A stretch of DNA of 64,000 bases, from contig NC_135056.1 of assembly GCF_051014685.1 (NCBI RefSeq), positions 1,798,001-1,862,000 on the forward strand, read 5' to 3'. Under the pieces are notes generated by a model that worked only from the letters and a program-made list of their open reading frames with translations, made no database searches and was not told where the DNA came from. Numbering within the stretch: position 1 is the stretch's first letter; the number at the start of each line of letters is the position of its first letter. The position numbers and the translations under genes were made by a program. This stretch comes from Ptiloglossa arizonensis (Eukaryota; Arthropoda; Insecta; Hymenoptera; Colletidae). Of this stretch, positions 1 to 64,000 are shown in pieces.

Positions 1-949
1 TGCTTTCCTCAGACGCTCGGTGACAGGGCAGGGCCACACTACCACCATCAAGGTCTACACCGACGGTGGCTTCAGGCAGGCTTACGCTTAGACTCTCCTT
101 CGCACACCTCCGCGATCCTCCTACTCGTCAGAACTTTATGAAGGACGATCATCCGGGAGTGACACGTCCCTCCCCACTTGCCGTTGACGACGGAGTATAA
201 GCATGATGCTTCAGGGGCATTTATTTTCAGGGCTAATTGCTTCGGCAGGTGAGTTGTTGCACACTCCTTAGCGGATTCTGACTTCCATGGCCACCGTTTT
301 GCTCTCTTAAGCAACCAATGAATTTTATGGTATCCCATAAGCGTCGACTTAGGCGCCTAAATTCTGCGTTTGGTTCATCCGACAGCGCTAGTTCTGCTTA
401 CCAAAATGGGCCCACTTAGCACTCTGATTCAAAATATCTCATAGCTTCATGATCCAAGCAAGCCAAAGATCTCACCCATTTAAAGTTTAAGAATAGGTTG
501 AGGTCGTTTCGGCCCCTAAGTTTCTAATCATTCGCTTTACCAGATTAAACTCGCATGCGTTTACGAAGGAACGACGTTTACGAAAGAACGAACGCTAATA
601 TGTCCCGGAATCCATACGAATATTATTTTTTTTTTTTCAATGGTTTCATGATACATTTCCTGAGTTGAGAGGAGTATATCATTGAATGATGGGATGTTTG
701 ATAAAGCTAATAAAGTACTCATAGAATCTGTGAGGATAATGTCATGAGTATAGGAGTTTTTGACGCGTGGTTTATAGCAATTACTTCAGCTGTAAAAATT
801 GTAGTATTTAGGACTAATTTAATTGAAAATAGGCATTCAGGGTGATCACTGGATATCCTGTACGTAAATCTAAACATCATCTGATGCATCTTATTTGTAA
901 TTTTTCTAAATTTTCCCACTCCTTTCAAACAGCTCCGCCCCACACATCA
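1..949. other. Transposon-like debris, unassigned
   Basis: No gene was found that can be supported. The first 60 bases read on the plus strand include KVYTDGG, which resembles the start of a retroelement RNase H domain, but the frame is lost at once. Positions 540-950 are AT-rich and lead into the LINE remnant that begins near 950. I see no cellular exon structure. Confidence 0.35.
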
Positions 950-1645
950 GTCCACTTATTACCAGGAGATTGAACATGAACAATCTTACTGAATTCATTT
1001 TTCGTAATCTTTTTCTCTATCCCCCACACCTCCTTCATTATTACCACTGCCCTTTTTACTCGTTTCCTTACACGTGTCATCCAATCTCTATTCCTTTACA
1101 ATTTTATTTCTAGGTATGTAAATTCTTGTACTATTTCTACTGTTTTTCCTTTCCACCTCACTACCATTCTCTTTTCTTTACCTTTTCCTTTCCCAATAAT
1201 CATCAACTTAGACTTAGCCACATTCAAATATAGTGCTTTCTCCTCTAGATATGCCTCCAGTTTTTCCTTACCTTCTGCTTTTTCATTCTCTCACTCTGCT
1301 TCCTCTCCTCTTCCATTCCCTAGGCCTTATCGAAAATTTGTATTCTCCTTATTCCTATCCAAATCCTGCTACCTTATCCATTCACCTTCATTGCATATCT
1401 TTTGGTATCCCAGCTTAGCTACGGCCATTGCTTCTTTCTGTCCTCATCACTTCCACTAACTCTAGATAATGGTCTGTATAGATCCTTTTTCCTGTTAACC
1501 TTCTTTTTTTTATCATTATTTCTTCCTTCTTTTCCTCTACCTTTATATATGTCAATATTACTTATTTTGATTAAGGCTGGTACGTTTTGTGTGTAGTCTA
1601 ATACTATATTGTAAGGATTTTCAACGCCAAGTGTATTTTCCATGA
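950..1645 (-). pseudogene. Non-LTR retrotransposon RT C-terminal remnant
   Basis: Read on the minus strand, this stretch resembles the region after the YADD box of insect LINE reverse transcriptases. It shows LEAYLEEKALYLNVAKSKL (about 1260-1205), then a block rich in K, R and W around VVRWKGKTVEIVQEFTYL, then RVRKRVKRAVVIMKEVWGI (about 1080-1025). That order (thumb, connecting helix, VWGI) is characteristic of a LINE family abundant in ant and bee genomes. The frame is broken by stops, so it is a dead 3' part. It probably belongs with the gag-like remnant just upstream at 1680-2120. Confidence 0.6.
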
Positions 1646-1679
1646 AGCTGGTTAGTTGTTCGTAGTAGGGGATCGTTTG

Positions 1680-2120
1680 ATTGTGTATCGTTTATTTTAA
1701 TTTTAACTGATTCGAATCACCATCGACATTGAAGAAAATTATCCGTTAGGATGGGGTAATTAAAGGTTTCACGTTCATAGTATTGTTATTTATTGTCCTA
1801 TGTTTGTGGTTATTTACTATGTTGACAACGATGTCTTTTGAATCAGGGTAGACGCAGACTCTATTATTTGAAATTCTTGAAATAAAACGAATAGAAGTGA
1901 GGCTGATGATTTTTCCGAGCGCAATTGCATAATCTTTGATCGTGGTTCCCTGTATTGAATCTATTGTTATTGTTTAGTCCTTTTTCGGGACGTTTCCGTT
2001 GGCACACACCATTAAGGTGTATGATTTTCGATTTGGTACAATTGGAGCGGTTTGACTTTCTGTTTCAGTGGTCCCTTGAGGTTCTTCTATGATGAGGTAG
2101 TCCCTGTACTTAGAAACCAT
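1680..2120 (-). pseudogene. LINE ORF1 (gag-like) remnant
   Basis: A minus-strand reading starting at the ATG at 2120 gives a basic, gag-like protein interrupted by stops. It includes SYTLMVCANGNVPKKD, then IALGKIISLTSIRFISRIS and a further stretch ending near KPLITPS. The 'LSSIKFISRIS...' block and its order match ORF1 (gag-like) proteins of insect Jockey/I-type LINEs. It lies directly 5' of the RT remnant in the same orientation, so the two are probably pieces of one internally deleted LINE. Confidence 0.5.
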
Positions 2121-2304
2121 TATGGGTTATTTTTTGGTTGCTCGTGCATCTTGTGTGCATATGTTCACACATATTTACAGATATTTGTACAGTTCTAATT
2201 GACTAGTTTATTTATCGCTCACTTTTACTCTGGCACTCGCGATGTCTCATGAATACGTTTTATCCCTGTGACGGTTGGCACGGAACTAGTTATATGCATT
2301 ATTT

Positions 2305-3500
2305 TACCTCTATAATTCGAATTTAGAATCGCCAAACCTTTATAAGTCAAAATTTACCTCTGTAAATCAAACTTATACAGACGGAATGGCAAACGTATGG
2401 CATGTAAGAACCAAAAATGTTACACAGGCAAACATAGTGAAGTAAACGTAACAATTTTATTAGCGACTAATATGTCAGGAACCGAAAAATTCAAACCGTT
2501 ATACAACATTAATTATTGGAAAATCAAAAAAACCACAATATTTTTCAGGCTGTAATTTATAATCTCTAGATATATCACAAATAAAAAAGCATGAACGACC
2601 GTCGAATTGTTGAAAAACTATTTTATTCGCACATAATTGTACAACTTTCAGCAATATTCCGTCGTTTGAATTAATTAAAGTACAGTTCTTACCACTGAGC
2701 ATTACATCGAAATTACAATTTTTGGACCAAAGAATCGTATAAGATTTCAAAATTTTATATAGAAGAGAAGTCGTTGAAAACATTATATCAGATACAAAAA
2801 AAGTGAAAGGTATATTGTACATCCATTATAATGTTGAAAACTAGCAGACTAGCAGACAAATTGTGACGAAATGTATCTCGGCAAACAATAATGTTTTAAA
2901 ATTTGTGAGTTTTTTATGCGAGAAGAAAATTTTGAAGAATAAATTGGGCCTGTTGTAAATCACAACGTGGAAACTAAATAAAGCCAAGTTTCATCATATT
3001 CAAGACAAAACTCAAAGAAGATTTCGTCAAATATAATGATACTGTTCTCGTTACGGGATTATTAACGGACCACCCAAATACTACATGAAAACATACTTGA
3101 AGATGTAGTCAATGAATAGCCTTTCATTAATGTAACCATCAGTATCAGCTAATGAGGCCAGAAAAGCAGACACATTCTACGATGTTTTATAGAAACATGT
3201 GACGACATTGAAGATAATATATTTTCTGCCTTAATTACCGTTGAAAATGCCATTGATCAACAATCTAACAAATCATTAACACAAAATAAAATTACAAATT
3301 TTTTTAATAATAATCAGTAATAGCTCTTTTGTTTGCAATGAAATTTACTTATGATTATATTTTTTATATATAAAATACATAATTTACCTTTAAAAATTAA
3401 AGTTTTCTTCCTTTGAGTCACTACGATCGGAAAGTTATTAAATATTATATAAAATCTCTGTAAGTCAAATTTTGGTATATTGAACCTCTCTTACCAGGAA
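2305..3500 (+). mobile_element. pogo/Tigger-like DNA transposon remnant
   Basis: The left end (about 2310-2375) carries repeats of the form CCTCTATAATTCGAA / CCTCTGTAAATCAAAC. The right end (about 3453-3490), reverse-complemented, reads as a GGTTCAATATACC...TTGACTTACAGAGA type terminus. Both resemble pogo/Tigger terminal repeats. Just before the right end, a plus-strand frame gives DDIEDNIFSALITVENAIDQ followed by QSNKSLTQNKITNFF (about 3200-3310). This resembles the C-terminus of jerky/Tigger DDE transposases, which end in 'K.KKITDFF'. The rest of the transposase is riddled with stops. Confidence 0.5.
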
Positions 3501-3504
3501 AGGA

Positions 3505-4258
3505 GCCAAGGCCTTGTTTTTTGTGGGGGAAATCTTCGAAATACTCGCCCGACACCTTGGGGAGGAATGGGAGGGGGTGGGGATGTCCCACACCTGGAAA
3601 CGCCAGATACGGAACCTACCTACTAAAACCCACCACGGTGGCCGTCCTCACGTGCACTCCTCCCCGGAGGGCACCGGGAACTAAAAGCATCAAAGCTTTC
3701 GGTGCCCCCCCCCCCCTGCCTCTGTAGCGCGGTCGCCCCGCCCACTCGCGTTCTCACTAGAAGAGGGGCGACGATTGGGGCCGTGAGTCCCAATCTCACG
3801 ACTGCCGGTGGGGATTCAAAGCGCCTCCGTGCCGTCAGCACGGCGTTCAACTTATGTTCGCTCTCGGGAGACAACCTGACCCCTCCCACCCGAGAGCGTC
3901 TCCTCATGGCGAGTTCACCCACCTCCTCGGTGAGGCAGGGGCGGAGGCACAGGGCTGAAAACCAAAGTGCCCCGCCCAATACTGTTAGGGAGGCCTAACG
4001 TTCCCCACCCGGGCACGCTCCCGCTCCCGTCTCCAACCCACGCACCTCCACTTTCTCTCGCTGCCGAACATGGCTTTCACCACGCCCAGCAGCGAAAGAT
4101 CCGCCCCAATTACGTCGACCAGGACACGGTGCTCATCCGCCCGGATAGCACCCGCATCATATGGTAGGTGAATAAGCCATAATCTCTGCCCAGCGACTCC
4201 AACAGAAGTGGCTAGGGGTTGAGACCTGACGCTAACTTTCCGATCGAGTTTCGCTCAA
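3505..4258 (-). mobile_element. R1-like LINE, 5'-truncated copy (copy b)
   Basis: GC-rich island in AT-rich DNA. Read on the minus strand it aligns with the 3' part of the R1-like LINE at 24272-26300. The segment containing GTGTCCTGGTCGAC and AGCGAGAGAAAGTGG (ORF2 end) matches that copy's 25685-25760. The terminal segment that ends next to an A-rich tail at about 3512 matches its 26165-26290. The 3' end therefore faces low coordinates and the copy is 5'-truncated at about 4258. It contains a run of 12 C (3705-3716). The open frames seen here on both strands are by-products of high GC. Confidence 0.7.
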
Positions 4259-4963
4259 GGATAGGGCTTGAAAAACTGAAACTAATGATACTCGATTTCG
4301 AGAGCAGACGGCTTATAGTTTTTGAGATATTTGACTTTAAAATTATTATCGACATTTATTAAATAAAATATAATCGCATTTATCAAAACTGAACGTAGCA
4401 AAGTTGATCCAATAATTGACTAATACATACGGTAGTTCATGGGTTCTCAAATCCTGCTGAAAGAATTTTTTTTTATACAAATTGTTTTTTAATTTTCCAA
4501 TCTTGTTTTAGTTGTACGCTACAATATGATATTCTATTTTTAACTCACCTTAAAATATATTTCTTTAAACAATGAATTTAATTTACACTTTGAATATATT
4601 ATACGAAGTGCACTATCCTGGATGGTACCTTTCGTAAAAGTAGTTGGAGTTGAATTTAAAATCTTGTATAAATAGAGAGAAACCATTAATTTTATTTAAA
4701 AGTTTTTTGTATTATCAGTTAATATATGTAAATAAAATACATATTGTGGTTCTACCTTTATGTATGGTGGTATATGTAGTTACACATTCGCTTTGTCTCG
4801 ACGCGTCCTGTTTCCCCTCTTTATCAGGTGACGTGATTGGTAGTAGTTAAAAAAACAGCCAATAATACACTACGAGTAAGACGATGTGTTCATACAAATG
4901 TGAGTAATTCACTGCGACCAATTATACCCGCATTCCTTTCAATTATCAATTTCCCAGCAACGC
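4259..4963. other. Intergenic, candidate promoter of the 62-aa gene
   Basis: AT-rich with no supported gene. The 3' end, about 4795-4963, has raised GC, a GGTGACGTGATTGG stretch and two CCAAT-type pentamers (about 4857 and 4918). This is plausible promoter or leader for the small gene that starts at 4964. Nothing else was recognised. Confidence 0.3.
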
Positions 4964-5479
4964 ATGGTAAGTGTGCACTCAATTTTATGAGTAACTTATG
5001 TTTCTAGAAAAAAGGCAAACTGCTTTGCCGCCAGTAGTGCAAACGCGGTAATAAAATTAAATTTACTGTATTTCACGTATCCTTATAATCGAGTGGGTGT
5101 ATGTTCTTCTGCGTGTTTATTTCTCAAAATGTAAGCTTCAGATTGTAAAATGGTACAAGACATTTCAATTTCTCTTAACATGAGAAATATGAATGTTTTG
5201 CTTGCTCCATTGTATAGTAACATGTTAAGATTATGTTGTTTATTTTATTAAAATGTCATAATAAAATCATCTATAATTAAATGCATGTAATAGGATGAAA
5301 ATACGGACGCAAACGCAGTTGCAACGATCAATGAACCGGACGAATCGGAGCAACAAGGAATAACCGAAAATGAACAAGCAATTGAATTTACAACACAGGA
5401 TGGCCAAAAAGTTCGTTTAATTACCTCTTATCATGTTGATCCAATACAACTTGCTTCCGAGTACCTGACTATTGTATAA
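4964..5479 (+). CDS. Hypothetical 62-aa acidic protein, two exons
   Basis: The proposed exons are 4964-4966 and 5294-5479. The first coding exon would be the ATG alone, followed directly by a consensus GTAAGT donor. The second exon begins after TAATAG and continues in frame to TAA at 5477-5479. The product starts M-DENTDANAVATINEP, has an acidic, glutamine-rich first half, and ends in a more ordered-looking QDGQKVRLITSYHVDP and SEYLTIV tail. There are no membrane segments, cysteines or zinc motifs. I do not recognise the family. Support comes from the splice sites, a moderate-GC coding-like exon inside AT-rich DNA, and a promoter-like upstream region. It could instead be the first part of a longer or alternative transcript, although no further exon is visible before the LTR element at 5736. 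Confidence 0.45.
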
Positions 5480-5819
5480 ACTTTAAAAATTGCACACTCC
5501 AATATTGTATATTGGTTATTTTAAATGTTATTCTTTGTATTACATTAAGTTCCTTTGTACTTGGTAAATCTTGTTTTCAACTGATAGATTAATTGTAAAG
5601 AAAACCACTTCGATTTTAAAATATGAATAGCAATTAATTTATTAATTAAATCCCTTAAAATTACTCTATGTAAGATTATAACAATAATAAATATTTAAAA
5701 CTGCTTTTATTGTTTCTAAATTTTGTTCTTTAATATGTGGCGGCACTACCCACGCTTGCCACCAGAGGGAAACTCACCACCAACCGTTTCCCGCAAGTTC
5801 CCGTACCTGCTCCGATCGC

Positions 5820-5827
5820 TATATATA
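5820..5827 (+). promoter_or_regulatory. TATA box in left LTR
   Basis: TATATATA lies 29 bases before the first ribozyme base. With the usual 25-30 nt spacing, transcription would start at or just before the ribozyme's 5' strand, so the first ribozyme would lie at the very start of the RNA. The same box occurs at 6585-6592 in the right LTR. Confidence 0.55.
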
Positions 5828-5855
5828 CGACCTCTTACCGATCTTCCAATGTCCC

Positions 5856-5924
5856 GGCGTATAAGGCAGGGCCTGCTAGGATGCCTTACTGACGAGTCCA
5901 CTAGCAGGCCCGGGATGAAACGCT
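5856..5924 (+). ncRNA. Type III hammerhead ribozyme, left LTR
   Basis: Every element of a hammerhead can be placed. Stem III is GGCG (5856-5859) with CGCU (5921-5924), plus U5860 pairing with A5920. The cleavage base is A5861, giving a GUA site cut between 5861 and 5862. Stem I is UAAGGCA (5862-5868) with UGCCUUA (5882-5888), 7 perfect pairs. The core box is CUGACGA (5889-5895). Stem II is GUCC (5896-5899) with GGAU (5913-5916). The second core box is GAAA (5917-5920). The one departure from consensus is a G-U rather than G-C pair closing stem II (5896/5916). Loop 1 (5869-5881) and loop 2 (5900-5912) are complementary over 11 nt, consistent with a loop-loop contact. The open end is stem III, hence type III. 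Confidence 0.92.
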
Positions 5925-6500
5925 TATCCCCACTTCCTTTTCCTATTTCCGTTCACTCCTTTCTAACATACTTTAAAATAGCGCCGCCAAAGTGGTGACC
6001 CCGTCTAAGAACCAACGCAACCTTCTGGACAGCAGCACAGCAGCAGTACAGGTGCAGCACAAGACGATGGAAGGAACGCAACGTAAAGGCCGATTTTTCG
6101 TAAATCCCCCTCTCCGAGGGTTGACTCCTCGACCTGCCAGCGACGACACGAACGCTATACTCCCGGCTAACCATCAGGATCAACCCCAGGAGGACAGCAG
6201 GCAGCTTGTCGACATTATTCACCGACCACACCGATGCGTTTCATAAATACTGGTACGCGCACGCATCAACGTCGGACAACAAGCGAAAACGCGGCTTGAG
6301 CAAACGATGCTCGCCACGCGTATTCCGCAATCGACAGCAGCTGGGCCTTACTACGAAAAAGAAGCATTCTTCTCTTCCACCGCTCTGGACAACCTCCTCC
6401 TGTGCCTGTTGTGACAAACCGAACTACGGAACAAATACCTACGCCACTGGGACATCAGGACGGAACTTCAAAGTATCGTTTACCACTGGCAAGGGGGTTA

Positions 6501-6754
6501 TGTGGCGGCACTACCCACGCTTGCCACCAGAGGGAAACTCACCACCAACCGTTTCCCGCAAGTTCCCGTACCTGCTCCGATCGCTATATATACGACCTCT
6601 TACCGATCTTCCAATGTCCCGGCGTATAAGGCAGGGCCTGCTAGGATGCCTTACTGACGAGTCCACTAGCAGGCCCGGGATGAAACGCTTATCCCCACTT
6701 CCTTTTCCTATTTCCGTTCACTCCTTTCTAACATACTTTAAAATAGCGCCGCCA
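6501..6754 (+). repeat. Right LTR, 254 bp
   Basis: Direct repeat of 5736-5989, offset exactly 765 bp. It carries the same TATA box and ribozyme. The open frame running from about 6206 through this LTR is accidental, because the LTR sequence also reads open where it occurs alone. Confidence 0.88.
6621..6689 (+). ncRNA. Type III hammerhead ribozyme, right LTR
   Basis: Same 69-nt motif as 5856-5924, predicted to cut between 6626 and 6627. The left and right cut sites are 765 nt apart. Double cleavage would therefore release 5862-6626 as a unit-length RNA with 5'-OH and 2',3'-cyclic phosphate ends, suitable for ligation into a circle. Confidence 0.92.
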
Positions 6755-6834
6755 AAAATATATTTGAAACATACAAAATTCATACTTTATGAAATTTTAT
6801 TTACCAACATATTTAAATTACAACCATTAATTTC

Positions 6835-9800
6835 CTAAATATCAGCTTCTTTACAAAGTTGATACAATCGACTTAAATGTTCATCATTTTCAATAGCATG
6901 ATCCTTTTTCAACAATTCTGCTTTCAGGGAAGAACCAATGAAATCTTTGTACCCTATTAATTTTGTTCCGACTTCCAATGTATTCACCCACACTGTGTTT
7001 TTCAGATGTAGATTTACCTATAAAGTTAATCTTGTATTATGTTCTGTATATGAGACATAGAAAATGTACAAAACGAATAATTTACCGTTCCAATCACATA
7101 AGATCTTTCATCTACATTTTCTCTAAACCACTGACACACAGTGTCAAATACAAAATAATTCCAAGTATATTCATCATCGTGCGGAACTATACCAACTAGA
7201 AATACTTCCATTACTCGTGTTGGATACTTTACAAATTCTTCTGGCATGTGTAATAATCTATATGTCTAGAATAAAAAAAATTACATTAAAAACATGTTGT
7301 ACCATATTTCTTTAAGTTATTTTTCTAATTATTATATTTGATTACGAACATTCACGTTTTTAAAAATGACTCCATTGTCAATGCATCTTACATCTACAAA
7401 TTTTGGAATATTTGTATTTGTTTCTTTCTTAATATACAGAATTTGTACTCTTTTAAAACTATCTATTGGTTCTTCTAAACCAAGTATAGATCCTACATTT
7501 ATTACCTCACATATCCTCCTATGTACAGAAATAAAAGCAAAAAATATATAATATAATTTTTTTAATATTTTCATTATATTTTAAGTTAATTAATGAAAAA
7601 CAGATATAGTAATATATTAACCTGTTCCCAAAACATGAATAAAACTCTTGAATTTTCGTAGTAATTTCTAAGTATTCTATATTAGAGAATTCTACTTCTT
7701 CCAATGTATCAAATTTAATATAAGACACAATCCTAGCAGAAATGTGTGTAACATCATGTATATTAAGTACTCGAAGTTTCACCTTGTCATTTCTAGAACA
7801 GAAAAAAGTTATTATTAAAACTTTCTGCTGAATTTGAAAATCAAAGTTTCTATTTACATTCGAATATTCATAATTGGTGCATCAACTTTTGGAATTATCC
7901 TATGTCGAAATGTACAAGAATGGCTAGTGTGACATAATCCCCACAACTTCATATTGATACAAAATGGCTGATTCTCTTTCTTTATTTCTAAACTGGTTTT
8001 TATGTGCTAAAAATGTAAAAATTTTACAATAAATTAACTATTTTTAATATTATTTACATTCAAGTAAGTAACAAATGTACATGTAAATTAATTCCTCTAT
8101 CATTTTTATAAATACCTCAATGTTTTTTAACATATTTTGAGAGATTGTAACATTCATGCGTTGCATTATTTTTATTATACTTAAAAATTGTATATCACTG
8201 TTTTCATCAACCATAATAGTTACTTCACAATTAGAGTTTTCCTTAAAGAATTTAAGCAAATGATTATTTTGTATTGAATTATTTAAAATGTATAATAATG
8301 TAGCAGTATACCATTTGTAAATTTTCTAAAAGTGTTGAAAACCGAAAATTGAATTGAGTCTTGAAGGGCAGAGAGACTGAATAGTGTATTAACCAAATTG
8401 CAGTTGTTATATGTAAATCCGACAAAACTTCATCTGTGCATATTAATACTGGATAGAAGCCACTTACACAAGCATCCCAACACTGTTTGATACCTACGTT
8501 AAAGAAACAATTTTGAAATACAATTTCAAAATAATATATTGAAAATTGATATCTTTATACCTTGTAAATGAATAATGTTCATATCTTCATGAGCTATAAG
8601 GGTATCTTTATATTGTCTTAAAAATTTATGCAATTCTTTAGCCTCATCACTATCCATACAAACAATTACAGTTCTTGATTTAGAATATTTGTCGCCTAAT
8701 AAATCTGTAATAAAATCATTTTTTCTTTATTGCTATAAGAACACAATTATCTAATTTAAATTTTTCAAATAATTAAGTTTTACCTAAAATCTTTTTATCT
8801 TTACTCTTTGAATTCATTATGTACATCTTTGGAAGTACGGATTTAAAAATAGCAGCTTCTATAAAAGATGCTACACATATAAATGGATTGTCCATTAAAA
8901 TACAAGCAATTCTTTTTAAGCGTTGCGTCCAATGCTTAGCAGTTACTACAATTTGTAATGAAGTACTCTTATTTTTCAATTCTCTGTTATAAATGATTTG
9001 ATGTTTTTTAAATAACTTAGTTATCTAGAAAAAATCATTTTTATACTTTCAAAGCAAGAACTATATTTTTGTAAAAAGAGATAAATGAAAAAAATTATGA
9101 AAATTTACAGAATCATAGTACTTATCCAAAATTATGTCACCGTCATCCAAAATTAAATATTGAAGATTTTCAAAATTCAATAATTTTTTGTTTTGATCCA
9201 TAAAACGTGACAAAAATCTTGGTGTAGATACTAAAATCTGACATCCATTTAACATTTCAGCCTGAAAATTCATCACTTAAATGCATTTTTTTTTGCTAAG
9301 TTATGCTAGAAATATTACTTGGAAAGTTTACTTACCACTAATGACCTTTCTGATTTATCATTAATTGCAGCAACACATTTTATGTTTTTATAGCTTTGTA
9401 AAATTGTTGTACACAAAGCATGAACTCCTAATACTTCAGAAGAGGAAGAACATAATATTACTGCAGTTGGATTTTTCATTCCTTGAGGAACCTGTTTCAA
9501 ATTATGGAACTCATAAAAGTAAAAAGATTTATTCAAAAACGATGAAATACCTCCCTTCTTCAAATGGGTTTATTTCAAATTCTACATATTTATAAATGTA
9601 TATGATTGACATCAATGTTCATTATGAAATTTTTCCTAATTGTCTATAAGAGGCATAATACAAGAGTGAGTGGAAATGTCGCTGGACGATAATCAAAATA
9701 AATGAATATTTCTATATTTTAAGTAATTAATAAATTCATACGTGTGAAAAATTAAAAATATTTTAATAAAACTTTAACTAAAAAAAATTGCAAGGTTTTA

Positions 9801-12800
9801 GTTTTTATAGGTGACCATTATTTTACACAAATTACAAGTCATCCCATAGATAATGTCATTATTTGACAATGATTTTCAATGAAAGAAGTTAATACTTATG
9901 TTTGTTTTCAATCATTAATGTATTAACCATCATTTTGTATGACTTTTTCCCATCTATCAATCAACTTTTTGATTCCACCTTCGAAAAATTTCTGGGATTA
10001 TGAATTAAAAATTCATTTAATGCTGATTAAAATGTAAACATACTCACTATTATTGAAATTTTTGCCAATTAAAAAATGTTACAGTGAACAAAATAGATGA
10101 TAATATCTTGTTGCTAGGTCTGGAGAATATAGTGGATATGGCCCAAGGTCCCAATTGAAATTTTTAATTTTGTCCACTTTTATCTTTGCTGTGTGTGACC
10201 TAGCATTATCATGATGGAATAAAAATTCACTAATGACAGTTTCCACTAAAACTGCTTATAAATGATTAAGTTGTCTACAAAATCTCTGCTGTTACAGTCT
10301 GATTTTAATTTAAAAGTTCAAAGTGAATGATTTTTCTAACATCCCATCACACTCACAATAAAACCTTTTCAGAATAAAGCCCTGGTTTGGAGCTTGACCA
10401 CGTGATAACCATTGTCGTTTGCATTTAAGATTGCTGTATGAAATCTACTTTTTATTACTAATAATAATTGGATTGAGAAATGGACAATTACTTTGCCGAT
10501 CTTGCAATGAAGCATAAACGTTCATATGCTGGATATAGTTAGAAATTCATGCAGTACCATAAAGTACCCATTTTCCAAGTTTCGATATTTTTCCCTGTCG
10601 TTCCAAATGTCAATAAACTGTACTACTACTACTACCTAATGTTTCAGTTATTTCTTCAGTAGTTAGATGAGATTCTAACTCGATTAAAGTCTTTAATACC
10701 TTAGCATCGAATGTTGTTGATCAACCAGACCTTGGTTTATCAGAAAGATCAAAATTACCAGTTTAGAATTTGGAAAATCACCTTTGGCACTTTTTCAAAT
10801 TTCTTTTTGAATAAAAAATATCGATCTAACTGCTTTGAACGCAAGGTGTAAACTGTCAAAAGTGCACTCTTTAAAAGGCATAAAAAGAAGTGTCTATAAT
10901 CATATTGTCAGGATGCAATTCAAGTGTTTATTTAAATTAAGATAATAGACGACGTTACCTATGGGATGACCTAATATATACAATTTTTCAGTTTATATAT
11001 TAGGTCAATTTATCTTGTTTTCACTAAGAAAAAAGCATATTAACCATTATAGAAAAATATGCACTTTCCAAATTTTAACGAAATCAATTTTACTTATAAG
11101 TAGATATACCTTACTTAATGCTCTTTCAGAGGACATCAGTTGAATTGTACAAAAATATTTGGATTACAAATTAGAGCATTTAATTCGAACCGTTTTTCAT
11201 GTTTGCCATAATGAAGTTGAAGTGTCCAAAATATTTATACAAAACTTGCGAGGTTTGTTAACAGATGATTCCTCTGTTATACCTTCAAATAATTGAATTT
11301 TTTTTTTTCATTTTTCAAAAGTGTATATATTTAAGAATGCGCTGTTAAATTTTGAAAGGGAAATTTCAAATATTGTAAATTATGGATTGAAATTTCAAAC
11401 ATTTTGTACACCCTTTCCAATACATGCTTCGAATCCCTGACCATACAAGGACCACAAGGACGAGTACAATGCAAATCACAAAGGTAGTGCTGACAAGATA
11501 AATTTTTTTTTTTTTAAGTTTTGAATATTTAAAAGGTTTGTAAAAAAATATAATATAAAATATACCTATTATATCGGAGGTGGTGATACAAAACTGTTTA
11601 AAATGTTACTTGATAAAAAAAACTATACGGTAATGATTGGGTAGTAAGAGAAAGTAGTATGTTTTACACGTTAAAAAAATACATTGTAAAGGACTAAGAA
11701 AGCAAAAAAACACGACAAAAAGCCAACTGTCCGTCCAGATTAAACTCATGATGCAAATGTAAGAAGAATGAGGCTGCAGGATCAATGATCGCGTATCTGC
11801 ACCCAGTCCCTCCAGACAATGAATTAAAGGATATTTTAAAACTAATATATGAAGACCTTTCATTAAATAACCTATTGAAAAAATATCTTGATTCAAACAC
11901 CTAGAACAATAACAAAAGTTTCAATGCTTGTATTTGTTATATGTACATTTTGTACATATGTAAAAAAGACTTGGAAATTACTATCAACTCTGTAACTTGT
12001 ACTTTTAACGAAAGTTTCCATATATTGTTGAAAATAATGAACAATGTGGATGTAAAAATTGATCCAGGCACCGATTGCCTTACTGAGGTACAAGACAAGG
12101 CGTGGATGTTCACCGCCAAGAGCTATAGTTCTAATACCTTAAAGGAGACTAGAACAACTCGTGGAAACGATATTTTTTGAAACTTAATACATAATTTTAT
12201 TACAAAACGTTAAACGTGTTTTTCTCGAAACGTAATTTTTCTACCTGATGCAGATAAAATATAAAAATCTACATAATCGATTGCTCTGAAATTTGTACAG
12301 ATTATTCCACGTACTTCTAGCTCTCGTCGATACCAGAATTATATTCTTATGTTGAATTTTTCATATTTTTTTTTTTAAAAGTTGCCAAAAAAAATACGAA
12401 ATTTTAGAATTTGTACTTTCATTATTCACCACCTTACCAATTTTCAAGAAAAATGGTTTTAGTACAAATATAACAACAAATGTATTAATTAAGAATTTTT
12501 CTAATTTTTTGATTGTAGGACATACTACAACAAGACATGATTTTTAAATGTGATTATTGCAGATGAGATAAAACTAAAAAAATTATTTAAAACTGTATAA
12601 AAAATTGAAATATGTGATTAAAAAATAGTCAAATAAACTATGAAAAAAATCACAATGTCAGACTTAGCATTTGTTTTAAAAAATTAACATAAATCATGCA
12701 TTGGAAATGTCTGACAAGAAGAGTGCAAGGTCTTCAAGTCACTGATTTAATTCAAATATTGCAAAATTTGACATCCCTGTTGGTGGAGATATGATTATGT

Positions 12801-15800
12801 GGATCACTACTCAATAATTTTTTTGATATTTGTAACTGAAGATCTATCATTTCCTAAATATTTTCTTCCTTTTTTCCAAAGTGGTTCTAAACCTGACAAG
12901 GGATACAAATGTACCAGACTTATTTTACTATCTAAGGGAATAAATAACTGACGTTTTTTCTCTTTCGATTTGTACCATTCATTGTCCACAGAATTCACGT
13001 GTGTTATTTCTATGAAGAATGGTGTTATGTATGTGAATACATTCTCATGAATTGATTCATTATTATAAATTAAACACTCCTATGTTACCACTTTGTATTC
13101 ATTTAGCATGTCTATGATGGTTTTGGTAATTTTTGTGCTTATTGTCACTGCCACATCAGAAATTACAATAGATGCTTCATCAGCAATTAAATTTTTACTA
13201 TGAAGGTACTATTCAGAATAAACTAAAACATTTTTTAATAATTGCTTTTCGTTTAATCTGTTGTTAAACTCACAGTCACTTGTATCGAAAATATTAATTA
13301 ATTGTGAAGTTAAAGGTTGTGAATACATTCTAACTACACTATAGTTCATTGTGAATTACAGTGAAGCTGATGAGTGACCAACAGAATTATGCACCAAAAA
13401 AAAACCAATTTATAATAAATACTTATAAATATTAATCTATTACATGGTAATCACTCCGAATAGAAGTCCCTTTAGGGAATGATAAATCTTCAATTGCAAA
13501 TGTCTAAAAAATTATTGAGTAGTGGCCCACATAATCATATATTTTCACCAACAGAAATGCCAAATTTACCATTCTGCATTATTTGAACTAAATCAGTGAC
13601 CCGAAGATCTTGCACTCTTCTTGTGAGACATATTCTTTATTTGAATCTTTTGAGTCTATAATTTTAAAACAATTATATGTTTTCTACATATTATACATAA
13701 AATAATTAAAGAACATAAATTAATCAGAAAAATAAAAGTATTTGAAATTATGAATAGAAAAAAATGTTGCCAACTAACGTTAAGAAAATCATACATTACC
13801 GACTATTTTTTCTAAGACAAATTTGAATTTTCTATTAATACCGGTTACATACCTAATTTTCTGCATTATATTTTTTATTACAATTGATATTGCTTAAATT
13901 TTTTTTTTCATGCAGCGACACTTTCAGCATTTCCCCTTTATCCTACTCCCTGTAAACTTACAGACAAATTTAAAACAGGTTTAATAATGAACACATACAT
14001 CTATAAATGTGAAAATTTGAAGTAAATATTGGGGGGGGGGGGGGGATTTCGTCGTTTTTAAATGAACCTCTACATAACATTATTAGTTATATAATATATA
14101 ACAATAGTATTATTGCCATAATTTTAGATTATTAGATTTATGATTAATAACCAAAATAATATTTTTGGATTCATAAGACAGCAAACAAAATTCAACATTC
14201 GATCTCCACACTATCATTAATCCTTTTGACTCTATGTCCCAATGATTGTTTCTGACTGCCTGTAGAACAATATATGTGTCGTAGATGCATTATTTTGCAC
14301 TATTTCAGTCTGTTTGCCTACTGCTATTTTTGATTGATAATCATGATAATAAGTAACGTAGCATAATCCCAAGTAGTTTTTATTAAAATAGTTTATGTGA
14401 TTGCAGAGTAACAGAGACGGAAACCTCGTTTTTTACATACGTAATTTTACGATTATCGCAATTTTTTATTGTAGTAATACTGTCAGTGCTATAAAAAGGA
14501 GACAGAAAACAGATAAAAGGTTGAATATTAGTTACCCAGAAAAAATATTTTATAGTAAATATGTATGGGAGGTGTTGATCTGTCTAATGAAATAATCACT
14601 CTGCACGATTTTGAAAGAAAATCTTACAAATGGTGGAAATACTTTTTTTCATGTGTACTCCTTATGAGTCTATTCAGACATATAGATAATGCACATGGAA
14701 GTAAACAATATAAGTACCCAGCTTCTTAACTTTATGAAAACCTACAAAAATTTCAAAATATATATTCAGTGAATGGAACATTTCATATACCTTTCTGAAG
14801 AAGAAAAAAATATGAAGGACATGCCAAAAGTTCTCTCAAAATAAAAAAAAAATAAGAACAAAAACAATTTATGTAAGTTGTAAAATTCCTCTTTGCAGGA
14901 GGTACTTTACCAAACACCATAAGTATTTTTAATAATTTTGACTGAATAACTCGTTTGTTTTTGAAGATGCAAAAAAATGCACCAGATTAAACTTATTTGA
15001 AATTGAGAGGCTCATAATCTAATGTTACTAATTTTTTTATGGGTAGAAGTGTTAAGGAAATATGAAGGTCAACTCTAGTTTTTTAAATGAAGCGATATGG
15101 TTGTTTTACTTACATTCTGATAGAGTTCCAAGATAAATATAATGACCTATTATGAAGATCATTCAAGGTTACTCAAGGTCAACTGCAAGAGAAGACAGAT
15201 TATTTCAAAGCACACTAATGACTAGAGTACAATTTTCAACAATGCGTTACATAGTAGCAGAGAAAGTGGAACTTCCCCATCGTAATAGATCTTCACTTTC
15301 TGACTTTGCAAACATTATAAAAAAATTTTAAGAAACCAGAAATGTAGATAATAAAACACGCAATCAAACCAAAAGTGCAACCGATGATGAAAATACAATA
15401 AACATTTTAGCAGCTATGACATGAGATCCATATGTTAGTACGAGGCAACTTGAACGCGAGAATGGCATCGAATGACGAAGCACTTTGTGAATACTTCACG
15501 TTAACCAATTTCACCTGTTCCATATTTCTCTTCATCAACAATTAATTGAAAATGATTTTCATAAACATTTACAGTTTTACAAATGAGACCTACCAAAACT
15601 GTAAGACGATGAAATGTTCTTAAATAAAATTTTGTTTACTGATGAAACTACATTCACAAACTACAAAAAAGTTAACTGTCACAACTTGCACTATTGATCA
15701 GTGCAGATTAGTAGATCATCCACGATGGCTGAGAGAAATAGACAAACGGAAACCATGGTCTGTAAACGTCTGGTGTGAACTTCTTCATAATAACTAAATA

Positions 15801-18800
15801 GTCGTAAATATGAGAGAATCATAAAAACGTTTTGCCAGAATTGTTAGAGAACATTTGACTGGAATTCATTAGAACATTCAGCACGAAATGTTACAGAATT
15901 TCTGAATAAATAACTTGGAGATTGTTGGATTGTTCAATCAGAAAGAAATAAATGGCTAGCATATTCCTTAGACCTGATATCTTTAGATTTTTATTTGTGG
16001 GGAAAATTAAAGGGACAAGTGTACCATTAAAAAGCAATAATCAAAGTTGACCTGTAAAAACGTATAAAAAGAACTTGCTCTGTAATAGATATAAATGAAA
16101 TATGTCAGGCAGTATCATCAGTATTGCAATTTTTTAAACTATATATCCATGTTCAAGGTTGAGATTTTAAACACTTGCACTAGCAGTGAGTATGTAAATG
16201 ACATGTTCGAAAAGTGCTTTGAGATAATTTGTCTTTTCTTGAGTGACCTTGAATAATCTTCATAATAGGTCATTGCATTTGTCTTGGAACTCTCTATGAG
16301 AATGTAAATAAAATAACCATATCATTCCACTTAAAAAAACATATTTGACCTTCATATCTCTTTGACAACTCCACCTATAAAAAAATTAATAACATCAAAT
16401 TATGAGCCATCGATATGAAATAAGTTCTACCTCCAAACACAGGCGAATTATTCAGGTGACTTGTTTTAAATACTCCACCCTGTATATCATGTATTGTATT
16501 AAGCGGATAGATACTACTTAAATTTGAAAGTTCTATGTCAATTTTAAAAATTAGGACACATCTCTCAATCAGTGATTTATATATATAATGTAATAATGTA
16601 CCTATTCACCACTTAATACAATTGATTTCTAGAAGAAGATATATTAAAATTTAAAGAGAAAAATATAGAGTCGAAAGGGTTGAGGACAGGTATAAATGTA
16701 ACTATTAATATTAAAGCGAAATTATTATTTTATATGTAGTATTGTTACGTTTAAATTGGTAGCTAGGAGTCCACAAATAGCAAATCCACATCCATAAGTT
16801 TTACCAGACTTTTCTGTTCCAATTGCTATTACATCGAAACCTATTTTTATAGCAGGCCAAATATATGATTGAATTCGTTTTGGTGTAGATGAATGTATTA
16901 ATGAATCCCAAGCCTTAAAAATATATGTATATTAGTTTCTCAAAAATTAATAACAGTATCATAATCAGTTGTACCTTATGTATTGTAGCAGGGAATCTTA
17001 GATCTGAAATTGTATTCAAGCATTCATACTTAGTTTGTCCATAAATTAATACTTTTTCCATCTCTTTTCCTTTTTTATACATCTTTTTTAGATTCCTACT
17101 TCAAATTAAGATTTATAAATGAATTAAAAAACTAAAAATGGTTACATATTTTTTTGAAAGAAGAATAAAGATTGGTATGAAAAATATAAAAGCACACAAA
17201 AAGACTAAAGAAAAATAAATATAATAAAAAACAAACTAGAAAATTAAATACTTATGAATAAATTGCAAGAAATAATCAACCAAGTAGGAACAGAAAACAA
17301 ACAACTAAATAAATCACAGAAAATAATATCACTGATATTCTAGAAAGGTACAAGGAAGAAAGTCATAAATTATAGATGGTTGATATAGCTAAATGTAACA
17401 TAAAATTTATGTGATGATTTTGTTAAAAAGATTAAATAAAAAGATGAAAAGAATAAAAATAATACTGAAAATACACAGGTTTCAAAAACAAAAAAGCACA
17501 ATAAACATTTTCATTCTAAACAAAATTAAAAATAGAGACTTGCAAAAAAGAGGTGGGAAAGTTTTCTCACTTGGTTTCAAAACTTGAAAGCAATTTAGGG
17601 CAAGTAGGTAAAAAAAAATTAAAAAATATAACGGAAAAAAAAAATAAGTCAACAGCAGTCAATTACTAGGAAATAAGCAATACAATTAAATTTAACAGGA
17701 AAACAAAATTATGCACATCAAAAAGCCTAAAACAAAAATGCCAATTGAGCCTGTTTATATTGTATGTGGAGATCAAGCAGGTAGAGTTATAATCGAAAGA
17801 AAAAAATACTGCAAAAAATCATTTTGAAAATTTAAATGATATGTTGAAGAGAATAAAAAGATTTTTAGGGAAGACACAATCAACATTAAATGCTGAGAAA
17901 CTAGAGAAGAAGTCTCTAGATGGAAGATATAAAAAAACTCAATATCTAGGATTCCATTTCTAAACGAATGGTGACATGAAATTTGAAAAGAACTATGAAA
18001 GAAGAATGATAATGTTTTGATGTTTGGTAGAAAAAATATTGTCATACACAGTAGAAATATAGAGATGGGAAGAAGAGAAGAAAATAGAAAAAATACATAA
18101 CAAATTCATCAAATCAAGACTAAGAGAATATTTCGAAGTAATTATTTAAAAGTTTAGTCTACTCACCAATTTCGATTACTTGTAGATATGTTGTAGAGAA
18201 CAAGACTTGTAATAATTTTTTCCTCTGTATGTATATGTAATCTGCTTAGTTTCCAAGATATTTGTAAAATTCTGTTAATACCATTAGGTTAAATTGTGAC
18301 TATATGTGGTGAAGTATGAGTCAGTATGCAAAGTCAAGTGATTACTACTTACCTACTGTTTCCAAGCGAAGCAAATGCATCTCCACACATCCAACATCAC
18401 GTTTTTATTTGGAGCATCTGTTCGTGTATCTATGCAGAGGATAAAGTTATTCCAAATTTTGTTCTTTATAATATACCCACAAGTAATTGAAATCAGTAAG
18501 TAGACCAAACTTCTAAATAATTGCTGTTACTTTTTACTACAAATCATAGAAAAATAAGTTAGATTGAGAAGCCTAATTATTTAAAAATTATTTTAAATTC
18601 TAAGAAGATCTAATTTTAATAGTGAGATTCAGATACTACAATGAAAAGGTATGGATGAAAATATGGATGAAACAAGAAAAGAATAGATGCAAAATCTATA
18701 AAGAGACAAAGACATTGAAATATCAATTAAAAAAATAGGTTAAATAATATCAAACAAAAAAATTACAATGTGATAAAATGTAAACCTTCTTTCAAAGGTC

Positions 18801-20071
18801 AAAAAGCAAATGAAATAAGTATTGTAATTACTTATACTTTTTAACAAACCTTTTTTGTTGTTTGCAAGATTCATTATTAATTTTATAATTATTTGAAATA
18901 TTCACATAGAATATAGTTTCACCATTAATTATTTCTTTACATGACTTTTCACAGCTTTTGTGGTTTTCTATAAATGTCAGCAATTCTATGGATATATCAA
19001 ATATTATATATTACAAAAACAAAGTAATAATATAATTAAACAAAACGTGGGAGAAAAAAAAGTTTACCTCCTTGTAAATAAATTGCATAATTATTGAGAA
19101 CTAGTGTTTTGCTTAAACTTATTATAGTATCCTCAATATTGAGGTAAAATTCACCATAATGTTTACCATATTCATCAGATGCTACATGATCAAAATAAAT
19201 TGCACTAGATGCAGTCACTAATTCTTTTGTATAATGAATTGCTGCTGTACTCCATTCCTCTAAAACTCTTTAGATGCATACAAAATTAACACAACTTACT
19301 TATAGTATATAAATAATTTAATATTAATTAATAAAGTTAAATCAACCATACAGAACTGAAGTTTTGTCGTGTATTGATGAATTACAATTTATAGCAGTAG
19401 GTAAAACATTATATAAACCAACTGTAAAACTTAAATATTCTTCTGAAATTAAATCAGGTCTACATATGACAAAATTCTCTCTTTGTAACTCAACAGAAGT
19501 ACCATAATCTGCTAATAAAATATTATATGTATCTTTCACACCATTCATAATATTAGAAATATTTCCTCTACATAACCGGGCAGGAAAATTAACATCTTTA
19601 TATAAATTGTCCTTTGCTATAATTGTCTAAAAACAAAAAAAGAAGTTTCTATTCAGTCTTTAAATCTATAATCATCATAAATTATTTTATAATAATTCTT
19701 TACTTGGTCTTTTAGTGTAATAATTTTGTCTTACATCTCCTATTTTTGGTTCTATATCCTTTGTATTTATATTAAACATTTCTCTTTCTGCTAACAGTAA
19801 TTTTGTATTAATAAAGTTTAATTTCTTTTCATAATCTTCAATTTTACAAATTCTTATAATATATGGTGTTAGAATATTTGTTATTCTAATTGCTACTGCT
19901 GTGAGAGGTAAAATATCTGTAAATAATAAAACACTATGGAATTGGATAAAAACGAACAGTCGTAAAATAAGTAAATTTATCGTATAATTTATAAATGAAA
20001 CTAGAACTATAAGTTTATAATAAGAATTTTAAAAAAATTTAACCTTCACAATTGAAATTTTCATTCTTCAT
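6835..20071 (-). CDS. TDRD12: TDRD12-type Tudor/DEAD-like helicase (piRNA pathway), 18 exons
   Basis: Exons rebuilt with matching phases: 20071-20044, 19916-19735, 19626-19347, 19265-19068, 18985-18850, 17095-16975, 16913-16749, 9491-9336, 9261-9109, 9024-8784, 8704-8561, 8493-8312, 8241-8116, 8006-7858, 7792-7622, 7518-7356, 7265-7086, 7017-6835. The product is 985 aa. Order: N-terminal Tudor region (about 65-235, with LLADYGTSVEL), helicase core (about 325-660), CCCH zinc finger (C720, C729, C735, H739), C-terminal Tudor/CS-like region (754-985). Helicase motifs seen are WPAIKIG, Walker A GTEKSGKT (347-354), TPRFL, a degenerate LDDGD in place of DEAD, TVIVCMDS and VLICTDEV; a clear HRxGR motif VI is absent. 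The family (vertebrate TDRD12, fly Yb/BoYb/SoYb) acts in germline piRNA biogenesis with PIWI proteins. The 5' end of exon 13 and its donor (8116) are the least certain. Intron 7 is 7.3 kb and full of transposon remnants. Confidence 0.88.
9835..10974 (-). mobile_element. mariner element, inactive
   Basis: Located in intron 7 of the TDRD12-type gene. The ends are inverted repeats, AGTCATCCCATAG at about 9837 and its inverse CTATGGGATGAC at about 10959-10970, next to TA. Between them a broken minus-strand transposase reads HHDNARSHTA and LYSPDLATRYYHLF, then a C-terminus resembling 'EYIID'. These are the second and third catalytic blocks of mariner transposases. The third aspartate, normally in SDYHLF, is replaced by tyrosine and there are many stops, so it is dead. 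Confidence 0.75.
11690..12178 (+). pseudogene. Mutator-like transposase remnant
   Basis: The plus strand in intron 7 reads NEAAGSMIAYLHPVPPDNEL, then LKLIYEDLSLNNLLKKYLD, then NTQNNNKSFNACI (about 11770-11935). It continues as VTCTFNESFHILLKIMNNV and DVKIDPGTDCL (to about 12085). This is the C-terminal pattern of the Mutator-like transposase family common in arthropods: '...IYEDLS..LL.KCL.G.TQN.NES.N..IW...V.DA...FNDG...'. Catalytic upstream parts are missing. The same family is represented by the remnant split by the BEL element at 28.5-35 kb. Confidence 0.6.
12703..13630. repeat. Inverted-repeat element with uncharacterised ORF remnants
   Basis: Arms of about 155 bp, 12703-12858 and 13473-13630, are imperfect inverted copies of one another (the ACAAGAAGAGTGCAAG... 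end and its inverse). Between them, on the minus strand, there are protein-like frames. One is a 63-codon stretch at 12998-12807 that contains SKISLVHLYPLSGLEPLWKK. Another, upstream near 13300-13140, includes VISDVAVTISTKITKTIID. The left arm carries the 3' end of that frame (LGNDRSS...IKKIIE-stop), and the right arm carries a decayed copy of the same end in the opposite direction. I do not recognise the family. It could be a DNA transposon with terminal inverted repeats. Confidence 0.45.
13631..14905. other. Intronic sequence, no gene seen
   Basis: AT-rich interior of intron 7 of the TDRD12-type gene. A 15-G run (14031-14045) is the only striking feature. A 64-codon open frame at 14401-14595 has no recognisable domain and no splice context. 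Confidence 0.4.
14906..16490 (+). mobile_element. IS630/Tc1-mariner-type element with long inverted repeats, inactive
   Basis: Inverted repeats of roughly 300 bp flank a decayed transposase. Left arm sequence around 15050-15230 (ATATGAAGGTCAA... AATGACCTATTATGAAGAT) is repeated inverted at about 16235-16360, and the similarity runs outward to about 14910 and 16490, where the right end reads GGAGTATTTAAAAC from outside in. The interior plus strand gives LFTDETTFTN (about 15632) and, later, LISLDFYLWGKLKGQVYH (about 15975-16030). These are DDE blocks of an insect IS630-Tc1-mariner subgroup. Frames are broken throughout. Confidence 0.6.
17120..18135 (+). pseudogene. LINE RT C-terminal remnant in TDRD12 intron 5
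   Basis: An AT-saturated, stop-ridden plus-strand remnant. Near 17765-18110 it reads in switching frames a GDQAGRVIIERK start, then LNAEKLEKKSLDGRYKKTQY, LGFHF, and VEIWRWEEEKKIEK (about 18045-18090). The order matches the part after the active site in the LINE RT family seen at 950-1645 ('...YLGY....VEIWGWKE...'). It lies in the 1.75-kb intron between exons at 18850 and 17095. Confidence 0.5.
18140..18522. repeat. MITE-like element with about 80-bp inverted repeats
   Basis: Left terminus AATTATTTAAAAGTTTAGTC (18140-18159) is mirrored by the right terminus ending in CTTCTAAATAATT at 18522. Similarity extends about 80 bp inwards from each side (TCTAC...GATTACTTGT...). There is no coding capacity. 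A related middle segment (TTAGTTTCCAAGATATT) recurs at about 21735 beside the Tc1-like element, suggesting a second damaged copy. Confidence 0.6.
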
Positions 20072-20368
20072 TCTTGTTTAATCAATCGTACTGTTTCGGA
20101 AAAAAATAAGATATCCAATTTCTTTTCAGACGGTTTTAAATTCTAACTTCTTATAATTTCCCACTTTTGTCATTTCATATAAAAGAAACTACATCGATTA
20201 AAAAGAACACATCGTTAATATTTATATATTTTCATATTACAATAATTTTGATTAGATATATCTTTTACTGCATACTTTTTATAATTCAACCGACGTAAAA
20301 GTTTGCCCATCTAATTTATAACTACTATTATCTGTTCACGAAAAAAGTGAAAAGAATATACACAAGAA

Positions 20369-20542
20369 ATGATTATGTGCAATTTCATTAGTCAAATCAG
20401 AGATTTCAAAGATATCGTATATCAGTCTTTCAAGGGAAAATCACCAAGTCCCGAGTTATTCTTTCTTTTACACCCAGCTCTTGTATCCGTTGTGCAAGAT
20501 GTGCGGCATTATATTGCTGATTTCGTCACGGAGGGACTTTAA
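20369..20542 (+). CDS. Candidate small ORF, 57 aa
   Basis: Open frame from ATG (20369) to TAA (20540-20542). It lies about 300 bp upstream of, and divergent from, the TDRD12-type start codon. The product begins MIMCNFISQIRDFKDIV and ends RHYIADFVTEGL, with a hydrophobic middle FFLLHPALVSVV. Local GC is higher than in its surroundings, and A/T-rich 3' sequence with AATAAA-like motifs follows. No family is recognised. It may share a bidirectional promoter with the helicase gene, or it may be chance or an alternative first exon. Confidence 0.35.
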   Translation: MIMCNFISQIRDFKDIVYQSFKGKSPSPELFFLLHPALVSVVQDVRHYIADFVTEGL

Positions 20543-20999
20543 TTTTCTGAAATATTTAACCTATAAGTAATGTGTTATTTTAATCACTCTAAAATAACAA
20601 TACTTTGATAGTAGTTTGTGATAGGTAGAATATAAAATACATAATTAATTTAAGGATTCAATTATTATAAATATATTTTATTACATTTTTAGAATTTCGA
20701 TACATGCCATTAGGAGTCATTCTATTGGACCATATTAAAGTAAAAATAATTATTCTATTATGAAAAATCGAATAAATGCGTTAAAACGGTTACAAGTAAT
20801 TTTGTACAAAAAATTTACTACTATCATTCCATCTCATTAACACTTTAGACAGACATTCTATAATATTTAAAATATGTAATTTATATTTATAATATGCAGT
20901 TTTGCATATACCTCGGGTATTCCAATGTATACATTTATTCTTATATTTTTACTATAATATAATATATGCTATATGTTATATATATTTTAAAGATACTTC
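20543..20999. other. Intergenic, nothing recognised
   Basis: Very AT-rich with no coding-like stretch. It may include the 3' UTR of the small ORF (AATAAATGCG at about 20770). Confidence 0.4.
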
Positions 21000-21490
21000 T
21001 TTATATAGGGTGTTTTCTATGTAAGGGCACTATTTTTTTATGTCAGCAGTTTTCATTATAACTGCTGTCATTGAGTTGATGAAAATTCTGGAACTTTATT
21101 TATTTTTTGGAAAGGATGATGATAAAAATATCACTCTTGATATTGAATATTATATGACAATTGAAAATTTCTTTATGTCTGAAATTCATTGACAATACGC
21201 AACATATATGGTTTCAACAGGACAATGTAATGTGCCATTCAGATTGCGTAAGCATATGAATTCTACAGCATATTTTTCCAAATTGTATGAATGTCAAAAT
21301 CTGACAAGATTGACTATTTCAAACATCTTATTTGACCATATGAGCCTTTTTTCTTCAAGACTACTTGTAAGAAAGGGTCTACATTAATAAGCCAACAACT
21401 TAATAGCTTAAGCAAAATATTTGCTATAACAATTGAACAAATTATTTTTGGAATGTAATCAAATGTGATCATAAGAGTCTATATTTGCAA
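21000..21490 (+). pseudogene. Tc3/mariner-like transposase 3' remnant
   Basis: Starts near the terminus-like AGGGTGTTTTCTATGTAAGG (21006-21025). A plus-strand reading in shifting frames gives a decayed block around 21210-21290 (QDNVMCHSD-like), then ERVYINKPTT near 21370-21400. This is the 'FFLWGYLKERVY..KPTT' block of Tc3/IS630-type transposases. It is heavily decayed and the right end was not found. Confidence 0.4.
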
Positions 21491-21862
21491 TTAGAGATGG
21501 TCTTATAGTTGATGTATGTTCCATAAATAATGTTATTAATTGAATAAATTATAAATTTCAAAAGTTTTTAAAAGTCATTACAAAATGAAGTGGTACCTTT
21601 GCATAATAAACAGTTTATACTTTGTACTGTAAAGTTCTCAATTACCTACCCTCTCTCTGATTTCAATGATTTTCAAATAAGTTATAAAGGGTGAAATTTT
21701 AAACAACTTTTTCCTCTGGCAAAATTTCTAGTTGACTTTAGTTTCCAAGATATTAAGAACATTCTTGTCACAATAATACATTAAATTCTGTCTATACATA
21801 TGTACATGTCCATGGCAGCATATCTGTCATCAGACACTATCGCTTGCTTGCTGTTTCAGGTA

Positions 21863-23653
21863 CAGTTACTGACAAAATTATTTATACATCGTAATCTGTT
21901 CAGTTTAAATAATAATAACTTTAATTATAGAAGGCTAATTGTCTATGAAAGGCACACAAGCAGTCAGGAAATTAACTTAGCTTTTAGAAAGTATGAATTT
22001 TATTATGATAATTGAAAATACAATAGACAAATCTCTAACGCCAAAGAAAGTAAAGAATTTGATGAGAAGAAAGTATTTATATAGAATGTTTTTTTTTTGT
22101 AAATCAATGATAATATTTATAGTAATTATTATAATATTTACATTATTTATAGTGATTAATATTTTGTAAGATATCCATTATTATCAATAATGGCTTGTCA
22201 ATTTACATTTCCTTCTATTTTTTGCTACTCTTCTTGAAAAATGTTTTTTAAATCATTTTTATTTGGAATTTTATATCTTTGTAAATAATGTTTCAATTCA
22301 TCCCATATATGTGCGATTGAATTATGTCCAGTGATTGCAGAGAAGTTTCCAAAATGTGAGATGTATTGTATAAAAGCTATTTTCTAATTAATTGTGACAT
22401 GGATTTGTTTCTTCACTACTCTTACAAAATACCCTGAATCTTTAAGTATATTTGATATTGTTTTTGGACAAATTTTGTTGCTAGTCCTTGCGTTTAATTC
22501 TGCTGCAATTTTAGGTGCATTTTCAAATGGACTGTCTTTCTTTAATGTTTTTTGTAATAAATCTTTCATACCTTTCAGTTAATTTACTCAGTCTTTCGAT
22601 TCAATGCATATTTACAATTACACAATAACATGATTCTTTACCATGTCACCAATTTTGCAAAGTGATTTCTCACTTTTCCATAAGTCAATTATGTTTCCTC
22701 TACTGTAATTTCTTTATTTTTAATTCTTTTATTGGCATATTTCCTCAATAGATGTCACTGTATAAATAATTTTTTCTCTCAGATTTTCTTACTTTATTCG
22801 GCATTTGAGATTTGTCTGTTGTATTTTTATTTAAGTCATAATAAAATTCATACTATCTAAAAGCTGAGTTAATTTCTTAACTGCTTATATACTTTTCATA
22901 ACTAATTAGCCTTCTATAAATAAAATTATTATTGTTTAAACTGAATGTATTGCCTTGTATAGATACTTTTTTTGGTAACTGTTAAGGCTCGTGGTCAGAT
23001 CTCACATAGATCTGTCGAGCATTGGGTGTTTGCACGAATGATGTGCCGTCTAATACCCTTCTCGAAGGACCACCTTCCCCAATGGAAGAACACAATACAC
23101 AAATGGAGTTGACAGTAAAGATGTAACTCGAAGGACCACTGTCCGATTCGAGGAGTTCTCAATGTTAGTGAAGAACTACGAAACCTTTGATGATTTGTAG
23201 ATGTAACGATTGAAGAAACTAACTCAAGGAATGTCACTCAGCGGAGACGTTACCTCGGTACACCCTACTACTCCCGAGTCAAGGGTGAGAGGCAACGCGC
23301 CACTGACCAATCGCGACGGGCCCAAGGCCTCATAGTGGCTGATGACGCCCGCTACAAGGGTTCGAAGGTGGGAGGCGTCGCGACGCCGAACAGGGTGTCC
23401 AAATCACACAGACCTGGACTGGAATTTCCCAACACGTGGAGACCCCACCGCGAGGCCAGGAGTACCCGTGTCCCTCGCGGAGCAGCGTTTATGACGGGCA
23501 ATTGCCAACATCTGTCCAGTGCCTCGGGCTGCACGTCGACAATTTCTATTATTGCCAACAGGCCCGGTTCGTAGACATTTCTACGATTTGCTAAAGAAAC
23601 CCGAAGCACATGGGCCCGCCATAAATCGCATCTGTAAGCCTCTACAGTAACTG
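21863..23653 (-). mobile_element. Tc1-like element with long TIRs, interrupted by a solo LTR
   Basis: The left end CAGTTACTGAC (21863) follows TA (21861-21862). The right end GTAACTG finishes at 23653 and is followed by TA (23654-23655). Imperfect inverted repeats of about 150-170 bp extend inward (21863-22030 against 22815-22979 plus 23652-23653). The interior minus strand encodes a deleted Tc1 transposase. Its HTH part reads SPFENAPKIAAELNARTS and NKICPKTISNILKDSGY (about 22550-22440), followed by the C-terminal part with SIAHIWDELKHYLQ (about 22318-22275) and IDNNGYLTKY (about 22190-22165). The middle of the DDE domain is missing. The right TIR is split by the solo LTR at 22980-23646. Confidence 0.85.
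22980..23646 (-). repeat. Solo LTR, BEL/Pao-related, 667 bp
   Basis: Begins TG (22980) and ends CCTCTACA (23646). It is flanked by a perfect 5-bp duplication GTAAC (22975-22979 and 23647-23651). Stretches such as GAGCATTG...GTTTGCACGA and CTCGAAGGACCACCTTCC near its start, and the same CCTCTACA end, match the LTRs of the BEL element at 28496-34968. It is shorter and clearly diverged, so it is an older or sister family member that lost its body by LTR-LTR recombination. The open frames inside it are LTR by-products. Strand is given as the orientation of the related full element. Confidence 0.88.
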
Positions 23654-23834
23654 TACATTATTGTTACTTTGTGATGGTCGGCATTTTTTTGTTCGCACAA
23701 CCGGTGAATCTAATGATGAAATTTACTTTATTTTTACGTGTTATTCGAGCTGGCAATAGTGATAACGAAGATGCCGGTCCAAGCACATTTTCAAAATAAC
23801 ATATTCTATTTCTATGTTATAAAGGAATGTTAGA

Positions 23835-24215
23835 TAATGTTTTACAATGACAATGATCCGAAACATTCATTAAGGACGGCTGTTGTACAATTGCCCCAAA
23901 GTTATTCACATATCAGCTCTATCGTCTGATTTGAATCTAATAGGTTGTTCAATAAGTTTTATTGTTCTACATTGAACAGTACTGTTTTATCGAACGACAA
24001 AACTTATTGAACAACCTAATAATCGAGAAAATATTTGACGTGAATTGAAATTACAAATGAATAAGCGTGAAATATCAGGCAAAGCAACAATACGGACAGT
24101 ATAAGAAAATATTAATTTAAGTTTATCAGAAAAGTTATTTTGATCTATTCTATGCCGATTACGAGTAGTTATACATAATAATAGTTACCTTACTAAACAT
24201 TAAACTAGTTTATAC
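23835..24215 (+). pseudogene. Tc1-like transposase C-terminal remnant
   Basis: The plus strand reads FYNDNDPKHSLRTAVVQL (about 23838-23892) and then SSDLNLI up to 23940. After a 74-bp insertion it continues NREN...RELKLQMNKREIS (about 24020-24075) and ends near IHNNSYLTKH (about 24170-24200). This follows the Tc1 order 'QQDNDPKH...SPDLNPIENLW.ELK...GY.TKY'. The break falls exactly in the DLNPIEN block. Confidence 0.7.
23943..24016. mobile_element. 74-bp mariner-type MITE with TA duplication
   Basis: GGTTGTTCAATAAGTTTT at the left (23943-23960) is exactly inverted at the right (23999-24016). The element is flanked by TA at 23941-23942 and 24017-24018. The middle is only about 38 bp. The ends resemble those of mariner elements (TTAGGTTG...). 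Removing it and one TA restores the reading order of the Tc1-like remnant around it, so it is the younger insertion. Confidence 0.85.
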
Positions 24216-24271
24216 AATTTTTTTTTTAAATTAAATTTTTTTTCTACTATGCAAATATATTTTATACTTTT

Positions 24272-26300
24272 ATGTACGATTTTGAATGCAAGGACGATTT
24301 AGCGTTGCTCGACTTGGAGAAGATGGCTCAGCTCGGGCGCACCGTCGCAAATATTTGCGATGCGGCGATGCTTGAGGTCACTGTTGAGGAGCTTGTTACG
24401 CTCATCCAAAGGCTCGCGGCGAAGAACACCGCCTCGGGGCCTAATGGTGTGCTTGGCTGGGTCTGGGTCTTGGTACAGGACGTTCTTGGAGATGGTCTCC
24501 GGCAGCTATTTGACCGCTGCCTGGAGACCGGGCGATTCCCCTCCACCTAGAAGGTGGCGCGAATGGTCCTCCTCCGGAAGGAAGGCCGGCCAGTGGACTC
24601 TCTGTCCGTGTACTGATCCATCTGTCTTCTTAATGATGCGGGCAAGTTGTTTGAAAGGGTGCTGGCGGCTTGTATCGCCGTGTCTGGCCCCTCTCGGCCT
24701 CGACCGTTTCTCAGGGTGGGGTTGTACTGGCAGTGTCGTTGGACATTGCCAATGCCTTTAATGCCCTACCCTGGGAGGCAATCAGACAGGGGCTCATGGA
24801 ACATCAAGTCCCCGCCTATCTAAGGGCAGTGATCAAGGACTACCTCCACGATAGGTGGATCGAGTGTCTGGGCTGGTACGCTATGAAGCGTAGAGAGATG
24901 TACTCCAGCGTTCCGCAGAAGTCCGTACTGGGGCCTCTGCTATAGAACTTTGGGTACGACATGGTTCTGCGGGCCGTGGACCTCCCCGATGGCGTCAGCC
25001 TAACGTGTTACGCGGATGACACGTTGGTGCTCTGGCCGTCGGAGAGGACTGGAGGAGAGCCATTCAGCGGGCCGAGGATGGTGCCCGGCGCGTTGTCGAC
25101 CGGATCAGAAAAATAGGTCTGGAGATGGTTCTCCATAAAATCTAGGTGCGATCCATGCACCTCGGGGACAGCCACTCCCCCCCCCCCCCCCCCCCTGATC
25201 CGGATAGGAGAGGCCGTTGTCGAAGTGACATCCCAGATGAGGTACCTGGGGCTGATTCTCAACAGCCACTAGCAGGTTGAGTGCCATTTCCGATCCCTAA
25301 TCACGCGGTTGAAGAGAATAGTCGGCTATCTGGGCCGGCTCCTCTCCAACCTGCGGGGCCCGAATGACTGGGTACACCGCTTCTATGCGGGCATGGTCCA
25401 TTCAGTAGCCTTGTATAGGGTCCCCGTATGGGCGGGCGACCTAACTGCTTCCCGGCGTAGTCAGACCCCTTTCTACGAAAATCACTGCGAGTCCCGTGAC
25501 TGGGGGATGGTTCTGGCGGGACAGAAGGTGGACGCCCTCAGACGCCAGGCCCGGCAATCTATGCTGCTGCGATAGCAGCAGCGGCTGGCCAAACTGGTGT
25601 TCGGTCAGCAAACTGTCGGGGCTATCTGATCACTCCCGTTGGAGTGGCTGTGTAGAGGCTACACCTGGGCGGGTAATCGTCGTGTCCTGGTCGACATGAT
25701 TGGGGCGCGTCTCTCGCTACCGAGTTTGGCTCTTACCACGCAGCGAGAGAAAGTGGAAGGCCGTCGCCTCCTTCTGCGAAACCGTACTTTTAGAGAAAGA
25801 GGTCGCGAAACGGAGGCGAGAGCGGCTCGTGTGGGCTCTAATAGGTCCCCTAAGCGTGGCAGGTGGAGGCTCACCTGGGGAGAGGGTACCTCTTACATCC
25901 CCGAGAGCGGACACAAGATAAACGCCGCGCCGATGGCTCGGTACCGCCTTGCGTCTCCATGCCGTTGGACGCGGCTACGGAAGTCGCAAGCGGTCATGAG
26001 ATTGCGGTTCACGGCGTCCAGGCACTGAGAAAAATTGGGGTGGCCAACTTTTCGCCCCCCCCCCCCCCCCCCTAACGGAAATTGGAGTGGACGCGGCGAT
26101 CGTGTTGCACGCGGAGCCACCGGAAGACTTCATGCGATTCGATTCCCAGTGGCCTCCCGATAACGTGCGAGGATAGTCACCGTGGTAGGGTTTAGTGGAT
26201 AAGTCCCGCATGCGGGGAATTCCACATTTCCCCCGGCCCCTCGACAAGGGATCGAGGGAGTCTTCCAAAGATTTCCCAACAAAAAAAAAGAGGATTTAAC
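24272..26300 (+). mobile_element. R1-like LINE, 5'-truncated, inactive (copy a)
   Basis: GC-rich plus-strand remnant of a reverse transcriptase in shifting frames. Finger-region sequence is AKNTASGPNGVLG and FDRCLETGRFPST (about 24415-24550). After a frame change come SLDIANAFNALPWEAI and AYLRAVIKDYLHDRWIE (24735-24865), VPQKSVLGPLL (about 24910), and the catalytic box CYADDTLVLW (about 25010-25035). It is interrupted by in-frame stops and by a C-homopolymer at 25177-25195. The 3' part, 25640-26290, is shared with copy b and ends in an A-rich tail at about 26280-26290. Sequence order and wording match the R1 clade. A second C run lies at 26055-26072. Confidence 0.78.
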
Positions 26301-26711
26301 GTATGATGTAGTCATCATCTTTTTTCTCAATAAAGATTAATGTTTAATATTTTACTTTTTGTGTGAATAATTTCTAGTGAGTAAATATTAGTCTATAGAA
26401 TAATAAGTGTTTTTCAATCAAATTCCTTATCCTGTTATTGTACCACTTCTTACGATGCGACTTGTACGATTATTCTTATGAATGACTGTACATTCTACAG
26501 GTGCAACAATCAACTGTCATTCTCTGTATTAATATAGTCGTTAACTGTTAGGCAACCGCCTACGGCCTACAGAAACGAGGTAGGCTTCCATATCTATAGG
26601 GTGCTTACGTAATTTTGTATTACGTGTTAAGGAGGCCACATACATGTAAATGGATAAAAAAAATCGATTTTCAAAACTGTTTTTTTTTTTTATTGTATGA
26701 TATTTTAACTT
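26301..26711. other. Intergenic, nothing recognised
   Basis: AT-rich sequence between the R1-like LINE tail and the ribozyme-bearing composite element. No gene or repeat boundary was recognised. Confidence 0.4.
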
Positions 26712-26774
26712 TGGGGCGCTTAAATTGAAGAGTGTGGAGGTAAAGGAAAGGAAAGCGAGGGAAAAGGAAGGGAA

Positions 26775-26843
26775 GGCGTTTCATCCCGGGCCTGCTAGTG
26801 GACTCGTCAGTAAGGCATCCTAGCAGACCCTGCCTTATACGCC
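26775..26843 (-). ncRNA. Type III hammerhead ribozyme, third copy
   Basis: Minus-strand match to the LTR ribozymes with the core fully kept. Stem III GGCG (26843-26840) pairs with CGCC (26778-26775), here without the G-U of the other copies. The cleavage site is GUA, between 26838 and 26837. Stem I is UAAGGCA/UGCCUUA, with core boxes CUGACGA and GAAA. Loop 1 differs by one base (GGGUCUGC for GGGCCUGC), which turns a G-C into a U-G contact with loop 2 and so keeps the loop-loop complementarity. Preservation outside an intact two-LTR element suggests it moved recently or is under constraint. Confidence 0.85.
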
Positions 26844-27373
26844 GGTACATTGGGAGATCGGTAAGGGACATTGATTGTCTAGCAGCTTCCCGGGCGCCAA
26901 GTGCGCAAGCTGTGTCGTACCAAGGCTTTCGCCTAAACCGAACGGTGTTGGAGCTAGCTTGCAACCGCTGCCAACGGTTACGCACGTAGGTGTTTTGTGC
27001 GGCGAGCATGGAAAAACCCTCCTTCACCGCTCAAGGATCATAAGGAGAGTAGATTGTCCCGTTGGGGAGGTGATCCACTTCGCCGTTTGGCAATTAATTA
27101 CTGTGCAAGCACAGCAATCAACGGCGAAACGTTACCAGCGGGAGCCCCGAGGAGGCGAGATCACTAGCTCGAAGCTCAGTCTCGTACGGGCTCGCGGATC
27201 TCTCAGTGAGTGTTTGACGTCGGGTGCCGTAGCATCCGGTGTTTCCCGTCATGGCACACTTCTTCCTGATGGAAGCAGTGCCCGTGATATCATGTACGGG
27301 TGCTGTTCTGTGTTGTAAGAAGGCTGATTTTATGGTCTTATTTCTATTTTTCTTTTGGTTTCAGTCGTTGTAC

Positions 27374-27829
27374 TTACCTTGTCTCTCGAGATCTCATTGC
27401 CATGGCTGCGAAAGTGTGCAATAGGGGATATGTGTTCTTACGTGTCAGTTCCGGTAGTGTGCAGGGCCATTGGATGTTGGCTCGTGTGACTTTTTCTCTG
27501 AGTGCTTTTCGTTCTTCGTCGTGGTTGGGGCAGTGGAAAATGATGTGTTTTATGGTGTCTCCTTGGCCACAGCTGCATATGTCGTTGTCGGAGATGCCAA
27601 GTTTATGTAGTTTTTCCTTTATCTTACCGTGTCCTGTCAGGAGTTGCATGGTATAAAAGTTTGGGTTGATCCATGTTGCCTTTATTCTTTGCTCTACATT
27701 GTCGAAGAACTCGAATATATTTCTTCCTTTAGTTGTGTGTGTCCAGTTCGTCTGCCATGTATCAATGGTTTGCGTTTTTATTTGTACTTTTATCTGCTTG
27801 ATTCTTATTTCATCCGGTTCGCCTTCCAA
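27374..27829 (-). pseudogene. LINE ORF2 C-terminal fragment (zinc-knuckle tail)
   Basis: A 151-codon open frame preceded upstream (to about 27955) by TLLAGVTPIELLLTERKAFY, another typical post-RT segment. It contains NFYTMQLLTGHGKIKEKLHK, LGISDNDICSCGQGDTIKHI and FHCPNH, the usual end of R1/Jockey-type ORF2 proteins. There is no catalytic RT part. It sits inside the composite element at 26712-27997. Confidence 0.65.
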
Positions 27830-28109
27830 TGGTGTGAAGTGGAGTTGTCCTATTTTGAATTCTTCGTTGTTTCTGAGGTGATAGAATGCTTTCCTTTCAG
27901 TGAGGAGTAGTTCTATTGGGGTGACTCCTGCGAGCAGGGTAAGGGTATCCGTTGATACGGTTTTCTTCTGGTGGCAAGCGTGGGTAGCGCCGCCACAAAA
28001 CTATATACAGTTCAAATTTTATTGAATAATTCGTAAAATAGACGAAGTTATAGCCTATCTCATCGGACGCTCATCTTCACACTCCAATCGAATTCTCTGC
28101 GTCGTATAA

Positions 28110-28495
28110 TTAAGGCATTCAAATAAACGAAAAAGACTCATATTCAAAAACGTGTGGTTATAAGACTTTGACCATGTGTTAAAAAAAAAAAATGGTCTCG
28201 ATGGTCACAATAAATTAACTGGGAAAACAATAGCTAAATTATGTATTCTGATTTGGCTATAGGAAGAAATTGTGACTCTGTTGAAAAAATAAAAAACACA
28301 ATTTGGGCCACATTTTATCACCGCAGTTCAACGGATGGAAATCCTTAACACACATTCTGTCCTGAAGGCGTTGACTCGTGGTGCACTTGACAGAAAGGTA
28401 AAGCAGTGGAGGCTATAAGTACCCATAAGCATGATACAAAAAAGACACTTCCTTCCGAGGTTCTAGCGGTAAGAAAACCTATATATGAAGATCTG
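28110..28495 (+). pseudogene. Mutator-like transposase remnant, left half (split by BEL)
   Basis: In shifting plus-strand frames this reads an HIQKRVV start, then IKNTIWATFYHRSSTDGNP (about 28288-28345), HTFCPEGVDSWC (28349-28385) and KPIYEDL just before 28495. These are landmark blocks of the arthropod Mutator-like family ('HVQKR', 'IWA..YH..ST....H..CP.G..SWC', 'KPIYEDLS'). The frame is broken by BEL insertion after the ATCTG target and resumes at 34974. Earlier stops show it was already decayed when hit. Confidence 0.7.
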
Positions 28496-29451
28496 TGTAG
28501 CTGCTCGTGGTAGATCTCGAGGATCTTTCGAGCATTGAATGTGTTTGCACGATGGGTGCCGACTATAGATGACTCGAAGGACCACCTTCCCGTTGGAAGG
28601 ACTAACTGTTGTTGATCGTTGTCCACTAGGCTGGACCGATGGAGGTTGTAATGCCGCCTTCGAGGTCTCCGCCGCTTGCTGCTCTCACGTCCAGGGGGGT
28701 GTTGAGCGTTGTCCTCACACACGGCGCCTCACTGGATGCACAAGTCGGCTGCCGAACTTCCTCGAAGGTCCAAGATTCCGTGGAGGCTCGAGGGATTGCT
28801 GGTAATTCCCTCGAGGAGTGCAAGTTCTTTGTGGGAACTAACGCCGGAAGCTTCACACGTCAATCCGTGCGTTCAGGCCAAAACTCTAACCGTGATCTCT
28901 TAGCTGTACTCTGTACGCCTTGGTTGTAAGCCCTTGGCGATACTCTGTACACTCTAGTCGTCGACCCTTGGTTCTATTGTCTTGGTGGTATTCTGTGCAA
29001 CTAATCTAAGATTTCTTGGGTCAGTGCAAACGTCGCCTCGGTTCGCCCTACTCCCTTGAATTAAGGGTGGGTGGCGACGAATGCCTGACCAATTACGACG
29101 GGTCCTAGTCCCGCCGAATCTAGGACATGCCCATCGCTATGGGGCTTAGGTGGGGGCGTCGCGACGTAGACAGGGTGTCCAAACCCCCGCAGGCCTGGGC
29201 TAAATTTTCCAGCATCTTGAATGATGCAACAAACGGCGCTAGGGCCTCGCGTGCCAGGCGATGCGGAGGGTCCCTGTCTAAGTGCCTGCAGTGGTTTATG
29301 ACGGGAAATAGCTATCACTGGCTCCGTGCCTCGAGTCGAACAACAAATAAACGGACCCTCGGTGACAGGCCCGTGCCGTAGCCATGTGGACAATTTCTCT
29401 AACAAACTCGAAGCACGGTCCCGCCATAAAACGCAGCTGCAATCCTCTACA
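28496..29451 (-). repeat. 3' LTR of BEL element, 956 bp
   Basis: TG...CA termini. Pairs with 34013-34968 at an exact offset of 5517 bp. Open frames at 28345-28929 and 29061-29405 occur identically in the other LTR and are not genes. Just outside it inward, the minus strand is purine-rich (AAGGTGGGCGG, about 29464-29454), a candidate polypurine tract. Confidence 0.92.
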
Positions 29452-29549
29452 TACCGCCCACCTTGAACTACTCGAGTTCAACTAAATCAAAATAACCTTA
29501 TGCTATATCGCCTATTAATTAACGTTGCTAAACGACTAAAATACAGTTT

Positions 29550-32500
29550 TTAAACACACGCATCGCGATCAATTGACTGCGCATGCTCCTTTTCACTTGA
29601 CTGCGACTGAAGTCTCTTCTTCCTGCACGTTAGTTCCGTGCCGAAATATCGCTCCTGCGTGGCGAGGATAATTCGGCGCTCAGCCGCTACAAGTTCGTCC
29701 ACGGCAAGCGGGCACGGAAGACTTCCCGGTTTTCCGGTGTCGCGTTGACGTCGCGCACCCTTACAAAATCTAAAGACATATGCTAGGACCCGACAGAGCT
29801 TGTCGAGGCACGAGTAGCGCGTAGCTAGCCCCAGCACCACGGATTCGCAACCGACCGTCGTCGCTAATTGCAAGATTTGCGGTGCCCTTGCCTCCGGAAC
29901 CTCTATCACGGGTGGATCACAATGTGGCCATTTTTCGCTGTCCAACGATAGCCATGTTGGGCCGTGCCACCACAGTCGGTCGCTCTTGAGAGCGGCCGAG
30001 TCGGCACCGCGTGATAAGATGTCTGCCGGGTTGTCGCCGGATGCGACATGTGACCATACTTCTGGTCCGGTTAACTCCTGTATTTCTGATACACGATTGG
30101 CTACAAATGTCTTCCATCGCCTTGATCTCTCACGAATCCATGCCAAAACGATCTGGCTGTCGGTCCAACAATAGTCGCGACACGATTTGAGGCGTAGGGC
30201 CTCCCTAACCTTTTCTAATAGCCGCGCTAGCAGTACGGCACCGCACAATTCAAGCCTCGGCAGGCTTATTGCCTTTAAGGGAGCTACCCGTGATTTCGCG
30301 CACACCAAACGAGAGACCCACCGTCCCTGTTGCGTTCGCGAACGCAGGTAGATGGCCGCGCCGTATGCCCGTTCCGACGCGTCGGAGAACCCGTGCAACT
30401 CGACGCCCAGGCTGGAGGACGGCACGCGCCGCGGGACACGCAACGTGGAGATTTCCCGTATCTCTTCTCGGAACCGGCCCCATTGGGATTGAAGCTCTTG
30501 TGGGAGGCTTTCGTCCCATCCTACCTTGGCCGCCCAGAGTCCCTGCATGAATATTTTTGCCCTAACTATCAAGGGTCCGACGAGTCCCAACGGGTCAAAA
30601 ATCTGGGCAAGTTCCGCGAGGACGTGGCGTTTTGTAATTCGAGGGAATATTTGATAATTGCTGCTATATCCTAGCTCGTCGGTGGCTATGGACCATAGCA
30701 AACCCAAGGTCTTCGGTTCCATATCAACCGACCTAAATTCCAGCTGATCTGTTCCACCACCGTGGTGGCTTATTGCTCTGGGGTCGTTGCTTGCCCATTT
30801 CCGTAACGGGAAACCGGCACTAGCCAAGACCCTTGTCAGGGATTCGCGTAGCTCCGCGACCTGCTGCACCGTCTCGCACCCGGTCAGCAGGTCATCAACA
30901 TAAAAATCATGCAGGATCGCCTTGCTGGCTGAGGGGAATGACCGCGCGCACTCCCGGCCTACCTGCTGTAGGACACGGGTTGCTAAGTACGAAGCGGAGG
31001 CGGTACCATACGTCACCGTATTTAACGCGTACGCGCCGATGCCCTCGTCCTCGCTGAACCGCCAGAGGATTCTTTGGTAACGTCGGTCCTCTTCCCGAAT
31101 CGCGACCTGCCGGTACATCTTGGCAATGTCTGCCGAGAGGACGATTGGGTGCTTGCGGAACCGAACCAAAATTCCAAACAGGTCGTCCTGCACCTGCGGC
31201 CCCACAAATTGAGCGTCGTTGAGTGATACGCCGGTGGTGGTCCTTGCGGACCCATCGAATACGACGCGGAGTTTTGTACTCGAGCTGGTGCCCTTCAGTA
31301 CCGCGTGGTGGGGCAAGTAGAAACTTGCTTCGCGTTCGTTCGCGGATTTCGCGTCCAGCTTCGACATGTGCCCTAACTCTACGTACTCCCGCATGAAATC
31401 CTTGTATTCTCTTCCTAACTCGGGATTTTTCTTGAATCGCCTTTCCAGATTCAGAAATCGTCGTTCTGCCTGAGCGCGAGACCCACCGAGCTCCCCGACT
31501 CGCTCATTAAACGGTATCGCGACCACGAACCGGCCATTTTCATCGCGCGTCGCGTTCTCCCGAAAATGCTTCTCGCACGGATCTCTGCCGTTCGCGCGCC
31601 CGACGTTGCCGACCTCCTCCACCTCCCAGAAACGCGAGACCGCTGCTTCTAAGCTTGCATTCGTACTCGCGTGGAATCCGGACGCAAACCTGACCTTGCC
31701 CTTCAGAGCGGGCCACTGTAGGCTCCCACCTAACACCCACCCGAGTCGTGTCTTTTGCCACAGAAGGTGGCTGGTTCCCACCCTTACCTGGCCGACACAC
31801 AGGAGCTCCCAGAATAGGCCGGCGCCTATAAGTAGATCTACGTTCCCCGGGACTCCGAACTCTGGGTCAGCGGGCGTTATTCCGGAAGGTGTAGGAATGT
31901 TGGCCCTTTCCAACGGCATGTTGGGAAGCCTCTCGGTGATTGCTTCCATTACCAGGCACCCCAAGTTCGCCTTGAAGTTTCCGTTGCTGGATTCCAACCG
32001 CACCTGGGTGGTTGCGCGGATGGTGCTTTTGACGCGCCCCAGAGCACCCACCGTGTATTCGAACGCCCGACACGGCAGGCCGGCCCGCTTGCAAAACCCC
32101 TTGCTCACGAAATTCGCTTGCGAACCTGAATCTAACAAAGCGCGACATTTGTACCTGTTCCCTCCCTTCCCTATGACGACGACGACCGCCGTGGAAAGGA
32201 CGGTGTAACGGGTACAGGGTTGTGCCGCGCTTAAATTATGGAACGCCACGGTGGGGGGTTCCGATTTCACCTCACGTTCCTCGAGATCTGATTCCTCCCT
32301 ATGTAACAAGGTGTGGTGCTTGCCATTGCACCTTGAGCACGTTCTTCGTGTGCACGCTTTGACTCCATGACCGGGAGCCAAACAGTTGTAACACACCCGT
32401 GCCTGTTTTACTACTGCATGTCGTTCAGAAACGGACATGGCTTTCCACTTTGAGCAATTATTCAAGAAGTGATCACCAGTGCACACTACGCATTTTCTGG

Positions 32501-33506
32501 CCTTGCCAGCGACGTGCGACACTGGGGAGAACGTTCTACCCACTGCTTCACGAGATTTTCTAATTACTGTCTTCGCGCTTGGTAGGGAACTTGGAACGTT
32601 GCTCGCATCCCTACGAAGAAGGTATTGAGATCGTTGCTCCATGAATCCGACGAACTCGTGAAACGTGGGCAGCGTCTTCGAACCCATGGCTCGCCTCTCC
32701 CATTCATCACGGGAATCTACATCTAACCTTTTCGCGAGTGCCGCATTAACAACAGCATCAAGGTGGCCCGCGGGCTCCAACAGTGACCCGAGAGCACGCA
32801 TGTTGTTAACTGCCCTATCCGCGAACTCACTGAGTGATTTACCATCCTGTCGCCTAGTCGGTTCGATCTCTAGGAGGGACTGAATATGATGGTTCACTAA
32901 TAGCCTAGGGTCGTCGTATTTTTCCCTAAGCCGCGCCCAAGCTAATTCATAATTGGCTGCTGACACGCTAAATGATTCAATTGTTCGTGCCGCAGCACCC
33001 GATAACGAAGTCGTCAGGTAGTTGAAACGGTCAATAGCAGACAACTTGTCCGAACTGTGGACTAAGGAGAGAAAGGTGTCCCGAAACCGAATCCATTGCC
33101 CACAATCTCCGGTAAAGATTGGCAATTGTACGACAGGTAACTGCGCCGCCGGATGAGGATCGGACGGTACCTGTCTGTCGGAGGTGGCCGACGCCGTGCT
33201 AGGCGCCGCTTGACCGCGAACCTCTATTATTCGTTTTTCGGCGACGGCCATAATATTGAAGTATTTCTCCTCAAACTGCTCGCGCTCGTCTACCTGTGCT
33301 TCCGCTTGCGGGGTGTCCATTAAGGACGTGTCTATCTGCGATTGTATAGATTCAAATTTCTCGAGAAGGCACTGATTCGACTGAACGCGTTTTTCGAAAG
33401 CGGTTAAATTTTCGCGAACGTCTGCTGACTCGACAAACCTTCCGAAACTGGTCAACCTAGACTTCACATGCCTTCGTTCGAGAACAAGTGATTTTACGGA
33501 CTCCAT
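29550..33506 (-). CDS. BEL/Pao gag-pol polyprotein without integrase, 1318 aa
   Basis: Intact frame from ATG at 33506 to the stop at 29550-29552. The order is as follows. A gag-like coiled region covers about 1-310. Three Cys/His knuckles follow at about 338-402 (CVVCTGDHFLNNC, CYNCLAPGHGVKAC, CSRCNGKHHTLLH). A retropepsin-type protease has LLDSGSQANFVSKG (about 457-470). The reverse transcriptase runs from about 740 to 980 with VVFDGSA, LSADIAKMYRQV and the catalytic FYVDDLLTG (about 867-875). The RNase H has GFSDASERAYGAAIYL (about 1039), LELCGAVLLARLL, YCWTDSQIVLAWI and NPADILSRG. The protein stops after about 1318 residues in the linker where other BEL proteins continue into the HHCC finger and DDE integrase, so it cannot integrate by itself. 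No frame damage is visible. Confidence 0.92.
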   Translation of the reverse strand: MESVKSLVLERRHVKSRLTSFGRFVESADVRENLTAFEKRVQSNQCLLEKFESIQSQIDTSLMDTPQAEAQVDEREQFEEKYFNIMAVAEKRIIEVRGQAAPSTASATSDRQVPSDPHPAAQLPVVQLPIFTGDCGQWIRFRDTFLSLVHSSDKLSAIDRFNYLTTSLSGAAARTIESFSVSAANYELAWARLREKYDDPRLLVNHHIQSLLEIEPTRRQDGKSLSEFADRAVNNMRALGSLLEPAGHLDAVVNAALAKRLDVDSRDEWERRAMGSKTLPTFHEFVGFMEQRSQYLLRRDASNVPSSLPSAKTVIRKSREAVGRTFSPVSHVAGKARKCVVCTGDHFLNNCSKWKAMSVSERHAVVKQARVCYNCLAPGHGVKACTRRTCSRCNGKHHTLLHREESDLEEREVKSEPPTVAFHNLSAAQPCTRYTVLSTAVVVVIGKGGNRYKCRALLDSGSQANFVSKGFCKRAGLPCRAFEYTVGALGRVKSTIRATTQVRLESSNGNFKANLGCLVMEAITERLPNMPLERANIPTPSGITPADPEFGVPGNVDLLIGAGLFWELLCVGQVRVGTSHLLWQKTRLGWVLGGSLQWPALKGKVRFASGFHASTNASLEAAVSRFWEVEEVGNVGRANGRDPCEKHFRENATRDENGRFVVAIPFNERVGELGGSRAQAERRFLNLERRFKKNPELGREYKDFMREYVELGHMSKLDAKSANEREASFYLPHHAVLKGTSSSTKLRVVFDGSARTTTGVSLNDAQFVGPQVQDDLFGILVRFRKHPIVLSADIAKMYRQVAIREEDRRYQRILWRFSEDEGIGAYALNTVTYGTASASYLATRVLQQVGRECARSFPSASKAILHDFYVDDLLTGCETVQQVAELRESLTRVLASAGFPLRKWASNDPRAISHHGGGTDQLEFRSVDMEPKTLGLLWSIATDELGYSSNYQIFPRITKRHVLAELAQIFDPLGLVGPLIVRAKIFMQGLWAAKVGWDESLPQELQSQWGRFREEIREISTLRVPRRVPSSSLGVELHGFSDASERAYGAAIYLRSRTQQGRWVSRLVCAKSRVAPLKAISLPRLELCGAVLLARLLEKVREALRLKSCRDYCWTDSQIVLAWIRERSRRWKTFVANRVSEIQELTGPEVWSHVASGDNPADILSRGADSAALKSDRLWWHGPTWLSLDSEKWPHCDPPVIEVPEARAPQILQLATTVGCESVVLGLATRYSCLDKLCRVLAYVFRFCKGARRQRDTGKPGSLPCPLAVDELVAAERRIILATQERYFGTELTCRKKRLQSQSSEKEHAQSIDRDACV

Positions 33507-34012
33507 CTTTACACGATCAACACACAGATTGAAACAATAAATGACTCACGGACAAGAGGAGTGGATTGGCGGCTTCAGGCGGCTTCCGTAGACCGTCCTG
33601 CAGAATACTCGTTGTTCGTGCTGTCCGGATCCTAGGGCTGGTGCCGTCCTGGATGCTGCCCCCTTCGGTTGTCTCCTCGTCGCTGTGGTCCAAGTTTTGG
33701 GTGTAGCAACCCTCGATGATGCCCGTCGCTTGCTGCCTTCACGTCCAGGGGGGTGGTGAGCGTTGTCCTCACGCACAGCGCCTTACTGGATGTACAAGCC
33801 GACGTGCACGTTGCACGGAGCCCAAAATGCTTCGTGACTGTAGATTCCAGCCGACTGTCCGACTCGTACGAACACAGTGGCTGCTTTCTGGCTGGTCCTC
33901 TCTGAAGGACCGATGTTGCTGGATGATCCGGCTCGACACCAGAATGTAGCTGGATTATCCAGCTCGTGGGACCATAGGTCGCTGGTTCAGATCCGGCTCG
34001 TACGGACCAAAA
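33507..34012 (-). other. BEL element leader with duplicated LTR-edge sequences
   Basis: Untranslated leader between the 5' LTR and the gag start. It contains a diverged copy of about 90 bases of the LTR (33720-33800, including CTTGCTGC..TCACGTCCAGG). It also carries a second, imperfect copy of the PBS/LTR junction (33918-33968: GATCCGGCTCG..ACCAGAATGTAGCTGG...CTCGTGG), matching 33990-34030. The open frames crossing it (such as 33632-34102) derive from these LTR-like pieces. Confidence 0.6.
33992..34009 (-). promoter_or_regulatory. Candidate tRNA primer-binding site of BEL element
   Basis: Three bases inside the 5' LTR the minus strand reads TGGTCCGTACGAGCCGGA. The plus strand therefore ends in a tRNA-like ...GGACCA, as expected for a binding site of a tRNA 3' end. 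A GGTTCAGATCC just upstream on the plus strand even resembles a T-arm. The particular tRNA is not identified. Confidence 0.5.
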
Positions 34013-34968
34013 TGTAGCTGCTCGTGGTAGATCTCGAGGATCTTTCGAGCATTGAATGTGTTTGCACGATGGGTGCCGACTATAGATGACTCGAAGGACC
34101 ACCTTCCCGTTGGAAGGACTAACTGTTGTTGATCGTTGTCCACTAGGCTGGACCGATGGAGGTTGTAATGCCGCCTTCGAGGTCTCCGCCGCTTGCTGCT
34201 CTCACGTCCAGGGGGGTGTTGAGCGTTGTCCTCACACACGGCGCCTCACTGGATGCACAAGTCGGCTGCCGAACTTCCTCGAAGGTCCAAGATTCCGTGG
34301 AGGCTCGAGGGATTGCTGGTAATTCCCTCGAGGAGTGCAAGTTCTTTGTGGGAACTAACGCCGGAAGCTTCACACGTCAATCCGTGCGTTCAGGCCAAAA
34401 CTCTAACCGTGATCTCTTAGCTGTACTCTGTACGCCTTGGTTGTAAGCCCTTGGCGATACTCTGTACACTCTAGTCGTCGACCCTTGGTTCTATTGTCTT
34501 GGTGGTATTCTGTGCAACTAATCTAAGATTTCTTGGGTCAGTGCAAACGTCGCCTCGGTTCGCCCTACTCCCTTGAATTAAGGGTGGGTGGCGACGAATG
34601 CCTGACCAATTACGACGGGTCCTAGTCCCGCCGAATCTAGGACATGCCCATCGCTATGGGGCTTAGGTGGGGGCGTCGCGACGTAGACAGGGTGTCCAAA
34701 CCCCCGCAGGCCTGGGCTAAATTTTCCAGCATCTTGAATGATGCAACAAACGGCGCTAGGGCCTCGCGTGCCAGGCGATGCGGAGGGTCCCTGTCTAAGT
34801 GCCTGCAGTGGTTTATGACGGGAAATAGCTATCACTGGCTCCGTGCCTCGAGTCGAACAACAAATAAACGGACCCTCGGTGACAGGCCCGTGCCGTAGCC
34901 ATGTGGACAATTTCTCTAACAAACTCGAAGCACGGTCCCGCCATAAAACGCAGCTGCAATCCTCTACA
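34013..34968 (-). repeat. 5' LTR of BEL element, 956 bp
   Basis: Appears identical to 28496-29451. The adjacent outer 5 bases ATCTG (34969-34973) complete the target duplication. Confidence 0.92.
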
Positions 34969-34973
34969 ATCTG

Positions 34974-35207
34974 AGTCACAACAAATTGTTAAAACGTTGG
35001 GGCGAATACACGCAAAATAACAATGAAAGTTTAAATAATTTGATCTGGAAAATAACACCGAAAGAAGTTTACAGTGGCTCAACTATAGTTGAAATTCTTT
35101 CAAATATTGCTGCAAACGTATCTAATGATGGTGCCAGATCATTATTGAAAATAATGCAGGTAATGGGTAATGAGTACATCAGTAGTGTAGAAATTTTATT
35201 TAAGTGA
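34974..35207 (+). pseudogene. Mutator-like transposase remnant, right half
   Basis: Continues the reading broken at 28495: LLKRWGEYTQNNNESLNNLI (about 34990-35045) followed by SGSTIVEILSNIAANVSNDG and ARSLLKIMQVMGNEY. The TQN.NES.NN.IW block and the following 'SNDG' helix are diagnostic of the Mutator-like family. It runs to a solo-LTR-like block at 35212. Decayed C-terminal sequence appears to resume at about 35683 (ARKSSTKETRMM). Confidence 0.72.
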
Positions 35208-35211
35208 GTAG

Positions 35212-35640
35212 CGGTGATTATAGAATAAGGGTGAATAAAGTTCTAAGATATGTGTGTATTGAATGATGTAATAGTAGGAACAAAATATTAACGAAACATA
35301 CAATTAATAACTACGCTCACTATGCTGACTACGCTGACTACGCTGTTCCTTCGCGACACGACGCGTTTCGATGATTTTCTAACGACTGCTGTTGATTGCC
35401 AATAACTGCCAATGACCGCTAAAGACTGCCCAAACGCTCTTCTTTCGCACCTTATATCCTCACACACATTCATTCCCTTTCATTCTAATTCTCAATCTCT
35501 CTCACTTAATGCGTCTGGTCACGTACACCGAAAATTTCCTAGTACGGCGCTATCTCAATCGTTCTTCTTTCACTCTTCGCTCGCTCGTCTATTTCCAAAC
35601 ACTTCGGATTCTCTCTGGCCAACACTCTCGCATTACCACA
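35212..35640 (-). repeat. Candidate solo LTR (Gypsy-like), 429 bp
   Basis: A moderate-GC block between two GTAG tetramers (35208-35211 and 35641-35644) that may be a 4-bp target duplication. On the minus strand it starts TGTGGTAATGCGAGAG, contains GGATATAAGG (a TATA-like box), and has tandem GCGTAGTCA units near 35320-35345. It ends CACCG rather than the usual CA, so the 3' boundary is uncertain. It separates the Mutator-like remnant from its C-terminal tail. Confidence 0.5.
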
Positions 35641-35799
35641 GTAGGCTTCATCAGAAGTTGATTGACGGTTGAGCTTGGTAGAGCGCGCTAGAAAGAGTTC
35701 TACCAAAGAGACCAGAATGATGTCAATAGAATTAAAATTGAAGCTTTAACATCCACAGAAGAAGAGTTATATGAGCCCGGAATCGATGATTCAATTTAA

Positions 35800-37952
35800 G
35801 TGTAAAAACCAAAGAAATTCTTGTGTTAGATCCATGATCAAAATATTGGCACATTTTCCTCAGAATCGTGTTTTCCAAAACGGTGCCCAAAATATTTTGA
35901 GAACTAATGAACCAATCTTGTTGAAATTTTGCACAGAGTTTTTTTATACAATTATTTAATAGTTGTCGTAGGATTTTTGTATTTTAAATTATAGTTTTTT
36001 TTGTGTTATAAATAAAAAAGGCACGTTTTTTCAGTAGAAAATCGTACGTCCATATTGGAACAATCGCCATTTCATGAAAAATCAATATTTAAAAATTAAA
36101 CTATGACAAAAACTTCCTTTTCTTATGCACTTAACAAAAATTTGTTTATTTCTTGCTTCAGATAAAAATTCCAGGAGATATCATGGGCACCGTAGAAGTC
36201 TCTACCATAAAACAGCCTTTACAAGACAACTTCAACAAGACGATTATTTAAGATTTTTAAATGAAATTTTAAGGAAATATACGTTAAACTATATACTATA
36301 AGACCTAGTTGAAGCTTTTTCAAGAAAATAATGTTTTCATAAAAAAGGAGTAGTGAAAATGTATCCAACTTTTTCTGTATGTAGTCGCTTAACCAAGTTG
36401 GCGTGATGCCACACTCGCTCTGAACTGCAAACGGGCGGAACCACTTGGCGACGAGAGAAAATATAGTTTAACTCTAACATATCTTATAAAAACTGATACT
36501 AATTACAAGATGTTTCGGTAACTGAAAAATTACAATGACGTAATGCGAGGATTTTAAATAGGTTACCTTATAGGAATTAAGGTTTAATATCGCTCGGCGT
36601 CATTGGCTATTCGATGCTCGACAAAAACAACGATGATGGCTTCCACCCAGCAGTCGCATTGATAATATCTGTATAGATAGAAGTTTATGTATTGTGTGGA
36701 AAGTTTTTTATTATTATCTCGCAACTATTAAATATTTGAAGCTAAAATTTTATATTTAGGATCTATCTTCCTCCTTCCCAAAATTTGACGTCGGTCAAAC
36801 CTTGGGCAGAGAGCATTAAAAATCCGAATTTTTCCACTTGAAACCTAAACACTTGCTACTATTTTTTAGAATTTACTTTTCTGTTTTGTAAGTTTTTTAT
36901 GGTAATGTTGAGTATTTTTGTTGTTATAATAATAGAGTCCTTGTGTTCTTCCAATTTTTCTATTTTTGAATGTAAAATATTCATAATGGAATGGACGAGA
37001 AACATGTGTTTCTTTCACATTTTACATGTATTCACATTTACCTTTCTTGAAGCATAGAAATCTTTTTTGTAAGTCACCGTTAAACGTACATTTACGTTTT
37101 GATATACTGAAATCTTGTAAGAATTTGTTTCATTAACCATTAACTGGGAAGACATTGCTTACGATATAAGAGAACGTGTGACGCGTGACAAGTGACGAGT
37201 AATGATTGCCGATCGCGTAACTATCGATGAACAAACAAAATATCGGTAATATTAAAAATCCGAATCACTATGAAAAATCCCCTCAGACGTCCTCGAACAC
37301 TCAAAAAATTAAGACGAATCCGAAGAAACCCGGACAATTGACAGCTTTAGCTGAACCTAACGATCAAGTTTAATCACTCCGAGCCCTCCGCTCGATAACG
37401 AGAAAAAAACTAGTCCTAACCGAAACCTAAACTTTCATAAAAACTATAATACTAATACAGTTTATGTTAAGGAGAAACATTTGGTTAATTTTTCTTTTAT
37501 TAACACTATGGCAGTTTGAATAACCCGTGAAGAAAAAATTAAATTCGATCATTAGATTTATCCATTATACAAACACAAAAGATCTGAAATAGCAGGTAAG
37601 CGACAATATCCTGTTGATACATACGCTGTCACAAACGCGTACGTATAAGCTGAATTCAATGTAATAGTGCGAAAGGAATGTTGCTAATATCTCAAACATT
37701 AGTGCTAAATGGAAATTCTGCCAGTGGAAAAAGTTGTTAAAAATTTCACCTTTAATAATATATTTGAAAATCATGGAACTCGGAGAAAAGGCAGGTAATC
37801 GACAGCCCTTTGTGTTTATTATGATATTAAATATACAGAGTAAATATTCTCTCACCAGTCAATTTCAAAGGAGTGCCGTCATCTTATTCTATTTCTCTCT
37901 TACAGATATAGCTGTTTCCACTGCAGTACAGTTAAAGGTCTAACGGAGGTGT
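35800..37952. other. Intergenic, no gene recognised
   Basis: Mostly AT-rich. The short open frames (for example 37565-37855 and 37734-37943) have no recognisable domain or splice context. A short GC-richer patch (about 36400-36460) and a stretch at 37260-37440 look like old repeat debris, but no family was assigned. Confidence 0.35.
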
Positions 37953-38990
37953 TAATTTTTTTTAGACCTGATACGATTTGTTTGGGCGATCTAGGCTGGT
38001 CCATAAGCGGCTGGTGTTGAGGGTCGCCAGCAAGTATAGGACTGTGTCTTATAAGGCGTGTTTTGGTTGAGAGAGGGGCATTTACTACTCCCTCTTCATA
38101 TGACGGTGTCGGGACTCCCAGCGGCAGAATCGAGCCATGCTGCCCCGCCTTTCCTTCTGTGGGTTGTACGAAGAGCAATCGTGAGGCCCAATTTCACGGC
38201 CCCTAGCCGCGCTTGACGACATGAAGAAAGAGAGATGGCGCATCCCCCGTTTGCTACCGGCGCAGCATTTATCTTGTATGCAGTAACCTTGTTTTGGAGA
38301 ACAGGGGAGGAAGAGAGCGAGGCGATCAAATAAGGTATTTACGCCACTGAGCATGGCCCTCACTCGCTCAGGCGGATCATGGTCGCAGGGACAATGCCAG
38401 CAGCGCGTCGTTTCAATAAATGAGGCTACCAAAACCTCTGCTCAGCGACTCCGACAGGAGTGGTCTGGCAGCTCCAACAGTCCGTTGTTTAGCGGTGGGC
38501 CAATCGCTGCTGCCACTGCAGTAGCATGGACTGTCGTGTCTGCCGCTTGAGAATAATCAGCCGCATGCAAGTCCACGAACAAATCTAGTGGGACAAATCC
38601 CGATAGAACAGCTGCTGTCTCGTAGGATATCGTCCTGTATGCCCGGGCGACTCGCAATACTAGCCGCCTATGAATCCGGCGCAGTATGACACTATTGCAA
38701 AAGTTGATTTCCTACCCACATTGAGGCCCCGTACAAGGCCACTGAGGGGACTAGTTTTGTGTAGAGGCCACGGACCGGATCACTTGGCCTTTGTTCAAAT
38801 TATGAAAGAACCGGCCTAATGCGTCGTCTACCCTTTCCAATAGCAGATCCAGGCGACTGAAGTACTCCCCAAAATGCCAGTGGTTGTCGAGATCGAATCA
38901 GTCTGAGATATTTCATCTGGGTACTACGATGGTCTTTTTCATCAGTCGACTCAGATGTAATGGGGTCATTTTCCCTTCATCTACGATTTA
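37953..38990 (-). mobile_element. R1-like LINE fragment (copy d)
   Basis: The A-rich 3' end lies at about 37953-37962 (T run on the plus strand). From about 38440 to 38945 the sequence parallels the minus-strand LINE at 51000-51420. Both show a CGCTGCTGCCACYGCAGYA run, then a block around TACTAGCCGCYTATG, a GACCGG...GGCCTA.. region, and CCAGTGGTTGTCGAG...TCATCTGG. It therefore carries the C-terminal part of ORF2 and a 3' UTR in minus orientation, and is decayed and 5'-truncated. Confidence 0.65.
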
Positions 38991-38999
38991 AGAAATAGA

Positions 39000-39545
39000 T
39001 TCGATAGATAGAACAAAATGGAACCACCCACCGGATAACCAACCTCCATAATACCACTGAAACCAATGAGTAAAATTTCTTCTTTTCTCAAATGAATTAA
39101 AAATTTCAAAAATGTTTAAATGCGCCTAAGTATTTTTTACAAATTCTACTTGTTTTTTCTTCTTCTCAAAAACTCATGGTTTTCTTCTGGTAATACAAAA
39201 ATGGTAACCAGCTTTTCTAAGTGTTTGCCTTATGGTTTCTATATTTATTGTTTTTCTAGCAATGCTTATAACTTCCTTGCAAATATCTGATGCACTAATT
39301 TGCATGTTTCTTTTTTAACATTTTTAATGATTTTCCATTCTTCTCTGTGACTTAAAATTTTTGGGCAGCTATTACAAAGATTATTAATCACATTAATAGT
39401 GCATTGTTTTTTCTTATTATATCTTTCACTGTACTATGTGGTATTTTAACAATATTTGATATATTATGTTGAAATTTTCCATTTTTAAATAATAATTATA
39501 TTATCTTTTTTTCTGATATGATAGATTCTCTAGTTTTCACCATTT
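39000..39545 (-). pseudogene. Tc1-like transposase remnant
   Basis: The minus strand from about 39543 reads MVKTRESIISEKKII, then FKNGKFQHNISNIVKIPHST and KILSHREEWKIIKNVKKE (to about 39310). This is the paired helix-turn-helix N-terminus of Tc1-like transposases ('...IV..L..G.S...IS..L..PRSTV...L..RE...I...VK.NP'). A jump then leads to a decayed DDE fragment near 39060-39000 (SGIMEVGYPVGGS). No terminal repeats were identified. Confidence 0.6.
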
Positions 39546-39549
39546 TTCT

Positions 39550-41912
39550 TATAAAACATGTGTAGTAATAAACAAATTTCAAATACGTTATATAAAACAA
39601 GGAGCATCAGAAAAACAAAACTATGCAAAAACATAAACGATCTTTTCTTCACCTTCTCTGGTGGATGGATACTTTTGTGCATACATTTTTATCACATACA
39701 CAACTAGCAATATTTTATTTATGTACTATACATAATGTTTCAGTTCAGTGAAATATTATATAAAATATATAACATTAATCAAATAAGCAAAATATGTTGC
39801 ACTTCTAAAGTGAGTGGATATTTTTGTAACTAATTAAGATTTTTTATTGACTTTCTTTTTGATGTTATTTATAAATAAAATAAATATTTAACACTTAACA
39901 GTGGTCATAGCCATGCAGTAATTTATCCCTCTAAATTCTCCTATAAAACTATTGCAATTAATTATTTTTCTATAATAAATTTATTGCTTTACTTACATTC
40001 TCTAATGTCCATAAAAAAATTGCTATATTGTACTGTATTCGTTTTCAAATGAAAAAGAAAAATTAAATATGTTCAACAAGGTTTAACTAAAATGTGTTTA
40101 ATGACATTAAAGTGTAATTTGATAAAATTCAAATATGTAGATATTTGATTTAACTCTATCGTCTATCACTTAATTTTAAAAAACGCAAAACTATAAATGA
40201 TGATTTAATTTTTACCGATTTGGAAGTTAAGGCTAGCTCAAACATAGCCCCCTTATTAATTACCAAATCTTGAAAAAACTAATCCTAATTTGTAATGTTT
40301 AATTAATTATCAGTATAAAATTTTGTAATATTGGAGATACTTGTTTAAAATGACTTTTTTCTGTTTTTGATACATGAATCCGCCAATCTGCATAGCCACA
40401 TATAAATATATAAAATGCCGAACATAACTATTTGCCTATGCACATTAGATAATAAAAGTGCAATACAAAAGTTGCAAGGATTAGTCGTTTTAAGAAGTTA
40501 TACACTGTTTTTAAAAACATAGTTTCAAGAAAAATACATTTCCAGTATCCAAATGTAATTCTTCAAGTTTTCTTTATATTCTCTCCTGCTTCATACATAT
40601 GGCCTTCTATTTCAATTTCAACTTCTTGTAAGGTCTATTAAAAGAATCTACAAGCAATTCAACCTTTTTTAAAATGTTAGTTTATTAGCTATTTATGTGC
40701 TCCTTTTATCAAGCATATTACATATTGCAGCAGTTGTTGACCCTACTGTTATGTTTATATTACTCATAATTAATAATATACTAGAAAAACCTGTCTTGAA
40801 TATATTAGTAGTAATATAAACAACAATGTTTATATTTACAATGCTGCCCAATTTTGGGTGAATAAGTGACTACTCCTCAGTTCCAGATAAATAGGGATAG
40901 TTGTTTTTAGCACATCACTTTATGGATTTTTCCATCACATCACCGCTTAGTTTTTTTAGCAGGCACACTAATAGAAGAGTCATAACGGCATTTCCAAAAA
41001 TAATTTATTTTAAAAACTGAAATCTTCTGTTCTTCAATTTTAAGACTTTAAACTAGTATTTAAAACAAGAAAATTCGACTTTTAGTTTAATTTTTTAAAT
41101 TTAAATTTATAAAACGGCAAACACCTTAAATTGCATCCGCATTTTTCCTGATTCATCTTTTTCAAAGCAGTAGTGCGCTACACACTCATATTAGTACCTA
41201 GGGCGTTAGTAGAGAGCGCTACAAATTTGGCTTCGATTTATAGTATACAAGATTAGGTCTCCTGGTTTATTTATATTTTGTCTTTGAGTTAAACGCACAA
41301 TAAGTACAATTTGATAATAAACCAGGTGTAAGAAACCTAAAGTATTTATTTTCATAATTTTATCAAGATAGAATGTGTTTTTAATGAAATATTTAATTGT
41401 ATTTTTCGTATTTTATTTTTATAATATGTTTTCATAAATTTAACACAATTAACATATTACAATAATCACAGTTACTAAGTTATTATTTTATTGTACCTTC
41501 CTAAAGGTTTTGCTCAGATTTTCAAAATATTTTCTCGAAAACTAAAAATTGTTTTATTTTATATTCTGGATGTATCAATCACTTATTAAAAACTTATAAA
41601 ATATTTATTGAAAATGGATTTTGCAATATTCTTATAATGAAATGTTTCTTTTAATTACTCGTTAAATACACAGTATGACACTTTGTTACTTCTATCATTT
41701 TTAGATTTGTAAATATTAAAAAAATATTTGAGATAACTTTCAAAATGTTTTATTACATTATTCTTTATTTTTTAAAGGTTCATACTAAATTATATAATTA
41801 ATTAAATTTATACTTTCATCATAGTTACAAGAAGTATAAGAATATGGTAATTTCCTAAATAATCAGGTTATGTTAATAAAAGAAATAAATTTTGTTTAAG
41901 ATGTTATAAAGT
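39550..41912. other. Long AT-rich intergenic region upstream of the ANKLE1-type gene
   Basis: No coding-like stretch over about 2.3 kb. A slightly GC-richer patch at about 41170-41270 (CGCTACACACTC... GGCGTTAGTAGAGAGCGC) could be promoter or a 5' noncoding exon of the gene starting at 41913. This is not provable from sequence alone. Confidence 0.4.
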
Positions 41913-44900
41913 ATGTCAACTTTAAAAGCAAAAGGATGTCTTTTTTTGGCTTCTTCTCTTTGTGATGGCTTAGAGGATAATGATATAAAGTAAGAAATTT
42001 GAGATTATAGTTTTTAATTTGAATTTTACCTTTTAATTATTTATATTATAAAACTTTACAAATAACAACATTGTAATAACAATATAGAGAAATTATTCCC
42101 AAATTACTACTTTATTATACATATTTTACTCATTAATTTCCTATTTTAAATAACTTGTTCTATAATAGGCAAGTAACAACTTTACTTTTAAATAAAGAAG
42201 CCAATCCTAATACATTAATTCCTTCCTATGGAGTGGCTCCATTTCACTTAGTAATAGGTAATGATTCTGAGGCTTTTGCAGAGGAAGTAACTAAATTATT
42301 TTTACGTCATGGAGGAAATCCAAATATTAGGTAAATAATAAAAATTAAAATTAATTTATCAACAAGGAATACAGAAATGCTGAACTTGTACATTTTTATA
42401 TTATATGCAAAAACTAAATATTTTAGCATTTAATTTTGTAGATCAGTAGATGGATTAACTCCAGTTCATGTGGCAGCAGCATGGGGCAGGGTTACAGTAT
42501 TAGAATTGCTTCTAGCAAATGGTGGAGATCCTCATTGCTTGGATGATGAAGGACGTAGTCCATTTCATTATGCATTTGATGGGAAGTATTACAAAGCAAT
42601 TGTGGTATTGGGAAAATATTGTGAAAATATTATAAGCGAAGATAAAACTACTCAGTATAAAATGACCTTTGGTAAGTTAATATGAGTGTATATATATATA
42701 TAATTACATTTAAATTTTTGTGTATATTGTTTTGTAGATAAACTTGTGATTAACAGTGGAGACATGCTAGCAGAATATGTTATACAAGAAACTTCTGATA
42801 CAACTAATGAAAATACATTAAATGAAAAGAAACATAAGAAAAATGAAGAAGATAGATTATCTGATATTAGAAGCAAATACTCCTTTAATATCAGTGTTAA
42901 TAGTTTACATGCTAATGATCAATCTGATACAAATACAGCAGAACTTCGAGTTTGTGAAGAAGTAAATCAAGAAAAATGCCTACTTAATAAAATTATTAAT
43001 CAACTTTCTATTTCTTTAAAATCCAACTCTAAAGATCAAAAAATTATTAATGAACATATACAATATGAAGAAAAACAATGCGATAGAAGTCCATTGTCTA
43101 TATTAAATACAGATAATAATATAACTCATGATGTGAAGGATAAATTTTCATTAAAAACTAGAGCGAAAAAACGATCTGTTACACCTAGATATAGACGCAA
43201 GATTTTTGAACAAAATACTAAAATTCCATTAATACCTGTATATGATCCAAATGATTCTATTGTAAGTAAATCACCAAATTTTTTAATAGACAAATCAACA
43301 GAAAAAGAATGGAGATATTTATCTCCAAAAATAAACAAAGAATCAAAGTTTAAAGCTTTCACACCTTGCATGATAAGAAATGAATCATTTCGTTCAGAAG
43401 AATTTGATTTAGGAAAAGAAGTAGCAAGATCTACCCCGAGAAGAAGGAAACAATTTTACAGGAAATATTCCTCACTCAGAAAACTTAGAAAAAATGTCGC
43501 TCTTACATCGTCAGAAAACACAAGCCCTGAATCAACAAATTCCTTATCACCAGATCAGAGTTGTTTAAAAAAATTGGATTATAAATTTAATAAATATCTA
43601 GCAGTAAAATTGCACGAGAATAAGTATGACGACGATTTACCAATAAATCCAAATTTTAATGAAAGTAAGAATTGCATTGAATACCATAAAATAACAGAAA
43701 ATTTATTAAAAACATATAATAATGATTTGGAAAACCTAAAAATAAAAACAAATTGTATAGAAAAAAATAAGAATGATCTGAAAAAAGATGACGTTTTGCA
43801 AGAAAAACTTATGGAAGAATTAAAAACTGATAGTACCTTAAATACTTTTGAAGGAAATTTCAATACACTTCTTTCAAGGTAATTTAATTATACTTATTAA
43901 ATAGGAATAAAATATAATAAAATTTTCTTCATAATTTGTCATATAGTGATATGAAATCTGGTAGCATAAGAAAACAAATTTTCTGTTTTATTTTTTAAAG
44001 TACTGCATTTTTTTTCATAAGAGAATAATATAGTTTCGTTTTATTATCATAAAAAATCAGAAAATTATAAATTTAACGCACTACTTCAAAGTAATCTTGA
44101 AGTAATCGAAAGTTATCCATAAAAAAAAATTAGTTAAATACGAAACTTTCACTTCCAGCTCTTAAACACTATTGTAGTCTATTATTATTATTATCTAACA
44201 TGATGGCGTTCCATTAAATTACCTCATTGTAAATTAATAGTAAGTAGTACATTCTCAGTTTGGATGTTGTAGACCATTTAACTTGGCCAGCAAATCCACT
44301 GAACATATTACCATTAAACTATTCTTTTCTAGCTTATAAGAAAAGAAAGTATTGTAATCAAGGAAAATGTAGAAAAAATTTTTTTACACAAAAACATGTT
44401 TTGAAAACCTTCTAAGTATAATAAAAAAAAAATTCTGAAATGTGCATACATATGGGAAAAATTGTTACAAAAGCTACCAAATCAAAGTGTCCTTTATTCG
44501 AATTTTAAAAGCGTCTCTATACTAGTAGATACAAAACAAAAATTAATGTTAAGTAGATGGACAAATTTGATACACAATTAGGAGTAGTGGATTTGCACTT
44601 ATATAGTTTTGTATATTAAACTTCAAGACTCTCATGGTCAACTAATCTTTTTGAAGTAGACTATAACAATGTTTCAGAGCTGACAATGAACAATTTGAGC
44701 ATACTTTAAAAATAAAGTAAGGGTTATTCCATGTTCAATTGATTACTTTACAAAGACAAGAATTTTAATGTAATTTAAACGTGTTATTATACAAATAACA
44801 TTAGGTTGGGGATCAGTTATTTTGTTTGTTTTGAATTTGTTTAAAAAATGCAGCTGAATCTTTGATTTTTGCCTATTTTATAAATGAATATTTATTTCTA

Positions 44901-47250
44901 AGAATACTAACTGGATTTAAAATCTCTGAATTAAATTCTTAAAAAAAAAAATTTTCTGATTTTTGAAACTTCTTAATGTGCCCCATTTCAGGCCACTGAT
45001 GTATGTGGCCTACTACATATATACTAAGGTCAGTTGATTATATCACTGTCATAATGGTTTCAATAATACTACTTGTAACTCTAGAACAATTTTACACACA
45101 TACATATGCACGTGCAAAAAGGAAACATTTTTTTTGTTAGTAGTCAAAACGTAATTCACCTTCTCTTTAGTTAAAAAAACAAAAAGTAGAATTTTATAGT
45201 TGTATAAGAAATAAAAATTCTTTTGTGTTTTCAAAAATTAAAAACTTTGATATCCTAGATTTTTTAAACAAATTGAAAATAAACAAAAAGATAGCTTAAA
45301 GCAGCTCCTAATTTTATATCGCCTACAATATACTTCAATTTCATAAAAACCATTGCCCAGAGTACAGAAAGTGATTAATTTGGCATAGATTGATCTGCAA
45401 GTTAAATAGTGCAGAATTTAATTTTTATTTCAACAAACTCCTTTTCTATAATTTTTTATTTCTTCAAGAGCATTTCAAAATAACACATTGAATATTCCGA
45501 AAATCAGTTTAAGTAATCAAGTCAGGCTTGGTTACTTTTTATTTCATCAATTGTGATATTATACACATTTAGGTCTTACTTTTTCAAGCTCCTTCAACAT
45601 GTATTTCTTTTTAATATTAAAATACAGTCTTTTTTAAAATCTAAAAAGAAGTACATTTAAGGCAAAGTCACAAGCTGCAGAATTACCGAAATTATTTCTA
45701 CAGTGTCAAATCACAATCATTTATTAAAATCGAAGAAGAATATAAATATGAAGATCCAGAGGATGGTACAGCCTTCCTAGAACGTAGAATTTATGCAATG
45801 CCACATTGGTAAGATATTGAAAATTGTTGTACGATTTTATTACAATACAGTAAGACGCCCGTATCCGCGGTTGACCGAAGTTTGAACAAATTATACAAAA
45901 TATATCCATCAGACTATGTTTTATTATTTGTTTACTACCTGAAGCAAACATTTAGGTAGCACGATGCATTTTATCTCGTCTCATAATATTCACATTTTTC
46001 CTTATTATTGTATTTCTATTATTTTGTTACATCATAAACGGTGCTTTGTTATTAGTTACCAGTAATAATAGTTATTATCTATTACTACCAATAATAGTTG
46101 TTATTAGTTACCACTAATAATAGGTATTATTAGTTATTCTTAATAATAAATAATGAATCTAATGCTAAAACATATATGTACAGTGTATAGATATATATAG
46201 TGTTCACTACTATCCACAGTTTTAACTATCTGCAGAGAACTCTAAAATTTATTCCCCACAGATATAAGGGATCTTTCAGTAATAAGTATTATTGTTTTCA
46301 TTTATTTGCAGTAAATTTGCAGAAGATTCTACTTCAGCTGACAAATTGTGTAAGATTTATCAAAACTATTTATTCCTAATATATACATTCTGAAATTACA
46401 TTTTAGTAATTTTTCAGGGCCACAATCGTTAAGTGTATCCACGGATGTATCTATTACAAATGAAGTACTACGAAAAAAATTAATTAATCTAGGTGACCAT
46501 CCAGGACCAATAACCAGCACAACAAAGCAAATATATTTAAAGCGACTTATAAATTTAGAAAACAAAACATGTAATCCATTATCATTTGAAACTAATCATT
46601 CTAGAACTTTTTCTGAAATGGATTACTGTAAATTTGAATTGAAACCTTTTTTAAAGTATGGAGACTGGGTAAATTATTTGGGAAGATACAAAATTATTGA
46701 AAAGAACATTTTTGAAGAATTTTCTTTGGTGGATCCTTCTAGAAAATGGAGAGAAGGGATTAATAAAACTAGTTTTAATTATCTACTCTTAGATTCGCGT
46801 ATAACTAAAGATTTACCCTCTTCTACAGAAAATCTGACGAAGTCCACAATCTGGTCTATATTTCTTTCTGGCATATTTTATGTGGGTAAAGGTACACGTA
46901 ACAGACCATATATTCACCTTAAAGATGCTTTTGATGCATGGGTTTCAAACCAGAGCTCTGAAAGTACAAAAATCCAACATATTTTAAGCATTTGGAATGC
47001 AGGATGTGGAGTAGTTTGCCTCCATATTTACCAAAATAGTATTCCAGTAGAAGCTTATACACGCGAAGCTGCTATGATTGATGCTTTGGGAACAAAAAAA
47101 TTGAGTAATTGCAAAAGTGGAGACTATTATGGAATAGCAGCGACATGGAGCATAAAAGAAAAATGTAACTTTGGGAGATACTTACTATATCAAGCAATGC
47201 ACATTTATTTACATGAAGGAGAGAGACAAATATTTCCCCAAAATTTATAA
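41913..47250 (+). CDS. ANKLE1: ANKLE1/LEM-3-type ankyrin-LEM-GIY-YIG endonuclease, 7 exons
   Basis: Exons with fitting phases: 41913-41989, 42169-42330, 42442-42671, 42738-43878, 45704-45808, 46312-46349, 46418-47250; 861 aa. Residues about 27-150 form ankyrin repeats (TTLLLNKEANPNTL, GLTPVHVAAAWGRVTVLELL). Then come about 380 disordered, lysine/serine-rich residues in exon 4. A short conserved EEEYKYEDPEDGTAFLERR segment sits in exon 5. The LEM domain is at about 590-632 (TNEVLRKKLINLGDHPGPI). The GIY-YIG nuclease starts at about 705 (NYLLLD as the GIY strand, FYVGKGTRNRPYIH at 738-751). The C-terminus keeps the family blocks PVEAYTREAAMIDALG and GDYYG. Human ANKLE1 and worm LEM-3 are nucleases acting on bridging or damaged DNA; that role is inferred here. 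Intron 4 is 1.8 kb and exon 6 only 38 nt. The gene is convergent with the mL42 gene. Confidence 0.93.
43879..45703. other. Intron 4 of the ANKLE1-type gene
   Basis: A 1.8-kb AT-rich intron, much longer than the gene's other introns (about 66-503 nt). No exon or recognisable transposon was found in it. The short open frame at 45049-45234 has no domain. Confidence 0.5.
46041..46155. repeat. TTATTAG/TAATAA-rich simple repeat
   Basis: Degenerate repetition of GTTATTAGTTACCAGTAATAAT-like units within intron 5 of the ANKLE1-type gene. Units alternate in sense and inverse, so the stretch can fold on itself. There is no coding content. Confidence 0.6.
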
Positions 47251-47671
47251 AATGTAAACTTAACTTGCCAGAACTTATTGTATATAATATGTTCACTGTC
47301 TACGCATCTAAGCATAAATACCATTTGGACATACAGAGAGATAATGAGCTCTTTACATTCATTTCACAGTAATAGATACTATACCTACTTTTCTAAATAT
47401 TATATATCACTACTTGTGTGATGTTTAGCAACCCCCTAGAGAAAAAAAATTGTGATTCACAGGTGTGCTAGTGGACAGTGAATGTATTAATAAGTGGCTA
47501 ATATATGTGTGTATATTAATTTTTAGCAGTGCTAATAATCTTTCAATAAGTGCAATATTATGAAAATAAATAAATAAATAAAAGACTTTGGTAATTTAAC
47601 ATAATTCATTTAATGTTTTTAATCTGAAAATTAGTTTATTATACTACATTATTTAGATGTACAAATTACAT
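47251..47671. other. 3' UTRs of two convergent genes
   Basis: Only 421 bp separate the stop codons of the ANKLE1-type and mL42 genes. AATAAATAAATAAA at 47566-47579 can serve as a plus-strand poly(A) signal. No gene is seen between them. Confidence 0.5.
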
Positions 47672-48031
47672 TTACAAATAAGGTCTATCTGGTTCTATTC
47701 GTCTAATTTTTCTTTCTGAGTTGTTAGGATACCACCTATGTTTTGTGGTATATGTTATTTTTGCGAGGTCTTGAACCATCTCTTCTCTTCTCTTGGATTT
47801 ATAAGTTTCTGCAATTTCTTTCTCACCAATACATAAAATAGAAGTTGATTCAATTTGTTTTTCTTCTGGCAATGGTAATGAATATTCATAAGGAAATTCT
47901 TGTTTTGGATGCCAACAGATAATCATTTCATTATTTATTGATGTAACAATTTGCATAGGCAGTTTATTGGAACTTAAATATCGTTTGCAAGATATGTTCA
48001 AAATGCGTGCAGTATACAATGCAATATTCAT
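47672..48031 (-). CDS. mRpL42: Mitochondrial large ribosomal subunit protein mL42
   Basis: Single open frame of 119 aa, ATG at 48031, stop at 47672-47674. The N-terminus (MNIALYTARILNISCKRYLS) is basic and without acidic residues, fitting a mitochondrial targeting peptide. The family landmarks are present in order: IICWHPKQEFPYEYSLPLP in the first half (human counterpart ICYHP...PYEHTKPIP), and near the end TTKHRWYPNNSERKIRRI, the hallmark of MRPL42. Length is close to the human 142 aa once presequences are considered. It is a structural protein of the mitoribosome, encoded convergently with the ANKLE1-type gene. An upstream noncoding exon is possible. Confidence 0.92.
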   Translation of the reverse strand: MNIALYTARILNISCKRYLSSNKLPMQIVTSINNEMIICWHPKQEFPYEYSLPLPEEKQIESTSILCIGEKEIAETYKSKRREEMVQDLAKITYTTKHRWYPNNSERKIRRIEPDRPYL

Positions 48032-48638
48032 CTGTTCGTAAATTAAAAAAAAAAGATCAATAGTTTTTTATTACATGTCAATTACAAGTAAAAATCGATT
48101 TAAAACAGACATATCAAATACTTATTTCTTTTTGTATCTTTTTCTTATTCGAAAATTTATTACATATTATTTATATTTGGCATTACATATTTATATAAAC
48201 AGCTTTTTTCCAATAATACAGAATAAAACGTTTGAAATATCAATTATTAATTGATTAATTCCTTTCTTTACTTTTAAAAGTAACACTGATTCAAGTTTTA
48301 TACCAAATTTTGGTATTTGGTATCTGCAAAACAATACTATATTCAAAAAAAATTAAATAATGTTATTTAAGGAAAAATCGTATGTACCTAAACCTTTTTT
48401 ATAAATATTTGTGTACTTTTATTCAGTACAGTGCAAATTATTGTTTTTTTCTAAATCTTACACGTTTGCTTGTGATTTGACAGCACGATAATTAATGTTT
48501 GTATGATTGAAATATAATCTTTAAAATGTTTTTGATTATTATAAACTAATTGTATAATTTGCGATCATCTGCACATTAGTAAAAGATATATTGATTTTCG
48601 AGATAAAATAAGTTTGATATGCCTATTTTGGAATATTA
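48032..48638. other. Upstream region of mL42 gene
   Basis: AT-rich, presumably promoter and 5' flank of the mL42 gene, up to the TIR element that starts at 48639. No gene is seen. Confidence 0.4.
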
Positions 48639-49534
48639 AATCATTTATAAAACATAACCTTAAAATCTCATAAATTACTATATTTATTAAAAATTATAAT
48701 ATTCATACTTTATACCTTACTGATTACTGCAAATATTGTTTAATAAGAGTATAAAAAAGTAAATACTATAAATTGTAAACAACGCAGGATCAAAACACTA
48801 CCACCGAAAAATTAAGACTAATCGAGAAAGATGGCCAATGCGTGATTTTCTTTTGGAACATCTGAAATCCTTGTAAGATTACAATGATACATTATGTTCC
48901 CTGTTGATACATCGATGTTTTACCATTAATACTACAGATGTAGTAAATGTATCGATGTCATCAATGTTTTTTGACGAATTTGAAATCCAGAATATTTTAC
49001 TAATTATTTTTTAAAAAATTAAAAGACCTTTAATATTATTAGGATGTATTATATGTATGTAGATATTATAGGAAGTTGATAAGTCGGCGAGTCTCTGATT
49101 GGTTACAATAAAACATTCCCATCATTATACATATTTTCGGTATTGGTTGAATTTGTCACCACTATAAATAGGATTAGATAACTAAGAAAGAATCTATTCC
49201 ACCTATTGAACCTATTCTACATCTTATTATTGAATAGCAAATCAACAGGGAACATATATAAATGTATCATTGTAATCTCTAGTTAAGCTGTTTACCAGGA
49301 TTTCAGATGTTTCAAAAGCGAGAAAACCACGCATTGCCCATCTTTCTCGATTAGTCAATTCTTCGGTGGGAGTGTTTTGATCTTGCGTCGTTTAAATTTA
49401 TAGTATTTACTTTCTTTATATTATTGTTAAAAAATATTTGCAGCAATCAATAAAACATTTAAAGTATGAATATATTAATTTTTAATAAATATAGTAATTT
49501 TATGAAATTTTAAGGTTATGTTTTATAAATGATT
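48639..49534. mobile_element. TIR element (MITE-like), 896 bp, TTA duplication
   Basis: Termini AATCATTTATAAAACATAAC (48639) and the exact inverse at the right end (ending 49534). They are flanked by TTA on both sides (48636-48638 and 49535-49537). The inverted arms are about 290 bp each, with only small differences (48639-48925 against 49245-49534). They include a GC-richer inner part (CGAGAAAGATGGSCAATGCG). The central 320 bp has no coding frame. A 3-bp TTA duplication fits Harbinger-type transposition, but the family is not proven. Confidence 0.72.
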
Positions 49535-49654
49535 TTATCTTTTAAAATAAGCGTAGAAGCTTGCAGCTTAGGGTCTATAAGGAGACCCGAACATTTAGGA
49601 TGGCTATGGACGGTCCTGTCGCCGATAATTAAAATTGCAATTTATTTAGCCTAA

Positions 49655-50584
49655 AGCACAGAGTAGGTATCGTCTTCTGGTAACTCGAAATCTCGCGGGA
49701 CGGCACAGGGGCAAAGAAGGGGCGAAACGCCAATTTCCACCTGAGCCGCAGGTTCCGAAACCTTAGCCACGCATTCTACCATAGTAGAAGGAATAGATTT
49801 TAATTGTGTCTGTATCTCAATATATATATATATGTAAATATAAAACTTGGAGACTATAAACTACTGAGGTTTCGTTTATGCTTATATTTAATGCATAAAA
49901 CATATGTTTTATCTCATAAGAGTTATTCAATATAAAAAGGAATATTATGTGAATTAACAGTTTTTCTATAAGTGGAGTAATAAAGATGATTTCGAAATAT
50001 AATTAATTGTTCTTAATGGACTCAGGTATTTTATACGATACAATCCGACTTAACTCTAATAATTTTCCACCAAAAAGTATTAAGTCATGTTTTCCAAGAG
50101 AACAATGTTCCAAAGGTATTAAAATTTGACATTGTTATTATCGCATATAAGAAATGAAAGTACATCTTTTTAAGAAAACAATGGATACATTTTGTCCGTA
50201 CATCAACACACGAAAGCTATCATAATATTTACTAAGGAAAGTTTTTTTATATCTAAATTTGTAGTTGACCAGGAACTGATTAACTTTTGTCTGAAACATT
50301 TTTTCATTAAATTATTGGAAGTGCTTGAAAAATCGTGGCGACAGTTATGGGCCACACGCAGGATTTCTTTTGAAATGAATGCAAATTCATTTTTATTTAT
50401 TTCTAAATTGAATTTGTATTAAATTACTCTTGTTCCCCAAAAGAATATTACTTATTTCTACTAGTAATTATATAACCAATGTTTTCCTAGCATATTGTAT
50501 AAAACTAGCAACAATTGCTGTTCTCTACTAGATATAACTATTGTATAATAGTAATATGTTGCATCCTATCTACGACAATGGGAC
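49655..50584 (+). repeat. Left arm of a 4-kb palindrome
   Basis: About 930 bp that recur inverted at 52722-53612 with roughly 90-95% identity by eye. The inner end is at GCATCC..ATCTACGACAATGGG and the outer end at GGTATCG. It contains a 76-codon frame (50192-50422) whose counterpart in the other arm differs by one residue in the first 20 (FTKES against FSKES). I do not recognise that product (it contains SWRQLWATRRISFEMN), and conservation may simply reflect a recent duplication. Confidence 0.82.
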
Positions 50585-52721
50585 TCCGCCTGTTGTGTTT
50601 TTCATTATCTCTTTCTATCTTGCTACCTTCTTCGTCAGTCAGCTCACATGTGTCAGCATGACTTTCAGTTTTTTTATTTCCTCGGTTAAAATTAGCGAGT
50701 AAACAAAGACAGTCGTTGCCTGCGGTTCAAAACAAATACTTGAATTTGCGTAACGATGTCGGAGCAGTGAGACAGGGAGAATAATAAAAGGAACGGAAAT
50801 GAAAATAAGACGATAAACAACGCCGCGTAACGACTAATTAATTATTCTTGCATACGCACAGTCAAAATCCATAAAGCATAGTCAGTTAATAATCGTACGG
50901 AGTACTTCGATTACTGATTTCTGAACCCTTTTAATCTGAACTCTATGTTTTTAACCCTTTACCAATCACGCAATTTTGATGAAATCAACATCGGTTTCGC
51001 CAGCTGCTGCTGCCACCGCAGCACCATAGACTGCCGAACCTAGTGTCTGAAGGCTTCTACCTCCATTTCGCTAGAACCACGCCACGCCCGCAGGACTCGC
51101 AGCGTGTACGAGCCCGCTAGTAAGTTCAATGGGGGTATTTCGGACAGTACGGTTGCTGCCTTGTAGGACATGGTCCTATCTCCAATACCTGCTATGCTAG
51201 CCGCTTATGGACCCGTCCATGCGTGGGCTCCGTACAGGGCCATTAAATGACCATGTCCGCGTCGAAGCGGCGTACACGGTCGCTCGGGTACCGCAGTTTG
51301 GAGAGAATCCGGCCCAGATAGCCGACTATTCTCTCCAACCGCGGGGCTAGAGACCGGAAATGACACTCAAACCGCTAGTGGCTGTCGAGAATCAGCCCCA
51401 GATACCTCATCTGGAACCTCACCTCGACAACGGTCTCGCTCATCCGGATGGGGGGGGGGGGGGGGCAGCGGCTTTCCCCGAGGTGCATGGATCGCCAGCA
51501 CCTCGGTTTTATAGAGAGCCACCTTTAAACCTATTCCCCTGATCCGGTCGACGACGCACCGGGTACCGTCTACAGCCCGCTGAATGGTCCCCCTCCAATT
51601 CTCCCCAACGGCCAGAGCACCAACGTGTCATCCGCGTAGCACGTTAGGCTGACGCCGACGGGGAGGTCCACTACCAGCAGAATGGTGACACACTCGAGGT
51701 ACCATAGCAAAAGTCCCAGTACGAACCTCTGCGGAACCCCGAAGTACACCTCCCTCTACTCCATACCGTACCAAGCCGCATACTCGATCGACCTTTCGCG
51801 AAGGTAGTCCTCGATCACTGCCCTTACATACTCGAGGAACATGGAATCCCTGTCTGATTGCCGCCCAGGGTAGAGCATTAAAAGCGACACTTCGGCGCCT
51901 TGACAAGAACGTCCTAATGGCAGCTGCTCTTTCAGTAACCCGGCCGCAGCAGAAAGCCAAGCTGCCCGACCTGGAGGAGGAGGTAGCTCGGCTCGGGCGT
52001 ACCGTCGTGGAAATTTGCGATGTCCCGGGTCGGTCCGGGATCTCCTCACCAGACTGTGTACTGGTGGTCGGTCGAAATCGGGGATTTGACAATCACGTGT
52101 GAAAGAAGTTCTTCGAGGCGATCCATGAGAGCGCCTATACAAGGTAGTGTTGAACAAATTCCGCCCATGGGCGCCTCTGATCACCGAGGGTCTCGACTCT
52201 CAGCTCCTGAGGGACGTGGTTAACTCACTCTTCCCCATAGTGGGTGAGGACGAGCCACGTCTCTTAGCGGACCCAACCACCTGGTCCGCCGAGCTGAAAG
52301 TTGTTGAAGAGCTGACCATCTGATGACTCCGCGGTCATCCGAAGGCTCGGGGTGAAGAAGACTGTCCGGGTTCCGACAGTGTGCCTAGCTGGGTCTGGAT
52401 CTTAGCCTAGGGCGTCCTTGATGATGGCCTCCGGCAACTGTACGAACGCTGCCTGGAGGCCGGGCGATTCCCCTTTACCTGGAGGGTGATGCGAATGGGC
52501 CTCCTTCGGAAGGAAGAACGGCCAGCGGACTCTCCGTCTGCGTACCGGCCCAATTGTCTCTTCGAAGATGCGAGAAAGTTGTTTTGAAGGATGCTGGCGG
52601 TTCCATCGTTAAGTACCTGTCGCGGCTTGGGTCCGATCTGGTCAAGTGCTAGTTCGAGTTTCGGGGGGACAGTCGACGATCGACGTAATTCATCGCGTTT
52701 TGTCCCTCTCGGCTCTTAGCG
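50585..52721. other. Palindrome spacer with a rearranged R1-like LINE (copy c)
   Basis: 50585-50990 shows nothing recognisable. From about 51000 to 51900 the minus strand is an R1-like RT: FNALPWAAIRQG (about 51880), a CYADDTLV-coding part near 51630, and a C tract at the codon position also seen in copy a (G run 51450-51465). From about 51917 to 52720 the plus strand carries the preceding part of the same ORF: LPDLEEEVARLGRTVVEICD, LYERCLEAGRFPFTWRV and RGGQSTIDVI-like text. The two parts are adjacent in a normal element, so its 5' half is inverted relative to its 3' half. Open frames here on either strand are fragments or shadows of that ORF. Confidence 0.7.
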
Positions 52722-53612
52722 CCCCATTGTCGTAGATGGGATGCAACATATTACTATTATACAATAGTTATATCTAATAGAGAACAACAATTGTTGCTAG
52801 TTTCATACAATATGCTAGGAAAACATTGGTTATATAATTACTAATAGAAATAAGTAATATGTTTTTGGAGAACAAGAGTAATTTAATACAAATTCAATTT
52901 AGAAATAAATAAAAATGAATTTGCATTCATTTCAAAAGAAATCCTGCGTGTGGCCCATAACTGTCGCCACGATTTTTCAAGCACTTCCAACAATTTAATG
53001 AAAAAATGTTTCAGGCAAAAGTTAATCAGTTCCTGGTCAACTACAAATTTAGATATAAAAAAACTTTCCTTACTAAATATTATGATAGCTTTCGTGTGTT
53101 GATGTACGGACAAAATGTATCCATTGTTTTCTTAAAAAGATGTACTTTCATTTCTTATATGCGATAATAACAATGTCAAATTTTAATACCATTGGTTTTA
53201 ATACCTTTTTGGTGGAAAATTATTAGAGTTAAGTCGGATTGTATCGTATAAAATACTTGAGTCCATTAAGAACAATTAATTATATTTCAAAATCATCTTT
53301 ATTACTCCACTTATAGAAAAACTGTTAATTCACATAATATTCCTTTTTATATTGAATAACTCTTTTGAGATAAAACATATGTTTTATGCATTAAATATAA
53401 GCATAAACGAAACCTCAGTAGTTTATAGTCTCCAAGCTTTATATTTATATATATATTGAGATACGGACACAATTAAAATCTATTCCTTCTACTGTGGTAG
53501 AATGCGTGGCTAAGGTTTTGGAACGTGCGGCTTAGGTGGGGATTGGCTGTTCGCCCCCTCTTTGCCCCTGTACCGTCTCGCGAGACTTCGAATCAGCGGA
53601 AGGCGATACCTT
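52722..53612 (-). repeat. Right arm of a 4-kb palindrome
   Basis: Inverted copy of 49655-50584, starting CCCCATTGTCGTAGATGG and ending CGATACC. It holds the minus-strand 76-codon frame 53113-52883, the counterpart of 50192-50422. Short indels distinguish the arms, for example a missing ATATAT unit near 53447. Confidence 0.82.
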
Positions 53613-55440
53613 AAACCTTCTTAGCATTTTAAAATTTTCGTTCACGCGATATGTTAAGACGTGGTGGCTTGTTCTGAAAAACCTTCAAACTTGTATCATC
53701 TTACGTCCCACGAAAACTTGACACTTTGAAAATTGACGCGGAGTACCGAAAAAGTTAAAGAAATGATCAAAAACAGGGGTGATCGAGGATCAGTGATCGT
53801 CTTAAAATTGAAGAATCTAGAAGAAATTGACAAGTCGTTTCAACATTGCAACGATAAGAATTAAAAAGTTTCAAACATTACAAATGATAAGAATGAAGAA
53901 AGTTTCAATTCAAAATGGATAAAAAAAATAGTTCAAATTTAAAGACTTTATAGAGAGATGTGAAAAGAAAAAAAATGCCTTCTACAAATATTATATGCGT
54001 ACCAGAAAACGAAGAAATGAGTATTTTAGCGAAAAAATTAAAATTATTCATGAAGAAAATAACAGTGAATACTGCATTTTAAATTTTATTAGACTGTTTT
54101 TCGTAACATAGAGTTCCATGAAGTGTAGAGAATATACATTTGCTGTAAAGTTCAAAATAGAGTGCATTCAAGACTTGGTTTTAAAATTGTGATTTTATGC
54201 TCTGCAATCCAGTTTCTATTTTCTCATGTCTGCTTATTAGAAGAGCATATGAAATTAATAGGAGATTCATATTTGCTATGTGTGCATAAACATGTGTGTA
54301 ATAAACATTCTAGAAAATGTAGAATCTACAGAAGACTTGCTTTATGATTCCGAAATACATGTGGCGCATGACTGACAATAATAAATTGACATTAATCCTT
54401 CCCTTGTTTCAACAGTAAAATGATCACAAAAATACTCAAATAATTTGCTTTTGTAAAATTTCGCTTTCAAAAAAATGTATGACTGTTCTCGCAAGAAAAG
54501 GGTGACAATTTGTTTATTGATCACGAGTGGACGTAAAATCGTGAAAATTAATATACAAGTGTTTTATGTAACTTAAAATTTATTTATTTATTTCATTTAG
54601 ATTTAACATAGAAATCTGTCTAGATATACATGTTTATATATATTGGTTTTTTACTGAAGAAGGAACAAACAAAAGATCGATACAATCCTATATTTTTTAT
54701 CTGTCCATTAATACATTCTTTTAGAAGTATGTTTGTAATACTTCAAATATTAAAAAGGTAAAAAAAAAAAACAATTTTTGTAATTCTCCAAGTAAAGATA
54801 CTCTTTTCAAAAATGTTGTAAATTTGAAATACCGGTCACTAGTCACTCCTACAGCATGCAATTCATTAAAATTTGAAATTACATTCACAAGAATTCTTAT
54901 CAGCTTAAAGAAATAAATTAATGAATAATTTTATATTTATATTTAATTGAGTAATTTTTGATTCATAATGTATATTGGTTATAGAATGGCGACTAAACAA
55001 TAATATTTATAAAACTAAGTGGAAAACATGCAAAGATATTTATAAACAGAGAAATAAGAAAATTAGAGAGTATAAACAACAGTTTCTAAATTGATTCCTT
55101 TAGCGCTATAATTTGAATTGCATGAATCATAGGTGACGTCATGCGCAAATTAAATGCGCCGCATCGTCGAAGTATACAAAATTTACAATAATAGTGCCAT
55201 CTCTGAATTTAACGAAGTAATTAAATATTGATATCGATAAATGATATCGCTAATCTGTCGGAACTAATAGTTTTTAATAATTATATCTTTCGAAATATTT
55301 TCTCTACGAATAAAATTTATCTTTACTTCCTATATTTTAAAAATTTACCTTATTTTGCAGTATATTTTCGTAAGATATAGTTAAAGAAAGAATTTCAAAT
55401 GAAACCCATGTTTTTGGAAACGTCATTGAGATGATTGTTT
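53613..55440. other. Intergenic upstream of the Psc gene
   Basis: AT-rich, without a supported gene. The 60-61-codon frames near 54162 and 54342 lack domains. A perfect TGACGTCA lies at 55134-55141 within a locally GC-richer stretch. Confidence 0.4.
55134..55141 (+). promoter_or_regulatory. CRE/ATF-type palindrome TGACGTCA
   Basis: A perfect 8-bp cAMP-response element, followed by ATGCGCAAATTAAATGCG, about 830 bp upstream of the Psc start codon in otherwise AT-rich DNA. It is a candidate distal promoter site. A chance occurrence cannot be excluded. Confidence 0.35.
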
Positions 55441-55961
55441 ATCCACCATTTTGTTTTGCTGTCGTCCTCACAGTTTTTCCTGGCACCGTGGCCTATTTTA
55501 CAATGAACTAAATTGACTCAAATTTAGAAAAACCGTCAAATCCGACATTACTCTGTGCCTCGAGAAGAAATTATTTGCGACGGATTTGAGTCAGTTACAC
55601 TTTTTTAATAAATGTTCCCATTATGAGGATTCGTGAAATCTCGTCTAGAGTTGCGACCCAACTTTCCTGACTTTTTTAATTAAATGGCGATTACTAGATA
55701 AAACGAACAGTTTTCGCGTCATCCGCCACGTAAGTTTACCATTTTAGCTATGGTCATGGTATTGAACTTATTTTAGACTAATATTTTTAACATAAAAATT
55801 ATTAGAAACTATTCGAAGGTTTTGTTTTACATTACTCACGATGGTCTTTCAAACGTGCAATATTATTAACCTTCCGTGTTGTCGTAATTCATATTAATAA
55901 CTATTACAATTACACTCTGAGTTTATTAAAGATGTGTATACAATTTATTTTCTTTTTATAG
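55441..55961 (+). promoter_or_regulatory. Probable promoter, 5' noncoding exon and intron 1 of the Psc gene
   Basis: 55441-55729 is GC-richer than its surroundings and ends in a good donor (CCGCCAC followed by GTAAGT at 55730). A 232-bp intron then runs to the acceptor TTTTTATAG at 55961. The coding exon begins 2 bases later. The transcription start is not defined by sequence alone. Confidence 0.5.
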
Positions 55962-55962
55962 A

Positions 55963-58900
55963 ATGTCGGGTCAGAGTGGAGGGCATCGCCTCAGGTTGTC
56001 CAAACTCAACGACCAGCTGACATGTAAATTATGCGATGGATATTTTATTGATGCCACTACCATTATAGAGTGCTTACATTCGTGTATGTGTATTCTTTCG
56101 TCACTTTTTTAATCCTTTTGTTTGTGGTGAATAATTCAATTTCATCATTACAAAAGGGTTGAGTGACGATTCAAGCATTTTGATGTAAGCGGCGATTAAC
56201 GTCGCACTACAGTTTGCAGGAGCTGTATCGTCAAGTATCTGGAGAACAATAAGTATTGTCCGATATGTGAGGTACAAGTGCATAAAAGTAAGCCATTACT
56301 CAACATTCGTCCGGACCACACTTTGCAGGACATTGTGTATAAGCTGGTACCTGGATGTTACCAAAGTAAGTCCTGTAATCAACTAGAGAAACATGTAATG
56401 TATATAATTAATTTATCTATTTTATACTTCAGATGAAATGCGTTGTCGGAGAGAATTTTACTCCAAACATCCTGAAGCATGCACTCAAACAACATCTCCA
56501 GAAGCAAGAGGAGAACCAATTGAATCACATATATATTCACCAGATGAATCTCTGAGTTTATCATTGGAATATTTTAGACCATCCAGGGATGTTAAGGAAA
56601 TTCCTGGAAAACCTTTTTTAAAGCGGTATCTACGTTGCCCTGCTGCAGTGACAATTTTTCACCTACAAAAGCTTATACGAGCTAAGTATGGACTAACTGA
56701 TGCACACAGGGTAGATGTAATGTATAAGGAGGAACCACTGTGCAGTAATTATACATTGATGGATGTAATGTACATTTACCATTGGAGGCGGGTAAATATT
56801 AAAAATTCATATGAATGAATTGATTAAAAAATTAAAAAATTTTAATATTATAAGCATTTTGCCCTATTTGTTTCAGAAAGTGCCATTGCATTTAAGTTAC
56901 AGGATATTTGAATCTTCTCCTAAACGAATCAAGCTTTCAGAAGACAATGTCAATTATAAAACATCACTATTTTATGCTGGAATCAACCCTATTGAATTAA
57001 AAGAAGAAGAACCAATAAAAAGGGAATGGAAAGAGGTTCAACTGAAAATTTCTGAAACTGGTATAATGAGTATTACAGATATATCAGATCAAGAATTTAA
57101 GAAAAATACAAAAGTTGAGGAACCTGTTACGAGTATTGAAACAATAAATACATCAATAATTCAGGAAAGTGCTAACGATAATAATACACCTGAGATTACT
57201 AAAAAGAATGAGCATCCTTCAAATAAACAAATTGATGATTGTAATGTTTCTGCTAAATTAAATGAATTTGATGGCAAAAAAATTTCTAATGAAACAGAAG
57301 TTAAAAAAATGTTGACAAAGGAGACAGAAAATATGATGTCTAAAAGCGAGGAAGAAGCAAAAGATCAATTAGATAATAATAATATTACTGACAAATTAGC
57401 TTTACATACTAACGTGCAATTTCGAGAAACAACACATAGTGTACTAGAGGATGAACGTAAAGTTAACGTCGTTGATGATAAAGATAAAAAAGACTCATCA
57501 AAAAATAATAATAGTATTATTATTGCAGAAAAGAATGGAGAAACTCTTAAACGGTATCCAAAAAACGAAGTTAAACTTTTAAATATGGGATCAAAGATCA
57601 ATGCTTTAAGCGTGAAGTTACAATTTCAACCAAAAATTGGACAACTCAATAGTAGTAATACTTCATCAAAAAAAACTATAAAAGATAAAAAGATTATGCC
57701 ACAATTGTCTAAAAAAGTAGACACCAAAACAATTCATACTTTACAACCTATAGACTCAAAAAACTCTTTTGATACTTCGAAAACACAGTCAAATAATTGT
57801 GAAATGATAGGAAGTAAAGCATTAGTTCCTTGTTCTACTAGAATGATGTCACAAAAACCAATGTCTGAAACAGAGGAAATTGCAGAGTCTGATGTCTCAA
57901 TGCATATAACCACCACTATTAATTGTAAGTCGGGAGAAACAAAATTCAGTGTGAAAAATGTACAATTAATTGATCAGCATCGGTCTACACTCCAAGAACA
58001 AAATACATCAGAGAAAGAAACATATTCATCGGATCAAACATATGTGGAATCAACTCACGACACAGGTGAGCAAACAAATACAATTCTTCAAAAATCACCG
58101 TACACGCAAATTGAGTCGCTAACAAATAAAAATCTTGCATCTCTTGATTTTACTACACCTGTTGGTAATGGAATTAACTGTACTTCCACATCAGCAATAA
58201 ATCAGTCTACACCTACCTTTCCATATATGGTTCAGGATTTGGTAAATAGTACAATGTTAAAGAATTCTCTCAAAAACCTGGCGACATCAACAGCCCAGAA
58301 GTTATCTACCACAACAGTTCCAGAAAATACAGTAACCATATCCACAGTATCAGAAAATCCTACAACACTTATTATGCCTCCTATAAGCATCTCTTCTTCT
58401 TTGAAAAACAGTTATTTAAATTCAGGAATAAATGTTTCAAGAGAGTCGACGTTAAAAACAAACTTGGAAGTAACTACTACATATTCTGTGCCCCCTTGCC
58501 CAGATGCTATTCCAATATCTTTAATGAAGCCGACGATTCGCAAGAATGAATTAATCACAAAAGGTTCAAATTTAAATGAAATTTGTGCTAAAATCGGAGC
58601 TTCTGGTTCGAAAATAAATGACATTTGTGCTAAAATTGGAGAAAATTCCAAAGAAAAAAATAAAACAGAAACCAGAAACAAATGCGACATTCCAGATTTA
58701 TTGAAAATTGGGAGAAAATGTAACTCATCATCAATTGTAATCGATTCTACTAATAAACAACAGCAGCATACAAATATGTCAAATGTACCCATTTATGCTC
58801 CTAGTAGCAATGTAATTACAACAGAAAGTAAACATGTTTATTCGAATGTGAAGGATAGTCTTAGAGCCACTTCACTGATATCTACTTCTCCAACAGCAAT

Positions 58901-60419
58901 ATCACATTCAATACAGAAAGGTCCTTCTGTTTCTAAGAAACAGAGTCAAGCTGTAGGTTACAAGACTCTTCGTGATCCTCCAAGATGCTGGAATCCTACA
59001 CTTTCTAAGAACAATTATGTAGCAGTTAAGAATCAAAGCAAAGAAACACAAAGTCAATTACATCAAACTGCGTTATCTGAGAGAAGATCGATTCAGTCTA
59101 AACCTGCTAAGATATTTAAGATGAGAAATATGCCAAGATATTTAGGCAATCCAGCATCAGGAGTAAAACCACTGTATGGAATTGGTAATGAGAGTAAAGA
59201 AAAAGAACAATCAACAATGACACCAACAACGACTACGAACACTTCTACTAATTCGAAAAACGGGAATTTAAGCATGATGAAGATAGATCCTAACACTCTA
59301 TCTCCAACTGTTTCTACAATTAATTCATCTATTGTTTCACCTCCTCCATATTCTCCCAGTGCAAGAAACTATTCAAATCCCTCATTCTCAAGAGATATTT
59401 GCAGAAGTACTGGTTCACCAATATCTCCTAAAAATTCTCCAGTAAATATGCTTTCAACAAGTCCTTTTATACCTTCACCAACACCTAACATGAATCCCAG
59501 ATTAATTTATCCTCATTTTCCATCTCCATTTTCAGATGCTCCTCCATTTCCAAATCCTTTGATTCGTTCTCCAATAGGAATTCCATCTCCCAGTGCCTTT
59601 CACAGTAGTTTGCCGCCTTCAATCAATAAATTATACCAGCGATCCAGTTATATTCCACAGACTACTGGTTTTAATCCAGTTTCTCAACCCCCAACAGTTC
59701 AAAGAATACCACCAAGCACTTACTCTACGCCTAAGTCACCTAAAACTACCTCCTTAACAGCAATCTCGTCTGCATCTTATGGTTTAACCAAATCTGAAAC
59801 ACAAATAGTTGGAACAACATCTCTTGAAACTAGTAACTTGCTTCTTTTAGAGAATGCTCCACAAGAAGATCTCAATGTATTCAATTTGTCTAAGACTGGA
59901 AATTTTGGCAGTGGGGAAAATGTTAAAACACCAACAGAATTAACTCGAAATTCTAAATCGACTGTATTTCCTTCTATATCGAATGTTGGACAGGGTAAGA
60001 ACACAATAATGACTACTTCAAAAACTAAATCAGAAACTTCTCAACTGGGAACTGGATATGATCAAAGCAAGGAACAATTAGAAAAAGAATCTACAAGATG
60101 TGAAGAAGTAAATTCTTATAATTCTAAGGGGCAGAATTTAGAAAGGAACCAATGTGATGAAAGCTGTGACAGTGTAAATAAAAGAAAAGAGAAATCAGTT
60201 TTTCAGACAAATGGAGGTCTTATCAATGAAAATAAGGAAGAAACGTCAATAGAAAAATTCACTGAACAACAAAAGAAGGAACCGAATGAGATGAAAATGG
60301 TACAACAAATACCAGAAAAAGTTGAAAAACAGAAAGAAGAATCCAATTATAAAGAGTGTGGAAAAATTGATGATCACGGGAAAAGATCCGAAGCTCAAAT
60401 TAGCAAAACAGAGGCGTAA
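55963..60419 (+). CDS. Psc: Polycomb PRC1 RING protein, Psc/Su(z)2/BMI1 family
   Basis: Coding exons 55963-56083, 56213-56365, 56433-56791 and 56877-60419 join in phase to 1391 aa. The RING finger occupies about 21-62 ([50 protein letters not shown]). The [19 protein letters not shown] stretch and a RAWUL ubiquitin-like domain (about 145-225: [42 protein letters not shown]) follow. These assign it to PCGF4/Psc. The remaining 1150 residues are disordered and S/T/P/N/K-rich, as in fly Psc and Su(z)2 and unlike short vertebrate BMI1. They hold a tandem [16 protein letters not shown] element before CDIPDLLKI, and [20 protein letters not shown]. It partners the RING1 homologue for H2A ubiquitylation and compaction (family knowledge). 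COMMD3 lies convergent downstream. Confidence 0.95.
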
Positions 60420-62107
60420 TTTCAGTGTTCAAAATTCATTTAACACGTACATTTTTGTAAAATTTAAAAGCTTTTGTTATTACATTCTATCATAGACAAT
60501 ATTTTACTAAGCCTCACTTTATATTTCACATTTTTCACAAAGTTTTATATAATTTTTTCGGTAAAAGACGAGTATATTGTTATTTTAATTGTTACGATTT
60601 TTGAATCCTAAAACATTAAACATATTTCAAATGATATTGTGATTAGAAGTCGTAGTGATTAAAAATACAATACATACCTGGTCTAAATGTAAAAGAGGAA
60701 AAAAACGAGTAAAAGCACTCAAAGTCATTTGTGACATAAGAACTGTATACAAATTATCTATAAAAAAGAACAATTATTCTGAATTCGTATAGAGAATCAA
60801 TGTAACATTATTTATATGAAGTCATTTTGTAATAATAATTTCGCGAAGTCTCTTAGTTTGCAGTATTTATAATGAATAATTTTTAACAAATTTTATTGTC
60901 CATTCGTTGATACATCTTAGTTAACCAGATATCAAACCAAAGCCTCGAGAATTAAATAATCATATCTTCCAAGTAGATTTAGTTACAAGGTTTTGTCTTT
61001 GCTTATTGTCAATTGTCTTTATTTTTATGGTCTCTTTTTACAAAGAAAGCAATTATAGTCCAGCAGTAAAATGTCCGAGGCCTTATCACAATAATCTTAT
61101 ATATGAAATAACGTTAAAAGAATCGATCAAAACAGATCGTTGTTAAAAAATTTACAAAAAGAAAAAAAGTATTACAGTGATTTCTCTCTTTCCAGCTTAA
61201 TTAGTTAACATCATTGATGTATTATATCGCACTGAATTATTCAAACAGCACGCATGAATAAGAATTGCAACATTGATTTTGCAAAGTGCCGGAAAGAAAG
61301 AAATAGTTAATGTATAGAGAAGTTTTAATATTCAACGATCTTTTTTTTTAGATACATTTACTTGTAAATAATGTATAATGATTCAAAGAAATCTATATCA
61401 TGTAGTAGGTATAAAAATAATGATTGATTATTAATATAATTTAACATGCATATTTTTAGGAACTAAGGACGTAATGATAGTATTTTTTTGTCTAATACGA
61501 GAAAGCAATTTTTAGAGAGGTCTGATTGTAGAGCAAAAAACAATGTATTTTTAATAAGTTATTAGTTGTGCGCGCGCGAGGCTCTTTTGTATACAAGGTG
61601 TACCTGAGTGAGTGAGTGAGTCAGTGAGTGACGAATGAAAAATGTGCACCTATAATTTCTGTGTGAAGAAAATTTCAATATTATTTTAACTGAAACAGTT
61701 TGAATGAAATTTTCGAGATTTGTTTTATTTATCAAAATGTTGATCGTCGTTTGTTTTCGAATTTATGCAAGTGTTGTGCGTATGCTTGTGTGCGCGTTAT
61801 CAATACAGTAATAATACTACGTGAAGTAGGGAATGTTTTAATTATGAAAATATAGTTGATTATACTTTACACAGTCTGTTATTTGTATAAGATTTTACCA
61901 TTACACTTATATGCAAAATTGAATTTATTACTAAATGATTACCATAATTTTTCTGTAAAGTTAGCATATATGTATAAAGTCATATGTTGTTGACATTAAT
62001 TTTCTTAGACTACATACAATACTTCTATAAAAATACTTGCAATGAAATATTAAAACATCATTCATGTGTAGTACTATATTAAATACACCAATAACTTAAA
62101 GATATAG
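60420..62107. other. Shared 3' region of convergent Psc and COMMD3 genes
   Basis: No further gene is seen in 1.7 kb. It probably contains a long Psc 3' UTR. A short GAGT microsatellite lies at about 61606-61630 and a CGCGCGCG patch at 61571-61578. Confidence 0.4.
61606..61630. repeat. (GAGT)n microsatellite
   Basis: About six GAGT units with one interruption (TCAGTGAGTG), in the 3' flank of the Psc gene. Confidence 0.8.
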
Positions 62108-62833
62108 CTAAACATTAGTTATTTTCTCTGAGTATCTGATGGCATCTTTAAGCTTAAATATTAATTCTTGCAGCTGCTGTATTGTACATGAGAATGTTAC
62201 ATGATTTATTGTTTCATGTTTTTTAGTAATAAGTCGCACATGATAAAGAGGAACACCCAGTACATTGCATGTGTCCAACTAAAAATCATTTTCATATAAA
62301 TAAAGCATCAGTGGATAAAACATTTGGTGTTCTATTCACTGATCAATTACCTTGACACAATAATCTAGATGCCAATCTACATCAATGATATGTGGTGGGT
62401 TATTGCCTGTTAATTCCAAGCGAGACTGTATTGTTATTTTGTTATTAATGTATGCTTCGCATAGTTTCTTTCTTCTCTGTTCATTGACACATGTTCGATA
62501 TAAAAAATTTTCTAAACTTTCCTCATTGAAGTCGTGCCGGGCTGCTTCTATTAACAAGCATAGCATGCCAGCAAAACTCTTCTTTGAAAACCTTGAGTTT
62601 GAATTTGCTGCTTTCATAATGCCTGTAATTTTATTGGTATAAATAATTTTGTAACATTTAAAATTATTTCAAACAAATATGCTCAAAAAAGTATACTTAC
62701 ATTTTATTTCTATAGGATTTTCACATATATGAGAAATAGCTGCGTCTAAGGTTTGTTGAAAATTATCTTCAGCAATATGGCTTGAGTTTAGAATATTGGT
62801 GAGACCTTCAATAATATCCTTTGACAACTCCAT
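62108..62833 (-). CDS. COMMD3: COMM domain-containing protein 3
   Basis: Three exons, 62833-62701, 62622-62351 and 62278-62108, join in phase through introns of 78 and 72 nt to 191 aa (human COMMD3 is 195 aa). The start MELSKDIIEGLTNIL mirrors the human MELSESVQRGF. The helical N-domain includes FAGMLCLLIEAARHDFNEES and FLYRTCVNEQRRKKLCEAY. The COMM domain starts at about 117 with PPHIIDVDWHLDYCVKV, which has the family PHI.DV.WRL.Y signature. It ends with VTFSCTIQQLQELIFKLKDA. COMMD proteins form the Commander/CCC complex in endosomal recycling and modulate NF-kB and cullin ligases (family knowledge). The gene runs convergent to the Psc gene, 1.69 kb from its stop. Confidence 0.94.
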
Positions 62834-64000
62834 TATTATATTTTACTACACGTAAGTTTATTGAATAAAACACTAAAACTCAACTAAAAAGAAATTAGTT
62901 TTACACAATGCAACTTTTGAACGATCGTTGCTTTTGTAATATGTATATAACAAAGCTTTTTTATCACTTTAAAAGTAATATTCAAATACTATATACAATT
63001 CTATATAAGAGCATGAAAATTGTACAAGTTTTGTAAAACTGAACACAAGAAAATATAGGTTATCTTTGGAAATTGACGAATTGAGAATTTCTTAAACTTT
63101 TATCATAATTCTTGAAAAGTCGTGTAATTCGATGATACATTTAATACTTAATGAATTCTAATAACACCTGTAATTGAATTTTTATCACATTTAACAATTC
63201 ACAGTCTAGTTAGGACATAATACAAATTTTACAATGTTACGAATTTAAATATTTACAATTATATTCTTTCTACAATTTACAGTTTTATTGAAAACTTATT
63301 GCACAATAGAAATTTAAAATTAATCAATATTTATTTAAAAGAAAATAAATAAATAGTATTTCTAATAAAAGTGATGGGTCCAATTTGACCATGCAAATAG
63401 GAATCAAACTATGTATGTGAGAACGTATAATAAAATAGGATAAACGATAATATATGTACATACATATGTAGTGCACATATAGTCAGTCATCAATATTTTT
63501 TATGTTTGTTTTAAATAACTTTATACATTATTCATATCTTTCTTTTATGTTTGATTCGATTTTTCTTATTTTTCTGTTTTCTTGATTGTATCGAAAAATT
63601 CATCTCCTATAATAATTCAAATCAAACCTGTTATATAACGTACAAACATATTAACCATTTTATTCTTAGGGTTTAATTAATTATACGCAAAGTATAATTT
63701 CACAAAAGTAATGATTAAGAATGTACAAATATATTTTGTTTTAGAAATTACAGTAATGTCTGAATAAGTGGCAGTACTTCCGAACTGCTTAACGTTAGTT
63801 ACAGAAAAATATGCGATTCTCAATTTGTGGGCGTAACTACGTTTCTCAAGTTCGCTTGACTTCCATGATCGAATGTTCGCTTTCATGTTTTTCGAACATC
63901 GCCCGTTATTCCCACTCTCTTTGTTGAGTAGGGATAGACGTCTGTCCTTATGGAAACATCACTGTGTATATATATATATATATCAATCAATGTATAAAAG
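62834..64000. other. Upstream of COMMD3; no gene recognised
   Basis: AT-rich. A 69-codon minus-strand frame (63886-63677) has no recognisable domain. A GC-richer patch (63866-63955) and a TA microsatellite (about 63967-63981) precede the window end. An exon of a neighbouring gene could start here, but nothing supports one. Confidence 0.4.

Follow-up and report, generated by a model that had tools for sequence, protein, structure and literature searches.

In the literature found, LTR retrozymes have been described from plants only, and the retrozymes of animals are non-LTR elements with type I hammerheads. Jatropha retrozymes have 697–776 bp between cleavage sites and a 4-bp target-site duplication, and almost no sequence is common to plant retrozymes of different species (PMC4918200). 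The hammerheads of plant retrozymes have loops of 6–8 nt and 4 nt with non-Watson-Crick contacts; in insects, type III hammerheads have been reported from Drosophila pseudoobscura, termites and several flies, and a search for the atypical type III form described in that paper reported none in hymenopterans (PMC7936874). Further insect hammerhead work has been announced as 'in preparation' (PMC7936874, PMC7761336).

Within the window (the whole 64,000-nt stretch of DNA analysed here), positions 5736–6756 hold a 1,021-bp sequence that we read, with a probability of roughly 0.78, as a non-autonomous, retrozyme-type LTR retroelement of a bee. The initial annotation had proposed that an animal element here has the LTR architecture of plant retrozymes, and the LTRs, 4-bp duplication, PBS, purine run, lack of protein, hammerheads and 765-nt unit all fit that proposal. 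It had also called the element probably undescribed: no animal LTR element with a hammerhead was found in openly licensed PMC texts, which leaves room for a publication elsewhere, but type III hammerheads as such were already known from insects. An LTR retrozyme in a bee would remove the published split between plant elements with LTRs and type III hammerheads and animal elements with neither, the latter being non-LTR and type I, and would allow a test between two separate origins of the design and its passage from one kingdom to another. One possible origin suggested for plant retrozymes is horizontal transfer from insects (PMC7761336).

LTRs, internal region and coding capacity

Self-comparison of the window gave two 258-nt direct repeats, 5734–5991 and 6499–6756, 100% identical and spaced 765 nt apart. 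The 5′ LTR was set at 5736–5991 and the 3′ LTR at 6501–6756 (both +, 256 bp, TGTGGCGGC...GCGCCGCCAAA, 100% identical), because with LTR ends TGTGG...CCAAA an exact AATA then flanks both sides (5732–5735 and 6757–6760); these ends are uncertain by 1–2 nt, and alternative ends yield short duplications too. AATA has the 4-bp length of the target-site duplications of LTR retrozymes, and it carries moderate weight since the flanks are AT-rich. The LTRs had earlier been described as identical-looking and 254 bp long; their identity is complete, whereas a length of 256 bp fits the AATA duplication best. From the identical LTRs, the insertion is recent. The element has a GC content of 0.53, compared with values of 0.37 and 0.26 for its 3-kb flanks.

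The internal region (5992–6500, +, 509 bp) is non-coding. The longest frame of the element (210 codons, TTG start, 6206–6838) crosses the 3′ LTR into flanking DNA and has no Pfam match, and in a search of 5.8 billion proteins, where it also served as a probe for other copies, not one of the 59 candidates scored as homologous. This frame is spurious, and the element, judged on it by Pfam and homologue search, is without recognisable protein, as LTR retrozymes are; the earlier statement of 'no ORF' holds for protein, but not for the letter of the sequence, in which the 210-codon TTG-start frame runs through the 3′ LTR.

A PBS-like TGGTGACCCCG, a kind of sequence that the initial annotation had named, lies 1 nt past the 5′ LTR (5993–6003, +), and TGGTGACC occurs once in the window on either strand, at this site. 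The PBS-like sequence is one that we take to fit the 3′ end of tRNA-Trp, in place of the tRNA-Met of the plant type; the use of tRNA-Met may be a property of the plant helper and not a defining trait of LTR retrozymes. A weak candidate for a polypurine tract, read from the sequence, adjoins the 3′ LTR (AAGGGGG + TTA, 6487–6500, +): purine-tract sequence had been noted before, but the run here is short, just AAGGGGG, then TTA. Neither AATAAA nor ATTAAA was found anywhere in the element.

Hammerhead motifs

Each LTR contains a type III hammerhead at the level of the motif, copy 1 at 5856–5924 (+, predicted cleavage 5861/5862) and the identical copy 2 at 6621–6689 (+, predicted cleavage 6626/6627), which places the predicted cleavage sites 765 nt apart. 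Base-by-base checking gave a stem III of GGCGU/ACGCU, a GUA cleavage site with A5861 (A17) as its last base, a perfect 7-bp stem I and, in the 3′ half, CUGACGA, a 4-bp stem II, GAA and then A15.1-U16.1. The conserved core, the three stems and the open stem III are those of the type III class, and the core read in the initial annotation (CUGACGA, GAAA, A15.1-U16.1, GUA, 7-bp stem I) proved right base by base. Pair 10.1-11.1, which opens stem II and is usually G-C in hammerheads, is G.U.

A strict descriptor of this core (minimum stems of 4, 5 and 3 bp, both strands) found 3 sites in the window, all in LTRs of the same family, and matched 0 of 150 dinucleotide-shuffled windows. Scanning of the whole window with Rfam at the gathering threshold gave no hammerhead. 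When 1,301 nt were searched with an E-value threshold, RF00008 (Hammerhead type III) was the top Rfam match at both LTR sites (22.8 bits, E 0.051 each), at under half of its gathering score of 48.5 bits, so the covariance-model hit anticipated by the initial annotation was obtained in rank, but lay far below gathering. The low score probably results in part from the 13-nt loops, which exceed those of the model.

Ribozyme pattern scans of viral contigs gave no match, phage records gave none, and the scan of prokaryote genomes gave 2 matches. One of these lies on an acidobacterial contig (L002, 3870–3930), where CCGGCGTATAA, which resembles stem III, stands upstream of TGCCTTACTGAGGAGTCC, like the 5′ half of the ribozyme, beside a TATAAT that may be a promoter. 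Both prokaryote matches were taken as chance; a much-relaxed descriptor and Rfam find no hammerhead at either.

An older solo LTR on the minus strand

The third descriptor site, which the initial annotation had not picked up, belongs to a solo LTR of this family that is older and broken (26710–27997, −); blastn matched it in two pieces, of 38 nt at 92% and of 110 nt at 93%. The aligned pieces (27997–27960 and 26865–26760, −) are separated by 1,094 nt, and visual inspection carries the copy on to about 26710. As many as 60 nt of the LTR (5774–5833 in the full element) have no aligned match in it. The flanks read AGTT on both sides if the start is set one base earlier, and GTTT/GTTA with the ends of the full element. 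The interruption of about 1.1 kb (27959–26866, −), which stands where those up to 60 nt would be, is LINE-like and includes a frame resembling zf-RVT (E 0.00029, below the family cut-off).

The hammerhead of the older copy (26775–26843, −) differs at 2 of 69 nt, which map to 5872 and 5924 of the full element, and both changes keep pairing: a C to U change in loop 1 turns a loop-loop G-C into G.U, and a U to C change in stem III turns G.U into G-C. CUGACGA, GAAA, A15.1-U16.1, the 7-bp stem I and stem III are all retained. The central 67 nt carry 1 substitution, against 39 in 126 nt across the remaining aligned LTR (Fisher p 1.3e-7), a count that takes the 5′ piece as far as its 37th nt and excludes positions 5774–5833 and 2 gap columns, and in which 34 of the 39 substitutions fall in the poorly aligned 3′ part; with the well-aligned 5′ parts only, the comparison is 1/67 against 5/60 (p 0.10, not significant). 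At the sequence level these counts are suggestive of ribozyme conservation between the older copy and the full element. RF00008 scored 13.8 bits at the older hammerhead in a 141-nt search (E 2), with stems I and III placed differently, and Rfam listed nothing there at E ≤ 1 in a 1,501-nt search.

This copy also bears on whether the locus could be a partial tandem of a repeat derived from circular RNA, of the animal non-LTR type, with ends that are alike by chance. Animal retrozymes do occur as tandem repeats, from dimers upward (PMC7229834), yet the hammerhead here is of type III rather than type I, the PBS stands directly past the first repeat, a 4-bp duplication is present, and an independent solo copy has nearly the same ends (27997 and 26710), all of which makes a tandem origin very improbable.

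Loop complementarity and predicted folding

Loop 1 (GGGCCUGCUAGGA, 5869–5881, +) and loop 2 (ACUAGCAGGCCCG, 5900–5912, +) are each 13 nt long, and the first 11 nt of loop 1 are perfectly complementary to 11 nt of loop 2, a length matched in 4 of 200,000 shuffles of both loops; the initial annotation had made no mention of it. The predicted MFE structure is the hairpin formed by the two loops (−29.7 kcal/mol; the hammerhead with its loops unpaired reaches −12.8), and by folding prediction it remains the MFE form in a 144-nt context and in the 765-nt circle. Since the hairpin is more stable than the hammerhead, the monomer may cut poorly, and the 11 loop pairs are probably not all able to form in the cutting shape. 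The predicted 765-nt circle folds at −233.8, compared with −201.7 (sd 7.0) for shuffles (z −4.6, better than 60 of 60 shuffles), with 58% of bases paired; for other retrozyme RNAs more than 70% has been given (PMC4918200).

About 40% of hammerheads have been judged to use a loop pseudoknot, and one type II ribozyme that was assayed lost much of its activity when the pseudoknot was disrupted (PMC3088659). In plant retrozyme circles the ribozyme is likewise predicted in a blocked form (PMC4918200). On the loop complementarity, the stable hairpin and this blocked form in plants, we propose a switch between hammerhead and hairpin.

If the conserved feature were instead a simple 11-bp LTR hairpin, acting in RNA stability, packaging or termination, the hammerhead would be inactive or decayed. 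The wide margin by which the hairpin is the MFE structure and the sub-threshold Rfam scores would suit such a role, but a hairpin needs none of CUGACGA, GAAA, A15.1-U16.1, stem I or stem III, which the older copy keeps, and the full hammerhead combination arose in 0 of the 150 shuffled windows; we therefore regard a hairpin without a ribozyme as improbable.

Proposed mechanism

A TATA box (TATATATA, 5820–5827, +) lies at LTR position 85 and begins 36 nt before stem III. The usual TATA spacing puts the predicted transcription start near 5848 (LTR position 113), with stem III following 8 nt later. Transcripts of the tobacco retrozyme NbRZ1 have a mapped start at LTR position 116 and lost their 5′ part through cutting (PMC12029980).

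From these features we infer cutting, circle formation, a switch and a helper element. RNA polymerase II would initiate at the TATA box of the 5′ LTR, a few nucleotides ahead of the first hammerhead, and the transcript would read on through the second, in the 3′ LTR; both hammerheads would be contained in it only if its 3′ end forms downstream of the second one. A host RNA ligase would close the 765-nt RNA into a circle. After joining, pairing of loop 1 with loop 2 would convert the open hammerhead into the long stable hairpin and block re-cutting, a switch that would permit cutting during transcription and lock the RNA after closure. The circle would retain the PBS and the purine tract, tRNA-Trp would prime a CsRn1-type Ty3/gypsy reverse transcriptase, and a CsRn1-type integrase would insert an LTR-ended copy, with a 4-bp duplication as the result.

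The placement of the cuts can be set against another account of the same locus, an animal TRIM whose working hammerhead does no more than trim the ends of transcripts or tune expression, and in which linear RNA, not circles, transposes. TRIMs are known in ants (PbTRIM), bivalves and tapeworms, and the LTR structure is complete. If both LTRs were cut close to where R begins, however, most of the terminal redundancy that strand transfer on linear RNA needs would be lost, and two ribozymes that bound a 765-nt unit are the plant retrozyme design (PMC4918200). A TRIM of this kind is thus unlikely, if less so than the hairpin or the tandem repeat.

For the retrozyme, CsRn1-type elements are proposed, on the agreement in PBS and 4-bp duplication, as the helper, not as the same element as 5736–6756. 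The fuller account, in which an insect lineage of LTR retrozymes of its own would use a CsRn1-type helper through tRNA-Trp, with a switch between hammerhead and 11-bp hairpin by which the nascent RNA is cut and the circle protected, is put forward tentatively, at slightly less than even odds. The element's way of working is clearer than its origin.

Host and other features of the window

That the host is a hymenopteran, as the initial annotation had supposed, was borne out by a Polycomb-like protein at 56811–60419, which is best matched by bees among named relatives (81% identical to Colletes latitarsis and 80% to Hylaeus volcanicus); after Colletidae, the next named matches are other bees, wasps and ants. 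A frame at 46618–47250 (+) with a LEM-3-like GIY-YIG nuclease domain is probably an exon of a host gene.

A BEL/Pao retrotransposon lies at 28496–34968 (−), with a 1,318-aa frame containing DUF1759, RVT_1 and Peptidase_A17, a CAGAT duplication and 956-bp LTRs that are 100% identical, from which its insertion is recent. As a helper for the element at 5736–6756 it was rejected: its LTR ends are different, its duplication is CAGAT, and no TGGTGACC stands past its 5′ LTR. No other element with a TGGTGACC PBS was found in the window.

GC-rich repeats are located at 49665–50582 and 52723–53611 and at 24399–25436 and 51212–52600, with an inverted pair at 93% identity and more distant pairs at 77–79%; a 154-aa frame in this repeat region (51628–52092) has no Pfam match. 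Inverted repeat pairs of about 150–320 nt and 79–83% identity (12707–13631, 14990–16426, 21862–22982, 48618–49555) are possibly MITE-like. The sole rRNA match in the window is a 28S rRNA fragment at 58–571 (−; RF02543, 277.6 bits, model positions 956–1444 of 3401).

Comparison with known systems

Among hymenopteran elements, PbTRIM of ants is likewise a small non-autonomous LTR element with a 4-bp target-site duplication, AT-rich targets and solo LTRs, but differs in a tRNA-Leu PBS and LTRs of 152–184 bp; the words 'ribozyme', 'hammerhead' and 'retrozyme' are absent from the main text of the PbTRIM paper (PMC3532108). CsRn1-type Ty3/gypsy elements, which are present in insects, have a tRNA-Trp PBS, which that of the bee element resembles, and share the 4-bp duplication, but are autonomous, with gag and pol of their own, where the bee element has no recognisable coding region; the available parts of the papers mention no ribozyme in them (PMC2582038, PMC3630058).

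With respect to the ribozyme, the bee motif resembles the hammerheads of toad and termite HDV-like RNAs, of termite and fly genomes and of Drosophila pseudoobscura in being of type III, from an animal and with base pairing between loop 1 and loop 2. The hammerheads of the HDV-like RNAs differ in having an extended helix I with an internal loop and a loop pairing of about 4 nt, and those of termite genomes are isolated motifs (PMC7936874).

Animal non-LTR retrozymes share with the bee element a non-autonomous, non-coding unit delimited by hammerheads in an animal. Their hammerheads are of type I, their RNAs measure about 170–400 nt, their units stand in tandem, their GC is low, and they are without LTR, PBS or polypurine tract (PMC7229834), whereas the bee element combines type III hammerheads with LTRs.

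Plant LTR retrozymes differ from the bee element in host kingdom, in a tRNA-Met rather than tRNA-Trp-like PBS, in LTR length (300–400 bp, against 256 bp) and in GC content (above 55%, against 53%; PMC7229834), and the bee loops, at 13 nt with 11 nt of perfect complementarity, are unlike those of plant retrozyme hammerheads. In common with them (PMC4918200; NbRZ1, PMC12029980), the bee element is non-coding, has a type III hammerhead motif in both LTRs, with predicted cleavage sites at a distance that falls within the roughly 700–780 nt of Jatropha, carries a PBS-like sequence and a 4-bp target-site duplication, with a short purine run where the plant elements have a polypurine tract, occurs as solo LTRs, is GC-richer than the surrounding host DNA, and has its predicted transcription start just ahead of the ribozyme.
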